Shown: piece after piece, positions 1 through 64,000 of the stretch
Layout: each line of letters opens with the position of its first letter
Numbering within the stretch: the stretch's first letter is position 1
Assembly (NCBI GenBank): GCA_001447805.1
Contig: CP013099.1
Coordinates: 2,489,181-2,553,180 of the forward strand
DNA: 64,000 nucleotides
DNA from: Candidatus Tenderia electrophaga
GTDB taxonomy: Bacteria > Pseudomonadota > Gammaproteobacteria > Tenderiales > Tenderiaceae
Reading direction: 5' to 3'
Notes under the pieces: generated by a model
Seen by the model: only the letters and a program-made list of their open reading frames with translations
What the model was told of the DNA's origin: nothing
Database searches by the model: none
Made by a program: the position numbers and the translations under genes

Positions 1-953
1 TGGAAGGCCGGTATCTGCGTTTCGATCATGACACCCGGATCAATCTCAATCCCTTCACGCGCATCACCGATGAGGGTTTCACTGACGACCTGCCCATGTT
101 GAAGGCGCTGGTGGCGCACATGGCTTCACCTGCGTCAGCCTTGGGCGCCATGGAGTCGGCCTGGATCGAACAGGCGCTCAAGGAAGTCTGGACGGCGCAC
201 AAACAGCACACCACGGTCACCCATATATTCGACGCGCTCAAATCGGACAGTGACAAGCGCAAAGCGGACCTGGCCGATTGCCTGTTTCCCTACACGAAAC
301 ACGGGGTCTACGCCCGTTTCTTCGAGGGCGAGAACAACCTCGATCTCGACAAACCCTTCGTGGCGCTGGAACTGAAAGACCTGGACGCCATGCCCGACCT
401 GCAATCCCTGGTGCTGTTACTGCTGATGATGCGCATTACCGAGGACATGTATCTCGGTGAGCGCACCCAGCGCAAACTCTGTGTCATCGACGAGGCCTGG
501 AAACTGATGGGCTCCGGCAACGCCGGCTCGTTTATCGAGGAAGGCTACCGCACGGCGCGTAAATACGAAGGCGCTTTTCTCACCGTCACTCAGGGCGTCA
601 ACGATTACTACAAATCAGGTACCGCCCAGGCCGCCTTCGAGAACTCCGACTGGGTATTCCTGCTGCGGCAGAAAAAAGAGAGCCTGATACAGCTACAGAA
701 ATCAGGCCGCTTCGCCATGGAAGAGTCCGAGATGAAATTGCTGCGTTCGGTGCACACCATCCACGGCAAGTATTCCGAAGTGGCCACCTACAGTCCCGAC
801 GGCATGGCCATCGGGCGGCTGATCGTCGATCCCTTCACGGAAAAGCTCTACTCCACCAAAGGCACCGAGTTCGATGCCATTCAGAAAATGGTGCGTCAGG
901 GCATGACACTGGCCCAGGCGGTGGAACAACTCGCCAAGGGGGTGGAACGATGA
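1..953 (+). CDS. traC: TraC, type IV secretion ATPase (C-terminal part)
   Basis: The reading frame is open from base 3 (EGRYLRFDHD...INLNPFT) to the stop at 953, so the gene starts outside the window and only about 316 C-terminal residues are seen. TraC is the VirB4-like ATPase that energises pilus assembly at the inner membrane in F-type conjugation systems. The Walker B-like stretch LCVIDEAWKLMG and the following GSFIEEGYRTARKYEGAF are typical of the VirB4/TraC C-terminal ATPase domain. The Walker A half lies upstream and cannot be checked. The stop overlaps the start of trbI (ATGA), indicating translational coupling within the tra operon. Confidence 0.9.
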   Translation, partial: EGRYLRFDHDTRINLNPFTRITDEGFTDDLPMLKALVAHMASPASALGAMESAWIEQALKEVWTAHKQHTTVTHIFDALKSDSDKRKADLADCLFPYTKHGVYARFFEGENNLDLDKPFVALELKDLDAMPDLQSLVLLLLMMRITEDMYLGERTQRKLCVIDEAWKLMGSGNAGSFIEEGYRTARKYEGAFLTVTQGVNDYYKSGTAQAAFENSDWVFLLRQKKESLIQLQKSGRFAMEESEMKLLRSVHTIHGKYSEVATYSPDGMAIGRLIVDPFTEKLYSTKGTEFDAIQKMVRQGMTLAQAVEQLAKGVER

Positions 954-1297
954 ACGGTGCCGTGATTAACAGTACTGGATTGGTCACGGTGATCATCGCG
1001 GCACTGGTCGGCAGTGCCGCGACGCTGTTGACGGAGCGCTGGATGGGACAGCCACAGAAACTGGCGACCGTCGATCCCGGCATCCTGGTCGCCGAACATC
1101 TGCAAACCATCGATCCGGGGATGGATGAGGACGCCATCAAGGCGCGCAGTCAGGCCTATGCAAAACGCCTCGATGCGGCGGTTACCCGTGTCGCCAACAA
1201 ATACCACGTCGTGCTGCTGGTCAAACCTTCCGTGATCACGGGCGTGCCGGATCTCACCGACGAAGTCCGCAGGCAAGTCGATGAACAGGCGCGCTAA
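950..1297 (+). CDS. trbI: TrbI-family F-type conjugation protein
   Basis: This 115-residue protein has one N-terminal membrane segment (about residues 8-25) and a short periplasmic domain ending in a VLLVKPSVITGVPDLT stretch. It fits the small bitopic TrbI proteins of F-type systems by size, topology and position between traC and traW; in the F plasmid TrbI affects pilus retraction. The start overlaps the traC stop by four bases, and the 3' end overlaps the next gene by 17 bases. The identification rests on context plus topology, because the family is weakly conserved. Confidence 0.75.
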   Translation: MNGAVINSTGLVTVIIAALVGSAATLLTERWMGQPQKLATVDPGILVAEHLQTIDPGMDEDAIKARSQAYAKRLDAAVTRVANKYHVVLLVKPSVITGVPDLTDEVRRQVDEQAR

Positions 1298-1775
1298 ACA
1301 GTTCGCCAAGCGGACCGTCATCGGCTTGGCGACCACGATGATCGGCGTGATTATTGTTCAGGCCGCCCTTTCGCCCTGGTATCTGTTCGGCCTCAACATC
1401 GACAACAGTCTGCCAGGCTATGTCTATCTGGTGATTAGAGACGAACTGCCATTACGCCTCGATATCGCGGCCTTCCGGACACCACCCAATCCGTACTACC
1501 CGGAGGGCGCCCCTTTCATCAAGGTGGTGCTGGGTGTACCGGGAGATAGCGTGACCCGTAACGGACGGGAATTTTCCATCAACGGCGTAGCGATCGGATG
1601 GGCGAAGGAACAGACCCGCCGTGACCAGCCCCTGACACCTGGCCCAACGGGCATGCTTCCACCCGGCCACTACTTCTTCTGGACCCCGCACATCGACAGC
1701 TACGACTCGCGCTATGGTGAGATCGGCTGGATCACTACCGACCGCATACTGGGTCGTGCCGTGAGGCTGTTGTAA
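1281..1775 (+). CDS. Conjugative signal peptidase, S26 family (TraF-type)
   Basis: A 164-residue membrane-anchored S26 peptidase. One N-terminal transmembrane segment (about residues 10-32) is followed by the Ser box (NIDNSLPGYVYL) and the Lys box (PFIKVVLGVPGD), which together give the Ser/Lys dyad of signal peptidase I and RP4 TraF-like enzymes. A late GEIGWI...ILGRA segment matches the end of the fold. Its likely substrate is the propilin or another exported tra protein. Classical F has no such gene between trbI and traW, but many MPF_F elements do. The symbol is left blank to avoid confusion with the pilus assembly TraF at 6168. Confidence 0.85.
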   Translation: MNRRAKQFAKRTVIGLATTMIGVIIVQAALSPWYLFGLNIDNSLPGYVYLVIRDELPLRLDIAAFRTPPNPYYPEGAPFIKVVLGVPGDSVTRNGREFSINGVAIGWAKEQTRRDQPLTPGPTGMLPPGHYFFWTPHIDSYDSRYGEIGWITTDRILGRAVRLL

Positions 1776-2434
1776 TGAGTGTCGTGATGAGAAGCGTGTT
1801 AAGCGTAACGCTCCTGTTTGCCGTTTTGTCACTTATGCGGATTCCCATCGCAGGTGCCGGCACCGACCTGGGCGTCATCGGCCAGACCTACGAGATCGCC
1901 GAACCGAGCATGCTGGAAAGTATTTATGGCAAGCTCAAAACAGCCGACGAAAATGGCGAGCTGGCGAAGATCGAAGAGGACATGAAGGCGCGGTTCATCG
2001 CTTACGCTAACCGCCCCACAGGTGTGTCCCTGCCGCGCACCAAGACACACAAGGTTCGCTATTTCGACCCCACGGTGCGCTTTGCTCAGAGCATCAAAGA
2101 CCATGAAGGCAAGGTGCTGTGGCCAGCCGGCACGACAGTCAATCCGCTGGATTACATCTCCCTGTCACAGCAGTGGATTTTTTTCAATGCCGATGACCCG
2201 GATCAGGCGGCCTGGGCACAGGCTTACGTGAAGCGTTATCCCGAGCAGGTCCGGCTCATTCTGACGCAGGGAGCCGTATTAAAGCTGATGGAAACATGGG
2301 ACATGCGTCTGTACTTCGATCAGGGTGGCAGACTGGTGGAACGCTTCGGCATCGAAACCCTGCCTTCGGTGATCAGCCAGGACGGCAAGCGACTGCGCAT
2401 CGATGAAATCGTGCCGGAGGATGCGCATGGTTAA
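1775..2434 (+). CDS. traW: TraW, pilus assembly protein
   Basis: A 219-residue exported protein with an N-terminal hydrophobic signal (about residues 5-28) followed by the TraW core: GQTYEIAEPSMLESI near the mature start, then YFDPTVRF and LPSVISQDGKRLRIDE near the end. TraW acts in the periplasm with TrbC and TraU in F-pilus assembly. The start shares a base with the peptidase stop (TAATG), and the 3' end overlaps traU. The gene order traW-traU-trbC-traN is the F order. Confidence 0.9.
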   Translation: MSVVMRSVLSVTLLFAVLSLMRIPIAGAGTDLGVIGQTYEIAEPSMLESIYGKLKTADENGELAKIEEDMKARFIAYANRPTGVSLPRTKTHKVRYFDPTVRFAQSIKDHEGKVLWPAGTTVNPLDYISLSQQWIFFNADDPDQAAWAQAYVKRYPEQVRLILTQGAVLKLMETWDMRLYFDQGGRLVERFGIETLPSVISQDGKRLRIDEIVPEDAHG

Positions 2435-3458
2435 GCGTAAATCATGGCAATTGGGTTTAGTGTTAGCGGCGTCCCTGCTCACCGGTGTGATGGTGCAATC
2501 CGCGAGTGCCGCCGGCACCTGCGGGGCCATGCCCTTCGTCAATCCCATCACCGATATCTGCTGGCGTTGCATATTTCCCTTGTTCATCGGCCCCGTCCCC
2601 GTCGCCACCATGGGACAGACCGACTCCGGCGCTACCAACGGTTATCCCCCCGCGGTTTGCATCTGTCCGATGGCTGCCCCGCCCTGGTTTCGCGTCGGTA
2701 TCGGCACGGTTTTTTGGGAACCGGCGCGGGTCGCCGAAGCCGTTCGCACGCCCTGGTGTTCTCCCACGCTGGGCGGGATCACCCTGGCACCACCCGGATC
2801 ATCCGTCGCCGGTCAGGGTGGTAACCGGACGACCCACGCGCATACGGAATCGGTGTCGTTTTACCACGTCCACTGGTTCATCTACCCGGTGATGTACTGG
2901 TTCAACATGATGACCAGTCAGGCCTGTGTGTCGCCGGAGCAATTCGACGTGGCCTTCATGACCGAGCTGGACCCGCTGTGGAACAACGACGAGATGAGCT
3001 TCATCCTCAATCCCGAAGCCGTGTTGTTCAACAATCCGGTGGCGCAAGCGGCCTGCGCCGCCGATTGTCTGGCTGCATCGGCTGGCTTTCCGCTGGACCC
3101 GCTGTTCTGGTGTCTCGGTTGTCAGGTGGGGCTGCATCCCTTGTCCGGCACGGTAAAACCGCATGAAAGTGGCCTGGCTTCTTCCACCGTGGCGGTGGAA
3201 CGGCTGCACGCCACTCTACATCGTGCCCTGGTCGCGATGGATGTCAGCACCCCCGCCGCCATGTGCCTGCCCCTCCCGGCGCCCATCATGCAGAAGACCT
3301 GGTACAAGACCCAGCTGCTGCGCCCCATTCCCACGCCCTTGATGGCGCATCCCTACGGGCGCAGCACTACCTTGTGGGGCGCGGGTAAGGAATTTCCCAT
3401 ACAGGGCGAGGACTTCGCCTACATGATCTGGAGGCGACGCGCATGTTGCGCTTATTAG
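2427..3458 (+). CDS. traU: TraU, conjugative transfer protein
   Basis: A 343-residue exported Cys-rich protein with a signal peptide ending at about residue 28 (QSASAAGTC), then CWRCIFPLFIGPVPV, a hallmark of TraU. TraU is a periplasmic protein needed for DNA transfer and late mating-pair events. In-frame ATGs at 2403, 2421 and 2427 compete; 2427 is chosen because GGAGG lies six bases upstream and a typical basic signal peptide (MVKRKSW) follows. It overlaps the traW stop by eight bases and trbC by 16. Confidence 0.9.
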   Translation: MVKRKSWQLGLVLAASLLTGVMVQSASAAGTCGAMPFVNPITDICWRCIFPLFIGPVPVATMGQTDSGATNGYPPAVCICPMAAPPWFRVGIGTVFWEPARVAEAVRTPWCSPTLGGITLAPPGSSVAGQGGNRTTHAHTESVSFYHVHWFIYPVMYWFNMMTSQACVSPEQFDVAFMTELDPLWNNDEMSFILNPEAVLFNNPVAQAACAADCLAASAGFPLDPLFWCLGCQVGLHPLSGTVKPHESGLASSTVAVERLHATLHRALVAMDVSTPAAMCLPLPAPIMQKTWYKTQLLRPIPTPLMAHPYGRSTTLWGAGKEFPIQGEDFAYMIWRRRACCAY

Positions 3459-4225
3459 CCCTACCCCTGCTCGCGTTTGTTCAATTCGCCCATGCCGCGC
3501 CGGACAGTACGGCCGCCATGAACGACGCGGATCGAATGCGCGAGACGATGCACAACCGAACCTCGGATGTACTAAAACAAGCCGACGCCTTATCCACCTC
3601 ACCGGAGTTTATTAACGAGCTGGAGAAGGAATCTTCGAGGATCATCGAACGATCCGACGCCCTGCCAAAGACCGCATTTCCCGTTCTGCCGGAACCCGAT
3701 CCCGCGCAGCTATCACGGGCGCGCGCGGAAATCGGCAAACTGCTCGATCAGGCGGAACAGCACGATGTACCCATCGACACGAATAACGACAGCGGTCCAC
3801 AGTTCTATGTCTTTGTTTCCTTCTCCATGCCGGATATAACACTGCGGCGACTGATGAACCAGGCCCGGCACATTGGCGCACCCCTGGTGTTGCGCGGCCT
3901 GGTCGAGAACGACATGAACAAGACCCGCATCAAGGTCGGCAAACTGCTAGACGCGGACAAAAAGGGGAATACGAGCATCGACGGCGGGTTGAGCATCGAT
4001 CCCACCTTGTATGAGCGCTTTGGTGTCTCGGTCGTCCCTGCTTTTGTCCTCACGGATGCTCCGGTGCAAGCCTGCAGGCAAGACGGGTGCCCCACTCCGG
4101 ATTTCGTGCGTCTGGCCGGGGATGTCACGCTGGAGTATGCCCTCGAGTCTATCGCCAGGGAAGTACCGGCGATGCGTGACGATGCCCAGGGGCTACTGGC
4201 AAACATGAAGGGGGAAATCCCGTGA
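3443..4225 (+). CDS. trbC: TrbC, F-type pilus assembly protein
   Basis: A 260-residue periplasmic protein with a cleavable signal (MLRLLALPLLAFVQFAHA). The C-terminal half holds the conserved TrbC stretch FYVFVSFSMPDITLRRLMNQA followed by VLRGLVENDM, in a thioredoxin-like fold without a CxxC. In F, TrbC works with TraW and TraU in pilus assembly. Its N-terminal half (residues 25-105) is charged and probably helical. It overlaps traU and ends in a GTGA overlap with traN. Confidence 0.9.
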   Translation: MLRLLALPLLAFVQFAHAAPDSTAAMNDADRMRETMHNRTSDVLKQADALSTSPEFINELEKESSRIIERSDALPKTAFPVLPEPDPAQLSRARAEIGKLLDQAEQHDVPIDTNNDSGPQFYVFVSFSMPDITLRRLMNQARHIGAPLVLRGLVENDMNKTRIKVGKLLDADKKGNTSIDGGLSIDPTLYERFGVSVVPAFVLTDAPVQACRQDGCPTPDFVRLAGDVTLEYALESIAREVPAMRDDAQGLLANMKGEIP

Positions 4226-6171
4226 GAAGACTCCTTCTTCCCTTGTTGCTATTGGCATTCCAGGGTGCAGGCTTTGCGGAAAGCATGCCGGTACCCGAAG
4301 CCCTGGAAGCGGGAAAGGCGTTCGGCAACGACGGGCGGCAACAAAGCCAGGATCTGACCGTCAACCAAAGCGCCGACACGGTGCCCGGCTACCAGGGCAC
4401 CGACGTGCCGGAAACCCAGTACGCCGACAACCCCATGGCTATCGAGGATACGGCGCGTAGCCAGGTCAATCAGAACGAGACCGGTGCGTTTATCAGTGAA
4501 TCGGCCACCTCGCGCCCGCAATTTCAGTTCGACAAAGAAAACGATCCCCTTTTTACACGTTCCGCGGCGATCGAGGAAAACCCGCAGTCGGTAGCGGGCA
4601 ATATCACCGGCGAATTCTCCGGCTGCCAGAGTTCGACCATCACCACACCGCCGCAATACAGCGAGGAGACATGTGTCGAGTGGCGTGAAAGCCAGCAATA
4701 CACGTGTCAGGAAACCCTCCAGTTGTCCTGCAACCGTCCTATCGAATGCGACGCCGGCGGCATACTGATGGGATCGCTGAACACGGATATGCAGTGGAAC
4801 TACACCTACCCCACGCTCACGCTCGGCGCCAACGCCGACAATATCTGGAGCGGTTATTGTGCGGTCTTCGACCGGCAAACCACTTTCACCATCGAAGATA
4901 TTAACAAGGTCAAGGAATTCACCCTGATCCAGGCCGGATTTGATGACTGGATCAAGATCGAGGTCAATGGCAACCCGGTCTACATCGGCCCGTATGGCGG
5001 GGACCGGCTGGAGGTGGTCGATACCGTGCTCTTCTCAGGGTTTAGCATCAAACAGGTGCAATACGGCCCTTCCAACTACGGTGGCTGTGAACTCAGCACC
5101 AGCTGGAACCAGGCGCTCGACATCGACATCAAGCCGTTCCTGCAGACCGGCATCAACACCATCGACATGCGGGTCGTGGTGGCGGGCGGCGGTGAGGGCT
5201 GGATGAAATTTCGGGCCACCCAATATTGCGATTGCGAGTGGTCGGAGACCTGGAGCAATGATTGCGGCGCGTTAGAGACGCAGTTGGCGAATGGCATCTG
5301 CGCGCAGCCGACGCGGACCTGCCTGGAACCGGCGGAGACACGTCTGATCGACGGCATCGAAGTCTATCGTGATTGCTGGCGCTATGAAAAGAACTATGAA
5401 TGCGCCGCACCATCGACTACTGAAGAGGATTACTGTGCGGAACTGCGAAACCGGGGTTGTACCCAAATCGGTTCGCGCTGCACCGGCACATTGGCTAACA
5501 ACCTGTGCGAGTCCTACGAGCAGACCTATCAATGCGAGACCTCCGCCGGCACCAGCCAGGAGATCATGGATTGCAGTGGCCAGACGATGTGCATGGACGG
5601 CGGCTGTTTCGATACCTCATACGAACCCAGCCAAGACTTTGGTGTAGCGGCCGCGAACCTCGGCGCGATCAGCGACGCGGCGGCGGATTTCGATGTCGAT
5701 GCCAACATCATTTTCAGAGGTGACGACCTGCGCTGCAGCAAAGCGATCCTGGGTTTCTCGAACTGCTGCAAGCTCGACGGCTGGGGCCAGGATATCGGCC
5801 TGGATCAATGCAGCTCCAACGAACAACGTCTGGCGCTCGCTCGCCAAGCCAGCCTGTGCCATTACGTCGGCAGTTATTGCTCCAACAAAACCATCTTCGG
5901 CTGCACCAGCCGCAAAGAAACCCATTGCTGTTTCAAGTCGAAACTGGCCCGCATCATTCAGGAACAGGGCCGTACCCAACTGGGCATGGGCTGGGGTAGC
6001 GCAAAGAACCCCCAGTGCGATGGCCTGACCATCGAACAACTGCAAAGCCTGGATTTTTCCCAGATCGATTTTTCCGAGTTCTATGCGGACGCATTCGACA
6101 AAGCCAACGGCCCCAGCAGTGGCGAGCTGCAAGGGCTCATCGAAAACTATATTCAACAGTCCTTGCCATGA
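4222..6171 (+). CDS. traN: TraN, mating-pair stabilisation outer-membrane protein
   Basis: A 649-residue Cys-rich protein beginning at a GTG that overlaps the trbC stop. A signal peptide (about residues 1-19) is followed by a low-cysteine segment, then a domain from about residue 135 with dozens of cysteines (CQSSTI, CVEWRESQQYTCQETLQLSC, CSKAILGFSNCCKLDGWG). This is the TraN pattern. TraN sits in the recipient-facing outer membrane and stabilises mating pairs, and its central region sets recipient preference in F-like plasmids. The conserved CCFKSKLARIIQEQGR block lies near the C-terminus. Recipient specificity cannot be read from the sequence. Confidence 0.9.
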   Translation: MRRLLLPLLLLAFQGAGFAESMPVPEALEAGKAFGNDGRQQSQDLTVNQSADTVPGYQGTDVPETQYADNPMAIEDTARSQVNQNETGAFISESATSRPQFQFDKENDPLFTRSAAIEENPQSVAGNITGEFSGCQSSTITTPPQYSEETCVEWRESQQYTCQETLQLSCNRPIECDAGGILMGSLNTDMQWNYTYPTLTLGANADNIWSGYCAVFDRQTTFTIEDINKVKEFTLIQAGFDDWIKIEVNGNPVYIGPYGGDRLEVVDTVLFSGFSIKQVQYGPSNYGGCELSTSWNQALDIDIKPFLQTGINTIDMRVVVAGGGEGWMKFRATQYCDCEWSETWSNDCGALETQLANGICAQPTRTCLEPAETRLIDGIEVYRDCWRYEKNYECAAPSTTEEDYCAELRNRGCTQIGSRCTGTLANNLCESYEQTYQCETSAGTSQEIMDCSGQTMCMDGGCFDTSYEPSQDFGVAAANLGAISDAAADFDVDANIIFRGDDLRCSKAILGFSNCCKLDGWGQDIGLDQCSSNEQRLALARQASLCHYVGSYCSNKTIFGCTSRKETHCCFKSKLARIIQEQGRTQLGMGWGSAKNPQCDGLTIEQLQSLDFSQIDFSEFYADAFDKANGPSSGELQGLIENYIQQSLP

Positions 6172-6980
6172 TGCAGCGTCTATCCGTTCCCCTATTGATT
6201 CTTTTCCTTCTAACAACGGTCCCGGCCTGGACCAGTGCCGCCCCATCGGAGCAATGGTTCGGTCGTCATGCCGAGGGTTGGTTCTGGTATGTGGTGCCCC
6301 CGATTGAAGAAGAAACCGATGAAACAGAAGACACCCCACCGAATGCGATACTCGCCCCGGCCCTATCTGATCCCAAGGCGGACTCAAAAGCGGAACTCAA
6401 GGCGTTTCAGGAAAAACTGGAAAACGCCCAGGCACTGGCCATCATGCAACCCAGCGACGAGAACGTCGCGGCGTATCTCCAGCTGCAGAAACAGGCCATG
6501 GCAAATTCACAACGCTTTGCCGAAGTGTGGCAACAGGTGGTGTGGGTAACACCTGAGCTGGACCATACCCTGGTACGCCCAACCAGTCCAAAAGCGGTCA
6601 ATACCTATTACGACACACGCAACGAGCTTCAAAAGGTGCGTCTGGAAACCATCGCCCGTACTCATGGGTTGTTCTATTTTTTCCGGGAAAGTTGCCCTTA
6701 TTGCCAACGCTTTTCTCCTGTTCTTAAAAGTTTTGCTGCGCGGCACGGGTTTCATGTCACTGCCATCTCGCTGGATGGTGGGCCGAGTCCCGGCTTCCCG
6801 AATCCGCGTTTCGATAACGGCACCGCCCGGCGCTTGGGTGTCAACACGGTACCCGCCGTCTATCTGATTGAACCCCGAAGCCGGTCGGTACAACCCGTCT
6901 CGTTTGGTCTGATCGGTCCTTCCGAATTGGAAGAGCGGGTCATTACCTTGATCGATAAAAATCCTGGAGATACGCCATGA
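6168..6980 (+). CDS. traF: TraF, thioredoxin-like pilus assembly protein
   Basis: A 270-residue periplasmic protein with a signal peptide (MMQRLSVPLLILFLLTTVPAW) and a C-terminal thioredoxin-like domain. The domain carries an active CPYC motif in FFRESCPYCQRFSPVL (about residues 175-190), followed by a cis-Pro loop (NTVPAVYL). F TraF lacks the CxxC motif; relatives that keep it, as here, resemble the TrbB/DsbC group and may act on the disulfide-rich TraN, TraU and TraH. The start ATGATG overlaps the traN stop. Its position between traN and traH is standard. Confidence 0.88.
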   Translation: MMQRLSVPLLILFLLTTVPAWTSAAPSEQWFGRHAEGWFWYVVPPIEEETDETEDTPPNAILAPALSDPKADSKAELKAFQEKLENAQALAIMQPSDENVAAYLQLQKQAMANSQRFAEVWQQVVWVTPELDHTLVRPTSPKAVNTYYDTRNELQKVRLETIARTHGLFYFFRESCPYCQRFSPVLKSFAARHGFHVTAISLDGGPSPGFPNPRFDNGTARRLGVNTVPAVYLIEPRSRSVQPVSFGLIGPSELEERVITLIDKNPGDTP

Positions 6981-8377
6981 ACAAGCCTCGATTATTAATC
7001 ATGGCCTGCTGTTCGCTCCTGCTTGTTCACACTTCCCAGGCAGATGTCGGCAGCGACATGAATAATTTCTTCAACGATATGGGATACAACTCTAATGTCA
7101 CCCCGCCCGGCGTTTACGAGGGTCAGGCGGCGGGTTACTTCACCGGTGGCGGACTCTACCTGCGCTCTCCCTCGCGCAATTATCAGCTCGCCTCGGTACA
7201 GATGCCCAATTATCGCGCCGGCTGTAGTGGCGTGGATCTTTACGGTGGCGGATTCTCCTACATCAACTCGGCACAACTCATTGCCGCCTTGCGCAACGTG
7301 GGACAGAACGCGGCCAGCTATGCCTTCATGCTGGGGCTGCGTGTCATCTCGCCGCAAATTTCCAATGTCATGGAGTGGATCAAAGACAAGGCGGAGATGA
7401 TCAATCAGCTCAACATCAATTCCTGCGAGGCCGCCGCCGATCTGGTCGGCGGCATGATGGGCATCGATGCCAAGGAAAACTCCCAATGCATTTTAACCCG
7501 CTATGGCAATGGCGACTCCATGGAGGATGCCCGGCAGGCCTGTGGCGCCGGCGGCCAACGCAACTCGACGCTGGCCGGTTCCTCGCTCAATCAAATGGCC
7601 TTCACCCGTGGCAATATTGCCTGGCGGGTGATGTGGCAAAACCTCTTTCTCAGAAGCGACACCAATCTGATGGAACTGATGATGAACCTCTCCGGCACCG
7701 TCATTCTGAGCAAGGATCTGGGCAACGAGAACTCGGCCACCACGACCGTCACCATCCCTTCGGTTTTACAAACCCAGAGGGCGGAACTGCTCAATGTCTT
7801 GCTGGATGGTTCCCAATCCATCGTCATCCAGGGTTGCACCTCCAGCAGTGACGAGATGGCGTGCACCAGTCTCACCAACAAAACCGTTCAGCTCGGTGCC
7901 GGCAATGGACTCAAGAATCGCGTAATCGTCATCATGAACGGCATCGCCGACAAGATCCGTAACCGGCAAACGTTGAGCAGTAGCGAAATCGGCCTGCTCG
8001 GTGCAACGAAAATCCCGATCTACAAAATCCTCAATGTCGCCAGCGCCATGAGCAGCGCCGTTGTGGCGACGCAGGCCGATAAGTACGCCGATATCGTCGC
8101 CAAGGACATCCTCTACAGCTACGTCAATGACCTGCTGGATATGGTGGTGGCGTCCACTTCCGGGAGCGAATTCATGCAGGGTGAGGAAGGCAAAGCCTAC
8201 ATGGCGGGCATCACCGAATCACGACGGCAAGTCAATCGCATGAAATCGGATAACTTCGAGGAACTGTCCCGCTATGTGGACATGATCCGCGAAACCCAGC
8301 TCTATGAACGGATGCTGGTGGCCAGCATGTCGCCGGCGCTGGCCGAAAGCATGCGTTATGCTGGCTCACTGAGGTAA
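6977..8377 (+). CDS. traH: TraH, pilus assembly protein
   Basis: A 466-residue protein with a signal peptide (cleavage near SQA-DVG) and typical TraH landmarks: FFNDMGYNSNVTPPGVYEGQ, a CSGVDLYGGGFSYIN block, and a Cys-containing NSCEAAADL segment. C-terminal helices probably form a coiled coil. TraH acts in the periplasm and at the outer membrane in F-pilus extension. It overlaps the traF stop by four bases and is followed by traG after four bases. Confidence 0.92.
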   Translation: MNKPRLLIMACCSLLLVHTSQADVGSDMNNFFNDMGYNSNVTPPGVYEGQAAGYFTGGGLYLRSPSRNYQLASVQMPNYRAGCSGVDLYGGGFSYINSAQLIAALRNVGQNAASYAFMLGLRVISPQISNVMEWIKDKAEMINQLNINSCEAAADLVGGMMGIDAKENSQCILTRYGNGDSMEDARQACGAGGQRNSTLAGSSLNQMAFTRGNIAWRVMWQNLFLRSDTNLMELMMNLSGTVILSKDLGNENSATTTVTIPSVLQTQRAELLNVLLDGSQSIVIQGCTSSSDEMACTSLTNKTVQLGAGNGLKNRVIVIMNGIADKIRNRQTLSSSEIGLLGATKIPIYKILNVASAMSSAVVATQADKYADIVAKDILYSYVNDLLDMVVASTSGSEFMQGEEGKAYMAGITESRRQVNRMKSDNFEELSRYVDMIRETQLYERMLVASMSPALAESMRYAGSLR

Positions 8378-8381
8378 GTCT

Positions 8382-11147
8382 GTGCCTAGCTGGGAGATCT
8401 TCACCTACGGCGGCGGCGCGGTACTGCTGCAACTCTTTAATGGCCTGGTCGCCATCCTCGGCGACAACGACTATTTGGTGCTGCTCAAGATTACCGGCTT
8501 GATCACCGTCATCTGGGTGATCATCGAGGCGATCTTCATGCGCAGGCCGATCAGCATCCAACCGTTCGTTGTCGTGATCCTGGTCTTTTATGTCCTATTC
8601 ATTCCGCGGGTCAACGTGATCATCACCGACCGCATCAATCCCGCCAACAGCGGTGTGGTGGCGAACGTGCCCATCGGTGTCGGGTTCACCGCCTCCATGG
8701 CGAGCAATGTCGGGGATTGGATGGCGCGCACCTTCGAGAGCGTACTGTCCCTGCCCAATGACCTCCAGTACAGCAGTAACGGCTTGCTGTTCGGTTCAAA
8801 CCTGCTCCGGGCCTCGACACAGTTCGAGATCACCGACAGCCGGTTGGCGGGCAACATCTCCGAGTTCATGCAGCAATGCGTGTTCTACGACATTCTCACC
8901 GGCTTTTACACCTGGGGGGATATTGTCGATGAACCTGATCTTTGGACCATGCTCCAGTCTACCGCGAACCCGGCGCGATCGTTTCAGTATCTGGACGCAT
9001 CGGGAAGCAAATCCATCGTTACCTGTCCCGCCGGTGCCGCCCTGCTCAATACCGACTGGACCAACGAAATCACCCGCGCCCGGCAGATCTACGGCAACCG
9101 CCTCTTTCCCGGCGATCCACTGGCGGAGGCCAAATTCATGGCCGCACTGCCGGTTTCCTATGCCTACATGAGCAACATTACGACCACCGCTGCGGATTCT
9201 ATCCGCCAGAACATGATGGCCAATGCAGTGAAACGTTCGCTCACACGATTTGCCGCCCGGGCCGATGCCAGCGCTGCCGCTCAGGATCTGGCACTGGCAC
9301 AGGCCGAGGCGCAACGTAGCGCGTCTTACTCCGTACTCGGGGAACTGGCCGGTAAGACCCTGCCCTTGCTACGCAACATCTTCGAGGTGTTGGTGTACGG
9401 CATGTTTCCGTTGTTTCTGGTCCTGATGTTTACCCCCGCGGCCGGTAAGGCGCTGATGTTTTATCTGAAGTCTGTCTTCTGGCTACAGCTCTGGGCACCA
9501 CTCTATGCGCTCATCAATCTGATCATGACCAGTTACTCGGCGGATACCGGCATGGCCGTGGCGACCTTACCTTCAGGGGGCCAGGCCTTGACACTGGCGA
9601 CGGCCACCGCCCTGGGTAACGTCAATGCAGACATCGCCGCCATCGCCAGTTACATGGCCTGGATGATTCCCCTGATCTCCTGGGGCGTAGTCAACGCCGG
9701 TGCCGGAATGTCCATGTCCATGTTGGCATCTGGGCTGGGGGCCATCACACAGCAGGCGGGCTCACGTGCCGCGGCCGATATCTCCCACGGCAACGTCAGC
9801 ATGGGCAATATGGGGCTGTATGGTCAGCATGGATTCAAGAACGACTTTGCGCCAGCTTACGCAGGCGGTGTGGGCACCATGGTCGACGGCCAGGGCACAA
9901 CTCACAAGATGATGCCAACCGGCGCCGAGACCTTGAGTTATCAGCAATCGAATCTTGGATTCGGAACTCAGATAACCAATGCGATGCGCTCCAGCGTGGC
10001 GACACAGCTTTCAGAGTCTCAGGAATCGGCGTGGCAAAACACGGCAGCCTACAGTCAATCCCTCGCATCCAATTACAGCGATATGAAACGGTTCGTGGAC
10101 CAGACCTCGAGCGGTACCGGGGTCAGTCAGGAATTCAAAATGCAGGATGGGACATCCGTGCAACAAGAATTCGGCGAGCTGACATCTGTCGCCAACAACT
10201 TCGCCAGCAAGTATGGCGTGTCCAACGACCAGGCGGTAGCCATGATTGGTGCCGCGGGATTCGGAGGAAAGATCCCTCTTACAGAAATTGGGGCTGACAT
10301 AAAGGCACAATTCAGAAATCAGGATGCACTCCAAAATGCCTGGTCTGAAGCACAACAGCTCAATCAAAGCACTAACTTCTCCGAACGTTATCAGAATGTC
10401 TCCAGCGCCGTTCAAGCGGAGGCCGCCAGGGTCAGCTCCGAGCATAATGATTCCTTTGCTGGAGAAGTCGCCGGTGGACTCACAGAACAGACACAGTACA
10501 GAGATGACGCTCAGACCAGTTATAGAGACGTGGATCAGTGGCAACACACGAAATCCCGAGTGGATGATCAGGGTTTCAGCTTCCAGGGCGACGTCGGCAT
10601 GGCCGTCAGGCGATTCATGATCGAGGAAGAAAATCGTTCCCCCGCCGACGTAGACAGCATCATCCATCGCCACAACATGGGCGATACCAGCGCCACCGCA
10701 ACACTGTCCGATTCGGTTTCCCATTTCGCACAAGCACATGGAAAGGAACTCGCTGGAATACAAGCGGCGCCTGACACGCATACTGTATCTGACGCCGGTG
10801 AAGCACACACAGCAGCGATCGGCAGTAGACGATCTCAGGTGGCTGAGTCTGGGCTCTCAAACTCGGCAGTAGTTCGGCAGGCGGCTCAAGCGTCGGGTAT
10901 TCAAGGCGAACGTGATGTCAGTGACGGGGTAGCAACCTTGATGGATGAATCCGGACTTGGTATAGATGCTGCCACAACGAGAATCGGTATGGGGCGTGCT
11001 TCAGTAACCGATGACGGCCAGCAATTGGAAGAGACGGTAGAAGATAAACAGCGGATCCACTCTGTGGGTACCGCTCCGAGTATCCACGAAACCATGGACA
11101 AGGTAAAAACGAAATTGACTAACAAATTCTCCGATTTATTTGATTAA
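8382..11147 (+). CDS. traG: TraG, inner-membrane mating-pair protein
   Basis: A 921-residue protein starting at GTG with a GAGG site just upstream. The N-terminal half (about residues 1-470) has several membrane spans (residues 35-70, then 330-375 and 415-460) and matches the TraG N-terminal region needed for pilus assembly. The rest is a long Gln/Ser/Ala-rich hydrophilic domain (TraG*-like), linked in F to mating-pair stabilisation and entry exclusion. The C-terminal part is lower in complexity and less conserved. It ends the tra operon, and its last 12 bases overlap the converging gene at 11136. Confidence 0.9.
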   Translation: MPSWEIFTYGGGAVLLQLFNGLVAILGDNDYLVLLKITGLITVIWVIIEAIFMRRPISIQPFVVVILVFYVLFIPRVNVIITDRINPANSGVVANVPIGVGFTASMASNVGDWMARTFESVLSLPNDLQYSSNGLLFGSNLLRASTQFEITDSRLAGNISEFMQQCVFYDILTGFYTWGDIVDEPDLWTMLQSTANPARSFQYLDASGSKSIVTCPAGAALLNTDWTNEITRARQIYGNRLFPGDPLAEAKFMAALPVSYAYMSNITTTAADSIRQNMMANAVKRSLTRFAARADASAAAQDLALAQAEAQRSASYSVLGELAGKTLPLLRNIFEVLVYGMFPLFLVLMFTPAAGKALMFYLKSVFWLQLWAPLYALINLIMTSYSADTGMAVATLPSGGQALTLATATALGNVNADIAAIASYMAWMIPLISWGVVNAGAGMSMSMLASGLGAITQQAGSRAAADISHGNVSMGNMGLYGQHGFKNDFAPAYAGGVGTMVDGQGTTHKMMPTGAETLSYQQSNLGFGTQITNAMRSSVATQLSESQESAWQNTAAYSQSLASNYSDMKRFVDQTSSGTGVSQEFKMQDGTSVQQEFGELTSVANNFASKYGVSNDQAVAMIGAAGFGGKIPLTEIGADIKAQFRNQDALQNAWSEAQQLNQSTNFSERYQNVSSAVQAEAARVSSEHNDSFAGEVAGGLTEQTQYRDDAQTSYRDVDQWQHTKSRVDDQGFSFQGDVGMAVRRFMIEEENRSPADVDSIIHRHNMGDTSATATLSDSVSHFAQAHGKELAGIQAAPDTHTVSDAGEAHTAAIGSRRSQVAESGLSNSAVVRQAAQASGIQGERDVSDGVATLMDESGLGIDAATTRIGMGRASVTDDGQQLEETVEDKQRIHSVGTAPSIHETMDKVKTKLTNKFSDLFD

Positions 11148-11453
11148 CGAATCGTCATTCGTCACGTTTCGGAGATCGAGCGGCTGTGATGGAGAAAATG
11201 TTGCTTCGCTCGTTTCCTTCCACCATTTCTGACTCTCCCTCTCCTTTTTCTTCCGTTCGTCCAGAGGCAATTTCGCAACGTTAGCCATGTGGGACTTGTA
11301 TATCCTGCGGAACACAGGAATAGCGATCGCGACCAAAACGAACCCAACCAGGTAATCCTCGAAAAGCACAGCCAATCCAGGCAGGAATTGGCCAAACCCG
11401 ACGACAATTCCTGCTAGCAATAAAAGACCACAAATTTCCCTGAATATGCGCAT
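11136..11453 (-). CDS. Small two-span membrane protein, unknown function
   Basis: A 105-residue ORF with two hydrophobic segments (LLLLAGIVVGFGQFLPGLAVLF and YLVGFVLVAIAIPVF) and a charged cytosolic tail (KLPLDERKKKERESQKWW). ATGs at 11498 and 11468 are also in frame; 11453 is chosen because a GAGAG stretch lies a suitable distance upstream and the protein then begins MRIFREICG. It converges on traG and overlaps its last 12 bases. I do not recognise the family. The membrane pattern and Arg/Lys-rich tail favour a real gene over chance. Confidence 0.5.
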   Translation of the reverse strand: MRIFREICGLLLLAGIVVGFGQFLPGLAVLFEDYLVGFVLVAIAIPVFRRIYKSHMANVAKLPLDERKKKERESQKWWKETSEATFSPSQPLDLRNVTNDDSLIK

Positions 11454-11508
11454 GTCCTGCTCTCTCATTAATCCGATGGCCCGTATCACCAACTGCATTG
11501 ATCAATTT

Positions 11509-11531
11509 GACATAACGTCATAGGCTATGTC
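11509..11531. promoter_or_regulatory. Small inverted repeat upstream of the 11136-11453 gene
   Basis: GACATA at 11509-11514 is mirrored by TATGTC at 11526-11531. It sits just upstream of the possible starts of the small membrane protein and downstream of merR. It could be an operator or chance. Confidence 0.2.
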
Positions 11532-11591
11532 CAGCAGGTTTGACCGGAGGCCCGGATAGATAGCCACTCGCCCGCTAAAATTGGCCGGTCT

Positions 11592-12029
11592 TTACTGTTC
11601 TTTCTCTCCTGACGGGCTTATCGTCGATTCCTTGCCCAAGGCCTCGATAAGCGCGCAGTGAATGTCATTAGCATCCGCCGCCTCGCATTGGGAAAGCAGA
11701 TCCAGCAACGCGCCACGCATGGACTGAAGATCTCGCAGGCGTTCTTCGATCTTTGCTATTTTCAAGCGCGCCAATTGCTGCACCTCCAGGCAATGACCAT
11801 CGCCGAGACCCAGCAACTCGCGTATTTCCTTGAGTGTGAAACCAAGCTGTTGCGCGCGCCGGATGAATCGCACACGTGCGATTTCCGCAATGGGGTATTG
11901 CCGAAAGCCTTGTGCTGGTTTCGGGGGCTCCCGGATTATACCCAGGCGTTGATAATAACGTATGGTCTCAACGTTGACGCCTGATCGGTCGGCCAGTTTG
12001 CCGATGGTGAGTTCTTTGGTTGCATTCAT
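11592..12029 (-). CDS. merR: MerR, Hg(II)-responsive regulator
   Basis: A 145-residue MerR-family activator. The N-terminal winged helix-turn-helix (TIGKLADRSGVNVETIRYYQRLG) precedes the dimerisation helix. The three Hg-binding cysteines are present at C80, C115 and C125, in the order and spacing of Tn501 MerR (82, 117, 126), which makes this the mercury sensor. Unusually it is the last gene of the mer set on the same strand, 70 bases after merC, instead of being divergent from merT. It probably acts at the dyad in the merT promoter (14683-14714). Confidence 0.93.
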   Translation of the reverse strand: MNATKELTIGKLADRSGVNVETIRYYQRLGIIREPPKPAQGFRQYPIAEIARVRFIRRAQQLGFTLKEIRELLGLGDGHCLEVQQLARLKIAKIEERLRDLQSMRGALLDLLSQCEAADANDIHCALIEALGKESTISPSGEKEQ

Positions 12030-12041
12030 ATTCGATTCGGC

Positions 12042-12070
12042 ACCTACTCACTCTTTGTGGACGCTGTCAA
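12042..12070 (-). promoter_or_regulatory. Possible merR promoter
   Basis: On the - strand a perfect TTGACA (12065-12070) is followed after 17 bases by GTAGGT (12042-12047). If used, transcription would start only a few bases before the merR ATG, giving a nearly leaderless message. The -10 match is poor, so this is tentative. Confidence 0.4.
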
Positions 12071-12099
12071 ATACTACATGTTCTCTCGGGGTGCATCAC

Positions 12100-12453
12100 C
12101 TATGTTGCACAAGACGACGGTTGTTTACGCACCAGTACCAGATCCCATACCGATGCACCAACCAGTCCAGCAAACCCGGTATAGGAAATGGGTGCGAATA
12201 CCCATAACCCAACAAAGGCTGCGACACTGCTGCCCAGACCCAGATAAAACGGACCATTCCGCCCGTGTCTCTGCCTGGAAGATTTCAAGGTCCAAATGCT
12301 GAATCCCAACAAAAACACCAATAACGGGATCAATATGGCATCGTTAATCAGAAAACCGGCGCCCAACGCGGTCAGCGCGGCGATGACCGGCGCAAGACCG
12401 AGACAACACGCGCCGACGATAACGGAACCCAGTGAACTTAGTATCTGGCGCAT
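12100..12453 (-). CDS. merC: MerC-type mercury transport protein
   Basis: A 117-residue membrane protein with about four hydrophobic spans. The first holds a vicinal cysteine pair in GSVIVGACCLGLAP, the Hg-binding site expected for MerC-like importers, and the C-terminus carries a further Cys. The ATG at 12453 is preferred over the upstream one at 12513 because AGAGGAGT lies directly before it. It follows merA by about 50 bases. It probably brings Hg(II) across the inner membrane in parallel with MerT. A MerF- or MerH-like assignment is less likely because of length and span number. Confidence 0.75.
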   Translation of the reverse strand: MRQILSSLGSVIVGACCLGLAPVIAALTALGAGFLINDAILIPLLVFLLGFSIWTLKSSRQRHGRNGPFYLGLGSSVAAFVGLWVFAPISYTGFAGLVGASVWDLVLVRKQPSSCAT

Positions 12454-12502
12454 GTCGATACTCCTCTGTGCCGTGGCAATTGTGGCGTTGGCATCGGAAA
12501 CA

Positions 12503-14211
<1,709 letters not shown>

Positions 14212-14241
14212 AATGTTGCTCCTCAATACATTCACTAAAAA

Positions 14242-14649
14242 TCAATCCAGTAGATAAGGCCCATACCAGGGGAAACTGATCACCACCAGCACGAACACGC
14301 TCACGACCCAGAAGGCGATGCGCTGCTTGCGCAGGTTGGCGGGCCGGGCGCAGGGTGCGTCCACGGCGCAGGCCTGGGGGACGAGATACAGTTTGCGAAA
14401 GGCCAACCCCAGAAAGATCAGAGTCAGGCCGATGAAAATGGGCCGGTAGGGTTCCAGGGCGCTGAGATTACCGATCCACGAGCCGCTGATGCCCAGCATC
14501 AGCAATACTAAGGGGCCGATACAACAGGTGGAGGCGGCGATGGCGGCGATAACGCCGCCGACCAGGGTGCCCTTGCCGGCCCCGCTGCTCACCGGCTTGG
14601 CCCGCCCTTCGGCCGCATCCGTCTGCGCGGCCGTCTGAGAATGAGTCAT
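14242..14649 (-). CDS. merT: MerT, inner-membrane mercury transporter
   Basis: A 135-residue membrane protein with three predicted spans. The first carries the vicinal cysteines (AASTCCIGPLVLLMLG) and the loop after the second has a Cys pair (ACAVDAPC), as in Tn501/Tn21 MerT. It imports Hg(II) from MerP for MerA. It is the promoter-proximal gene of the mer operon, with AAGGAG in front of the ATG. The N-terminal about 27 residues are hydrophilic. Confidence 0.95.
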   Translation of the reverse strand: MTHSQTAAQTDAAEGRAKPVSSGAGKGTLVGGVIAAIAASTCCIGPLVLLMLGISGSWIGNLSALEPYRPIFIGLTLIFLGLAFRKLYLVPQACAVDAPCARPANLRKQRIAFWVVSVFVLVVISFPWYGPYLLD

Positions 14650-14682
14650 GGCAAACTCCTTAGAAAAACCGTTGATGGGGGA

Positions 14683-14714
14683 ATTCTAGACTCCGTACCT
14701 TACAACGGAGTCAA
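14683..14714 (-). promoter_or_regulatory. mer operon promoter/operator (MerR site)
   Basis: Read on the - strand: -35 TTGACT (14709-14714), -10 TAGAAT (14683-14688), spacer 20 bases, longer than the usual 17 as expected for MerR-activated promoters. The spacer overlaps an inverted repeat, ACTCCGT (14690-14696) against ACGGAGT (14705-14711), with the same 22-base overall extent as classical mer operators. It drives merT and the genes behind it. Confidence 0.85.
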
Positions 14715-14772
14715 GCGGCATTTCGTTTTTTCCTTCCCGCCGCCACCTCCGCAAAATTCCGGGCAAACGGGC

Positions 14773-14803
14773 TTGACCTGGAGTTGACTCCAAGGTTTAG
14801 ACT
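14773..14803 (+). promoter_or_regulatory. Promoter/operator of the divergent MerR-type module
   Basis: On the + strand: -35 TTGACC (14773-14778), -10 TAGACT (14798-14803), spacer 19 bases. Inside the spacer is an imperfect dyad (14776-14796) with core GGAGT-TG-ACTCC and outer ACCT/AGGT. Spacing and symmetry are those of MerR-family operators of the CueR/PbrR kind and differ in sequence from the mer operator nearby. The likely regulator is the MerR-family gene at 17222. Confidence 0.78.
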
Positions 14804-14832
14804 TTCCCGCAATGAAAGCATGGGAGCACGAA

Positions 14833-15669
14833 ATGAAACCATACCTGTGGCACACCCTGCCCGGCGCGGTGGCGGCGGCCGCGCTGCTAGCCCTCGGCAA
14901 CAACGCCGCCCTGGCCCACGACCCCGTCTTCGGCATCGGCCCCCACGTGCTGTACAAGGGCGGGGTCGAGACCGCTGTCCATCAGCACCGGGAAAAAGCC
15001 GGGGAAGAGACGGAAAATGAACTGGCTTTGGAATTGGTCTACGGGGTTACCGGCGACTGGGCGGCGGGCGTGGAGCTGCCCTACGCCAGCAAGGAGGAAG
15101 GGCCGGAATCGTCCAGCGGTCCGGCGGATATCAAACTGTTCACCAAATACCGCTTCTGGCGCGAGGACTCGCTGGGCCTGCAGGAATCGGCCGCGGTGCT
15201 GCTGGCGGTGAATATGGACAACGGCGACGAAACGCAAAGCCCACCCCTGGGTAACGGTGCCACGGATTATCTGGCCGGACTCACTTACGGCTATGAAGGA
15301 CTTGAATGGTACCGTTGGGCCAGTGCGCGTTACCTGCGCCCCGGTGAGAACGATGCTGGTTTACAGATGAGCGACAAATGGCAGGTGGACTTTGTGGGCG
15401 GCTGGCGCCCCACGCCGCCTGAATACCGCAGGCCCGACACCGTCTGGCTGCTTGAACTCAATGGCGAGTTCGCGGAGAAAGCCACGTTGAACGGCAACAC
15501 CCTCGCCAACAGCGGCGGCAGCGAGTGGTTCCTCTCCCCCGGCATTTTCTGGACCTATCGCAACTTCGCCATTAAGGCCGGTGTACAGATTCCCATCGCC
15601 AGCGACCTGAACGGTACGCAGGACGAATCTGATTACCGCGCCAGCGCCAGTTTCGAGTGGCACTTGTAA
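14833..15669 (+). CDS. Outer-membrane beta-barrel protein, metal-linked
   Basis: A 278-residue exported protein. After a signal peptide (about residues 1-28, ending LAHD) it shows alternating amphipathic strands throughout (ELALELVYGVTGDWAAGVELPY, FLSPGIFWTYRNFAIKAGVQIPI) and ends in a beta-signal-like EWHL. This resembles the transporter-type barrels of heavy-metal and MetA-pathway families. The ATG at 14833 has GGGAG six bases before it; the in-frame ATG at 14812 would lie almost at the transcription start. Being first behind a MerR-type promoter suggests metal-induced outer-membrane passage or exclusion. The substrate is unknown. Confidence 0.7.
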   Translation: MKPYLWHTLPGAVAAAALLALGNNAALAHDPVFGIGPHVLYKGGVETAVHQHREKAGEETENELALELVYGVTGDWAAGVELPYASKEEGPESSSGPADIKLFTKYRFWREDSLGLQESAAVLLAVNMDNGDETQSPPLGNGATDYLAGLTYGYEGLEWYRWASARYLRPGENDAGLQMSDKWQVDFVGGWRPTPPEYRRPDTVWLLELNGEFAEKATLNGNTLANSGGSEWFLSPGIFWTYRNFAIKAGVQIPIASDLNGTQDESDYRASASFEWHL

Positions 15670-15698
15670 CCTATGATTTTATTTTAGGAGCACACACC

Positions 15699-15995
15699 AT
15701 GAAGCATCTCGTTCAACTTATTGCCGCCACCGCCCTGCTCTGGGCGGGCCTCGCACTCGCCGCCGGCACCCAATACGACTTGCGCGTGGACGGCCTCGCC
15801 TGCCCCTTCTGCGCCTACGGCATCGAGAAGAAATTCCTCAAGACCGAAGGCGTCGAATCGGTGGACATCGACCTCAAAAACGGCCTGGTGATCGTGAAAA
15901 CCGCCGGAGGCAAGACCTTTACCGAGAATGAATTGAAGACCATCATCAACGACGCCGGCTTCACGATGAAGAGCATGACAGAGAAACCCTTATGA
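15699..15995 (+). CDS. Exported heavy-metal-associated (HMA) domain protein
   Basis: A 98-residue MerP-like protein: a signal peptide (about residues 1-21, ending ALAAGT) then one HMA domain with the motif LACPFCAYGIEKKF (CxxC) and a typical VESVDIDLKNGLVIV second strand. It likely binds a soft metal ion in the periplasm. TAGGAG precedes the ATG. Its stop overlaps the next gene by four bases. It differs from the merP at 14211 in motif (CPFC against CNMC), so it is probably not a duplicate for the same MerT. Confidence 0.8.
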   Translation: MKHLVQLIAATALLWAGLALAAGTQYDLRVDGLACPFCAYGIEKKFLKTEGVESVDIDLKNGLVIVKTAGGKTFTENELKTIINDAGFTMKSMTEKPL

Positions 15996-16969
15996 ACCAG
16001 ATTCGATGGTTGTCAGTGGGTGTGGCCGTGACCATCCTTACTGCACTCAGCACTGGCTGCTCCATCTGGTCGCCCTCGCCACAAGAATCGCCCTACGAGC
16101 TCATCAAGACCTGGGGTGGCAAAGGCACCGAACCCGGCCGGTTCAACGAACCCACCGGCATCGCCGTATTTGGCAACGAGGTCTTCGTCAGCGACTCGCG
16201 CAACGCCCGCATCCAGGTGTTCGATCTCGACGGCAATTTCAAACGCGCCTTCGGCGAGGCGGGCGAGGCACCCGGGCAACTGGGCCGCCCCATGAATTTG
16301 AGCGTTGCCCGCGGCGAGCTTTACGTAGCGGATTACTTCAACGACTGGATACAGGTCTACTCGTTGGACGGCCGCTTCCTGCGCGAAATCGGCCAGGCGG
16401 GCAGCGGCCCGGGCGAATTCGACGCCCCCGGGGGCGTGGCTGTTGCGGACAACGGCGATATATACGTGGCGGACTTTTACAACCAGCGTGTGCAACGACT
16501 GCGTGCCGACGGCCGGTTCATCCGCCAATGGGGCGTGACCCGCGAGACCGGCGTGTTCGGCGGCAAGCTCGGCTATCCCACTGACGTGGCCGTGGCCGCG
16601 GATGGAACCTTGTATGTCGCCGACGGCTACAACGACCGCGTGCTGGCCTACGGACCTGATGGCGATTTGATGACGAAATGGGGCGGGCCCTTTGCCATGA
16701 ATATCCACGGCCCGTGGAACGGCTGGTTCGCCACCGTCACCGGCATCGCCGTGGGACCAAAAGGCAATATATATGTGGCCGACTTCTATAACGACCGGGT
16801 GCAAAAATTTATCCCGGACGGGGAATTTCTCAACACCTTCGGCATCCCCGGCGACGGGACAACGCATACCGCCATTGCTGTGGCGGTTACCGACGACGGC
16901 AACGTGTTCGTGGCCGACTACGCCAACCATCAAGTCCAGATGTGGAGACCGGATGAGCAAGACCGTTAA
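15992..16969 (+). CDS. NHL-repeat six-bladed propeller lipoprotein
   Basis: A 325-residue protein with a lipoprotein signal (lipobox LSTGC near residue 23). Six NHL-type repeats follow, each with the signature IYVADFYNDRVQ or a variant (FVSDSRNARIQVF, YVADYFNDWIQVY, YVADFYNQRVQRL, YVADGYNDRVLAY, YVADFYNDRVQKF, FVADYANHQVQMW). They should close a six-bladed beta-propeller anchored in the envelope. NHL propellers bind partners or catalyse; some organomercurial and lyase enzymes share the fold, but no such activity can be claimed here. The gene is coupled to both neighbours by overlaps. Confidence 0.8.
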   Translation: MNQIRWLSVGVAVTILTALSTGCSIWSPSPQESPYELIKTWGGKGTEPGRFNEPTGIAVFGNEVFVSDSRNARIQVFDLDGNFKRAFGEAGEAPGQLGRPMNLSVARGELYVADYFNDWIQVYSLDGRFLREIGQAGSGPGEFDAPGGVAVADNGDIYVADFYNQRVQRLRADGRFIRQWGVTRETGVFGGKLGYPTDVAVAADGTLYVADGYNDRVLAYGPDGDLMTKWGGPFAMNIHGPWNGWFATVTGIAVGPKGNIYVADFYNDRVQKFIPDGEFLNTFGIPGDGTTHTAIAVAVTDDGNVFVADYANHQVQMWRPDEQDR

Positions 16970-17225
16970 CATCGAAATCTTCACCGCGCCCAACTGCAAT
17001 AGATGCGGCCGCGCCGTGAGCCTGGTGCAGTCTCTGGCGCAAGAGCCCGGCAATGACTGGATAGCGTGGCGCCGGGTGGACGTGGTCGCCGAACTGGATT
17101 ACGCCGTGGCCATGGGCGTGCGCGCCACGCCCGCCATCGCCATTGACGGCAAGCTGATGTTTACTGCGCGGCCTACACACGACAAACTGTATCTAACATT
17201 GCAACAACACTTGAGTGAATCATGA
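16953..17225 (+). CDS. Small thioredoxin-like protein with CxxC
   Basis: A 90-residue thioredoxin/glutaredoxin-fold protein starting inside the end of the NHL gene (17-base overlap). The first strand runs into a redox or metal-binding motif, TAPNCNRCGRAV (CxxC), and a cis-Pro loop follows (VRATPAIAIDGKL). No signal peptide is seen, so it is cytosolic. It could reduce or relay metal-bound thiols for the regulator encoded next, with which it overlaps by four bases. Confidence 0.75.
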   Translation: MSKTVNIEIFTAPNCNRCGRAVSLVQSLAQEPGNDWIAWRRVDVVAELDYAVAMGVRATPAIAIDGKLMFTARPTHDKLYLTLQQHLSES

Positions 17226-17617
17226 CCCAACGCATCAGCGACATCACCCGGCAGCTCGGCCTTTCCGCCGACACCCTGCGCTATTACGAAAAAATCGGCC
17301 TATTGCCCAAGGTCAAGCGCACAGCCTCGGGTATCCGTGCCTACAACGACAAGGACATCTCCCGGCTCAAGTTCATCCAGCGCGCGCAGAGGATGAACTT
17401 CTCCCTGGCCGAGATCAAAGACCTATTGCAGATGCGCGAAGATCCACAACACGCGCGCACCGAAGTGCGTGAGCTTACCCACCGCAAGTTGGCAGACATC
17501 GAAAACCACCTGCAAGACCTCACCACCCTGCGCAATGAACTTACCCTGCTGGTCAATCTCTGCGCCGCCAGTGACAACGGCTGCCCGATTATTGAAGGTA
17601 TTGAAGACAGTGAATGA
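17222..17617 (+). CDS. MerR-family metal-responsive regulator
   Basis: A 131-residue MerR-family protein: HTH (ISDITRQLGLSADTLRYYEKIGLLP), a long dimerisation helix, then a metal-loop-like end with two cysteines (NLCAASDNGCPIIEGIE). The CPII ending is shared with CueR, CadR and PbrR-type sensors, whereas the third MerR cysteine (position 80 in the mer copy) is missing. It therefore probably senses another soft metal, or Hg with other geometry. It is last in the operon and likely autoregulated through the dyad at 14776-14796. Confidence 0.85.
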   Translation: MTQRISDITRQLGLSADTLRYYEKIGLLPKVKRTASGIRAYNDKDISRLKFIQRAQRMNFSLAEIKDLLQMREDPQHARTEVRELTHRKLADIENHLQDLTTLRNELTLLVNLCAASDNGCPIIEGIEDSE

Positions 17618-17629
17618 GCCTGTACACCT

Positions 17630-18289
17630 TTATCTCGCGGTCTCCACCGGCAAGCCTGCCTGTTTCCACTCGGGATAGCCATCCTGCAAACGCCTGACCC
17701 GGAAGCCTTTCCCGCGTAACAATTTCACGGCCTCGAAAGCGAGTACACAGTAGGGGCCACGGCAGTAAGCGACAATCTCACACTGCGGATCGAACTCGCT
17801 GAGATGTTTTTTCAATTCTTTCAAGGGAACATTGACCGCACCGGGCAAGTGGCCGGCGGCGTATTCGGCTGGAGGACGAACGTCCAATACGGTGACTGAA
17901 CCCTCTTTTGCCCGTTGCATCAATTCATCACGGGGTATCGGTTCCATGCTGTCTTTGCTGGTGAGATAGGTGCCGACCAACTGATCCACCTCGGCCAGAT
18001 GCCGTTCGGCCACGTTTCTCAAGCTGCCGACCAGTTCGTTCACATCCTCGCCATTTAGACGGTAGAAGACACGCTGACCCTCTTTGCGCGTCGTCACCAT
18101 CCCGGCATGGCGCAACTGCTGCAGGTGATGGGAGGTATTGGCCACACTCAGCCCCATCACCTTGGCGAGATCCTCCACCGAATATTCGCACTGGGCCAGA
18201 AACTCCAGCATCTCCAGCCGGTTGCCACTGCTCATCGCTTTGGCAACCTGGGCGAACTGCCCGAACAGGGCTTTTTTGAACGCACTCAT
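17630..18289 (-). CDS. ArsR-type repressor fused to a rhodanese domain
   Basis: A 219-residue regulator. Residues 1-95 form an ArsR winged helix (VEDLAKVMGLSVANTSHHLQQLRHAGMV, then REGQRVFYRL-like wing) with one Cys at about residue 34. Residues 115-215 form a rhodanese with the loop YCRGPYC. This architecture points to sensing of reactive sulfur (persulfide) rather than a metal ion. The ATG at 18289 is chosen; 18304 and 18346 are in-frame alternatives. It is divergent from the 18409 operon, and the shared 120-base gap holds two identical-type operators. Confidence 0.88.
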   Translation of the reverse strand: MSAFKKALFGQFAQVAKAMSSGNRLEMLEFLAQCEYSVEDLAKVMGLSVANTSHHLQQLRHAGMVTTRKEGQRVFYRLNGEDVNELVGSLRNVAERHLAEVDQLVGTYLTSKDSMEPIPRDELMQRAKEGSVTVLDVRPPAEYAAGHLPGAVNVPLKELKKHLSEFDPQCEIVAYCRGPYCVLAFEAVKLLRGKGFRVRRLQDGYPEWKQAGLPVETAR

Positions 18290-18322
18290 ACTTCTACCGT
18301 CCATTAAACGTACATCAATAAT

Positions 18323-18342
18323 ATTCAAACCATTGCTTGAAT
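18323..18342. promoter_or_regulatory. Operator 1, ATTCAA-N8-TTGAAT
   Basis: Inverted repeat ATTCAA (18323-18328) and TTGAAT (18337-18342) separated by eight bases. Its right arm can serve as the -35 (TTGAAT) of a + strand promoter with TACAGT at 18360-18365 (17-base spacer) reading into the 18409 operon. It is a likely ArsR-rhodanese binding site. Confidence 0.7.
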
Positions 18343-18368
18343 ACAAGGATAGGGTACGCTACAGTATT

Positions 18369-18388
18369 ATTCAAGTAATTATTTGAAT
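18369..18388. promoter_or_regulatory. Operator 2, ATTCAA-N8-TTGAAT
   Basis: A second copy, ATTCAA (18369-18374) and TTGAAT (18383-18388), centred 46 bases from the first. On the - strand its arm TTGAAT followed after 17 bases by TATCCT could be a promoter for the regulator. TTGTAT-17-TATTAT nearer the gene is another candidate. The site overlaps the expected start of the 18409 transcript, fitting repression. Confidence 0.7.
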
Positions 18389-18408
18389 ATTGTATGGAGC
18401 GGCATTAG

Positions 18409-19272
18409 ATGACTTTCCCGGAATTTATTACCCAGCATGAGGTGACCATTCGCCTGAGCTTCTTTTTCGGCGTCTTTGCCCTGATGGCGCTGTGGGAGAT
18501 CGTTGCGCCACGCCGGGTGTTGACCGTCTCCAAGGCGGTGCGTTGGATCAACAACCTGGGGCTGGTCTTCTTCAACAGCATCGTCCTGCGCCTGATCTTC
18601 CCTGCCGCCGCGGTGGGCATGGCCGTCTTTACCGCTGAAAACGGCTGGGGCCTGCTCAACCATTTCCAGATCTCCTTCCCGCTGGCCGTGATGATCTCGG
18701 TGGTGGCCATGGACTTCGTCATCTATTTGCAACACGTGCTGGTGCACGCTGTACCTACCCTGTGGCGGCTGCACCGGGTACACCATGCCGACCTGGATTA
18801 CGACGTCACCACCGGGGCGCGCTTCCATCCCATCGAGATCATCCTATCCATGCTCATCAAATTCGCCACCATCGTGGTGCTTGGCCCGCCGATAGCCGCA
18901 GTGGTGATCTTCGAGGTGGTGCTGAACGCCATGGCCATGTTCAATCACGGTAACGTGCGCCTGCCGCTGGCGCTGGACCGGGTATTGCGGCTCATCGTCG
19001 TCACCCCGGACATGCACCGCGTACATCACTCGGTGGAAGACAACGAAGCCAACAGCAACTTCGGTTTCAATCTTTCCATTTGGGACCGAATCTTCGGGAC
19101 CTATATCGATCAGCCCCGCGACGGCCATGTAGGAATGACCATCGGTATCCATCAATACCGCGCCGCTAAACAGGTGAGCTGGCTGCCAGGCATGCTGGCC
19201 CTGCCCTTCATCGGCAAGATCTCAGGTTATGCCATCAATCGCCGCGAGTGGAGCAAGCCCGATGAACAATAA
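18409..19272 (+). CDS. Fatty acid hydroxylase/sterol desaturase family protein
   Basis: A 287-residue integral membrane di-iron enzyme. Four or five hydrophobic spans surround the histidine clusters LQHVLVH (about residue 108), RLHRVHH (about 120) and MHRVHHSVED with NSNFGFN (about 200-220), as in the fatty acid hydroxylase superfamily. The substrate is probably a membrane lipid and cannot be named. GGAGCGG precedes the ATG. It is first in the rhodanese-regulated operon and overlaps the next gene by 11 bases. Single desaturase genes of this family often neighbour ArsR-rhodanese genes. Confidence 0.82.
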   Translation: MTFPEFITQHEVTIRLSFFFGVFALMALWEIVAPRRVLTVSKAVRWINNLGLVFFNSIVLRLIFPAAAVGMAVFTAENGWGLLNHFQISFPLAVMISVVAMDFVIYLQHVLVHAVPTLWRLHRVHHADLDYDVTTGARFHPIEIILSMLIKFATIVVLGPPIAAVVIFEVVLNAMAMFNHGNVRLPLALDRVLRLIVVTPDMHRVHHSVEDNEANSNFGFNLSIWDRIFGTYIDQPRDGHVGMTIGIHQYRAAKQVSWLPGMLALPFIGKISGYAINRREWSKPDEQ

Positions 19273-20227
19273 GATTGCGCGCATCCTCCTGCTTGCGCTC
19301 GTCATCGCGGGGATCACTCTTGCCGTGATCTACCGCGAGTCCTTCGACACCATGGCACTGGAAGCCTGGGTGAAGGATGCCGGCGCCGCCGGCCCAATCC
19401 TGTTCATGCTTATATACGCCCTGGGTACGGTGTTCTTCCTGCCCGGTTCGGTGCTCACCCTCGCTGGTGGCGCGCTGTTCGGGCCGGTATTGGGCACCTT
19501 CTACAATCTCACCGGTGCCACTATCGGCGCCACGCTCGCCTTTCTGGTGGCGCGTTACTTGGCATCGAACTGGGTGGAACACAAAGCCGGCGGTAGGCTG
19601 AAACAACTCAAGGAAGGCGTCGAGGGCGAAGGTTGGCGTTTTGTGGCCTTCGTGCGCCTGGTGCCGTTGTTCCCCTTCAATCTGCTCAATTACGCCCTGG
19701 GCCTGACGCGCATCAAGCTGCCCCACTACCTCATTGCCAGCTACCTGTGCATGTTGCCCGGCGCCATGGCCTACACGTATCTGGGCTATGCCGGGCGCGA
19801 GGCCGTGGCCGGTGGCAGCGGCGTGATCCAGAAGGGCCTGCTGGCCCTCGCCCTGCTTGCGCTGGTTGCTTTTCTGCCGCGCCTCATCGGCCGTCTGCGG
19901 CAAAAACCGATGTTGAGCATCCCGGAACTCAAACAACGTCTGGATGCGGCTGAGGACCTCCTGGTGCTCGATGTGCGCAGTGCGGAAGACTTTGCAGGCG
20001 AACAGGGTCATATCGCCAGGGCCACCAACATCCCCCTGGAAGCGTTGCCGGATCGACTCGCTGAGCTGGGTGATTACGAAGAACGGCCCATCGTCCTCGT
20101 CTGCCGCACCGACCGCCGTTCCAGCCAGGCGGCGCAACTGCTGGCACGACAGGGTTTCGCCGATGTGCATGTCGCCAGGGGCGGCATGACAACTTGGCTC
20201 AGCAATGGTTTTCCTATCGAACGATAA
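19262..20227 (+). CDS. TVP38/TMEM64 (DedA-like) membrane protein fused to rhodanese
   Basis: A 321-residue two-part protein. Residues 1-215 are a TVP38/TMEM64 (VTT) membrane domain: LPGSVLTLAGGALFGPVLGT and FVRLVPLFPFNLLNYALG are the characteristic re-entrant motifs. Residues about 225-320 are a rhodanese domain with active-site loop LVCRTDRRSSQA, so the catalytic Cys is present. DedA/VTT proteins move lipids or ions across the bilayer, and the fused cytosolic rhodanese suggests a coupling with sulfane sulfur. The start overlaps the desaturase stop. Confidence 0.85.
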   Translation: MNNKIARILLLALVIAGITLAVIYRESFDTMALEAWVKDAGAAGPILFMLIYALGTVFFLPGSVLTLAGGALFGPVLGTFYNLTGATIGATLAFLVARYLASNWVEHKAGGRLKQLKEGVEGEGWRFVAFVRLVPLFPFNLLNYALGLTRIKLPHYLIASYLCMLPGAMAYTYLGYAGREAVAGGSGVIQKGLLALALLALVAFLPRLIGRLRQKPMLSIPELKQRLDAAEDLLVLDVRSAEDFAGEQGHIARATNIPLEALPDRLAELGDYEERPIVLVCRTDRRSSQAAQLLARQGFADVHVARGGMTTWLSNGFPIER

Positions 20228-20239
20228 AGGAGGCCAGCC

Positions 20240-20593
20240 ATGAAGATACTCATCATCCTCAACGACGCGCCGTATGGCAGCGAGCGCAGTTACAACGCCT
20301 TGCGCCTGGCCAAGAGCCTGACCAAGCGCGATCCAGCCGAACTGACCCTGTTCCTGATGGCCGATGCCGTCACCTGCGCCAGGCAAGGACAAAAGCCACC
20401 CTCCGGTTATTACAACATCGAACTGATGCTCAAGGCGGTACTCCGCCACGAGAACAGCCGTGCCTTGCTGTGCGGCACCTGCATGGACGCGCGTGGCCTG
20501 ACGGACGAGGAACTCATCGATGGCGCGCAGCGCAGCGACATGGAGGCGCTATCCACCGCCACCTGCGACGCCGACAAGGTGCTGGTGTTTTAA
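20240..20593 (+). CDS. DsrE/DsrF-like sulfur-relay protein
   Basis: A 117-residue protein of the DsrE/YchN fold: MKILIILNDAPYGSERSYNALRLA at the N-terminus and the Cys motif ALLCGTCMDARGL (about residues 77-87). DsrE-like proteins carry persulfide sulfur on a conserved cysteine. It is cytosolic, with no signal peptide. AAAGGAGG in front of the ATG is the strongest ribosome site of the operon. It fits between a rhodanese fusion and a sulfide:quinone oxidoreductase-like enzyme as a sulfur carrier. Confidence 0.82.
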   Translation: MKILIILNDAPYGSERSYNALRLAKSLTKRDPAELTLFLMADAVTCARQGQKPPSGYYNIELMLKAVLRHENSRALLCGTCMDARGLTDEELIDGAQRSDMEALSTATCDADKVLVF

Positions 20594-20620
20594 CGGACTG
20601 ATGATAAAGGAGACACGGAT

Positions 20621-20799
20621 ATGTTTCACGACATGGGTGACTGGGGTTGGGGCATGGGCTTCGGCTGGATCTTTATGATTCTATTCTGGGCACTGTGGAC
20701 TTCCCCCGATTCAGTAGACGGTTATGATCTTCCACTATTTGCCTGCTCGAAATCAACCGGGAAGAGTATGAACAAAAGAAACACGATCTAAAACAGTGA
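20621..20799 (+). pseudogene. Broken SHOCT-domain membrane protein gene
   Basis: The ATG at 20621 (after GGAG) begins MFHDMGDWGWGMGFGWIFMI, the membrane start of small SHOCT proteins, but this frame runs out at 20791 without the SHOCT tail. The tail is present in another frame: LLEINREEYEQKKHDL ending at the stop at 20797-20799. A frameshift, probably with loss of the middle (the usual second half of the membrane helix), has split the gene. An intact relative is at 37110-37361. A 56-residue product of the first frame could still be made. Confidence 0.65.
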
Positions 20800-20850
20800 T
20801 GACTGAAATGATGTAAACACATTCGGCAGATTTTTTTCAGGAGAAGAAAA

Positions 20851-22011
20851 ATGAACGCCCAAGGTAAAACCATCCTTATTCTCGGCGGCGGCATCGGCGG
20901 TGTAGTCGCCGCTAGCCTGCTACGTAAAAAACTGCCGCGCGAACATCGCGTGGTGCTTATCGAGCGGGAGGCAAACCATGTGTTCGCACCTTCGTTTCTC
21001 TGGCTCATGACTGGTCTGCGCACGCCGGAGAAGATCAGCCGTCCCCTGGCCAAATTGGACAAGCTCGGCATAGAACGCATTCAGGGCGAGATCGAAAACA
21101 TCGATCCTGCGAAAAAAACGGTGACGGTGGGTGGGCAGGAGTTCAAGTGCGATTACCTGGTGCTTGCCCTGGGCGCCGAGCTGGCGCCGGACACCATTCC
21201 CGGTCTGGCCGAGGCGGGTCACAACCTCTACTCACTGAAGGGTGCGGAAGCACTGCGTGAAGCACGTCTCCAATTGCGTGAAGGTCGCTTGGTGGTACTG
21301 GTGAGCGGCGTGCCGTTCAAGTGTCCGGCGGCACCCTACGAGGCCGCCATGCTACTGGAGTACGATTGCCGCAAGCGCAAGGTTCGTGAGCAGTTACGGA
21401 TCGATCTATTTACACCAGAGCCGGGGCCGATGGGTGTCGCCGGCCCGGAGGTCTCTACCCAGGTACGACAAATGGTCGAATCCAAGGGCATCGATTATCA
21501 CCCGGAGCATACCGTCACTCAGGTGAATCCAGAGGCAAAACAGATTCAGTTTACCAACGGCGCAATAGCGGATTTTGATCTATTAGCCTACGTGCCGCCC
21601 CATCGCGCATCGCAGGTTGTTCGTGACGCCGGATTGACCGGCGAATCAGGCTGGGTACCGGTTGATCGCTCGACCTTGGCGACGAAATTCCCCGGCATCT
21701 ACGCCATCGGTGATGTCACCGGCATCATGCTGTCGATGGGCAAACCGCTGCCCAAGGCCGGCGTCTTCGCCCATGGTGAGGCCGAGGTAGTGGCCAATAA
21801 CCTGATCCACGAAATCACCGGTAAAGGAAACCCTAAAGTCTTCAATGGTCATGGTGAGTGTTTTTTGGAGAGCGGCGATGGTAAAGCCGGTTTTGGCAGT
21901 GGTAATTTCTTCGCCGAGCCCGCCCCGCAAGTGAAGCTGCGTCAACCCAGCCGCACCCTGCACCTGGGCAAGGTGGCCTTCGAGAAGTACTGGTTGTTTG
22001 AATGGTTTTAA
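20851..22011 (+). CDS. Sulfide:quinone oxidoreductase-like flavoprotein
   Basis: A 386-residue FAD protein of the SQR/FCSD family: N-terminal GGGIGGVVAASLLRKKLP, an NAD/FAD-like DYLVLALGAEL segment, the Cys motif SGVPFKCPAAPYEAAMLLEYDC (about residue 155), the second FAD motif YAIGDVTGI and a C-terminal amphipathic end (FEKYWLFEWF) for membrane contact. SQR oxidises sulfide to sulfane sulfur and reduces quinone. The canonical third Cys is not clearly placed, so an SQR-related enzyme with a different electron partner is possible. AGGAGAAG precedes the ATG. Confidence 0.8.
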   Translation: MNAQGKTILILGGGIGGVVAASLLRKKLPREHRVVLIEREANHVFAPSFLWLMTGLRTPEKISRPLAKLDKLGIERIQGEIENIDPAKKTVTVGGQEFKCDYLVLALGAELAPDTIPGLAEAGHNLYSLKGAEALREARLQLREGRLVVLVSGVPFKCPAAPYEAAMLLEYDCRKRKVREQLRIDLFTPEPGPMGVAGPEVSTQVRQMVESKGIDYHPEHTVTQVNPEAKQIQFTNGAIADFDLLAYVPPHRASQVVRDAGLTGESGWVPVDRSTLATKFPGIYAIGDVTGIMLSMGKPLPKAGVFAHGEAEVVANNLIHEITGKGNPKVFNGHGECFLESGDGKAGFGSGNFFAEPAPQVKLRQPSRTLHLGKVAFEKYWLFEWF

Positions 22012-22021
22012 GGAAATGATC

Positions 22022-24325
22022 ATGAACCTACGCCGCCTGACTGAATTCTCCCTCGACCGCCCCAGGACGGTGATCGGCCTGACCCTGCTGATCACCGTCT
22101 TGTTCCTGTTGCAGTTTCCCAAGATCACCATCGACACCGATCCGGAGAACATGCTGGAAGCCAACCAGCCCGACCGTGTCCTTTACGACCGTGTCAAAAA
22201 GGAGTTTGGCATCCACGATCTGATCGTGGTGGGCATCGTCGACGACCAGGGTATTTTTCGCACCGAGGCCCTGGAGAGTGTCAAGCGCACCATCAATGCC
22301 ATCGTCAAGATCAAGGGCGTGATCATCGAAGATGTGGTGAGTCTTACCACTACGGACAACGTGAAATCGGCGGGCGGATTGCTGGACATCCATCCGGTAA
22401 TGCGGGAATCACCACGCTCCGAAGAGGCCATTGCCCAAATGCGCCGCGACATCGCCGACAACCCCTTCTTGCACGAAAAGATTGCGTCAGGTGACGGCAG
22501 CGCGCTGGCCCTCTACGTACCGATCCGGGAAAAGGCCTTGAGCTTCCAGATTGCAGGTGAAATCGAAGCGGTGCTGCAACAAGAGCTGCTGCCAGGGCAA
22601 CACTACCATCTGGCCGGACTGCCGGTGGCCGAGGACACCTTCGGCCATGAGATGTTCGTACAAATGGCGGTGGTGGCACCGCTGGCCTTCATGGTGATCC
22701 TGTTGCTGGTGTTCTTGCTATTCCGTCAGGGGCCGTTCCTGCTGCCCATCGGCCTCGACGCCATGTTCGCCGTCATTTGGACTATGGGTTTGTTGATCGG
22801 CAGCGGCTATACAGTACACATCATGAGCTCCATGATTCCGGTCTTTCTCATGCCTATCGCCATCCTCGACGATGTGCATGTGCTGAGCGAGTTCTTCGAC
22901 CGCTATCGGCAAGTGGGCGATAAACGCCGCGCCCTGCTGGAGGCGATGGAACCACTCTACCGTCCCATGCTGCTGACCTCGCTCACCTCGGCGGTGGGCT
23001 TCGCCTCCCTGGCCCTGGCTGCCATCCCCCCGGTGCAGGTCTTTGGCCTGTTCGTCGCTTTTGGCATCATGGCTGCCTGGCTGTTTTCCATGACCATGGT
23101 GCCTGCCATCATCAGCCTGATGAGTGACGAACGTTTAAAGAAGGCCTTGCCGCGTGAACAGGAAGAGCACTCCCGGCTCGACCGCTTGCTGGCACCGATT
23201 CGGCATATAGCCTTTTCCCATCACCGCACTGTGCTCATCATTAGCCTAGTGGTGATCGCCGTGGGTATTGCTGGAGTGACGCGCATCCAGGTCAATGACA
23301 ACCCGGTCAACTGGTTCAAGGAAGGCCATCCCATGCGGGTGGCCGATACGGTGATGAACCGTCTCTTTGGCGGTACCTACATGGCCTATGTTGTGGTGGA
23401 AAGTGATGAACCCGAGGCCATCAAACAGCCGCAGACCGTGGCCTGGATTGACCGTTTGCAGGCCCATCTCGAAGACGATCCCCTGGTGGGTAAGACCTCC
23501 TCGGTGGCTGACATCGTCAAGCGCATCAACTTCGTTCTCCACGATAACGCACCTGAGTGGAACCGCATCCCGGACACCGCCGATGCGGTTGGCCAGTTCC
23601 TGTTTCTGTTCCAGTCCTCCGGTGACCCCAACGACCTGGACAACTTCGTCGACCGCGAGGCGCGCCAGGCCACCGTCTGGGTGCAGATGAAGGGCGGCGA
23701 CAACCAGCAGATGGAGGTCATCGAGAACCATCTGCAAACCTTTACAGCCAGTGACCCACCTCCGACAGGCATCAACGTCAAATGGTCGGGGCTGACCTAT
23801 ATCAACAAGGTCTGGCAGGACCTGATGGTAAGCGGCATGCTCAAAGCCATCCTCGGCAGCTTCGTGGTGGTGTTCGTAGTCATGGTGATCGCCTTCCGCT
23901 CACTGGGTCTGGGATTGCTGGCCATGACGCCGCTGACGGTGGCAATCCTGCTCTCTTATGGCCTGATCGGCTGGTTGGGCAAGGACTACGACATGCCCAT
24001 CGCCGTCTGTTCATCGCTGGCCCTGGGGATGGGCATCGACTTCGCCATCCACTACTTGATGCGCTTTCGCGCCCACTATCGGCAAAGCGGCGACCTGGAA
24101 GAGACACACCGTTACATGTGCGGTGAACCGGGGCGCGCTATTCTGCGCAATGCGATTGTGATCTCCCTCGGTTTCCTGCCGTTGGTGGCTTCCACCCTGT
24201 TGCCCTATGTGACCGTGGGAAGCTTCTTCGCCCTGCTGATGCTGTTCAGCACCCTCGCCACCCTGTTTTTATTGCCGGCGGCTTTACACTTATTGGGTCC
24301 ACGTCTGCTCACCGGAGGTAAGTAA
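22022..24325 (+). CDS. MMPL-type RND transporter
   Basis: A 767-residue RND-superfamily permease of the MMPL/HpnN-like branch with two repeats of one plus five membrane spans (first around residues 20-38 and 225-370, second around 410-430 and 610-760). It has two large periplasmic loops (DTDPENMLEANQPDRVLYDRV, and VNDNPVNWFKEGHP). These transporters usually move lipids or hydrophobic molecules to the outer membrane. The ATG at 22022, behind AAGGAAATG, is chosen over 21998. Its stop overlaps the LolA-like gene (TAATG), so the two are coupled. Confidence 0.88.
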   Translation: MNLRRLTEFSLDRPRTVIGLTLLITVLFLLQFPKITIDTDPENMLEANQPDRVLYDRVKKEFGIHDLIVVGIVDDQGIFRTEALESVKRTINAIVKIKGVIIEDVVSLTTTDNVKSAGGLLDIHPVMRESPRSEEAIAQMRRDIADNPFLHEKIASGDGSALALYVPIREKALSFQIAGEIEAVLQQELLPGQHYHLAGLPVAEDTFGHEMFVQMAVVAPLAFMVILLLVFLLFRQGPFLLPIGLDAMFAVIWTMGLLIGSGYTVHIMSSMIPVFLMPIAILDDVHVLSEFFDRYRQVGDKRRALLEAMEPLYRPMLLTSLTSAVGFASLALAAIPPVQVFGLFVAFGIMAAWLFSMTMVPAIISLMSDERLKKALPREQEEHSRLDRLLAPIRHIAFSHHRTVLIISLVVIAVGIAGVTRIQVNDNPVNWFKEGHPMRVADTVMNRLFGGTYMAYVVVESDEPEAIKQPQTVAWIDRLQAHLEDDPLVGKTSSVADIVKRINFVLHDNAPEWNRIPDTADAVGQFLFLFQSSGDPNDLDNFVDREARQATVWVQMKGGDNQQMEVIENHLQTFTASDPPPTGINVKWSGLTYINKVWQDLMVSGMLKAILGSFVVVFVVMVIAFRSLGLGLLAMTPLTVAILLSYGLIGWLGKDYDMPIAVCSSLALGMGIDFAIHYLMRFRAHYRQSGDLEETHRYMCGEPGRAILRNAIVISLGFLPLVASTLLPYVTVGSFFALLMLFSTLATLFLLPAALHLLGPRLLTGGK

Positions 24326-25113
24326 TGAAACATTTGTTCCTGAACGTCATCCTGCTGCTGTTTTCCAGCTCCGCTTTTTCCCAAACCATGAGTGCTGAGC
24401 AGATCATCGAACAGTCACAACGCGCCTTCTACTACGCCGCCGGGGATATGCAGGCAAAAGTCACCATGCAACTCATCGACGCTGACGGCGGCACGCGCAA
24501 GCGGGTGATGACCATGCTCAGGCGCGACACCGTAGAAGGCGGCGAGCAGAAGTATTTCATCTATTTCCACGAACCGGGGGACGTGCGGCGCATGACCTTC
24601 ATGGTGTGGAAGGACCCGGTGAAGGAGGACCAGCGCTGGATCTTCATCCCCGCCGTCGACCTGGTGCGGCGCATCGCCGCCGATGACAAGCGCTCCAGTT
24701 TCGTCGGTTCGGACTTCACCTACGAGGATGTCTCGGGCCGCGATGTGGCCGACGACAATCACACCCTGTTGCGCGAAGAGACCCTGGACAACAGGGAGGC
24801 CTATGTTATCGAGAGCATTCCCAACGAGGTGGTGGAATACACCAGGCGCATCTCATGGATCGACAAGCAGACCCTGCTGCCGCTGAAAGAGAGCTATTAC
24901 GATGCCCAGGATGAGCTCTACCGGGTCTTCACCGCCGACAAGATCGAAGCAATTAACGGCTGGCCGACAGTGACACAACGCAGCATGAAAAACCTCAAGA
25001 CCGGCCACCGCACCGAGGTGATGTTCGACAGGATCTCCTACGATCTGGGGCTTGATGATAAGGACTTCAGTGAACGACGCATGCGCCGCCCGCCACGGGC
25101 GTGGATAGAGTAG
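24325..25113 (+). CDS. LolA-like outer-membrane lipoprotein-sorting protein
   Basis: A 262-residue periplasmic protein with a signal peptide (cleavage near SAFS-QTMS). The fold pattern is LolA-like: amphipathic strands with MTMLRRDTVEGGEQKYFIYFHEPGDVRRMTFMVW and a WIFIPAVDLVRRI stretch. These proteins shield acyl chains between membranes. Its position between an MMPL transporter and an outer-membrane barrel suggests a lipid export path. It is coupled to the transporter by a one-base overlap. Confidence 0.82.
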   Translation: MKHLFLNVILLLFSSSAFSQTMSAEQIIEQSQRAFYYAAGDMQAKVTMQLIDADGGTRKRVMTMLRRDTVEGGEQKYFIYFHEPGDVRRMTFMVWKDPVKEDQRWIFIPAVDLVRRIAADDKRSSFVGSDFTYEDVSGRDVADDNHTLLREETLDNREAYVIESIPNEVVEYTRRISWIDKQTLLPLKESYYDAQDELYRVFTADKIEAINGWPTVTQRSMKNLKTGHRTEVMFDRISYDLGLDDKDFSERRMRRPPRAWIE

Positions 25114-25117
25114 GACC

Positions 25118-26383
25118 ATGATGGCAGTGTGGGACCACTCAATTTTTGCTCTAGCCATGGTTCTGCTGCTGACAGCATCGCCAGGCCAGGCCGCCGATGT
25201 AGAGACCCACGGCTTCCTGCTGCTCAATTACAGTGGCCGCATGACGGATGACCGACCGGCACAGAGCGACAGCGATTTTTTGCTCGGCGAGGAGCGCTTA
25301 CGCCTGGATGTCTCGGTTTGGGCGGATGAGATAGAGGCATCCGCCCGCTTCAAGGGCGACCTGTTTCACGATTCTGTGGACGATGAAACTGAACTGGATA
25401 TGCGCGAGGCCTATGTCGATTATGCAACGGATAAAGTCGACCTGCGCCTGGGCAGGCAGATCGCCACCTGGGGCGTGGGCGACCTGCTGTTCATCAACGA
25501 TGTCTTTCCCAAGAACTGGGTGTCGTTCTTCTCCGGCCGGCCACTGGAATATCTGAAAATCGGGGTGGATGGCGCGCGGCTCCGTTTTAGCGGTGAAATG
25601 ATCAATGCGGATGTTATACTCATCCCGTTCTTCACTCCCGATACCCTTCCCACCCCGGCACGCTTTTTTCTCTACGACCCACTAGCCCCGGTTACCACTC
25701 GCAGCGAAACCAAGCCTGCCTCGACCTACGATAATAGTGAGTTGGCCCTGCGGCTCTACCGCCGCGCCCGTGACTTCGACGTGGCAGCCTATCTCTACAA
25801 AGGTTTCTGGCGCTCGCCGGGCATGCGGCCTGATGACTTCACCGCACCGACACAGATCGAGCTGTTTTATCCGGAACTGTACGTCTACGGCGCCAGCGCC
25901 CAGGGCAACGCCTTCGGCGGGGTGCTGAGCCTGGAGGTGGGCTATTACGACTCACGAGATGACCGCGACGGCAACGATCCTACTATCGCCAACTCCCAAT
26001 CGCGTTTTCTGATCGGCTATCAGCGCCAGCTCAAACAGGACCTCACTCTCGGCCTGCAGTACTACACGGAGATCATGCGGGACTATGATCAATACAAACA
26101 AACGTTACCAGCTGGCTTTGCCGTGCAGCGCCGTTCCCGCGACACTGTCACCCTGCGATTAGAACAGCTGCTGCGGCATCAGACCCTGCGGCTGAGTCTG
26201 TTCACCTTCTACAGTCCGGCAGATGATGATTATCTGATTCAGCCGAAAATGAGCTATCAATTTTCTGACGAGTTGTCTGCAACACTGGGAGCAAATTTCT
26301 TTGGCGGAAACAAAAAGACCACTTTCCTCGGTCAGTTCGATAAGAACGACAATATCTACCTCTCAGTCCGCTTCGATTTCTGA
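25118..26383 (+). CDS. Outer-membrane beta-barrel protein
   Basis: A 421-residue exported protein: signal peptide (about residues 1-25, ending GQAAD), many alternating strands (LRLGRQIATWGVGDLLFINDV, LSATLGANFFGG) and a terminal Phe in YLSVRFDF, the outer-membrane insertion signal. It resembles the DUF1302-like or alginate-export-like barrels that sit beside MMPL and LolA-like genes. It could be the outer-membrane acceptor for the proposed lipid path. Four bases separate it from the LolA-like gene. Confidence 0.75.
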   Translation: MMAVWDHSIFALAMVLLLTASPGQAADVETHGFLLLNYSGRMTDDRPAQSDSDFLLGEERLRLDVSVWADEIEASARFKGDLFHDSVDDETELDMREAYVDYATDKVDLRLGRQIATWGVGDLLFINDVFPKNWVSFFSGRPLEYLKIGVDGARLRFSGEMINADVILIPFFTPDTLPTPARFFLYDPLAPVTTRSETKPASTYDNSELALRLYRRARDFDVAAYLYKGFWRSPGMRPDDFTAPTQIELFYPELYVYGASAQGNAFGGVLSLEVGYYDSRDDRDGNDPTIANSQSRFLIGYQRQLKQDLTLGLQYYTEIMRDYDQYKQTLPAGFAVQRRSRDTVTLRLEQLLRHQTLRLSLFTFYSPADDDYLIQPKMSYQFSDELSATLGANFFGGNKKTTFLGQFDKNDNIYLSVRFDF

Positions 26384-26394
26384 CAGGAGGAGTG

Positions 26395-27015
26395 ATGGCA
26401 AACTGTTGTGAAGACAAAGCCTGCGAACTCGACGCCTTGGGCAAGCGCCAGCGGCATGTGCTGCAGATTGTGCTGGTGATTAATGCGCTCATGTTTTTTG
26501 TTGAGTCAGGTGCCGGTCTCATTGCCCGTTCGACTGCTCTGCTGGCCGATTCGCTGGATATGCTCGGCGATGCTCTGGTCTATGGATTCAGCCTATGGGT
26601 GATCACTCGGGACCAGCGCTGGCGAGCGATCGCCGCCTTGCTGAAAGGCTTGATTATGGCGGCCTTTGGAATCGTAGTACTCCTGGAGGTACTTGATAAG
26701 CTGTTCGAGCCGGTGCTCCCAATAGCGCCGGTCATCGGCACAGTGGGATTCATAGCGCTCGCCGCTAATAGCGTCTGTTTGGTTCTGCTACTGCGCCACC
26801 GTCATGACGACATCAACATGCGTTCAACCTGGTTATGCTCGCGCAATGACATCATCGCTAACGTTTCAGTATTGGCGGCGGCGGGCGGCGTGGCGGTGTC
26901 AGGGTCGATGTGGCCGGATGTGATTGTCGGTCTGGGTATCGCGCTGCTGTTTCTGCACTCTGCCATCCATGTGCTGAAACAGTCGGTCATAGAACTACAG
27001 GTTCGGCATGATTAG
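26395..27015 (+). CDS. CDF-like cation transporter variant
   Basis: A 206-residue membrane protein with five or six spans. The N-terminus is Cys-rich (MANCCEDKACELD). The second span holds LLADSLDMLGDALVYG, matching the Asp site of cation diffusion facilitators. In the fifth span the usual His-xxx-Asp is replaced by CSRND (Cys instead of His). The short length means the C-terminal cytosolic CDF domain is missing. The Cys substitution could favour a thiophilic metal. AGGAGG precedes the ATG, which is one codon after a possible GTG start at 26392. Confidence 0.75.
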   Translation: MANCCEDKACELDALGKRQRHVLQIVLVINALMFFVESGAGLIARSTALLADSLDMLGDALVYGFSLWVITRDQRWRAIAALLKGLIMAAFGIVVLLEVLDKLFEPVLPIAPVIGTVGFIALAANSVCLVLLLRHRHDDINMRSTWLCSRNDIIANVSVLAAAGGVAVSGSMWPDVIVGLGIALLFLHSAIHVLKQSVIELQVRHD

Positions 27016-28240
27016 GCCAAGAGCGGGGATGAAGAAGCGGACCGTCATACTTATTCTCCTCTTGACGATCTTCATCCTATTTCTCGGTTGGCGCTTCGTG
27101 CGCCCCATGAACATCTTCGTAGTATCACCTTCATTTGAACGGCCCATTGATACCAGCAACGCACCAACTATGTTTCAAACGCTGAGCGCGCAAGAATGCG
27201 CCGCCTGTCACCGTGAATTCTATGACGAATGGGCCACCACGATTCACAGCCAGGCCTGGACCGACCCTTACTTTCAGGTCGACTGGCGTTTCGAGGACAA
27301 ACCGCAGGTCTGCAAGAACTGCCATATCCCGCTGGACCGTCAGCAGGAACACCAGGTGCTCGGTTTTCGTGACAGCGAAAAATGGGACCCGATACTGGCG
27401 CCCAATCCGGATTTCGATGCCGAACTTCAGCATGAGGGCGTGACATGCAATGTGTGCCACCTGCGCGACGGCAAGATTCTCGGCGTCTATGGTGATAGCA
27501 ACGCGCCGCATCCGGTGGAAAGGATCGACAACCCCAACCGGGTATGTGTGCGCTGCCATGTGGTGTCCGGCGAGCGCTGGGACACCTTCTTCAAGTTCCC
27601 GCCCTGTGGAACGGTGGCGGAAATCCAGACAAACCAGGGCAAGCAATGCGTTAAAGACGTGGATAATCTGACGACGGACACCATTGCCGCATTGGGCTGT
27701 GTGGACTGCCATATGCCTTTGCTGCAACGTCCGCTGGTTACCGGCGGCAAGGTACGCGCAACACGGCGGCATTTATGGCGCGGCGGCCATGAGCCGGCGA
27801 TGGTGAAACAGGCCTTGACCATCTCCTTTGAGGAAACCGCCGGCGTTGCCGCCGGCGAACACCGCTTTGAGTTGGCCATCACCAACAGCGGCGCCGCGCA
27901 TTATGTGCCCACCGGCACGCCCGACCGCCATTTGACAGTGCAGTTACGCCTGCTCGATGCAAAGGGCAAGGTGCTGAAAGAGGAAGATCACCTGCTCAAG
28001 CGCACTGTCATGTGGCGGCCATTCATCATCGATCTTTGGGACACCCGCCTGCCTCACGGCGAGCAACGAAGTTATCACCTGGCGTTTCCAGACCAGCAAC
28101 AGGCCGTCGCCGTCGAGGCGGTGGTGCGCTATCACCTGTTGGACGAGAAGCGCCGCCAACGCATCGGCTATGAGAACAAGGAGCCCATCGCCTATGACGT
28201 ATTCAGGCAACGCCTGCCCGTGACCGAAGTCAATCTATGA
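27008..28240 (+). CDS. Membrane-anchored pentaheme cytochrome c
   Basis: A 410-residue protein with an N-terminal membrane anchor (about residues 12-30) and five CxxCH motifs: CAACH, CKNCH, CNVCH, CVRCH and CVDCH, all within the first about 240 residues, in an arrangement like cytochrome c554/multiheme oxidoreductase families. The C-terminal 150 residues form a beta-rich domain without hemes. It probably transfers electrons in the periplasm to or from a sulfur or nitrogen compound. The start overlaps the CDF gene by eight bases; ATG 27029 (MKKRTVIL) is an equally likely start. Confidence 0.85.
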   Translation: MIRPRAGMKKRTVILILLLTIFILFLGWRFVRPMNIFVVSPSFERPIDTSNAPTMFQTLSAQECAACHREFYDEWATTIHSQAWTDPYFQVDWRFEDKPQVCKNCHIPLDRQQEHQVLGFRDSEKWDPILAPNPDFDAELQHEGVTCNVCHLRDGKILGVYGDSNAPHPVERIDNPNRVCVRCHVVSGERWDTFFKFPPCGTVAEIQTNQGKQCVKDVDNLTTDTIAALGCVDCHMPLLQRPLVTGGKVRATRRHLWRGGHEPAMVKQALTISFEETAGVAAGEHRFELAITNSGAAHYVPTGTPDRHLTVQLRLLDAKGKVLKEEDHLLKRTVMWRPFIIDLWDTRLPHGEQRSYHLAFPDQQQAVAVEAVVRYHLLDEKRRQRIGYENKEPIAYDVFRQRLPVTEVNL

Positions 28241-28257
28241 TCAACAAAGGGGGAAAA

Positions 28258-29403
28258 ATGAAACTGCCCATCTACCTCGACTACAACGCCACCACCCCGG
28301 TTGATCCCCAGGTGGCGGATTCTATCGAACCTTATCTGCACCAGCACTTCGGTAACCCTTCGTCCACCCATGTCTACGGCCGCCGAGCCCATGAGGCGGT
28401 GGAGCAAGCCCGGCAACGGGTGGCGGAGTTGATCGGCGCGCAAACCACCGAGATCGTCTTCACCGGCTGCGCCACCGAGGCCAACAACCTGGCGATCCGT
28501 GGGGTGGCCCGCGCCTTGCGTCACAAGGGTCGGCACCTGATCACCAGTGCGGTGGAGCATCCCTCGGTGGCCCAGCCCTTCAGCTACCTGCAACAAGAGG
28601 GCTGGAAGGTGACCGTAATTCCAGTCGACGGTCACGGCCGGGTGAATCCCGCTGACGTGGCCAATGCCTTGCGGGATGACACGGTACTGGTCTCCATCAT
28701 GCACGCCAACAACGAAGTGGGCACCATCCAACCCATCGAGGAGATCGCCGCCATCACCCGCCCGCGTGGCATCGTGCTGCATACGGATGCCGCCCAGTCC
28801 ATGGGCAAGATCCCTGTCTTCGTTAATGATTTGGGTGTTGATCTACTGACTATCGCGGGACACAAATTCTATGCCACCAAAGGTGTCGGTACCCTCTATG
28901 TGCGTAAGGGCACGCCGATCCAGCCTGTCCTGGTTGGCGCGGGCCATGAACATGGCCTGCGACCGGGCACCGAGAACGTACCCGCCATTGTCGGCCTGGG
29001 TGAAGCGGCCCGTCTGGCGACCGAGCGTGGAGCGAATGAGATGCTGCATCTGCGTGAAATACGCGATACGCTACACAGACAGCTTGCAGAGGCCGTTCCC
29101 GACCTCCTGTTGAACGGCCATCCTGAGCAGCGCCTACCCAACACCCTCAACCTCTCTTTTCCCAATGTGGACGGCCGGGAACTGCTGGCCGATGCCGCGA
29201 ACGACGTGGCCGCCTCGGTGGGCTCAGCCTGTCACGAGGAGGGCGAGGCAGTAAGCGGCGTACTAGGGGCGATGGGGATAACACCCGAGCGAGCGCGCGG
29301 CGCCGTGCGGCTCTCTCTGGGAATGCAAACCACTGAAGAAGAAATCGGCCAAGCCGCCAAGGCGCTAATCACTGTGTGGCAGGATAGCGCGAAGCTCCGG
29401 TGA
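28258..29403 (+). CDS. Cysteine desulfurase (NifS/IscS-like)
   Basis: A 381-residue PLP enzyme that releases sulfur from cysteine as a persulfide. It shows YLDYNATTPVDPQV at the start, the His stacking motif in TSAVEHPSV, the PLP lysine in TIAGHKFYATKGVG and the mobile catalytic Cys in SVGSACHEEGEAVSGVLGAMG. The loop differs from housekeeping IscS (SACSSG), which points to a specialised desulfurase. GGGGG lies upstream of the ATG at 28258; 28237 is an in-frame alternative. Its stop overlaps the methyltransferase start (GTGA). Confidence 0.9.
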   Translation: MKLPIYLDYNATTPVDPQVADSIEPYLHQHFGNPSSTHVYGRRAHEAVEQARQRVAELIGAQTTEIVFTGCATEANNLAIRGVARALRHKGRHLITSAVEHPSVAQPFSYLQQEGWKVTVIPVDGHGRVNPADVANALRDDTVLVSIMHANNEVGTIQPIEEIAAITRPRGIVLHTDAAQSMGKIPVFVNDLGVDLLTIAGHKFYATKGVGTLYVRKGTPIQPVLVGAGHEHGLRPGTENVPAIVGLGEAARLATERGANEMLHLREIRDTLHRQLAEAVPDLLLNGHPEQRLPNTLNLSFPNVDGRELLADAANDVAASVGSACHEEGEAVSGVLGAMGITPERARGAVRLSLGMQTTEEEIGQAAKALITVWQDSAKLR

Positions 29404-30059
29404 CTCAACTCATGAGGAGGTTCATTGACCCGGCAGCCTACGAGGCCTGGTATCGTACACCGCGAGGTGCCTGGATCGGCCGGGCCGAGTTCACGCTGTT
29501 AATGAGACTGCTGCGCCCGACATCCGGCGACACGCTGCTGGATGTGGGTTGTGGCACGGGGTATTTTTCGCGGCGATTCGCCGACTCAGGTCTGCATGTC
29601 ACCGGCATCGATCCAGACGCAGCCATGCTGGCATTCGCCAACTCGCGCAGTGCAAACGTTCAGTATATGCAAGCATCAGCGTTGCGCCTCCCTTTCAGGG
29701 ATCATGCCTTCGATTACGCAAGTGCGATCACCAGTTTGTGTTTTATCGAACCACCGACGCTGGCCATTGCGGAGATGCAGCGCGTCTCCCGCCACGCAGT
29801 CGTGCTGGGATTACTCAATCGTCACAGTCTGCTGTATTACGCCAAACATGATCAGGGTGGGTACAAGGGCGCGCGCTGGGACGGCACCAGAGACGTGCGA
29901 CAATGGCTTGAGCCTTTCGCCCCAACCGTGGAAACTGAAATCCGCAGCGCCATTTTCCTGCCCGGCGGCAATCTGTTCTCTCGCACAATAGAACGGTGCT
30001 TGCCGACCCGTCTCCCTTACGGAGGTTTTCTTGCAGTGAAAATCCAGCGCCGGTTATGA
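29400..30059 (+). CDS. Class I SAM-dependent methyltransferase
   Basis: A 219-residue Rossmann-fold methyltransferase starting at GTG that overlaps the desulfurase stop. SAM motif I is LLDVGCGTGYFSRRFADSGL, followed by the acidic strand end VTGIDPD and an ASITSLCFIE-like post-motif. The substrate is unknown. Being coupled to a cysteine desulfurase in a sulfide-linked set raises the idea of thiol or persulfide methylation (methanethiol-type detoxification), an inference only. It is the last gene of the operon. Confidence 0.8.
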   Translation: MTQLMRRFIDPAAYEAWYRTPRGAWIGRAEFTLLMRLLRPTSGDTLLDVGCGTGYFSRRFADSGLHVTGIDPDAAMLAFANSRSANVQYMQASALRLPFRDHAFDYASAITSLCFIEPPTLAIAEMQRVSRHAVVLGLLNRHSLLYYAKHDQGGYKGARWDGTRDVRQWLEPFAPTVETEIRSAIFLPGGNLFSRTIERCLPTRLPYGGFLAVKIQRRL

Positions 30060-30100
30060 CGGCTACCCCAAAACAAATCACAATATACTAGCCAGGGTTT

Positions 30101-30127
30101 GTTGTTTATTTAGCGGTTGTTTATTTA
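30101..30127 (+). repeat. Tandem 12-base direct repeat, GTTGTTTATTTA
   Basis: GTTGTTTATTTA occurs at 30101-30112 and again at 30116-30127, with period 15 bases, in the 105-base gap before the Cys-rich gene at 30165. It could be a binding site for a regulator of the copper set. No matching regulator gene is near. Confidence 0.5.
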
Positions 30128-30164
30128 ACTTGCCCGCCGCATGGACGATAGATAGAATCAGCTT

Positions 30165-30593
30165 ATGATTAGAAATCCGTTATTCCGCCGATTCGTCACT
30201 GCAACTGTGATGGTGCTGGGGCTGTTTACGCAGTTCCAGATGGCGTTCGCCTGTGAGTTGATGGATGGCAAGGTGCAGTATGTCTGCTGTTGCGACGAGC
30301 CGGGATCCATGGGTTGTGCCATGGGCGGTGGTTGTCATGATTCGCAGGATACGCAGACGCAGAACTGCTGTGCAGTCTCATACGAGCCGATGCCCAATGC
30401 TACGGCGATCGCCCCAGAATCCCATTCACTGCAGGTATTGTTGCTCGACGCCCCCCAGCCACCGCCCATACCTGTTTCGTTCGATATTCCGGAGTTTTCT
30501 CCGGCCAATCACGCCCTTCGTTTTACCCACGCCTTAGCTCCTCATGTTGCAGGCACAGACACGTACCTGCTGACCAACCGCTTCCGCATCTGA
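30165..30593 (+). CDS. Exported Cys-rich protein, unknown function
   Basis: A 142-residue protein with a signal peptide (about residues 1-29, MAFA before C30). The mature part begins with eight cysteines within 40 residues (C30, C41-43, C51, C57, C68, C69), with Met and His between them (MGCAMGGGCHDS), consistent with metal binding. The rest is Pro-rich (QPPPIPVSFDIPEF). It is the first gene of the copper/silver region and could bind Cu(I) in the periplasm. No named family is recognised. Confidence 0.65.
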   Translation: MIRNPLFRRFVTATVMVLGLFTQFQMAFACELMDGKVQYVCCCDEPGSMGCAMGGGCHDSQDTQTQNCCAVSYEPMPNATAIAPESHSLQVLLLDAPQPPPIPVSFDIPEFSPANHALRFTHALAPHVAGTDTYLLTNRFRI

Positions 30594-30606
30594 TCACACC
30601 TTCGTT

Positions 30607-30624
30607 CGCCCTTTAGGGCGTTTT
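30607..30624 (+). terminator. Weak hairpin with short T-run
   Basis: CGCCC (30607-30611) pairs with GGGCG (30616-30620) around a TTTA loop, followed by TTTT. It lies between the Cys-rich gene and cusC. The stem is short, so termination may be partial. Confidence 0.4.
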
Positions 30625-30712
30625 GTCGCGTTTGGGTTCGCACCCTGGCGCTTGCCGTGCTGCGCGCGTCTCGTGGCCCGGACTTGTAAGCAACTCACAA
30701 CGAAGGTGTTTT

Positions 30713-32023
30713 ATGTACAACAAAATATTTCTCTGGTGGCTCCGGCCCGGGATCGTCATGGCGTGCCTGGCCTTCGGCTGGCATACCGTCATGGCCGCGC
30801 CTGTGGACGATGGTTTTAACCGTGAACCGCAATTGACATCGGCACGGCTGGTAGACGCCGTGCTAAACCGTAACCCGGATATTCCCGCCATGCAGGCGGC
30901 TTGGGAGGCGGCCCAAGCTCGCATTGAACAGGCCGGGGCGCTCAATGACCCCATGATGTCCTATGCCTTCGCCCCGCAAACCGCGGGGGCGAGCGGCATG
31001 GACTTCGGCCAAAAGCTCTCGATTTCGCAACACCTGCCCTGGCCTGGTAAACGCGAGCTGCGCGGCGATGCCGCCCGCTTTGAGTCCGAAGCCGCACATG
31101 AAGGGATCGAACAGACCCGGCTGAAACTCACTGAAGCGGCCAAATCGGCCTTTGCCGACTGGTATTTCGTGCACGCGGCCATCCGTGTTAACGCGATCAA
31201 CAAGTCGCTGTTGCAAGAATTCCGCAACAACGCGGAGATCAAATATTCGGCGGGCCGGGCCTCGAAACAGGATGCCCTGCGTGCCGAGGTGGAAGTCGCG
31301 CTGCTGGAACACCGTGACATCGTACTGGAGCGCCGCCGCCGTGAGGTGCTGGCGGTATTGAATACCCTGTTGCAGCGCCAGCCCGATGCGCCGCTACCTC
31401 CCCCGTCGAATCTGCCGGATACCGGCGTCCTGCCGGCGGTGGCTGAGCTGCGCACGGCGGTGCTGGAGGTTCACCCCGAACTTCGCGCCTTGGCTGCGCG
31501 CCTTCAGGCAAGCCGGCAACAGGTGGCGCTCGCCGAACGTGAGTTCTACCCCGATTTCCGTCTGGCCGCCGAATATAACAGCCTGTGGATGCGCGATGAG
31601 CAGCGTTTCACCGTCGGTGTCGGTATCAACATTCCCCTCCCGGGTAAACACCGCGCGGCGAAGGACGAGGCGCAGGCCATACTCATGGGTTTGGATCTCA
31701 CGCGGCAAGCCAGGATGTCCGAGATCATGGGCGAGGTGCAACAAGCCTATGACCGGGTGCGCGAGAGCGAGCATGTATTGTCCCTGTACCAAAACCGGCT
31801 GCTGCCCCTCGCCGAGGAGAACCTGGCGGCCGCCCGCTCGGATTACGAGGCCGGCCGCGGTAATTTTCTCGACATGATCGGCGCGGAAAAAAACCTGATG
31901 CAGGCCCAACTCCAACTTGAGCAGGCACGAACGGATCACCACCGGCGGCTGGCGGCGTTGGAACGCACCGTGGGCGGGCCGCAGGCCCTGCAAGGCATTC
32001 AATCCTGGGGTATCAAACAATGA
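30713..32023 (+). CDS. cusC: CusC/CzcC-type outer-membrane efflux protein
   Basis: A 436-residue TolC-family protein, the outer-membrane channel of a heavy-metal RND system. After a signal peptide (about residues 1-36) it has two long helical repeats (LVDAVLNRNPDIPAMQAAWEAA..., VAELRTAVLEVHPELRALAARL...) and the conserved LSISQHLPWPGKRELRGD. The ATG at 30713 has GAAGGTG upstream; upstream in-frame sequence to 30623 is not signal-like. It overlaps the adaptor gene by four bases. CusC against CzcC cannot be fixed from this gene alone; the neighbours favour Cus. Confidence 0.85.
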   Translation: MYNKIFLWWLRPGIVMACLAFGWHTVMAAPVDDGFNREPQLTSARLVDAVLNRNPDIPAMQAAWEAAQARIEQAGALNDPMMSYAFAPQTAGASGMDFGQKLSISQHLPWPGKRELRGDAARFESEAAHEGIEQTRLKLTEAAKSAFADWYFVHAAIRVNAINKSLLQEFRNNAEIKYSAGRASKQDALRAEVEVALLEHRDIVLERRRREVLAVLNTLLQRQPDAPLPPPSNLPDTGVLPAVAELRTAVLEVHPELRALAARLQASRQQVALAEREFYPDFRLAAEYNSLWMRDEQRFTVGVGINIPLPGKHRAAKDEAQAILMGLDLTRQARMSEIMGEVQQAYDRVRESEHVLSLYQNRLLPLAEENLAAARSDYEAGRGNFLDMIGAEKNLMQAQLQLEQARTDHHRRLAALERTVGGPQALQGIQSWGIKQ

Positions 32024-33447
32024 AACGCAATAATCTGAACAGTCTGATTCTGGTGATGTTTTTGGTTGTTACGGCTGATGTGCATGGCGCAGCCGAAAAC
32101 ACTGAATTTTTCGATGCTGGTCCGTTCAAGGTGCGGGCGGAGATCAATCCGGAAACGCCGAAAGTCGGCAGAAACCGGGTCACGGTCTGGGTGCAAGACA
32201 GCGCCGATAACCCGGTGGGTGGTGCAAACCTGAAAGCAGTGGCGGTGATGCCGGCCATGGGCAGCATGCCCGCCATGTACGCACCAGCGGAGATGACCGA
32301 GGCAGAGCCCGGGCGATACGAAGGTGAATTCGAACCCTCCATGGGCGGCGAGTGGCCGCTGACCATCGACATCGAGACGGGTGCAGGTAAGGGCAGTGTC
32401 ACCTTTGACCTGGCCACCGGCCGCAAGGGGCTGCGCTGTGCCACCTGCGGCGGTGCAGGTGTTGATGTCCCCGGCACGGTGCGGGTGGACCCGGCCCGCC
32501 GCCAGCTCATCGGCGTCACCACCGGGCGGGTCAAACGCAAAACCTTGCGCGTGACGGTGCGCGCCGCCGGTAGCGTCAGCTACGACGAAACGCGCCTGAA
32601 CGATGTGGCGCTGAAATTCAGCGGCTGGATCGGCGAGTTGTATGCCGATTCCATCGGCAAACCGGTCAGCAAAGGCCAACCTTTGTTCACCGTTTACAGC
32701 CCCGACCTGCTCTCCGCCCAGGAAGAGTACCTGGAGACCCGGCGCCGATTCGGCGCCGAAGGCGATAGTGGCAAACAGCGCCTTGAGGCCGCGCGCCGCC
32801 GTTTGCGCCTGTGGGATATCACCGACACGCAAATCACGGCCTTGGAGAGGCGCGGCCGGGCGCTGGAATACGTGCCCATCCTCGCCCAAGCCGATGGCGT
32901 GGTCATCGACAAGGCGGTGGTCGCGGGTTCGGCTTTCATGGCGGGCCAGCGCCTGCTGCGCATCGCCGACGTTTCCCGCGTTTGGGTGCAGGCCCAGGTC
33001 TACGACTACGAGCTGCCGCTGATCGAGACCGGCATGAAGGCCAGGGTGACACTGCCGGAACTACAGGGCCGCGAGTTCGAGGGCGCGGTGGATTACCTCT
33101 ATCCCTTCATGGAGGGCGACACCCGCACCGCCCGCCTGCGCGTGGTGCTGGACAACCGGGACGGGTTTCTGCGCCCGGACATGTATGTTCAGGTCCAGCT
33201 CAAGGCCAACCTGGGCAAACGCCTGGTGGTGCCGGAATCGGCCGTGCTCTTTGCCGGGCAAAGCCGGGTGGTGTTTCTCGACCTCGGTGATGGTCGTCTC
33301 GCGCCCCGTAAAATTAAAACCGGCCAGCGCAGTCGCCAGTGGATCGAGGTGCTGGAGGGGCTGGAAGAAGGCGACACGGTAGTCACCTCCGGCAACTTCC
33401 TCATCGCCGCCGAGAGCAAGCTGAAGGCGGGGGTCGAGTCATGGTGA
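32020..33447 (+). CDS. cusB: CusB-type periplasmic adaptor with FixH-like N-terminal domain
   Basis: A 475-residue membrane-fusion protein. A signal peptide is followed by a FixH/YtkA-like beta domain (about residues 27-125, FKVRAEINPETPKVGRNRV...MTEAEPGRYEGEF). Then come CATCGG and the CusB-like adaptor core (VRAAGSVSYDETRLNDV, LYADSIGKPVSKGQPLFTVYSPDL, VPESAVLFAG). The N-terminal extension carries Met-rich AVMPAMGSMPAMYAP, suggesting Cu/Ag capture. It bridges CusA and CusC and overlaps both neighbours. Confidence 0.87.
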   Translation: MKRNNLNSLILVMFLVVTADVHGAAENTEFFDAGPFKVRAEINPETPKVGRNRVTVWVQDSADNPVGGANLKAVAVMPAMGSMPAMYAPAEMTEAEPGRYEGEFEPSMGGEWPLTIDIETGAGKGSVTFDLATGRKGLRCATCGGAGVDVPGTVRVDPARRQLIGVTTGRVKRKTLRVTVRAAGSVSYDETRLNDVALKFSGWIGELYADSIGKPVSKGQPLFTVYSPDLLSAQEEYLETRRRFGAEGDSGKQRLEAARRRLRLWDITDTQITALERRGRALEYVPILAQADGVVIDKAVVAGSAFMAGQRLLRIADVSRVWVQAQVYDYELPLIETGMKARVTLPELQGREFEGAVDYLYPFMEGDTRTARLRVVLDNRDGFLRPDMYVQVQLKANLGKRLVVPESAVLFAGQSRVVFLDLGDGRLAPRKIKTGQRSRQWIEVLEGLEEGDTVVTSGNFLIAAESKLKAGVESW

Positions 33448-36400
33448 ATCGATCCGATAGCTCAACCCATGGTCCCATCGAGTGGCTTATCAGCTACTGT
33501 GCGCGGAACCGGTTATTGACTCTGCTCGTCGTGATTGCAGCGACCTTCTGGGGGTACAAAGCGCTGCTCGATACACCGCTGGACGCCATTCCCGATCTCT
33601 CCGACGTGCAGGTGATCATCTACACCGATTGGCCGGGGCGCAGCCCCGACCTGGTGGAAGACCAGATCACCTACCCGCTCACCACCACCCTGCTGGCGGC
33701 ACCCGGCGTGCGGTCGGTGCGCGGCCAGAGTTTCATGGGACTCTCCTTCGTCTATGTCATCTTCGAGGATGGCACCGACATCTATTGGGCGCGCTCGCGG
33801 GTGCTGGAGTACCTCAACTCGGCGCTGGACAAACTGCCCAACGGTGTGCGCCCGACGCTGGGGCCGGACGCCACCGGGGTGGGTTGGGTCTATCAATACG
33901 CCCTGACCGACAAGAGCGGCAACCACGATCTGGCTGAACTGCGCAGCCTGCAGGATTTCAAGCTGCGTTACTGGCTGGAGTCGGTCGAGGGTGTGGCCGA
34001 GGTGGCCTCGGTGGGCGGTTTCGTCAAGGAGTATCAGATTCACATCGATCCCAACAAGCTGGCCGCTTACGGCATTCCCTTGAAAAAGGTGGCCGAGGCG
34101 GTGCGCCGTTCCAATGATGACGTCGGTGGCCGGGTGCTGGAGATCGCCGGGCATGAGCAGTTTATTCGTGGCCGGGGTTACATCCAGGACAAGCGCGATC
34201 TGGAAAAGATTGCCATTGGTTTGGGTAAGAATGGGATTCCCGTTCTGCTGCGCGATGTGGCCGTGGTCAGTCTGGGCCCGGCCATGCGCCGGGGTCTGGC
34301 CGAACTGGACGGGGAAGGCGAAGCGGTCGGCGGTACGGTGGTGATGCGTTACGGCGAAGATGCGCTGGGGGTCATTGAACGGGTCAAGCAGCGGCTGGCC
34401 GAGGCGCAAGCGGCGCTGCCCGACGGGGTGGAGATCGTCACCGTCTATGACCGCTCCGAACTGATCAAGCGCGCCATCGATACGCTGAAACATACGCTCA
34501 CCGAGGAGATGATCGTGGTGTCACTGGTCATCATGGTGTTTCTGCTGCACTTCCGTTCGGCGCTGATCGCGATCCTCACCTTGCCGGTGGCCATCCTGTT
34601 GTCGTTTATCCCCATGTCGGGACAGAACCTCACCGCCAACATCATGTCCCTGGGCGGCATTGCGGTGGCCATCGGTGCAATGGTGGACGCCTCCATCGTC
34701 ATGATCGAGAACATCCATAAACGCCTGGAAGAGTGGCATGAAACCAATGAACAAGGCAGCCGCAGCACTGTCATTATTCAGGCGATGCAGGAGGTGGGGC
34801 CGAGCATCTTCTTCTCGCTGCTGATCATCACCGTCTCCTTCCTACCGGTGTTTGCCCTAGAAGGTACCGAGGGACGGATGTTCAAACCACTGGCCTACAC
34901 CAAGACCTACTCCATGGGTTTCGCTGCACTGCTGGCGATCACCTTCACCCCGGCCCTGGCGGTGTTGTTGATTCGCGGCAAGATCCGGGGTGACAAGAGC
35001 TGGCTCAACCGGGCATTGGTGGCTGTCTATACGCCCATTGTGCGCTTGGCGGTGAAGCTGCGCTGGTGGGTGGTGGGCGGTGCTATCGCCGCCCTGGCGG
35101 CCACCGCGCCGGTGTTTATGGATTTGGGTAACGAGTTCATGCCGCCGCTCAACGAGGGCACGATTCTTTATATGCCCACCGCGCCGCCGGGCATGTCGAT
35201 TACCGAGGCGGGCCAGGTACTGCATGCCATGGACAAGGAACTGAAATCGTTCCCGGAGGTGGTGCGGGTGTTCGGCAAGATGGGCCGTTCCACCAGCCCC
35301 ACCGATCCGGCGCCGCTCTCCATGGCTGAAATAGTGGTCACCTTCAAGCCCAAGGATCAATGGCGCGAGGGTGTCACCTGGGAGAGTCTCCTGGCCGAGA
35401 TGGATGCGCAGTTGCGTTATCCCGGCATGCCCAATGTCTGGTGGATGCCGATTCAGACCCGCACCGAGATGCTGGCCACCGGGATACGCTCCACCCTGGG
35501 CATCAAGGTGTTCGGCGACGATCTGGAGGGTGTGGAAGCCAGCGGCATCCGCATCGAACAGGCGCTGCAAAACGACGAACGCACCGCACCCTATACGCGT
35601 AGTGCCTTTGCCGAGCGCATCAGCGGCGGTTATTTCCTCGACTTCGACATCGACCGCAAAAAGATCGCCCGCTACGGTTTGACCGTGGCCGATGTGGAGG
35701 ACGTGATCATGGCGGCGGTGGGTGGCATGACCGTGTCCGAGACCGTCGAAGGTCGGGAACGTTACGCCATCAACCTGCGTTATGCCCGCGACTTTCGTGA
35801 CGATCCGCAGGCGCTGAAACGGGTGTTGGTACCCACGTCCACCGGCGCGCAAATCCCGCTGGTGCAACTGGCCGAGCTGAACTTCCGTACCGGCCCACCC
35901 ATGCTGCGCAACGAGAACGGCCAGTTGGTGGGTTACGTCTTCGTCGATGTCAACGACAAGATCGGCATCGCCGACTACGTGGCGGCGGCCAAACAGGTGG
36001 TGGCGGAACAGGCCGACGTGCCCGCCGGATACCGCCTCGACTGGGCCGGGCAGTTCAAATACTTCGAACGCGCCAAGGCCAAGCTCAAGGTGGTGGTGCC
36101 GCTGACTCTGTTCATCGTCTTCTTTATGCTATTTATCAACCGCAAGTCAGTAGTGGAGTCGCTGATCATTTTGTTGGCGGTGCCTTTCTCGCTGATCGGC
36201 GCGGTATGGTTGCTCGCCTGGCTGGACTACAACCTCAGCGTTGCGGTGTGGGTCGGCATGATCGCCCTGGCGGGGCTGGATGCCGAGATGGGTGTATTGA
36301 TGATGCTCTATCTGGGCATGGCCTACCGCCAGCGGCAATCGGAAGGAAGACTGCAAACACATCAGGATCTGGTGGCCGTCATCACCGAAGGAGCGGGGCG

Positions 36401-36626
36401 GCGCATCCGCCCCATGCTCATGACCGGTATGGCACTGCTACTGGGCCTGATCCCTATCCTCTGGAGCGACGGCACCGGTGCGGACGTGATGAAGCGCATC
36501 GCCGCGCCCATGGTCGGGGGGATCGCCACCGCACTGGTCACCGTGCTGGTGCTCTTTCCCGCCATCTTCGCCATCTGGAAAGGACGCCACCTACATGTAA
36601 CCAGGGAGGGAAAGACCATGACATGA
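33441..36626 (+). CDS. cusA: CusA-type heavy-metal RND pump
   Basis: A 1061-residue HME-RND permease: [39 protein letters not shown] near the N-terminus, twelve spans, and the porter-domain Met positions expected for CusA ([11 protein letters not shown] and [14 protein letters not shown]). These support Cu(I)/Ag(I) rather than the Zn/Co/Cd specificity of CzcA. It exports metal from periplasm or cytosol through CusC. The ATG at 33441 overlaps the cusB stop by seven bases; ORF extension upstream to 33339 is antisense-like noise in cusB. Confidence 0.9.
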   Translation: [1061 protein letters not shown]

Positions 36627-36688
36627 CCTGCTCCCAACTCACATTTTCCAATCACAAATCACAATTCATTAACAAGAGGACTTATACA

Positions 36689-37048
36689 ATGAAAAAAACA
36701 CTCATCATAACAACATCCATCATCGTCATGGGCTTGAACTTGGGGGCGATTGTTCTTCCGGTAAGAGCCGCGCCGGTTAATAATGTTTCGTATCAACCCC
36801 TGGTGCTGGCCGCCACTCAGAGTCATCACGGCGAAGGCACGGTCACCGCCATCGACAAGCCAGGTAAACGGATCGAATTCAAGCACGGCCCCATCAAGAG
36901 CCTCGGCTGGATGGGTATGAAAATGTTCTTCGATGTCGATGATATGGACCTGCTGGAAGATATCAAGGTCGGCGACAAAGTGGACTTTGAATTTATCAAG
37001 ACGAAGGACGGCCGCTTTGTCATTACCGACATCGAGAAACAGGGCTGA
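36689..37048 (+). CDS. cusF: CusF-like periplasmic copper/silver chaperone
   Basis: A 119-residue exported protein with a signal peptide (about residues 1-28). Its CusF domain shows HHGEGTVTAIDKPGKRIEFKHGPIKSLGWMGMKMFF, where the His, Trp and two Met form the CusF Cu(I)/Ag(I) site (Trp-Met-x-Met pattern). It delivers metal to CusB. AAGAGG precedes the ATG. It follows cusA by about 60 bases and supports the Cus rather than Czc call for the operon. Confidence 0.9.
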   Translation: MKKTLIITTSIIVMGLNLGAIVLPVRAAPVNNVSYQPLVLAATQSHHGEGTVTAIDKPGKRIEFKHGPIKSLGWMGMKMFFDVDDMDLLEDIKVGDKVDFEFIKTKDGRFVITDIEKQG

Positions 37049-37058
37049 TGCTACTGAA

Positions 37059-37082
37059 GGTGGGGCCTTAACAGGCCCCACC
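37059..37082 (+). terminator. Strong 10-bp stem-loop after cusF
   Basis: A perfect 10-base stem (37059-37068 with 37073-37082) closes a four-base loop TAAC, with a GC-rich core GTGGGGCC. No T-run follows (GTTAATC), so it may be a 3'-end stabilising or processing element, or a weak attenuator before the SHOCT gene, not a classical terminator. Confidence 0.55.
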
Positions 37083-37109
37083 GTTAATCAAATGGAAGAA
37101 GAGACAACC

Positions 37110-37361
37110 ATGATGGACATGATGAATGACGGGGCCGGTTGGGGCATGACGGGTAGCATGTGGTTTTTTTCAATATTATTTTGGGTCCTGGTTGTTGCCG
37201 GGGCGGTGTTGATCGTCAAATGGGTGATGGAAAGGAATAAAGATGAATTATCTTCGAATGAATCACCCTTGGACATCCTGAAAAAACGCTATGCCCGTGG
37301 CGAGGTCGACAGGGAGACCTTCGAGCGTATGAAAAAAGATATCGAAGGAGGAAACCCATGA
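37110..37361 (+). CDS. SHOCT-domain small membrane protein
   Basis: An 83-residue protein with one membrane helix (MWFFSILFWVLVVAGAVLIVKWVM) after a Gly/Met/Trp start (MMDMMNDGAGWGMTG), ending in a SHOCT domain (PLDILKKRYARGEVDRETFERMKKDIEG). SHOCT domains are short oligomerisation modules often near metal-stress genes. The ATG at 37110 has GGAAGAAGAG upstream; 37092 (MEEETT) is an alternative. Its stop overlaps the next gene by four bases. The same family occurs as a broken copy at 20621. Confidence 0.78.
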   Translation: MMDMMNDGAGWGMTGSMWFFSILFWVLVVAGAVLIVKWVMERNKDELSSNESPLDILKKRYARGEVDRETFERMKKDIEGGNP

Positions 37362-38023
37362 GAAGGAATCGAACTTTGATCATCGGTGTGGCCTTGTTCC
37401 TGGCCGGAGCAACGGGATTGATGAGCTTGTATAGCCCGCCCATGTCCATGGCGGGCATGATGGGCGGTGGAATGATGATGGGTCGAGACGGCATGAAAGG
37501 AATGATGAAAGAAATGATGGGTGCTCAACTGCCCCCGGGCATAGAGCCTCGCGATCTTCCTGAAGCCACATCAAACGGCGCACGACTGCTTGGGCAATAT
37601 TGCACTCAGTGTCATGAGATGCCGGGCCCCGGCATGCACACGGCGGAAGAATGGCCGCGAGTGGTTGATCGCATGAATCAGCGTATGCAGATGATGAGTG
37701 GCCGTAACATGATGCGGATGATGCATGACATCAAGGCGCCCTCCGATAATGAATTACAAATACTGGCGGCCTATCTGCAAAAACATGCCCAGCAAGCAAT
37801 CGACAAGACGCAATACACAGACTTGAATTCACCCGCCGGTAAAACATTTATGGCCACCTGTTCACAATGCCATGCCCTGCCTGACCCAAAGCAACATACG
37901 GCGGCTGAATGGCCCACCATTGTCGAGCGTATGACACGGAACATGGACGCCATGGGAAAAGCCGTACCAGACCAGGAGACACTTGAGGTCATTGTGGCGT
38001 ATCTGCAAAAACATGCTAAATGA
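37358..38023 (+). CDS. Exported diheme cytochrome c
   Basis: A 221-residue protein with an N-terminal signal or anchor (about residues 8-26), a very Met-rich stretch (MMGGGMMMGRDGMKGMMKEMMG) and two class I-like cytochrome domains with CTQCHEMP and CSQCHALP, each ending in an AYLQKHA helix. The Met-rich part may bind copper. It probably accepts electrons in the periplasm beside the Cus system. A perfect AAGGAGG lies before the ATG. Confidence 0.82.
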   Translation: MRRNRTLIIGVALFLAGATGLMSLYSPPMSMAGMMGGGMMMGRDGMKGMMKEMMGAQLPPGIEPRDLPEATSNGARLLGQYCTQCHEMPGPGMHTAEEWPRVVDRMNQRMQMMSGRNMMRMMHDIKAPSDNELQILAAYLQKHAQQAIDKTQYTDLNSPAGKTFMATCSQCHALPDPKQHTAAEWPTIVERMTRNMDAMGKAVPDQETLEVIVAYLQKHAK

Positions 38024-38059
38024 TCACGCGAATTCGCAACAATGCGGTGGCGAAATCTA

Positions 38060-38225
38060 ATGCACCACTCATTCAGACTGGCTGGCAGGGCCGCTTGGAA
38101 TACTGCTGTTTCTACTAACGGCTGGCATACCGGTCAACTTGGCTTATGCTCAACAACAAAACCTGAAAGCGGATCCGTCAGTTCTAGTCAGTTTCTCCCA
38201 CGTTACTCGACGGCGCTGTGAGTGA
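38060..38225 (+). pseudogene. Possible decayed start of an exported protein gene
   Basis: ATG at 38060 opens MHHSFRLAG. One frame over, the sequence reads LAGPLGILLFLLTAGIPVNL then AYAQQQNLKADPSVL, a good signal peptide with an AYA cleavage site, ending at the stop at 38223-38225. The two parts need a frameshift near 38080. The coding resemblance stops where the opposite-strand DUF2130 fragment begins (about 38207), as if cut by a rearrangement. No family is recognised. Confidence 0.35.
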
Positions 38226-38282
38226 GTCGCTGAGCCAGATTTCTGTTTTGCGGTTTGGGCAGATAATGTTTGGTTCGCTCAC
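38184..38282 (-). pseudogene. 5' fragment of a DUF2130-type gene
   Basis: On the - strand a GTG at 38282, eight bases behind AAGGAGG, starts VSEPNIICPNRKTEIWLSDS then LTAP, matching the usual start of DUF2130 proteins (SEP-IICPNCKTEI-L-ESLAAP). The second zinc-type Cys is Arg here. The similarity ends after about 24 residues (near 38211), and a stop follows at 38184. It is a truncated, probably dead gene that kept its ribosome-binding site. Confidence 0.6.
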
Positions 38283-38285
38283 GCG

Positions 38286-38653
38286 CTTTTCCTCCTTGTG
38301 CACACCATCCGCCCATTCTGCCAGGAAATATCGCCACCTCGGGTCGTTTTAACCGCTCAATGAGATCCTTAACTCGGAATTTTACTCTGAAGCAGGTGGT
38401 CTGCCTGCTATTCCGCCCACGTGAGCCGTCCCGATAGCTCGCTCCCAGGCTGTCTCGACTACTTTTGATTGTCTGCATCTTCCAACTCCCACTACTACTT
38501 ACGGGTTATGGTAAACACACGATGTTCAACCGGGTAAATGGGGGACTATTACTTCTTGTATTAGGGATTGAATCACAGTTTGTAGGATTCGAACCGGAGA
38601 GTACCTGGTTCATAGGCAAGGGCGCAACAATTACAGGAACCGGACCTCTGCTT
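38286..38653. other. Intergenic stretch with no supported gene
   Basis: About 370 bases between the DUF2130 fragment and the ABC permease. It probably contains the old upstream region of the fragment. A + strand ORF from ATG 38522 (MFNRVNGGLLLLVLG) runs into the antisense of the permease and has no clear coding support. No tRNA, insertion sequence or array is visible. Confidence 0.5.
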
Positions 38654-39745
38654 TCATGCCGAGTTCCGGCGAAACACCAGGGCCGCCGCCGCATACAGGG
38701 CCGAGCCGATCACCAGCAGGGCCATTGCCTGCGGCCACAGCTCGGCGATACCGACACCCTTCAAAAAGACGCCCAGAATTACGTCCATGTAATAGCGCAA
38801 CGGGCTGGCTAGTGACAGCCACTGCAAGAAATCCGGCATGCTGGCGACAGGTGCCAGCGTGCCCGACAGAAACATGATGGGAAACAGGCCGAAGAAAGAG
38901 AGCAACAAGGCTTGCTGCAGGGTTTTGCATACAGCGGCGATGAGCACGCCGATGGCGATGGCGCTGAGCAGAAACAGTACCGTCAGCAAGAGAAACAGAA
39001 CGAGACTGCCATGCAACGGCACACCGAACCACCAGACGATAAGAAGACTGGGAAAAACCGACAAGGTGCCCATGAACAGCGTGGGAATGGTCTTGGCGAG
39101 GAACAATTCGCCGGTGCGTATCGGCGTGACCCGCAGCTGCTCGATGGTGCCCACCTCCTTCTCGCGCACGATGGTCGCCGCCGGGTGGATCACTCCCACC
39201 ATCAGGGCCGCGAGGGCGATCATCGAAAGCACCATGAAACTGGTATAGGTGAGATCCGGGTTATACCAGATGCGGATCTCTGCCCGTACCGGCGGACCGC
39301 TGCCTGGCATGGCTTCGGTTTGCAGGGATTGCAGTGCCAGCAAGACATAGTTGCGGGCCGTCGCTGCCGTGTTGCCATCGGCGCCGTCCAGCAGGATTTG
39401 CAGCTGCGGTGACTCCTGACGCAACAGCTTGAGGCCGAAATGTTCGGGGATGACCAGCACCAGCCGGGCGCGACCGGCCTGCAACCAGCGCTCGGCTGCC
39501 GGCATGTCAGCGGGATGACCCACCAGCTCGAAGGACTCACCGCTGGTCAGGGCGGAGACGAGCCGGCGGCTGACCGGCGTATTGTCCTGGTCAAGTACCG
39601 CCAGCGGCAGGTGGCGCAGGTCGAGCCCCAGGGCGTAAGTGCAAATGATCACCTCGACGGTATAGAGCCAGAGGATCAGCAGCAGAATCACCCGGTCGCG
39701 AAAGAACTGGATGAACTCCTTGACCAGCAGGCTCGCCAGCCGCAT
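38654..39745 (-). CDS. ABC-2 type permease (second)
   Basis: A 363-residue ABC-2/YhhJ-like permease: one N-terminal span (about residues 20-42), a large extracytoplasmic domain (DQDNTPVSRRLVSALTSGESF), then five spans, with the family motif TIVREKEVGTIEQLRVTPIRTGELFLAK. It pairs with the preceding permease to form the channel of a multidrug or envelope-active exporter. The ATG at 39745 shares a base with the stop of the gene before it and has AGGTGG upstream. Confidence 0.88.
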   Translation of the reverse strand: MRLASLLVKEFIQFFRDRVILLLILWLYTVEVIICTYALGLDLRHLPLAVLDQDNTPVSRRLVSALTSGESFELVGHPADMPAAERWLQAGRARLVLVIPEHFGLKLLRQESPQLQILLDGADGNTAATARNYVLLALQSLQTEAMPGSGPPVRAEIRIWYNPDLTYTSFMVLSMIALAALMVGVIHPAATIVREKEVGTIEQLRVTPIRTGELFLAKTIPTLFMGTLSVFPSLLIVWWFGVPLHGSLVLFLLLTVLFLLSAIAIGVLIAAVCKTLQQALLLSFFGLFPIMFLSGTLAPVASMPDFLQWLSLASPLRYYMDVILGVFLKGVGIAELWPQAMALLVIGSALYAAAALVFRRNSA

Positions 39746-40842
39746 CACGCCACCTTTTTCTTCAGCCGCCAGGCGGCAAGGAAGAACACCGCCAGCGTGT
39801 AAACGGCGAGCACCGCCACTTCGAACCACAGCGCCTCCAGGCCGGCACCCTTCAGCGCCACACCGCGCGAAATATCGACGAAGTAGCGGCCGGGGAAGAC
39901 CGCGGTGTAGAGCTGCAGCAGCCTGGGCATCGTGAAGATCGGGAACAACAGACCCGAGAACAGAAATGACGGCATCAGCGTCACGATCAGGGCCAGCAGC
40001 ATGGCCGTCAGCTGGCTGCGGGTAACAGTGGATACCAGCAGGCCGATGCCGACGGTACAGAATACGTAGATCAGACCGGCCGCGAGCAGAAAGGCCAGGC
40101 TGCCCTGGAACGGCACCCCGAACCACAGGTAACCGACGCCGATAACCATGACCATCTGCAGGAAAGCAATGCAGCCGTAGGGCACCAGCTTGCCGACAAT
40201 GAACTCGGCGCTGGTCAGCGGCGAAGCGAAGATACCCTGGATGGTGCCGGTCTCTTTCTCACGGACAATGCCCAGCGCTGTCAGCAGCGGCGGGAAGGCC
40301 ATCAGGATTACGGCATACAGGCCCGGCACGATATAGTTGGCGCTTTTCAGCGACGGGTTATACCAGACCCGCGTCTCCACGCGCACCACGGCAGCATCGG
40401 CAGGCTGCTGAAATCCGGCGATGATCGCCTCGCTGTATCCCGCCGCGAGCAAGGCCGTGCTCGAATAGGTGCCGTCCACCAGCACCTGCACCGCGGGGTG
40501 CTCGCCACGGACAAGCTGCGCCCCGAAACGCGGCGCGATGACCAGCGCCACGTCCGCCTCACCGCGCTGCAGTGCAGCTTCGACCTCATGCGTCGAGAGC
40601 AGCGGCCGCGCGCGACGAAAATACTCGTTCTGCACGAAGCGCTCGACCAGTGCCCGACTGGCGGGACTGTTATCTTCGTCCAGCACAGCAAGAGCCGCCT
40701 GGCGCAGATCCAGCGAGATGGCATAGCCGAACAAAAACAACATGACCAGCGGCATCAGCAGCGAGACCCCGACAGTAATAGGATCACGCAGAATCTCGCG
40801 TGTCTCCTTGCCGACCACGGCGGCGATACGGTGCCGGTTCAT
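39745..40842 (-). CDS. ABC-2 type permease (first)
   Basis: A 365-residue ABC-2 permease of the same kind as its neighbour: DEDNSPASRALVERF in the external domain and GIVREKETGTIQGIFASPLTSAEFIVGKLV before the membrane bundle. Together with the ATPase and HlyD genes it matches the yhiI-rbbA-yhhJ arrangement. It overlaps the ATPase gene by four bases and the second permease by one. Confidence 0.88.
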   Translation of the reverse strand: MNRHRIAAVVGKETREILRDPITVGVSLLMPLVMLFLFGYAISLDLRQAALAVLDEDNSPASRALVERFVQNEYFRRARPLLSTHEVEAALQRGEADVALVIAPRFGAQLVRGEHPAVQVLVDGTYSSTALLAAGYSEAIIAGFQQPADAAVVRVETRVWYNPSLKSANYIVPGLYAVILMAFPPLLTALGIVREKETGTIQGIFASPLTSAEFIVGKLVPYGCIAFLQMVMVIGVGYLWFGVPFQGSLAFLLAAGLIYVFCTVGIGLLVSTVTRSQLTAMLLALIVTLMPSFLFSGLLFPIFTMPRLLQLYTAVFPGRYFVDISRGVALKGAGLEALWFEVAVLAVYTLAVFFLAAWRLKKKVA

Positions 40843-42563
40843 GCCCCCGCCTCGACGGACGCCCGCTCGAGATAGGCCATGAACAGCGACTCCATGTCGC
40901 CGTCACCCGCACTGCCCAGGCCGGCGCGCAGTTCATCGATACCGCCCAGGGCGATCAGGCGCCCCTGCGCCATCAGGCCGAGGCGGTGGCAGTAGCGCGC
41001 CTCCTCGAGATAATGAGTCGTAACGAGCACCGCCATGCCGCTCGTGGCGAGCAGCTGAATCAACTGCCAGAAGCGCTGCCGGGCGACGGGATCAACACCC
41101 GAGGTGGGCTCATCGAGGAACAGCACCGCCGGGCGATGCATGATGGCGCAGGCCAGTGCCAGGCGCTGGCGTAACGCCCCGGAGATGTCCCCGGCGCGAC
41201 GCCCCTCCACGCCACCAAGCCCCGTCATATCGCCGGCCCAGGCCATGGCCGCCCGCCGTTCCTTTCCGCCCAGCCCATAGGCCCCGGCAAAGAAGGCGAG
41301 GTTCTCAGCCACGGTGAGATCGGGGTAGAGCGAGAAGCGCTGCGACATGTAACCGATGCGCCCTTTGAGGCGCCTCGCCTCGCGCCGGACATCGACATCC
41401 GCCACCCGCACGCTACCGGCCGTGGGCCGCAACAGACCACAGAGGACACGGATCAACGTCGTCTTGCCGGCACCGTTGGGGCCCAGCCAACCGATGACCT
41501 CACCCGGCGCGATGGTGACCGAGACATCATCGACGGCCGTGAAGGCGCCGAAGCGTACCGTGACGTTTGCCACCGCGACCGCCTCCGCCGGCCGCTTCGC
41601 CGCTGCTGCTGTCTGTGGCGACATCACCGTTGCCGCCTCCGGCACGAAAGCCAGCTGGATAAAAGCGTTCTCCAGGTCGGGCTCCGCATCAGACAATGTT
41701 CCCAGGCGGCCGAGACCATCCTGTAACTCCGCCGGCAGCGTCGCTGCCGGGGCCAGTTGAAAACGCATCCTGTCCGCCAACCATTGCACGCCAACCATCT
41801 CCGGCACACCGGCGAGCCGCTGGCGCGCCTCGTCGATGCGGCTCGTTTGCAGTTCGTACACCCGGCCACGGGCGCGCTCGCGCAGGGCGGCGGGTGTATC
41901 GACGGCCAGCAGTTCACCGCGGTGAAGAAAGGCCAGGCGGTCACAATGCAGGGCCTCGTCCATGTAGGGCGTGGTAAGAACGATGGTCGCGCCCTGATCG
42001 CGAAACTCTCTCAGCATGCGCCACAGCTCGCGGCGCGAACGCGGGTCAACGCCCAGGCTGAGTTCGTCCAGCAACAGTAATGGCGGCTCGTGGATGAGAT
42101 TGGTGCACAGCGACAACTTCTTGCGCATGCCGCCGGAAAGCTGTCCCGCCCACCGTTCCAGGAACGGTGCCAGCCCGGCCATCTCCAGCAGGCGCTCGCG
42201 TCGCCGCCGGAGCAGCTCGCCGCTAATGCCGCGCACCCGCGCGGCAAAGGCAATATTCTCGTCCACGCTGAGCCGGTCATAGAGCGTGAAGCCCTGGGAC
42301 ATATAACCGATGCGGGACGTGATCTGCACCGCCTGCCTGACAGTGTCGAAGCCAAGCACCCGGCAACTCCCCGCACTGGGATCAAGGATCGCGGCGAGCA
42401 GCTGCATCAACGTGGTCTTGCCTGAGCCGTCGGGACCGACAATACCGAAAATCTCACCGCGATAGACACCCAGGTCGATGGCGGCAAGCGCTGGATAAGC
42501 GCCGTAACGCCGTCCCAGGCCCTGCGCCTCAATAATCCGCTCAGCCTGATTCGGATCAATCAT
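40839..42563 (-). CDS. ABC transporter ATPase with two nucleotide-binding domains
   Basis: A 574-residue fusion of two ATPase domains. The first has Walker A GPDGSGKTT, signature LSGGMRKKLSL and Walker B LLLLDELSLGVD. The second has GPNGAGKTT, a changed signature ISGALRQRLALA and LFLDEPTSGVD. The altered second signature suggests an asymmetric pair of sites. It is like the ATPase half of RbbA/YhiH, which carries its permease in the same chain; here the permeases are separate genes. It overlaps the first permease gene. Confidence 0.9.
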   Translation of the reverse strand: MIDPNQAERIIEAQGLGRRYGAYPALAAIDLGVYRGEIFGIVGPDGSGKTTLMQLLAAILDPSAGSCRVLGFDTVRQAVQITSRIGYMSQGFTLYDRLSVDENIAFAARVRGISGELLRRRRERLLEMAGLAPFLERWAGQLSGGMRKKLSLCTNLIHEPPLLLLDELSLGVDPRSRRELWRMLREFRDQGATIVLTTPYMDEALHCDRLAFLHRGELLAVDTPAALRERARGRVYELQTSRIDEARQRLAGVPEMVGVQWLADRMRFQLAPAATLPAELQDGLGRLGTLSDAEPDLENAFIQLAFVPEAATVMSPQTAAAAKRPAEAVAVANVTVRFGAFTAVDDVSVTIAPGEVIGWLGPNGAGKTTLIRVLCGLLRPTAGSVRVADVDVRREARRLKGRIGYMSQRFSLYPDLTVAENLAFFAGAYGLGGKERRAAMAWAGDMTGLGGVEGRRAGDISGALRQRLALACAIMHRPAVLFLDEPTSGVDPVARQRFWQLIQLLATSGMAVLVTTHYLEEARYCHRLGLMAQGRLIALGGIDELRAGLGSAGDGDMESLFMAYLERASVEAGA

Positions 42564-42569
42564 CTGTCG

Positions 42570-43529
42570 CTAGCCCGGCACCACCAACCGTTCCGGCCAG
42601 ACGGCACCATCCTGCCAGCGTATCCAGGCATCGGCGGGCATACCGGGCTTGAGCCAGCCCTGGGGATTATCCAGTGTCAGCGTGACCCCGAATACCATGC
42701 GCACCCGCTCCTGCGGCAGGTGCACGTCGCGCGGCGTGAACTGGGCGCGCTGATCCACCTGACTGACGACGGCTTCGAAATAACGATCGGGGAAGGCATC
42801 CACTTTAACGCGTGCCGTATCACCCAGCTTCACCTTGCCGATGTCGCCTTCCGGTATGTAGACCTTGAGTTCGAGGTACGACAGATCGACCAGCACCGCC
42901 ACGGCCCGCCCCGGCGCGGCCAACTCGCCCGTCTCGACGGCCTTGGTCTGCACGGTACCGGTGACGGGGGCGTGAATGCCGGTCCTGGCCAATTGTTGTT
43001 GCAACAGCGCGACCTGTTGCCCGGCGGCGCTAAGCCTGGCGCGGGCCTCGGCAATCTGCGCCTGCAGCGTACCGACCCGGCCCTGCGCCTCGCGGAAACG
43101 GTCTTCCGCCTGATTGAGCTGTTGCGGGGTGACCGTGCCGCTGCGACGCAATTCCCGGTAGCGCGTGAGATCGCTCTGCGCCGTGGAAAGATGATGACGC
43201 CAGAGATCAAGCTGCTCCTTGAGCGCGGCCTCACTGCGCTGGATGGCGGTCGTCTGCGCCTCTGCCTGTTCCAGCTGGAGTCGCGGCTGCACATCATCGA
43301 GTTGTACTAACAAATCGCCCGCTTGCACCAACTCGCCCTCCTGCAAGCGGTTCTCCACGACCCGGCCGGCAAGTTCGGCACTGACGACAACTTCGGTGCC
43401 CTCGATATGGCCGTTGCCATAAAGCAGTCCCTGTGGCAAGGGCGGCGGTTGCAGGATCATATACAAGCCATAGGACAGGCCCGCCAGAGCGATTAATACA
43501 ACAGGCGTCAATACCCAGTTCCTTGACAT
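42570..43529 (-). CDS. HlyD-family periplasmic adaptor (YhiI-like)
   Basis: A 319-residue membrane-fusion protein with an N-terminal anchor (VVLIALAGLSYGLYMIL), lipoyl half-motifs, a long helical hairpin (about residues 65-185, QLEQAEAQTTAIQRSEAALKE...) and barrel sequence (VRMVFGVTLTLDNPQGWLKPGMPADAWI). It links the ABC pump to an outer-membrane channel. GGAGGG lies upstream of the ATG. No TolC-type gene is adjacent. Confidence 0.87.
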   Translation of the reverse strand: MSRNWVLTPVVLIALAGLSYGLYMILQPPPLPQGLLYGNGHIEGTEVVVSAELAGRVVENRLQEGELVQAGDLLVQLDDVQPRLQLEQAEAQTTAIQRSEAALKEQLDLWRHHLSTAQSDLTRYRELRRSGTVTPQQLNQAEDRFREAQGRVGTLQAQIAEARARLSAAGQQVALLQQQLARTGIHAPVTGTVQTKAVETGELAAPGRAVAVLVDLSYLELKVYIPEGDIGKVKLGDTARVKVDAFPDRYFEAVVSQVDQRAQFTPRDVHLPQERVRMVFGVTLTLDNPQGWLKPGMPADAWIRWQDGAVWPERLVVPG

Positions 43530-43557
43530 TGTTAATCCCTCCGCTGCACGTTGGCTC

Positions 43558-45648
43558 TCAACACATCAATACCGCGAGGGTGCGGTCTGCCAATGTAAGC
43601 CGTGACTGTCCATCGAGCAATGGGCAATCGCGGTTCCTCACATCGTGAGGCGCGGATTCACCGGTGTTCACGGTCACCCGCCAAGCCCGGCCGGATTGCC
43701 CATCGGGCAGCCGAAACTCTACGGCATGCGGCTCGGCATTGAACAACAGGCACAATTCGCCATCGGTCGCTCTCATCCCATGAATCGAACATCCCAGGGT
43801 GCGGGCATCACTATGCCAGTCGGGATAGCGGCCTTCGGGTTCGAACCAGGTAATCTCCTTGCTCTCGTAAAAGCTCTCAGCGCAGAGCACTGAGTGCCGC
43901 TGGCGCAACCCAATCATCTCACGGGTAAAACGCAACAGCTCGCTGTTGCGTTCTACCAGCCGCCAGTCAACCCAGGACAGCTCGTTGTCCTGGCAGTAGG
44001 CGTTGTTGTTACCGCTCTGGCTGCGGCGGAATTCGTCGCCGCCGAGCAGCATGGGCACGCCGCGGGAGAGCATCAGGGTGGCGATGAGATTCTTGAGCTG
44101 GCGCAACCGCAGCGCCTCAATTTGCGGATCGTCTGTCTCACCCTCGACGCCGTAGTTGGCGTTCCAATTGGCGTCGGTGCCGTCGCGGTTATTCTCGCCG
44201 TTGGCCTCGTTGTGCTTGCGCTCATAGCTCACCAAGTCGTTGAGTGTAAATCCATCGTGGCAGGTGATGAGGTTGATGCTGTTGAGTGGCTGCTTGCCAC
44301 CGGACTGATAGAGATCGGCGCTGCCGCATAAGCGACTCGCCAGCCCGCCGCGCATGCCGGTATCGCCGCGCCAGAAGCGGCGCACCTCGTCGCGGAAATG
44401 GCAGTTCCATTCCGACCAGCGCCGGCTGGCGAAACGCCCGACCTGCCAGGCGCCGGCCGCATCCCAGGCCTCGGCGATCAGTTTCACATCGCGCAGGATG
44501 GGGTCCTCGGCGATGCGCTCCAGCAAGGGGGGATTGCTGATCATGTTGCCGTGTTCATCGCGCCCGAGCACCGAGGCCAGATCGAAACGAAAGCCATCGA
44601 CGTGCATCTCGATGGCCCAATAGCGCAGACAATCGAGGACGAAATCACGCACCACCGGGTGATTGCAGTTGAGCGTGTTGCCGCAGCCCGTGTAATTCTT
44701 GTAATAACGCGGGTCGTCTTCCAGCAGGTAGTAGATCGGATTATCAATGCCGCGAAAACTCAGGGTCGGTCCCAGCTCGTTACCCTCGGCGGTATGGTTG
44801 AAGACCACGTCCAGGATCACCTCGATGCCGGCTGCGTGCAAGGCGCGCACCATCTCCTTGAACTCGCTCACCTGCGCGCCTGTCTGCGAGGCGTAACCTT
44901 CCTTGGGGGCGAAAAAGCCGACCGTGCTGTAGCCCCAGTAGTTGTGCAGCCGCTTGCCGGTCAGAGGATTGACGCGCACCAGCTCGTGCTCGTTGAACTC
45001 GTGCACCGGCAGCAGTTCCACGGCGGTGACGCCCAACCCCCGCAAATAGGGGATCTTCTCGATCAGGCCGCGATAGGTGCCGGGATGCTGCACGCCCGAG
45101 GACGGATCGGCGGTGAAACCGCGTACATGGGTCTCGTAGATAATGGTCTGCGGCCAAGGATGCTTGAGCGGACGGTCACCCTGCCAGTCGAAGCCGTTGT
45201 CGACGACCAGGCCGCGCGCCGTATATCCTTCGTTGTCGTCATACGCCAGGTGAACGTCGTCCTGCTGCGCGGAGGCGTCATAACCGCGCGCCTTGGCGAA
45301 ATCCCAGTCCGAGACGCCCGTCAGCGCCGAGGCGTAAGGATCGATGACCACCCGCCGCGGATTGAAGCGCAACCCCGCAGTCACGTCATAGCGCCCGTCG
45401 ACACGGTAGGCATAGGCCGTGCCGGGCCGGACATCCGCCACCCAGATATGCCAGATATCCCCGTCGCGATGGTTGGCCGGGTCCAGATCGATGCGATTCC
45501 CGGGCCCCGGCGCATCGAGCCCGTCATACAGCAGCAGGCTCACCGCCGCGGCATGGCGGCTGAACAGGGCGAAGTTGACGCCTTCATCGACCAGCCGAGC
45601 TCCCAACGGAAAAGGCCGTCCCGGAGCGGTGCGCAACGTTTCGGTCAT
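43558..45648 (-). CDS. glgX: GlgX-like glycogen debranching enzyme
   Basis: A 696-residue GH13 enzyme with an N-terminal CBM48 (PFPLGARLVDEGVNFALFSRHA) and catalytic barrel: DVVFNHTAEGNELGP, the nucleophile in DGFRFDLASVLGRD, the acid/base in LIAEAWDAAG and the third Asp in LITCHDGFTLNDLV. It hydrolyses alpha-1,6 branches of phosphorylase-limit glycogen. The ATG at 45648 overlaps the cytochrome stop (ATGA). The gene seems out of place among transport genes; no glgA, glgB or glgP is in view. Confidence 0.9.
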   Translation of the reverse strand: MTETLRTAPGRPFPLGARLVDEGVNFALFSRHAAAVSLLLYDGLDAPGPGNRIDLDPANHRDGDIWHIWVADVRPGTAYAYRVDGRYDVTAGLRFNPRRVVIDPYASALTGVSDWDFAKARGYDASAQQDDVHLAYDDNEGYTARGLVVDNGFDWQGDRPLKHPWPQTIIYETHVRGFTADPSSGVQHPGTYRGLIEKIPYLRGLGVTAVELLPVHEFNEHELVRVNPLTGKRLHNYWGYSTVGFFAPKEGYASQTGAQVSEFKEMVRALHAAGIEVILDVVFNHTAEGNELGPTLSFRGIDNPIYYLLEDDPRYYKNYTGCGNTLNCNHPVVRDFVLDCLRYWAIEMHVDGFRFDLASVLGRDEHGNMISNPPLLERIAEDPILRDVKLIAEAWDAAGAWQVGRFASRRWSEWNCHFRDEVRRFWRGDTGMRGGLASRLCGSADLYQSGGKQPLNSINLITCHDGFTLNDLVSYERKHNEANGENNRDGTDANWNANYGVEGETDDPQIEALRLRQLKNLIATLMLSRGVPMLLGGDEFRRSQSGNNNAYCQDNELSWVDWRLVERNSELLRFTREMIGLRQRHSVLCAESFYESKEITWFEPEGRYPDWHSDARTLGCSIHGMRATDGELCLLFNAEPHAVEFRLPDGQSGRAWRVTVNTGESAPHDVRNRDCPLLDGQSRLTLADRTLAVLMC

Positions 45649-46406
45649 GGCTGTGCGCGTTGCCGGTTGATCGTACCCGGTCCGCGCGCCGGGAACCAGA
45701 TTTGATACAAGGCGATGAGTATCTGCGCCGCCAGGCACAGCCCCAGCACCGCTCCGGCGATCACCACCGTGAGCGCATAATGGGGATCCCAGTGGGTCAG
45801 GTACCAGGAAAGGATGTCCACCGCGATGGCGACAAACGGCAGCACTAGTAATGTCCCTTTCAGCCACTCCCACAGGATCACCCGGCGGAATATCATCCCC
45901 ACGCCGAACATGATCAAACCGATGCCGAACAGGTGGATATGCGACAACCGCACCAGTGACAACACTGAGGTTCCGGTATCTATTCTGGCGACCTCGCTCA
46001 CCGCCTCGTAGCTGGACAGATCGGGCACCGGCATACCCGAAGAGGGGCTGTGGCAGCCCAGGCAGTTGCGTTGCAGGACGGGCTGCACGTTCGTTTCAAA
46101 CGTCTTGCGGGGCGCCCCCGACTTCAGCCACGCCACGATATGATGGCGCTCCTCGCGGTCGAGATAGCCGCCCATGGGCCCGCGGATCGCCGCCTCCAGC
46201 CGTGTACCGCTGCGGTTGCCATAGTAGTTTTCCACGATGTCCTCCACCGACAGTCCCGGCTTGCCGTCGTGGCCTTGATGGGTCAGATCGAGATAGGTCA
46301 GGGCCATGAGATAACCGACGCCCATCAACAACAAGAATGCCGTGTAAAACAGCCTCTCGCTGAACCGATCCTCCCGGAGTGGTTTGGTTTCGTTGGCTGC
46401 GACCAT
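45645..46406 (-). CDS. Membrane-bound monoheme cytochrome-like protein
   Basis: A 253-residue protein: one N-terminal span (LFYTAFLLLMGVGYLMALTYL), a soluble segment with a single CLGCH heme motif (about residue 118), then about four spans (LFGIGLIMFGVGMIF, LVLPFVAIAVDILSWYL, LTVVIAGAVLGLCLAAQILIAL). It may be a quinol or electron-transfer membrane subunit. The partner is not known. It is divergent from the lycopene-cyclase-domain gene and leads the glgX/ABC gene row. Confidence 0.65.
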   Translation of the reverse strand: MVAANETKPLREDRFSERLFYTAFLLLMGVGYLMALTYLDLTHQGHDGKPGLSVEDIVENYYGNRSGTRLEAAIRGPMGGYLDREERHHIVAWLKSGAPRKTFETNVQPVLQRNCLGCHSPSSGMPVPDLSSYEAVSEVARIDTGTSVLSLVRLSHIHLFGIGLIMFGVGMIFRRVILWEWLKGTLLVLPFVAIAVDILSWYLTHWDPHYALTVVIAGAVLGLCLAAQILIALYQIWFPARGPGTINRQRAQP

Positions 46407-46466
46407 GTTTTCCTCCCGAACAAAATATAGATTACTCTCTCAAAACCAATAGATACAGGGTGAGAG

Positions 46467-47183
46467 ATGGTTCCCGATCATTACGTCTGGCTGGCCTGGT
46501 CCAGCGCCTTTCTGCTCCCCTGGGCGATCGTTTACGCCGTCTTTCCTGCCCACCGCCGCGCCATGTGGTGGGCCAGCCTGTTCACCGCACCTTTCGGCCT
46601 GACCGAACCCTTGTTCGTCCCCGAGTACTGGAACCCACCCAGCCTGTTCGATCTGGCGCAGCGCACCGGCTTCGACATCGAGAGCCTGATCTTCTGTTTC
46701 GCCATCGGCGGTATCGGCGCTGTGCTGTACAACGTGTTCACCGGTAAAACCACTGCGATGGTCAGTCACGATGAGCGTTGCTCGCTCCGCCACCGCTATC
46801 ACCGTTACGCGCTCGCCTCGCCTTTTCTGGCGTTTCCCCTCATCTATTTCCTGCCTTGGAATCCCATCTATCCGGGCATCGTCGCCATGGCGGTGGGCAC
46901 CATCGCAACCATGCTGTGCCGCCCCGACCTTGCAACCAAAAGCTGGGTGGGTGGCCTATTGTTTCTGCTCTACTACGTCGTTTTCCTTACCGGCCTCGAG
47001 TGGTCGGCACCCGGCTATATCGACCGGATATGGAATCTCGAGGCCCTCTCTGGCGTCACCCTCCTGCGTATGCCGCTGGAGGAACTGCTGTTTGCCGTCA
47101 CCTTCGGCATGTACTGGTCCGGTGTCTACGAGCATTTCACCTGGGCACGACCCGCGTATCCAACATCCGCCACGGCACCATGA
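46467..47183 (+). CDS. Lycopene-cyclase-domain membrane protein
   Basis: A 238-residue polytopic protein with about seven spans. It matches the CrtYc/CrtYd-type lycopene cyclase domain by the paired motifs FTAPFGLTEPLFVPEYWNPPSLFDL and LLRMPLEELLFAVTFGMYWSGVYEH. The PxE acid residues are present in both halves. Carotenoid synthesis genes are absent nearby, so the true substrate may differ. It is the only + strand gene between 38.3 and 64 kb. Confidence 0.8.
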   Translation: MVPDHYVWLAWSSAFLLPWAIVYAVFPAHRRAMWWASLFTAPFGLTEPLFVPEYWNPPSLFDLAQRTGFDIESLIFCFAIGGIGAVLYNVFTGKTTAMVSHDERCSLRHRYHRYALASPFLAFPLIYFLPWNPIYPGIVAMAVGTIATMLCRPDLATKSWVGGLLFLLYYVVFLTGLEWSAPGYIDRIWNLEALSGVTLLRMPLEELLFAVTFGMYWSGVYEHFTWARPAYPTSATAP

Positions 47184-47189
47184 TCGGGA

Positions 47190-48329
47190 TTAAAGCCAGC
47201 GCCGCGCCAACCAACCCACCGTTTCCGTTAGATGATCGGTCCAGGGCCGGGTAGCCCAGCGGTCCGCGCATATCTCTTCCGATTCCTCCAGATCTTTTTC
47301 GAATTGCTCCACTAACTGCCGGCAAAGACCCGGCTCACGGGTGATGAAGTTTAGTTCGTAGTTCAGGAAAAAGCTGCGATAGTCCAGGTTCGCTGTACCC
47401 AGAACGGCGTAGGCCTCATCAACCACCGCGGTCTTGGCATGCAATACCCGCGGCAGATACTCGAAGATGCGCACACCCGCCCGTAGCAGCTTGGCATAGG
47501 CGGCGCGGGCCGCCCAGCGGGCCAGGCGCACGTCCCCCTTGCGCGGCACCAACACACGCACGTCCCTCCCCCGCCGCGCGGCGGTGATCAGGGCCTCCTG
47601 TGTCCGGTGATCCGGAACGAAATAAGGCGTAGTCAACCACATGAGGGACTCCGCACTATCCGCCATGGCGGCATACGCACAGCGCAGTTGCTGGCGGCAC
47701 AGACGGGTATGATTTGGCATCAGCACGGTGGCCGTCCCCGCTGTCCGCGGCAAGACCCAGCGCCGGTTCCCGCGCCAAAAGGCGTCGAACAACCGGGCGG
47801 CCTGAACGGCGAGCGCGCCGTCGCACCGCACATGGGCGTCGCGCCATCGCTGCTCCCCATAGACCGACCGTGAATTCTCGCGGTGAATATTGAAACCGCC
47901 GAGATAGGCGTCGCTGTCGTCCACCACCAGCAGCTTGCGGTGGTTGCGCCGGTTGTAACGCAGCGGCTGCCGCCAGCGCCAGCGGTGAAACCACCGCAGC
48001 TGCACCCCCTGAGTGAGTAGATAGTGTTCGAGGCGGCTGGAAAAGCATAGCGCCGATCCGGCGGCGTCGATATGCAACCGCACGTCCAGCCCGGCACGCG
48101 CCCGTTCCGTCAGGGCCTCGGCAAACCGCCGCCCGATTTCGTCATCGGCGAAGATATAAGTCTCCAGCCACACCCGGCGGCGCGCCCCGGCGATCGAATC
48201 GAGCATGGCTCCGTACAATGCATCACCTTCCGTGAAGTATTCCAGGGTCTCGTGGCTCTCGGCCAGCAGGGGCAGGCAGAGGCAGGGGCCGATCCGCGTC
48301 ATGATCTCTCTTTCCGGCTCCACGCTCAT
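47190..48329 (-). CDS. clsB: Phospholipase D-like cardiolipin synthase (ClsB type)
   Basis: A 379-residue PLD-superfamily protein with two HKD motifs: HRKLLVVDDSDAYLGGFNI and HAKTAVVDEAYAVLGTANLD. There are no N-terminal membrane spans, as in ClsB/YbhO, which makes cardiolipin or related phospholipids. In-frame starts at 48347 (TTG), 48335 and 48329 are possible; 48329 has GAGGG at good distance. It follows a short unknown gene by overlap in a - strand row with the YHS and UbiB-like genes. Confidence 0.85.
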   Translation of the reverse strand: MSVEPEREIMTRIGPCLCLPLLAESHETLEYFTEGDALYGAMLDSIAGARRRVWLETYIFADDEIGRRFAEALTERARAGLDVRLHIDAAGSALCFSSRLEHYLLTQGVQLRWFHRWRWRQPLRYNRRNHRKLLVVDDSDAYLGGFNIHRENSRSVYGEQRWRDAHVRCDGALAVQAARLFDAFWRGNRRWVLPRTAGTATVLMPNHTRLCRQQLRCAYAAMADSAESLMWLTTPYFVPDHRTQEALITAARRGRDVRVLVPRKGDVRLARWAARAAYAKLLRAGVRIFEYLPRVLHAKTAVVDEAYAVLGTANLDYRSFFLNYELNFITREPGLCRQLVEQFEKDLEESEEICADRWATRPWTDHLTETVGWLARRWL

Positions 48330-48339
48330 CTGCATGCCC

Positions 48340-48693
48340 TCATCCAATCCCTCTTACCCCACCATGTCGAGATCCCGGCCGCATTTCATACAGAATGGCT
48401 TCGCGCACCAGCAGCACGTCACCGCGGGCGCCCCAGAGGAGAAACTTTCGTGCTTGCTCCGAGGTGATGGCGGCCGTCAGTAGCCGGTGCCACCACAGCT
48501 CAAAGAGCGTCCATTCACCCCGTCCCGCCGGCCGCATGGCGAAGACATGCTTGTGGCGTTTGTTAACGAAAGTGTGCCACCACTGCTTCTGGAGCCCGGG
48601 CACGAAACAGACGAACCAGCTGCCGACCTCCAGCGTCACCGGGGAACCGTCCTGATCGATCTCGAGTTCGATCGTCTCCAGATCACGGTCCAT
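48340..48693 (-). CDS. Small conserved-looking protein, unknown function
   Basis: A 117-residue soluble protein, Trp-rich, with ELEIDQDGSPVTLEVGSWFVCFVPGLQKQWWHTF then NKRHKHVFAMRPAG. No signal peptide or membrane span is seen. The ATG at 48693 lies five bases after the preceding stop; a GTG at 48732 with GGAGAT upstream would give 13 more residues. It sits between the YHS gene and the PLD gene, close enough to be co-transcribed. I do not recognise a family. Confidence 0.6.
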   Translation of the reverse strand: MDRDLETIELEIDQDGSPVTLEVGSWFVCFVPGLQKQWWHTFVNKRHKHVFAMRPAGRGEWTLFELWWHRLLTAAITSEQARKFLLWGARGDVLLVREAILYEMRPGSRHGGVRGIG

Positions 48694-48697
48694 CGAG

Positions 48698-49189
48698 CTA
48701 CGGAAGGTAGTGATGGGGAGGCGTGGCTTCACGGGCTTCGATCTCCGTTTCCTCGCTTTCGTGGATCAGGGCCCGGCGCAGGCGCTCGACCCAATCCCCG
48801 CCGAGCCGAGTGCCTGCCTCGGTCAATGCCTGCTCCAATTCTTCCAGACTCACCTGCAACAGGTCATAGGTCACCTCGATCGTCTCGCCCGAAGCGGTAG
48901 CCTCATTGACGCCCATCAGCCCGCTGAGCAACTCCTGCACCAGCGCCGCGCCCTCCACCGAAAGTGGCTGGCGAAGAGCCAAGCGCCTGCGTTTCAGCTC
49001 AACCTGCCCCCTTTGTCTGGGCGCCGGCTCACCCGGATAACCGATATAGAGATGAGGGTGAGAGAGAAAACGCGCCTTACATTGCTCGGAGCAGAAAGCG
49101 AATTGCATCTGCTGATAGATAATCTCGTTTTGATGCGGACCGACCCGCATGCCGCACACCGGACATTTCACCTGATCGCTTTGTTTCAT
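48698..49189 (-). CDS. YHS/TRASH-like zinc-binding domain protein
   Basis: A 163-residue protein. Residues 5-50 hold a YHS/TRASH-like metal site (VKCPVCGMRVGPHQNEIIYQQ...FAFCSEQCKARFLSHP) with CxxC and CxxxC cysteines. The C-terminal 80 residues are helical and acidic. It may bind a metal ion and act as a sensor or chaperone. The ATG at 49189 has GGAGAGG upstream and lies 10 bases after the UbiB-like gene stop. Confidence 0.7.
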   Translation of the reverse strand: MKQSDQVKCPVCGMRVGPHQNEIIYQQMQFAFCSEQCKARFLSHPHLYIGYPGEPAPRQRGQVELKRRRLALRQPLSVEGAALVQELLSGLMGVNEATASGETIEVTYDLLQVSLEELEQALTEAGTRLGGDWVERLRRALIHESEETEIEAREATPPHHYLP

Positions 49190-49199
49190 GGCGCCTCTC

Positions 49200-50792
49200 C
49201 TATAATCGCCCCGACCGCGAGATTCCACGCACCAGTCGAATCGTGAACCAGAATGCCAAAACATACCCGATCAACGCGGGCAAAGGGATGCCTGCCACAC
49301 GGGGCCCCAATTCGGACTGCATGAGCAACGACGAAGCGATATACAGACCGAGGGCCACCAGCGCCAACGCCAGCCGGTTGCTGCTGCGGTCGAGATGGGA
49401 TTCGAGGTCCTCCAGACCACGATGGTATAAACGCCACTGGAACCCTTCCCGTCTTAACCTGCGTATCCCTTCCGCGAGGGCCTGGGGTAACTCCTGAATC
49501 GCCTCGGCTGCCTCGTACTTCAAACGTGTCTGCATGGCCTTGGAGGCTTGTGACGCGATGGTATCCCTGATCTGCTGTTCACCCGCCGTCAACCCTTGCA
49601 CGACATTGAATTCAGCGTCCAGCGTCCGTACCGCCGACTCGGTGAGTAATGATGCCCGCAGGTAGACCAGTAGGTTATGCGGCACCCTAACGTTGCGTCC
49701 CTGTCCCAATCGCATCATGGCGATAAACGCCTCGCTGAATGACCAGTCCTTCATGGGAAGCGCGGCATAATCTTCCAGCATCTCTTCCAAACCGCGAATG
49801 AACTCGGCGCGATCCAGATCGCCGGCGATCAGTCCCAGTTCCTGGTAGGCATCCAGCAACCAGCCGCTGTCGCGCTGCACAAACGCCTGCATTGCCGCGG
49901 CAAGCGCTTTGCGGCTCTTGTGATCGAGAAATCCGACCAGACCAAAGTCGTGCAGACAAAGACGGCCATCTTCCATAACGAATAGATTGCCAGGGTGGGG
50001 GTCACCGTGAAACATACCAAACAGGAAGTACTGCCTGAGGTAGGCATCCACCAAGGCCTGCGCCAGCGCTGCTCCCCGCGCCTTGACCGCCGGATCATCA
50101 ATCCTGCGGCCGCCGCTGCGTATCTGGACCATCACGGCATCGGTGTAGAGATCGTCTACGATTGGAGGGACATATATTGTCTTCGAACCCTCGAACATCT
50201 GCACAAAACGCTTGACGTTGCGCGCCTCGCGCCGAAAGTCCATCTCCTGCTGCAGTCCGTTATCTGTCTCCTCGATGATGGCGAGCGACTGGAACTGGCG
50301 CAGCCGCGGGACCAGTGCCGCGAGCAGCCTGACCGCGAGTTTCAGCAGGCGCATGTCGCGCGCCACCTGCGCCTTGATGGCCGGGCGGCGCACCTTGACC
50401 ACGACGTCCCGGCCATCGTGGAGGCGGGCGCGGTGAACCTGGGCGATGGACGCCGCGGCCAGCGCTTGTTCGTCGAACTCGGCAAACAGTTCGTGAACCG
50501 GCGCGCCGAGTGATTGCTCGATCTCCAGCACTGCCGTCTTGCCGTCGAACGGCGCTACACTGTCCTGCAGTGCCTGCAAGGCCTCGATATAGTCATCCGG
50601 TAACAGGTCGCGGCGCAGGCTCAACCCCTGCCCCAGCTTGATGAACGTCGTCCCCAGCCCCGCCAGCATGCCGGCAAACTTGCGCGCCGGAGAAAGCTTG
50701 GGATGCAGCCAGTGCAGACGGACCAGGCCCAACCAGAACAGATACACCCATAGCGCCCAGCTGATGCGAATAAAGCGGCTCAGATAAGCCAC
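49200..50792 (-). CDS. ABC1/UbiB-family atypical kinase
   Basis: A 530-residue ABC1-kinase-like protein: the KxGQ-type motif FIKLGQGLSLRRDLLPDDYIEAL, the Ala-rich loop AAASIAQVHRARL, VVVKVRRP with the ATP lysine, and FHGDPHPGNLFVMEDGRLCLHDFGLVG. Two C-terminal spans (LALALVALGLYIASSLLM, LIGYVLAFWFTIRLV) anchor it. UbiB members assist ubiquinone synthesis or lipid homeostasis. It leads a - strand row with the YHS, unknown and PLD genes. Confidence 0.9.
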   Translation of the reverse strand: MAYLSRFIRISWALWVYLFWLGLVRLHWLHPKLSPARKFAGMLAGLGTTFIKLGQGLSLRRDLLPDDYIEALQALQDSVAPFDGKTAVLEIEQSLGAPVHELFAEFDEQALAAASIAQVHRARLHDGRDVVVKVRRPAIKAQVARDMRLLKLAVRLLAALVPRLRQFQSLAIIEETDNGLQQEMDFRREARNVKRFVQMFEGSKTIYVPPIVDDLYTDAVMVQIRSGGRRIDDPAVKARGAALAQALVDAYLRQYFLFGMFHGDPHPGNLFVMEDGRLCLHDFGLVGFLDHKSRKALAAAMQAFVQRDSGWLLDAYQELGLIAGDLDRAEFIRGLEEMLEDYAALPMKDWSFSEAFIAMMRLGQGRNVRVPHNLLVYLRASLLTESAVRTLDAEFNVVQGLTAGEQQIRDTIASQASKAMQTRLKYEAAEAIQELPQALAEGIRRLRREGFQWRLYHRGLEDLESHLDRSSNRLALALVALGLYIASSLLMQSELGPRVAGIPLPALIGYVLAFWFTIRLVRGISRSGRL

Positions 50793-50894
50793 GCGTCCAC
50801 CTGTCGATGCTGAAATGAATATGTCATGTCCTGTCTACACCCGTCCTGTCTGCAACAATTCCGATATGATTCGATCATCAGTCACCCTCTTGAG

Positions 50895-51764
50895 CTATCG
50901 CGCACCTGCTTTGGTGCTGACCAGCGACATCGCCGCCAACGTCAACAACACGCCGAATACCGTCATCATGCTGACCCGCTCATCGTAAAAAAGGGCCCCC
51001 ATCGCCAAACCCAGTCCCGGCACAAGATAAGTAAACACATTGGCCCGGTAGAGTTCGGTGACCGCCAGCACCCTGCACCACAACCAGTAAGCCAGTGCCG
51101 TGCCAGCCAGGCCGAGCGTAAGCAAGGAAAAAACGAACCGGCCGGTCCACGAAATGTCATCGGCCTGCTCCAGCATGGCGGCGGCCAACAGCAGGGGCAC
51201 CGCGCCGATTAGGAGCTGGATGGCCATAGCCATGACGATATCCACGGCCCCCGCCACACGGCGAATCAGCACGTTCGAGAATGTGACACCCAGCGTGGCG
51301 AGCAAAAGATAAGCAAGGCCCAACGCGTAGCCGCCACCGGATAGCGCATCGCCCCCCGGCAAGGCAATCAACAGGATGCCTGCAAACCCCAACGCCATGC
51401 CCGTGTGTCCCGCCCATCCGGGACGCTCACCCAACAGCAGGTAGCCCACGGCCGTGGCCAGTATAGGCTGTGTGTTGGCGATCACCGTGGCCAGGCCCGG
51501 AGAGATAAACTCGGACGCGTGGAACATACCCAGAAACGCCAGCGTCGTTGCACCGATGCCGATACCGGTTAATTGTGCCCAGTTCATCACGCCGCGCGGT
51601 ACGGGCCGCCCCAGCGCCATGCCGACCAACAGCAAAGCAATACCCGCCAGCAAAGCCCGCAACCCCGCAAAATAAAGGTGTGGGGCGTCCTGCAGGCCGA
51701 GTCCGATCAGCGGAAAACAGGCGGCCCATAGCACCATGACCAACAATGCCTGCGTAATCCACAC
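50895..51764 (-). CDS. EamA-family (DMT) transporter
   Basis: A 289-residue protein with ten predicted spans in two EamA repeats (LVMVLWAACFPLIGLGL..., YALGLAYLLLATLGVTFSNVLIRRV...), the drug/metabolite transporter layout. The exported solute is unknown. The GTG at 51764 overlaps the nhaA stop (TAGTG) and has GGGGAGGA upstream, so it is coupled to nhaA; residues before it in the frame (MACVPAPWRSRR) are antisense-like. Confidence 0.85.
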   Translation of the reverse strand: MWITQALLVMVLWAACFPLIGLGLQDAPHLYFAGLRALLAGIALLLVGMALGRPVPRGVMNWAQLTGIGIGATTLAFLGMFHASEFISPGLATVIANTQPILATAVGYLLLGERPGWAGHTGMALGFAGILLIALPGGDALSGGGYALGLAYLLLATLGVTFSNVLIRRVAGAVDIVMAMAIQLLIGAVPLLLAAAMLEQADDISWTGRFVFSLLTLGLAGTALAYWLWCRVLAVTELYRANVFTYLVPGLGLAMGALFYDERVSMMTVFGVLLTLAAMSLVSTKAGAR

Positions 51765-52942
51765 TAGCCGTCCTCCCCTTCTCGATCTCCACGGCGCGGG
51801 GACACACGCCATAAAACGATCAAACCCACTATCGCCGATAGTATCGAACCGATCAGAATCGCGAATCGGGCCGAGGCGAGCAACGCCTTGTCATCGAAGG
51901 CCAGAGACGTGACAAACAGGCTCATGGTGAAGCCAATGCCGGCGAGCAACGCCACCCCGTACATCTGTGCCCAATTCATGCCGGCCGGCAGCTTCCCGAT
52001 GCCGATGCGCACCGCCAGCCAGGTCGCCCCGAACACCCCCAACTGTTTGCCCAGGAACAGACCCAGGACGATACCCATCGCCGCCGGCGTCCACAGCGTG
52101 CCCGGCGCCAGGCCGGAGAGCGTGATGCCGGCATTGAAGAAGGCGAATACCGGCACGATGCCCAGCGTCACCCAGGGCCGTAGACCGGACTCCATCTCCT
52201 TCAACGGCGAGCACCCCGCCCCATCGCGCACGCCCCGCAGTGGGAGGGCGAGGGCGACGATGACGCCGACCAGCGTCGCGTGCACGCCCGATTTCAGCAC
52301 CGCCGCCCAAAGGAAAAGACCCGCCAGCAGATAGGGCGCGGTATAAACGACCTTATAGCGATTAAGAACGATGAGCGCGCCGATGCCGCCCACCGCCGCC
52401 AGCAGCGAAGCCGCGGTTAATCCTTCGGAATAGAACAGGGCGATGATCAGAATGGCACCGACGTCGTCAAATATCGCCAGTGCGGCAAGAAAAATCATCA
52501 GTGCCTCCGGAACGCGCTCGCGCAGCAGTGACAGGACGGCGAGGGCCAGTACGATATCGGTGGCCGTGGGTATCGCCCAGCCGCGCATGGCGACCGGATC
52601 GGACGCATTGAAGGTAATATAGATCGCCGCCGGCGCCGCCATGCCGCCGACGGCCGCCAGCAATGGCAGGGCGAAGTGTTTAACGCCGACAAGCTCGCCT
52701 TCCAGCACTTCGCGCTTGATCTCCAGACCGACCAGCAGGAAGAAGAACACCATCAATCCTTTGTTGATCCACACGATCAGGGGCTTGTCGATGGCAAACT
52801 CGCCGATGTGTATCGATACCGGCGTGTGGTGGACGAACCAGTAGAGCTCGAACAGTGGTGAATTCGCCATCGCGAATGCCGCTATCAACGCCGCGATCGT
52901 CAATATGCCCCCGCGCCGTTCGGTTTCGGTGACCTTGCTCAT
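51764..52942 (-). CDS. nhaA: NhaA-type Na+/H+ antiporter
   Basis: A 392-residue antiporter with the adjacent Asp pair in LAIFDDVGAILIIALFYSE (the NhaA ion site), TATDIVLALAVLSLL and twelve spans. It exchanges Na+ or Li+ for H+ and regulates internal pH. It lies 31 bases downstream of the P-type ATPase gene and is coupled to the EamA gene by a one-base overlap, so it is probably part of one long - strand transcript. Confidence 0.93.
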   Translation of the reverse strand: MSKVTETERRGGILTIAALIAAFAMANSPLFELYWFVHHTPVSIHIGEFAIDKPLIVWINKGLMVFFFLLVGLEIKREVLEGELVGVKHFALPLLAAVGGMAAPAAIYITFNASDPVAMRGWAIPTATDIVLALAVLSLLRERVPEALMIFLAALAIFDDVGAILIIALFYSEGLTAASLLAAVGGIGALIVLNRYKVVYTAPYLLAGLFLWAAVLKSGVHATLVGVIVALALPLRGVRDGAGCSPLKEMESGLRPWVTLGIVPVFAFFNAGITLSGLAPGTLWTPAAMGIVLGLFLGKQLGVFGATWLAVRIGIGKLPAGMNWAQMYGVALLAGIGFTMSLFVTSLAFDDKALLASARFAILIGSILSAIVGLIVLWRVSPRRGDREGEDG

Positions 52943-52973
52943 AGCCTCAAGTTTGACGTTCCTTCACACCGTT

Positions 52974-55355
52974 TCAGTCCGCTGCCACCAGCGTCTGCGA
53001 CCGCGTGGCGATATGAATACCCTCCAGTCGCGTGCGTTTGAGCAACAGCGCGTTCACCGCCACCAGCGCCGAGCTGCCGGACATGGCCAGCGCCGCCACC
53101 TCCGGGCTGATCACCAGCGGGTAGAACACCCCGGCCGCCGCGGGAAAGGCGATGACGTTGTAGGCCACCGCCCAGAACAGATTCTGGTGCATCTTACGCA
53201 GCGTCGCCCGCGACAGCTCGATCGCGCCCAGCACGTCATGGGGGTCACTCTTCATCAGCACTACGTCGGCGCTCTCCATGGCTACATCAGTGCCGGCGCC
53301 GATGGCGAAACCCACGTCGGCCTGGGTCAGCGCCGGGGCGTCGTTGACGCCGTCGCCCACCATGCCGACCTTCTTGCCGCTGCGCTGGAGTTCCTTGATT
53401 TTGTCCGCCTTCTGCCCCGGCAATACATCGGCGATGACGGTGGCGATGCCGAGTTCCTTGGCAATGCGCTCGGCGGTGGCCTGATTGTCGCCGGTGAGCA
53501 TCGCCACCTCCACGCCGCGCTCGCGCATCTTTTTCACCATGGCGGCGGCGGTAGGGCGCGGCGCATCGGCAATGGCGATCAGGCCCATCAGCACACCGCC
53601 GTGGGCGACGTGCACCACGGTCTGACCAGCGCCCTGCAAACGCGCGGCTTCATCCGTCAGCCCCGCCATATCGATCCGCTCTTCGTCCATCAGGCGGCGG
53701 TTACCCAGCAACAGGGTTTTTCCGGCCACCTCGGCGCGGGCGCCCTTGCCCTCGAGGTTGGCGAAACCGGTCAGCGGCTCCAGCTTCAGCCCCTCGGCCT
53801 TGCGTTGAATCGCCTGAGCCAGCGGATGGTCGGAACCCTGCTCCACCGTGGCGGCCAGGCTCAGCACAGCGTCCTGATCCGCATCGAGCCGCGCGACGAC
53901 CTCGACCACTTGCGGCTCGCCCATGGTCAGGGTGCCGGTCTTGTCGAACACCACGACATCGAGCTTGGTAGCGTCTTCCAGGGCCGAGGCGTTCTTGAAC
54001 AGGATGCCGTTCTGGGCCCCGAGGCCGGTGCCCACCATCACTGCCATAGGCGTGGCCAACCCGAGGGCATCGGGGCAGGCGATAACGAACACGGTGATGG
54101 TCAGCGTCACGGCGAACAGCAGGGTCTGGCCGATCCACCAGAACCACGCCGCGAAGGTGAGCAGACCGATGACGATGGCGATCACCACCAGCCATTGGGA
54201 GGCCTTGTCGGCCAGGAGCTGCGCCGGGGCCTTGGAGTTCTGTGCTGCCTGCACCAGCTTGACGATCTGCGCCAGCGCCGTATCCGCGCCTACCTTGGTG
54301 GCGCGGTACTTGAAACTACCACTCTTATTAATAGTAGCGCCGATGACCGTATCGCCGGGCGTCTTGCCCACCGGCATGGATTCACCGGTGAGCATGGACT
54401 CGTCCACCTGGGATTCGCCCTCCAGCACCTCGCCGTCCACCGGGATCTTGTTGCCGGGGCGGATCACCACCACGTCATCTTTCAGGACCTCGGCAGTCGG
54501 AACCTCCACTTCCTGTCCGTCGCGCTGCACCATGGCCTTGGGCGGGGCGAGATCCATCAGCGAGCGGATGGCGTCCGAGGCCCCGGCGCGGGCGCGCATC
54601 TCCAGCCAGTGACCGAGCAGAATGAACACCAGCAGCACCGCCACCGCCTCGAAGAACTGCACCCCTTCGAAGAAGAAGGTCGCGCCGAGACTGAACAGGT
54701 AGCCGGTGCCCACCGACAGCACCACCAACACCGCCATGTTGAGCACGCCGTTTTTCACTGCGCGCCAGGCGGCGACGAAGAACGGCCAACTGGGCCAGAT
54801 CACGGCCACAGTGGCAAGAAAAAACAACCATTGATTGAGCGGCAAACCGAGCGGCGGTGCCGGCGGCGTGAACATCCCGCCCATCGGAGAGTAGATAAAG
54901 ATCGGGATGCTGAACAACAGGCAGACCCAAAAGCGATTGCGCATGTCACGCACCATGGCCTGCATGTCCATGCCGCCACCATGGCCCATCTCGTGGGCCA
55001 TCGCGTCCCGGGCGCCGGCGTGCGCGGCATGTTCGGCGGGTTGCGCCGCTTCGCCATGGGCCGCGTGCGCGCCACCGCCAGGCATGGGCATGGCCGCGGC
55101 ATCGCCCGGTGGATCCTCGGCTGCGCACACATGTTTCGGCAGCCGTTCCCCGGCGCAGTGATAACCGCACTCATGCACCCTGGCCTTGATGGTCTTGATA
55201 TCGACCGCCGTCTCGTCATAGACCACCGTCGCGCTGCCGGCGACATAATTGACCTCGGCTTTTTTTACGCCAGGCAGTTTTGTGAGCTGCTTCTCCACAC
55301 CGCGGGCGCTCAGCGCCGACAACAGCCCGCCCACTTCGATGATACTGGTCTTCAT
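52974..55355 (-). CDS. P1B-type metal ATPase with CPD motif
   Basis: A 793-residue heavy-metal ATPase. The N-terminal HMA-like domain (residues 1-70) has lost its CxxC ([16 protein letters not shown]). A His/Met-rich linker (about residues 85-135, [35 protein letters not shown]) follows, then eight spans. The membrane site reads [11 protein letters not shown] (C427-P-D429) instead of CPC or CPH. The phosphorylated Asp is D471 (DKTGT), and HP and [10 protein letters not shown] motifs are present. It probably exports Cu or Ag. Its start overlaps the beta-CASP gene stop. Confidence 0.9.
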
Positions 55356-56707
55356 AGCGTCAAAATGCTCCGGTAGACTGCCACTTCGACACGATGCTGT
55401 GTCGTGCGCCGCAGATGATCACACATAGCCTCAAGGGCATCAGGTTCACCGTGCACCAGCTTGATGGCGGTGTTCTTGGCGAGGCGCGATTGCTCCAGCC
55501 AGTGCTGAATGTCGACGTAGTCACCGTGCCCCGACAATCCATGCATCACCTCCACCCGGGCCTTGATAGGAATCCATTTACCGTGAATTTTTACGCTTTC
55601 AGTACCTTCCAGCATTTTCGCACCACGGGTACCGCCAGCCTGATAGCCGGTAAACAATACGGTGGTGCGATGCTCTTTCAGCAGGCGTTTGAAGTGATGC
55701 AGGATGCGGCCGCCAGTGGCCATGCCGCTGCCGGCGATGATGATATGCGGATAATTCAGTTCAGCCAGCGCCTTGGAGTCCTCCATACTGCGCGTATAGG
55801 TGGCCACATCACACATCTGATGGCACTGGTCATGGCTCAAGCGGTGCTGGCTGGAATACTGGCAGTAAATATCCGAAACGCTGATGGCCATGGGGCTGTC
55901 CAGGTAGACCGGCATCCTGGGTATCCGGCCTTCCAGCGTCAGTGTTGCCAGCATGTGTTGCAGCGCCTGGGCACGGCCCACGGCGAAACTCGGGATCAGC
56001 AGTGCGCCGCCCTGCCCGGCCGTCTCGTTGACGATCCCGGCCAGTTGTTCGAAGGGGTCGGCAGCGTCGTGGCGGCGGTTACCGTAGGTGGATTCCAGCA
56101 GCAGCAAATCCAGTTCCGGCAGCGGTTGCGGCGGGTTCATCAACATATCGTTCGGCCGGCCCACGTCGCCGGAAAAACCCACGCGCTTGCCTTCGGCTTC
56201 GACGATCAGGCTGCCGGCGCCCAGGATATGCCCCGCGCCCTGCAAATGCAGCGTAATATCGCCCACCGTAAAGGTTTCGCCGAATTCCACCGGCTCGAAC
56301 AATTCGAGAGAGCGTTCGGCGGTGGCGCGTTCATACAGCGGCTGCGGTGATTCATGCTTGCTCAGCCTGTGACGGGCGTAGTACTTAGCGTCCTCTTCTT
56401 GAATATGGCCGCTGTCCGGCAACAAAATGCCGCACAAGGCCTTGGTGGCGTGATGGGTGTAAACCGGCTTGCGATATGCGTTCTTATACAGCACCGGGAC
56501 GTTACCGGAGTGATCCAGATGGGCATGGGTCAACACCACCGCGTCAAGTTTGTCGATATCCAGTGGCAAGGGCTGCCAGTTGCGCTCGCGCAGCCATTTG
56601 TAGCCCTGGAACAGACCGCAATCCACCAGTATCCGGCTTGTGCCGCTTTCCAGCAGGTATTTTGAACCGGTTACCGTTTCGGTACCGCCCAGAAAGGTGA
56701 TTCTCAT
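55352..56707 (-). CDS. MBL-fold beta-CASP hydrolase with RNA-specificity domain
   Basis: A 451-residue metallo-beta-lactamase/beta-CASP protein: [12 protein letters not shown] (HxHxDH), LLESTYGNR, the beta-CASP part with [11 protein letters not shown] and HGLSGHGDY near the end, as in YsdA/CPSF-like nucleases. It probably processes RNA, although some relatives have other substrates. The ATG at 56707 has AGGAGAG upstream; the longer ORF start at 56791 is antisense-like. It overlaps the P-ATPase gene by four bases. Confidence 0.88.
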
Positions 56708-56870
56708 TCTGACTCTCCTGTTCCCGTTCTGCGGGAGGTAACACATGGCGCAACGTCCGATAACAGTCTCACAGACCCCGCAACAGCACACAGAACCTGT
56801 TCAGACATCTCCGCTTCCAGCGTGATGCACTGCACTTGGAAGGTGATCTGGCCCGCATTTCTCACCACTG

Positions 56871-58298
56871 TCACCTTGCATTCTCCAGCACGGGATTGTG
56901 CCAGCCGCCATCTGCCGCGATGAGCGCGTCCGCTGCCTTGGGCCCCCAACTGCCGGATGTGTACGCGAAGACCCGAGGATGCTTTGTCAGCACAGGATCG
57001 ACCACCGCCCAGGCGGCCTCAAGACACTCCTCACGGGCGAACAGCGCGCCGTCACCGGCCATGGCGTCCTCCAAAAGGCGTTCGTAAGGCGCTTGCTCCT
57101 CCGGCTGCTCGTCCAGCAGGAAGAGCTCGCGCTGGTCGCCGGTGAACTCCTTCCCTGGCCGCTTGACGCGCGCGGCCAGGGCGACGGCGGCACGGGGCGA
57201 AAGCCGAAAGCGCAAATAATTGGCGCGCCCGTTCGCGGGCGCCGAATCGTCAAATAGCCGCTGCGGTGGCGGCTTCAACTCGACCAGCACCTCGGCTGCC
57301 GTGGCGGCCAGACATTTACCAGTACGCAGGTACCACGGCACCCCTTCCCAGCGCCACGAGTCAATGTACAGCCGCAGGGCGCAGAACGTCTCGACGTCCG
57401 AGCGTTTCGCCACGCCCGGCTCCCGGCGGTAACCGGCGTACTGGCCGCGCACCAGGTCGTCGGGTCGCAACGGGCGCATGGCCCGGAAGACCTTGTGTTT
57501 TTCGGCGTGCACGGCGCCATAGTCCTGATAGCCCGGCGGCTCCATGGCCAGCAGCGCGACGATCTGGAATAGATGATTCTGGACAACATCACGCAGCGCG
57601 CCGGCGCTTTCGTAAAACCCGCCGCGCCCCTCCACTCCGAACGCCTCGGCCAGCGTGATCTGGACACTGGCGACGTAGTTGCGGTTCCAGATCGGCTCCA
57701 GGAACGTATTGGCGAAGCGGAAATAGAGGATATTCATGATCGCTTCCTTGCCCAGGAAGTGATCGATGCGGTAGACCGCTTCTTCCGCGAACATCGATCG
57801 CAGGACGCGGTTGAGTTCCCGCGCGGATGCCAGGTTACGTCCAAAGGGCTTTTCGACGATAACACGCGCATGCTTCGCCAAACCTGTGTCCCCGAGTCCT
57901 TTAACGACCGTCTCGAACAGTGAGGGCGGGATGGCGAGATAGTGCGCCGGGCGGCGGGCCTCGCCCAGCGCCTGTTTGAGTGCGTCGAAGGTGCCAGGGT
58001 CGTTATAGTCGCCGCTGACGTAGCCGAGCAGGGAGAGCAGCCGGTCGAGGGCCGCCTTGTCATCGATCTTGCCGGATTGTTTTATGGCGTCCCTGGCGTG
58101 CTTGCGCAGTTGTGCCGGACTCCACTTCGAAGCGGCGACCCCAACCACCGGTATCTTGAGGGCACCGCGTTTGGCCAGCGCGTAAAGCGCCGGAAAGATC
58201 TTCTTGCGTACGAGGTCGCCAGTCACACCGAAGATCACCAGTGCATCGGAAAGCGGCACAGTATTACCGTTGGTCTTGCCCATTTCAAATGATTCCAT
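56871..58298 (-). CDS. zwf: Glucose-6-phosphate dehydrogenase
   Basis: A 475-residue enzyme of the oxidative pentose phosphate pathway that makes NADPH: the dinucleotide motif [16 protein letters not shown] near the N-terminus, the active-site stretch [15 protein letters not shown] and [19 protein letters not shown] here could feed MerA, thiol reductases or oxidative-stress repair. The ATG at 58298 is used; 58283 (MGKTNG) is possible. It lies between the fusion gene (78 bases upstream) and the beta-CASP gene. Confidence 0.93.
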
Positions 58299-58376
58299 TA
58301 ATAAATCTCATCGCATCCACCGAACTCATAACGTATCAACTGTAACTAACCGCGCGATAGATACCGGTACTCACAG

Positions 58377-61300
58377 CTAAACAATATACCGGTCCCAGCC
58401 CGCGTAAGAATCCTTGATCTTCCCGCGCGGAATCGCCAATGCTATCAGCAGCAGGCCGCAGATCACGCCGTTCCAGACCGCCAGCGGCGAGGCGATGCCG
58501 TCGAGCAACCAGGGTGCGGCGATCAACCAAATGCCGAACGGAATGTTGATGAAGCGCGTGGCGCGGCCGACCTCGGCCAGGGCGATAATCGAGAACGTCA
58601 CCACCAGCAGCCCGACCAGATGATCGCTGTCGGCCATGGCGCCGGCACTGTCGAAGGTGACCCGGGTAAACGTGAGCCAGACGCCGATCGCGATACTGAG
58701 CAACAACGTCCAGGGATAGGTCACACCGCGGGTCGCCTGCGACCACTGCTCGCGGGGCGTGGCGACCAGCCCCTTGGCGGTGTCGTCGCTGCCGCCGTCC
58801 ATCGCGTCGCCGGTCCAGAAGGTGCGCCAGAACGGCATGCCCTGCTTGCGCGACCAGGCCAGGAACTGGCCCATGGCCACGAACTCGTTGAGCGAATAGG
58901 GGATCATCACCGCCATCGCCAGGGCCGCGATCAGGCACAGGGTGCACCAGGTGCCGATCACGATCGGCTGGATGATGACGAAATAGATACTGACGACGCC
59001 GAGTGGCAGGATCAGAATGGCCAACCCCAGCACCATCCACGGCATGGTGCGCCAGCGGTCCTTGCCGGCCATCCAGACCATGACCAGTTCAAGCATGTAG
59101 ACGATGCCACCCAGGGCGCCATCGGCAATCGGCCAGGCCTTGGAGACATCCGAGGTGATGATCAGCTCGGTGCCGTTCATCCCTCCCGCCATCATACTGC
59201 CACCGACGAAGAACGGCTCCCACACGCTATCGATATGGCCGAGCTGATAGGCGCCCAGCACGCGGGCGATGAGAAAGCCGATCAGCGCCAGCACCGCAAT
59301 CGGCAGGCGCTGCAGCCAGGTTGATGGGCAGTAGGCCCAGCCCGGCGGCACGTCCGGTTTGCCCATCATACCGGACATGCTCATGCCGGGCATCATCGGG
59401 ATCAGCACCGCCAGCGCGATCACCAGCCCACCGACCAGCGTGCCGTTGGCATAGGCCTCGGGCAATGGCGTCCAGAACACCAGCGGTGCGAACATCAGCC
59501 ACAGACCGACGAAGGCATTGGCCCACTGCGCCCAGGGATTGCGGCGCCACACGTCCGCAGAGAGCACACTGAAGACGATCACCAGAATGCCACTGATGAC
59601 ATCGCTCCAGGTCATCAACAGGTTGCGCAGTTCAAATGATGGCAAATCACGCTCGGCCATGACCCGCAACTGGTTGGCATCGGGGGAGAAGTCGCTCATA
59701 TAGCCGAGCGTGAACGGGCTGGTCAGCAGCCACAGGCCGAGCATCATGCTGAGATAATAGGGCCAGAGCATATTGCGATGGCTTTCGACCATCATGTCAA
59801 TCTCTTCACCTTTGCTTGGTTTCGACGCGCCGCGCGGCACCAGCACCATGCCGCACTTGGGGCAACTGCCCGGTTCGCTGCGCACGATCTCCGGGTGCAT
59901 GGGGCAGGTGTATTCGGTCGCCTGGCCTTCACCGGACTGGGCATGCTGATGGCCGGCGCGCGCGTCCTGCGCATCAGGTTCGCGGTGTTCGTCATGTGCG
60001 TGATGTTCGCCGTGGCCTTCGGACGAAGCGGTGCGCCGTTCCAGCGCCATGCCGCACTTGGGGCAACGGCCGGGTTCGCCGCTCGCGACCTCGGGGTGCA
60101 TCGGGCAGGTGTACTCGGTCGCCTTATCTCCGCCAGGCGCCGCATGCTGATGCCCGGCGTGTTCGCTATGTCCACTATGCTCACCGTGTCCTTCAGACGA
60201 AGCGGTGCGCAGTTCCAGCGCCATGCCGCACTTGGGGCAGCGGCCAGGTTCAGTGGCCTCGACTTCGGGGTGCATGGGGCAGGTGTACTCGGCCGCCTCC
60301 GCCGCGTCGGCGGTTTCCGCCGGCTCCAGCGCGGTACCGCAGCGCGGACAGTTGCCGGGCGAAGACTGGCAGACCCCAGGGTGCATCGGGCAGCTGTGCA
60401 TCGCGCAGCCCGGCGAAGGTTCGGCCGCCGCCATGGCGGGAGCGGTGTCGCCGCCGTGCGCGTGCTCATGCCCCGTCGCCGGGGCTGCCGCGTGCTCGGG
60501 ATGAGCACCGTGTTCTGAATGGGTCGTATCAGCGGACTGTTCGGGGATTTCGGGCAAGGCGTCCTTTTCCTTGCGCCTTTTTAACGACGCGGGCGGCTCC
60601 AGGCCGTGCTCGCGGTACCAGCCGAGCGGGTCGGCCTTCAATGCCGTGACCATTTTCGGCAGTGTTTTGCGCAGCGAACGCTTCGGCTGCCAATCCAGCA
60701 GCGTGAGGGCGCGGCGGATGTCGAGGGCGTAGTGGTCGTTGGCCCGGTCGATCATCCACGGCTTGATGAACTGCTCCTTACCGGGGATGAGGTCCTGCGC
60801 CCAGGCGCCCACCTTGGCGATGAGCCCGGGGACGTTGTGCGTCTCACGGGACTCGCCGTGGAGCAGGCGCATGAAGGTGTGCTGCAACTCGTCGTAGCTC
60901 AGCGTCTCCGGCTCGCCGATCAGGATCGCCACTTCCGGCGGCAGTTGGGCACGCCGCTCGATGGCGTGCTCGATCGCGTCCACCACGTCCTCTAAGTGGA
61001 CGAAGGCCTGGCCGTGCGAGGTCTCGCCGGAATAGAGGTGGCCGGCGAGCTGGCCCTCGTAGATGCGCTGGATCTGGTGCGCCAGCGGCGGCGAATGGCA
61101 GACGTCGTCATAGACGCCGGCGAAGCGCAGGATCACCGCGGGAATCTCGCCGCGCTCGGCGTGAATCACTTCCTCGGTGCGCACCTTCGACGCCGGATAG
61201 GCCCAGGTCGGCTCCAGCGGCCAGTCCTCATTGATGAACTCGCCCGGCTCGCCCGGGCGGTGCACGAGCATGGTGCTGGAGAAAATGAACTGTTCGACAT

Positions 61301-61646
61301 CGAAGCCGCCCTCGCGCAGGCCGCGCAGCAGGCGGCGCGTGCCCTCGACCGTGATCTCGTCATATTTGGGACTCGGCTTGCCGAGGAAATCGTAGTACGC
61401 CGCCAGGTGCACCACCGCGGCGATGTGCGTACCATGGTGTTCCCTGAGGACGCGAAACCCCTCTTGCACGCTCTCATCGGAAGTGATGTCAACGGGGATC
61501 GCCACGCAGTCGGGCGGCGGCGGAGAGGGCGCCGTGCGATCGAACCCGATGACATCGCTGAAACGTCCGGTCAGACGCCGCATCACCGCACTGCCGATGC
61601 GTCCACTGGAACCGGTGACCAGTACGATTTCTCTTTTTTGTTTCAT
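58377..61646 (-). CDS. Epimerase / four heavy-metal-binding repeats / SPW / VKOR fusion protein
   Basis: A 1089-residue multidomain protein. Residues 1-345 are an NAD-dependent epimerase ([17 protein letters not shown]; active YxxxK in [13 protein letters not shown]). Residues about 345-410 are a His-rich acidic linker. About 414-610 hold four heavy-metal-binding repeats of the form TCPMHPE(V/I)...GxCPKCGM (Cys of CPMHP near 418, 454, 513, 581; the first reads SCPMHPG). From about 635 come two SPW-type membrane repeats, with a VKOR-like membrane unit between them whose CxxC is TWCTLCLI (C901 and C904). It is a membrane-bound metal/redox protein with a dehydrogenase head. The start is MKQKREIVL with AAGGAGT upstream. 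Confidence 0.88.
60011..60251 (-). repeat. 67-base direct repeat coding heavy-metal-binding units
   Basis: The stretches 60011-60077 and 60185-60251 are nearly identical (offset 174 bases, 58 codons). They encode the end of repeats 2 and 3 ([20 protein letters not shown]). A third related copy of the core CATGCCGCACTTGGGGCA is at about 59848. They point to recent in-gene duplication. Confidence 0.8.
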
Positions 61647-61827
61647 GGTTGCGACTCCTTAATAAGACGATAAACTCTGCAATTCACCCCAGATGACGGC
61701 ACAGGCCACATTCCATCCGCTAATACATATAACCCCTATCTGCGCTGGTGACCTGTCTTCCCCCGCCCGGTTCTGTATCATGCGCCAAATCGCCTCACAA
61801 AATACGGAACCCATGACGCCGATTCCC

Positions 61828-63732
61828 TCATTGCGACGACTTCGCCGCTGCCGTCGGTAACGTTGTCCCCTGCGATCCCGGCGACGCTTGCAGTGTCTTC
61901 AAGTCCTGCTCGCCCAAGGTCTCCTTTTGCAGCAGCAGACGGGCGCCCTGTTCCAGGCGCTCGCGCTGTTGGGTGAGCAGCCGCACCGCCCGATCGAACG
62001 CCGACTGCACGATGTCATGCACGGCGCAGTCGATATCGCGCGCGGTCTCTTCGCTGTACTCGCGCGCGTGCGGGAAGACGCCGGGCACCTCCAGGAACGC
62101 CGGCCGGCTCGATTCCAACGAGACGTGGCCGAGCTTTTCGTCCATGCCGTAACGCATCACCATGCCGCGGGCGATGTCGGTCGCCTTGGCGAGGTCGTCG
62201 GCGGCGCCGGTGGAGAGATGGCCGAACACGACATGCTCCGCTGCCCGGCCGCCGAGCAGCACCGCCATCTTGTTCTCGAGTTCCTCGCGCGTCATGAGAA
62301 AGCGGTCCTCGGTCGGCCGCTGGATGGTATAGCCCAGCGCGCCGATGCCGCGTGGGATGATCGAGATCTTGTGCACCGGGTCCATATTCGGCAGCCCCAT
62401 GGCGACCAGCGCATGCCCCATCTCGTGATGCGCGACCACCTCGCGCTCCTTGGGATTGAGCAGGCGGTTCTTCTTCTCCAGACCGGCGACGATGCGCTCG
62501 ATGGCTCGGGTGAAATCGTCGAGAGTCACCGCGTTGGCGCCGCGGCGGGTGGCGAGCAGCGCCGCTTCGTTGATCAGATTGGCGAGATCGGCGCCGGAAA
62601 ACCCGGGCGTCAGCGCCGCGATCTGTTCCGGGTCGACATCGGCGTCGAGGTGTACCTTTTTCAGGTGCACGTTCAGGATCTGTACCCGGCCGATCTTGTC
62701 CGGGCGATCGACCAGTACCTGACGGTCGAAGCGCCCGGCGCGCAGCAGCGCGGGATCGAGGATCTCGGGGCGGTTGGTGGCGGCGAGCAGCACCAGGCCT
62801 TTCCCCGGATCGAAACCGTCCATTTCCACCAGCAATTGGTTAAGGGTCTGTTCCTTTTCGTCGTGTCCTCCCATGGGGTTGGCGCCGCGGGCGCGCCCGA
62901 GCGCGTCCAGCTCATCGATGAAGATGATCGCCGGCGCCTTGCCGCGCGCCTGCTGGAACAGATCGCGCACCCGCGCGGCGCCGACCCCCACGAACATCTC
63001 GACGAACTCCGAACCGCTGATGGACAGGAACGGCACGCCCGTCTCCCCGGCGACCGCGCGCGCCAGCAGCGTCTTGCCGGTGCCCGGTGGGCCGACCAGC
63101 AACACCCCCTTGGGGATGTGCGCACCCAGGCGGCCGTATCGCCCGGGTTCTTTCAGAAACGTGACGACCTCCTTAAGTTCTTCCTTGGCCTCGTCCACGC
63201 CGGCCACGTCGTCGAACGTGACCTTGGTATCCTTTTCCATGTAGATCTTGGCCTTGCTCTTGCCGATCTCCAGCATGCCCATGCCGCCACCGGCACCCCC
63301 CATGCGCTTCATGAGCAGTCCCCAGATGGCGAAAAAGATCACGGCGGGCAAAATCCATGACAGCAGCGTACCCATCCAGTTGCTATCGATACGCCCGGTG
63401 AAGCGCACCTTGGCGGCCTCGAGTTCCTTGACCAGATCGGGATCGTTCACCCGCACGGTCACGAATGGATGCGCTCCCGGCTCAAACTTCTTCAGCTCCG
63501 CAAGCTTTTCCGCCGGCAGCAGGGTTTCAAGTCCTTCATTCCTGAGCGTCCCTGAAATCGTTTGCTCGCCGATGGCGACGTCTTCGAGCTTGCCGGCGCC
63601 GAGCAGCGCCTTGAAGCTGCTGTAGGACAGCGTCTCGGCATGCGGGGCAAACAGGAAATTCTGCAGCACCAGAATTAGCAGCAAGGCGAAAACGAAATAC
63701 CAGATGGAGAACTGTTGCTGGCGTGGTTCCAT
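61828..63732 (-). CDS. ftsH: FtsH-type membrane AAA protease
   Basis: A 634-residue ATP-dependent zinc metalloprotease. Two N-terminal spans (about residues 9-28 and 120-140) flank a periplasmic domain. The AAA domain has Walker A GPPGTGKT, Walker [14 protein letters not shown] and [20 protein letters not shown]. The protease site is AHHEMGHAL (HEMGH). It degrades misfolded membrane proteins. The ATG at 63732 is chosen because [12 protein letters not shown] matches FtsH starts. The C-terminus is divergent ([14 protein letters not shown]), which suggests an accessory rather than housekeeping copy. Confidence 0.92.
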
Positions 63733-63736
63733 GGAA

Positions 63737-64000
63737 TTATTCCCCGTCAGGCGCCCCATGCAGGTTATTGCAGAAACGCTTGAGTCCGTTGTAGAGCGGG
63801 CAGAAAACCAGTCCGGCATAGACCCCGTAGAGAAAGCTCTCCACCAGCCCAAGCAGGAAGCCCCACCATGTCAACCACTCGAAGGCAGGTAGCACCTGTT
63901 CGAGAAACTCATGCATGTGCAGGCTCTGCGGCGTCACCAGGCCGTACACGACGCACGTCGTAAACATGACCGCGCCCCACAAACCCAGGACCCAGGAAAC
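63737..64000 (-). CDS. Small membrane protein (5' end outside window)
   Basis: The frame is open from the right edge to the stop at 63737, giving 87 visible residues with two spans ([16 protein letters not shown] and [21 protein letters not shown]). The C-terminal half ([22 protein letters not shown] then VFCPLYN) is like DUF5676-type small membrane proteins. A TTG at 63982 is the first in-frame start, but the true start is probably beyond 64000. It is four bases upstream of ftsH and so likely co-transcribed. Confidence 0.6.

Follow-up and report, generated by a model that had tools for sequence, protein, structure and literature searches.

Positions 17630–30059 of the window, the 64,000-nucleotide stretch analysed as a whole, raise the question of whether reactive sulfur and the export of a hydrophobic compound across the envelope can be placed under one regulator. 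At this locus, a minus-strand ArsR-rhodanese gene is divergent from a plus-strand run of eleven intact ORFs and one broken small gene. The latter is a remnant at 20622–20800 (+), recognised from its sequence as an interrupted short membrane-protein-like frame. The sequence-only reading had counted twelve co-oriented genes, one of them broken, opposite the regulator, and these are all found. The tight junctions that it described are also found in ORF coordinates: the intergenic distances along the run are about −8, 12, 257, 13, −1, 4, 8, −8, 14, and −4 bases, with the 257-base gap between the DsrE and SQR genes, which contains the broken small gene, as the exception. Weak scans found neither a promoter-like site on the plus strand of this gap nor terminator-like sites between the operon genes. 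mer-, cue-, and cus-type metal genes flank the operon, and the genome carrying the window, gammaproteobacterial as judged by its kin and gene neighbours, consists of 3.76 Mb in two contigs.

The regulator (17630–18304, −) belongs to the ArsR-rhodanese family, as judged from Pfam HTH_5 and Rhodanese domains above their cut-offs and from a palindromic operator at its own promoter. Its likely start is the ATG at 18304 or 18289, and the ORF is open to a TTG at 18346. Two perfect copies of an operator-like palindrome, TATTCAA-N8-TTGAATA, lie 46 bp apart in the divergent promoter (18322–18343 and 18368–18389), each made of 7-bp inverted repeats with an 8-bp spacer; the rest of the window has no further match at up to three mismatches. 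Since two matches at this tolerance arise in 13 of 100 shuffles, which is not a low chance rate, the case for an operator rests on conservation. Within 240 bases around the ArsR-rhodanese start, the best site has 0–2 mismatches in 45 of 64 ArsR-rhodanese loci, whereas about 1,215 control windows taken at these loci yield 2 such cases; loci from other phyla carry it at up to two mismatches in 6 of 8 cases versus 1 of 148 controls. These two sites are the only perfect ones in the whole genome. The near-sites inspected (two with one mismatch and three of those with two) fall within or next to genes with no connection to sulfur, so that a genome-wide ArsR-rhodanese regulon was discarded and the protein has the appearance of a local repressor that serves its own unit.

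How this repressor might sense its signal is suggested by its Cys residues. Only two Cys are conserved among 72 homologues (in 71 and 70 of them), and both belong to the loop of the rhodanese domain, CRGP[YH]C, which reads CRGPYC in the window regulator. No Cys is conserved across these homologues in the ArsR domain, which accordingly has neither the SqrR/BigR dithiol nor the classical ArsR/SmtB Cys metal site. Assignment of the window regulator to SqrR/BigR fails, because the C41/C107-type pair of SqrR is absent from its ArsR domain and it scores 53.5 bits with the model NF040642, the cut-off of which is 155. With the conserved Cys confined to the rhodanese loop, sensing via this pair is the simplest reading; the pair fits sulfane sulfur and possibly a thiophilic metalloid also.

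The sulfur-type genes named in the sequence-only reading are all found, and its MMPL transporter, LolA-like carrier, barrel, pentaheme cytochrome, and methyltransferase are likewise present. The first plus-strand gene encodes a membrane enzyme of the fatty-acid-hydroxylase/sterol-desaturase superfamily (18409–19272, +; PF04116, 103.5 bits), homologues of which are up to 81% identical and in many cases adjoin ArsR-rhodanese genes. The “lipid” part of the earlier name “lipid hydroxylase” is not established, and the ornithine lipid hydroxylase OlsE was rejected (NF052566, 93.6 bits versus a cut-off of 475). It is followed by a VTT (TVP38/DedA-like) membrane domain fused to a rhodanese (19262–20227, +; PF09335 and PF00581), a DsrE/TusD-like sulfur carrier (20240–20593, +; PF02635), and an SQR/FCSD-like flavoprotein (20851–22011, +). 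The flavoprotein comes closest to the type III SQR model NF049943, a selenoprotein subtype, but stays below its cut-off (254 versus 525 bits); in an alignment, its Cys158 and Cys337 fall opposite Cys residues of the Aquifex enzyme, and the two redox-active Cys known from SQR are thus in place. Downstream of the barrel gene, a CDF-type cation efflux protein consisting of the membrane domain only (26392–27015, +; PF01545), an operon member unnamed in the earlier reading, precedes a membrane-anchored pentaheme cytochrome c (27008–28240, +; Cytochrome_C554, five CxxCH), a NifS/IscS-type cysteine desulfurase (28237–29403, +), and a class I SAM methyltransferase (29400–30059, +; Methyltransf_11). 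Identification of the last as ArsM was not retained, no ArsM model being among the best 25 matches listed.

Between SQR and the CDF gene lies the triad. The transporter (22022–24325, +) is a member of the MMPL/RND superfamily of HAE3 type, with PF03176 above its cut-off in two copies (145.4 bits), though it does not reach the cut-off of the HAE3 model TIGR00921 (198.6 versus 351.9 bits); its solved relatives, Dispatched, MmpL, NPC1, and HpnN, are all distant. The periplasmic carrier (24325–25113, +) is LolA-like both by the PF17131 cut-off (204.8 bits) and by predicted fold, its model (pLDDT 92) resembling Porphyromonas LolA3 (9tp6, TM 0.82) and structures of the DUF1329 family. The third protein (25118–26383, +) is modelled as an outer-membrane beta-barrel (pLDDT 94.6) with an AlgE/porin-like fold; its matches are only generic, with no specific kin, and the fold therefore gives no pointer to a substrate. 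The nearest characterised cassette is AmeABCD of Castellaniella defragrans, which raises monoterpene tolerance and, like the window, combines an HAE3-family RND protein, a LolA-superfamily periplasmic protein, and an outer-membrane barrel, there of the DUF1302 type (PMC6394551). In the part of that source consulted, AmeA and AmeB are DUF1302 and DUF1329 proteins encoded in a monoterpene island, ArsR or sulfur genes are not reported, and AmeC (COG4447) is a component without a counterpart among the window operon genes typed by family. On this precedent, the triad likely exports a hydrophobic compound.

On sequence comparison, the operon is a composite of a gammaproteobacterial core and a separate MMPL-LolA-barrel cassette. 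Of 274 genomes, 76 were positive, and 60 of the ArsR-rhodanese loci in them, all gammaproteobacterial, were compared. The hydroxylase and/or VTT-rhodanese is present in 41, an SQR-type flavoprotein profile match in 20, DsrE in 13, and a cytochrome in 11, and none of the 60 carries the LolA or barrel of the triad, which is thus a separable cassette. The closest homologue of the window SQR (71% identity) belongs to a triad-less gammaproteobacterial operon, where the cytochrome gene comes directly after SQR; inclusion of SQR in the transferred cassette was rejected on this basis, and the genes flanking the triad are gammaproteobacterial like SQR. The nearest kin of the MMPL (72–73%), LolA (67%), and barrel (64%) proteins are found at loci of Desulfobacterales and Glassbacteria that carry ArsR-rhodanese genes of their own. 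In Sedimenticola and in another gammaproteobacterium, a MAG, the homologous operon holds a triad at the same place but from a different lineage, and a common clade of the window and Sedimenticola triads is rejected (p-AU 1.4e-91). The cassette has thus entered the core operon at least twice, in the window and Sedimenticola lineages, and the occupation of one slot by two lineages argues for a functional reason. The sequence-only reading had held that a break at the SQR/MMPL boundary in homologous loci, with separate promoters, would mean two unrelated operons. The outcome is mixed: gammaproteobacterial operons do mostly lack the triad, but the two parts are not unrelated operons, since at other loci the cassette itself stands beside ArsR, SQR, and DsrE genes.

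This is seen from the surroundings of the triad in other genomes. Contigs were scanned with four aligned MMPL proteins, and 80 loci from many phyla, chosen by MMPL similarity alone, were collected together with three from relatives (83 in total); 40 loci around paralogous MMPL genes, from Gammaproteobacteria only, served as controls. The order MMPL-LolA-barrel is nearly always kept, with LolA after MMPL in 76 of 81 cases and the barrel in the next position in 77 loci. An ArsR gene is located within 3 kb in 48 of 83 loci versus none of the 40 controls (Fisher p 1.4e-11, which overstates independence because the loci are related by descent). Within the same distance, the respective counts for triad and control loci are 45 and 0 for a YgaP-like TM protein, 16 and 1 for rhodanese, 14 and 0 for DsrE, and 12 and 1 for SQR, the neighbour profiles having been built from the same data set. 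At least one of these five types is found within 5 kb in 75 of 83 versus 2 of 40. As an internal control, ArsR falls in the first upstream kb in 33 of 79 loci and in no 1-kb bin more than 4 kb upstream. The YgaP-like identity is upheld by PF11127 in four examples, and in five loci of Nitrospirota type the gene directly preceding MMPL encodes SQR. The regulators are not uniform: besides rhodanese fusions there are dithiol proteins of the SqrR/BigR type, with an LC...YC pattern, and ArsR proteins of still other types. On a tree of 34 rows, we counted seven switches between regulator states, and these differences indicate that ArsR and the triad became linked, or had their link rewired, on more than one occasion. 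In a fresh sample of triad loci from seven further genomes, six had ArsR, YgaP-like TM, SQR, or rhodanese neighbours. The survey therefore finds ArsR-type sulfur-sensor regulators recurring with the triad in many phyla and absent at paralogous MMPL loci. The proposal in the sequence-only reading of a single sulfur-responsive unit for oxidation and lipid export stands as regards one regulated unit with a real ArsR-triad link; the lipid substrate and the reactive-sulfur trigger are what we infer.

In the working model, to which we give about even chances, the locus is a repressor-controlled stress operon of two modules, triggered by sulfane sulfur and exporting a hydrophobic product. One module would be the gammaproteobacterial ArsR-rhodanese regulon (hydroxylase, VTT-rhodanese, DsrE, SQR, cytochrome, cysteine desulfurase, and methyltransferase), and the other the mobile MMPL-LolA-barrel cassette placed between SQR and the cytochrome. 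An ArsR-rhodanese dimer on the two conserved operators would repress transcription in both directions. As the Cys pattern suggests, sulfane sulfur from persulfide or polysulfide may load the CRGP[YH]C loop, whose Cys pair would then be bridged and the repressor released; this step is modelled on SqrR, in which reaction with persulfide leads to a sulfur bridge between two Cys (PMC9995734). Judging from their families, SQR would convert sulfide to sulfane sulfur, with DsrE and the rhodaneses as carriers. By family and by the AmeABCD precedent, MMPL would extract a hydrophobic compound from the inner membrane, the LolA-like protein would ferry it across the periplasm, and the barrel would pass it through or into the outer membrane. 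What is moved would be some hydrophobic compound arising under sulfur stress, a modified lipid or else zero-valent sulfur in some form, with neither favoured over the other; an arsenical is a third candidate. From the sequence comparisons, a recurrent, operator-controlled, sulfane-sulfur-linked hydrophobe exporter unit is well supported. A bolder extension, which we regard as improbable, is that MMPL-LolA-barrel, with or without the YgaP-like protein, is a widespread machine under sulfane-sulfur control by which Gram-negative cells expel zero-valent sulfur in hydrophobic form, or membrane compounds that have been persulfidated, across their envelope; no known transporter for such export was found in the literature searched.

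The most serious competitor concerns the inducer, and we give it a real but minor chance. The CRGP[YH]C dithiol may sense As(III) or a similar soft metal, the triad then exporting an arsenical lipid or being a passenger. ArsS is found near 14 of the 60 gammaproteobacterial loci and glycosyltransferases of the TIGR04282/TIGR04283 type near 12, frequencies that make As(III) a serious candidate as inducer of the core operon, and ArsM-like genes are near 10. The CDF protein within the operon and the metal genes beside it point the same way, the lack of the SqrR/BigR Cys pair in the ArsR domain counts against sulfur sensing, and in Thioalkalivibrio jannaschii As(III) induces an operon, possibly not the same one, that encodes a glycosyl transferase alongside a rhodanese-related protein (PMC6620896). 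However, these arsenosugar clusters (ArsS, ArsM, TIGR04282/TIGR04283), although adjoining the same core operon in other Gammaproteobacteria, are absent from the window operon. ArsS or the glycosyltransferases occur at only 3 of 83 triad loci, all more than 5 kb away, and were dismissed as the usual surroundings of the triad, to which the case for As(III) does not carry over. Moreover, the window genome has its ArsS cluster at another place, where no operator site turned up; conserved Cys for a metalloid are likewise missing from the ArsR domain; and the association with SQR, DsrE, rhodanese, and YgaP-like proteins speaks for sulfur.

The other two alternatives concern the triad. It could be an ordinary exporter for lipid homeostasis, of hopanoid or lipoprotein type and incidentally redox-regulated, as matches of MMPL to HpnN-type and HAE3 models, the LolA-like fold of the carrier, and the lipid-associated families of the hydroxylase and the VTT domain would suggest. 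This is unlikely in our judgement: the HpnN hopanoid transporter was rejected at 111.7 bits with TIGR03480 (cut-off 751.85), gammaproteobacterial loci that lack the triad also carry the hydroxylase and VTT-rhodanese, and at triad loci elsewhere the two families are mostly missing, being found within 3 kb at only 3 (hydroxylase) and 4 (VTT) of 83 loci. Still less probable is a chance join, by which the triad merely rides the ArsR-rhodanese promoter of a functionally unrelated operon. The core usually does without the triad, the phylogenetic origins of the two differ, and a same-genus relative (ArsR-rhodanese 88–90% identical) has, on a short contig, the core and a truncated SQR with no triad. 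Against this stand the filling of the same slot in Sedimenticola by another lineage, the presence at triads elsewhere of their own ArsR-rhodanese with the same operator, and the strong enrichment of sulfur-type neighbours over control MMPL loci.

Compared with known systems, the sulfane-sulfur model combines familiar parts. As in the persulfide-responsive SqrR, BigR, and YgaV regulons, an ArsR-family repressor adjoins SQR, rhodanese, or sulfur dioxygenase genes (PMC9995734, PMC5823870, PMC9774250), and the pairing of YgaV with YgaP has a parallel in the YgaP-like TM proteins found beside triads; unlike in these, the window regulator would sense, if it does, through the fused rhodanese, the SqrR Cys pair being absent, and the regulon includes an RND-LolA-barrel exporter. 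The HpnN hopanoid and BstABC sterol transporters are likewise MMPL-family RND proteins moving polycyclic lipids toward the outer membrane (PMC10942540), but they belong to other sequence clusters and have other partners. The zero-valent sulfur transporter YedE1E2 also links sulfane-sulfur transport to a neighbouring ArsR/SmtB gene (PMC10812762), but is an inner-membrane importer of an unrelated family. The coupling that the sequence-only reading did not recognise, ArsR or reactive-sulfur regulation with MMPL-LolA-barrel export, was not found described in the literature searched either. The same triad beside sulfur-linked regulators in distant phyla suggests an overlooked link from reactive sulfur to envelope export, and there is now a concrete operator, along with a cassette accessible to experiment in cultured bacteria (Sedimenticola, Ferrimonas, Nitrincola, and Alteromonas), so that the route by which Gram-negative cells rid themselves of hydrophobic sulfur, or of lipids damaged by sulfur, becomes open to direct testing. 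At one further locus, a single case, an exporter of another kind is found in a like arrangement: opposite an ArsR-rhodanese gene whose operator is perfect lies a set of TolC-MFP-RND type, named by eye from sequence and size, with a YgaP-like TM gene after it.

Arsenosugar genes (ArsS, TIGR04282/TIGR04283 and ArsM-like) adjoin or extend operons of ArsR-rhodanese, hydroxylase and VTT-rhodanese genes in other genomes (L155, L159, L161, L166, L179, L190, L191 and others), and a MerA/Lpd-like flavoprotein is also found in or near these operons at the same loci. Together, these genes apparently constitute a regulated arsenosugar unit. At another surveyed locus (L203:9711-16526), a TolC-MFP-RND-type set, named by eye from sequence and size, lies opposite an ArsR-rhodanese gene with a perfect operator, and its last gene encodes a YgaP-like membrane protein.

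Around the MMPL-LolA-barrel triad, Nitrospirota-type loci (L050, L051, L052 and L055) keep the gene order ArsR-DsrE-DsrE-(~90 aa protein)-SQR-MMPL-LolA-barrel. Zixibacteria/Krumholzibacteria-type triads are often preceded by small sigma-factor-like and zinc-finger anti-sigma-like genes in place of ArsR (L059, L074-L078, L082, L086 and L088). Sedimenticola selenatireducens DSM 17993 carries the operon twice (L047 and L048), and only one copy contains an SQR-like gene (29% identical).

In the genome of the window, a second hydroxylase copy, 62% identical, is located apart from the operon (G000:C1:3136685-3137497). The operon itself is flanked on both sides by metal genes (MerT/MerP-like, HMA, MerR/CueR-like and CusCBA-like; window 13921-17617 and 30710-36626) as well as by an NHL-repeat protein (15992-16969). 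The stretch that separates the operon from the CusCBA-like genes encodes a cysteine-rich, secreted-looking protein of 142 aa (30165-30593) with no match in NCBIfam.
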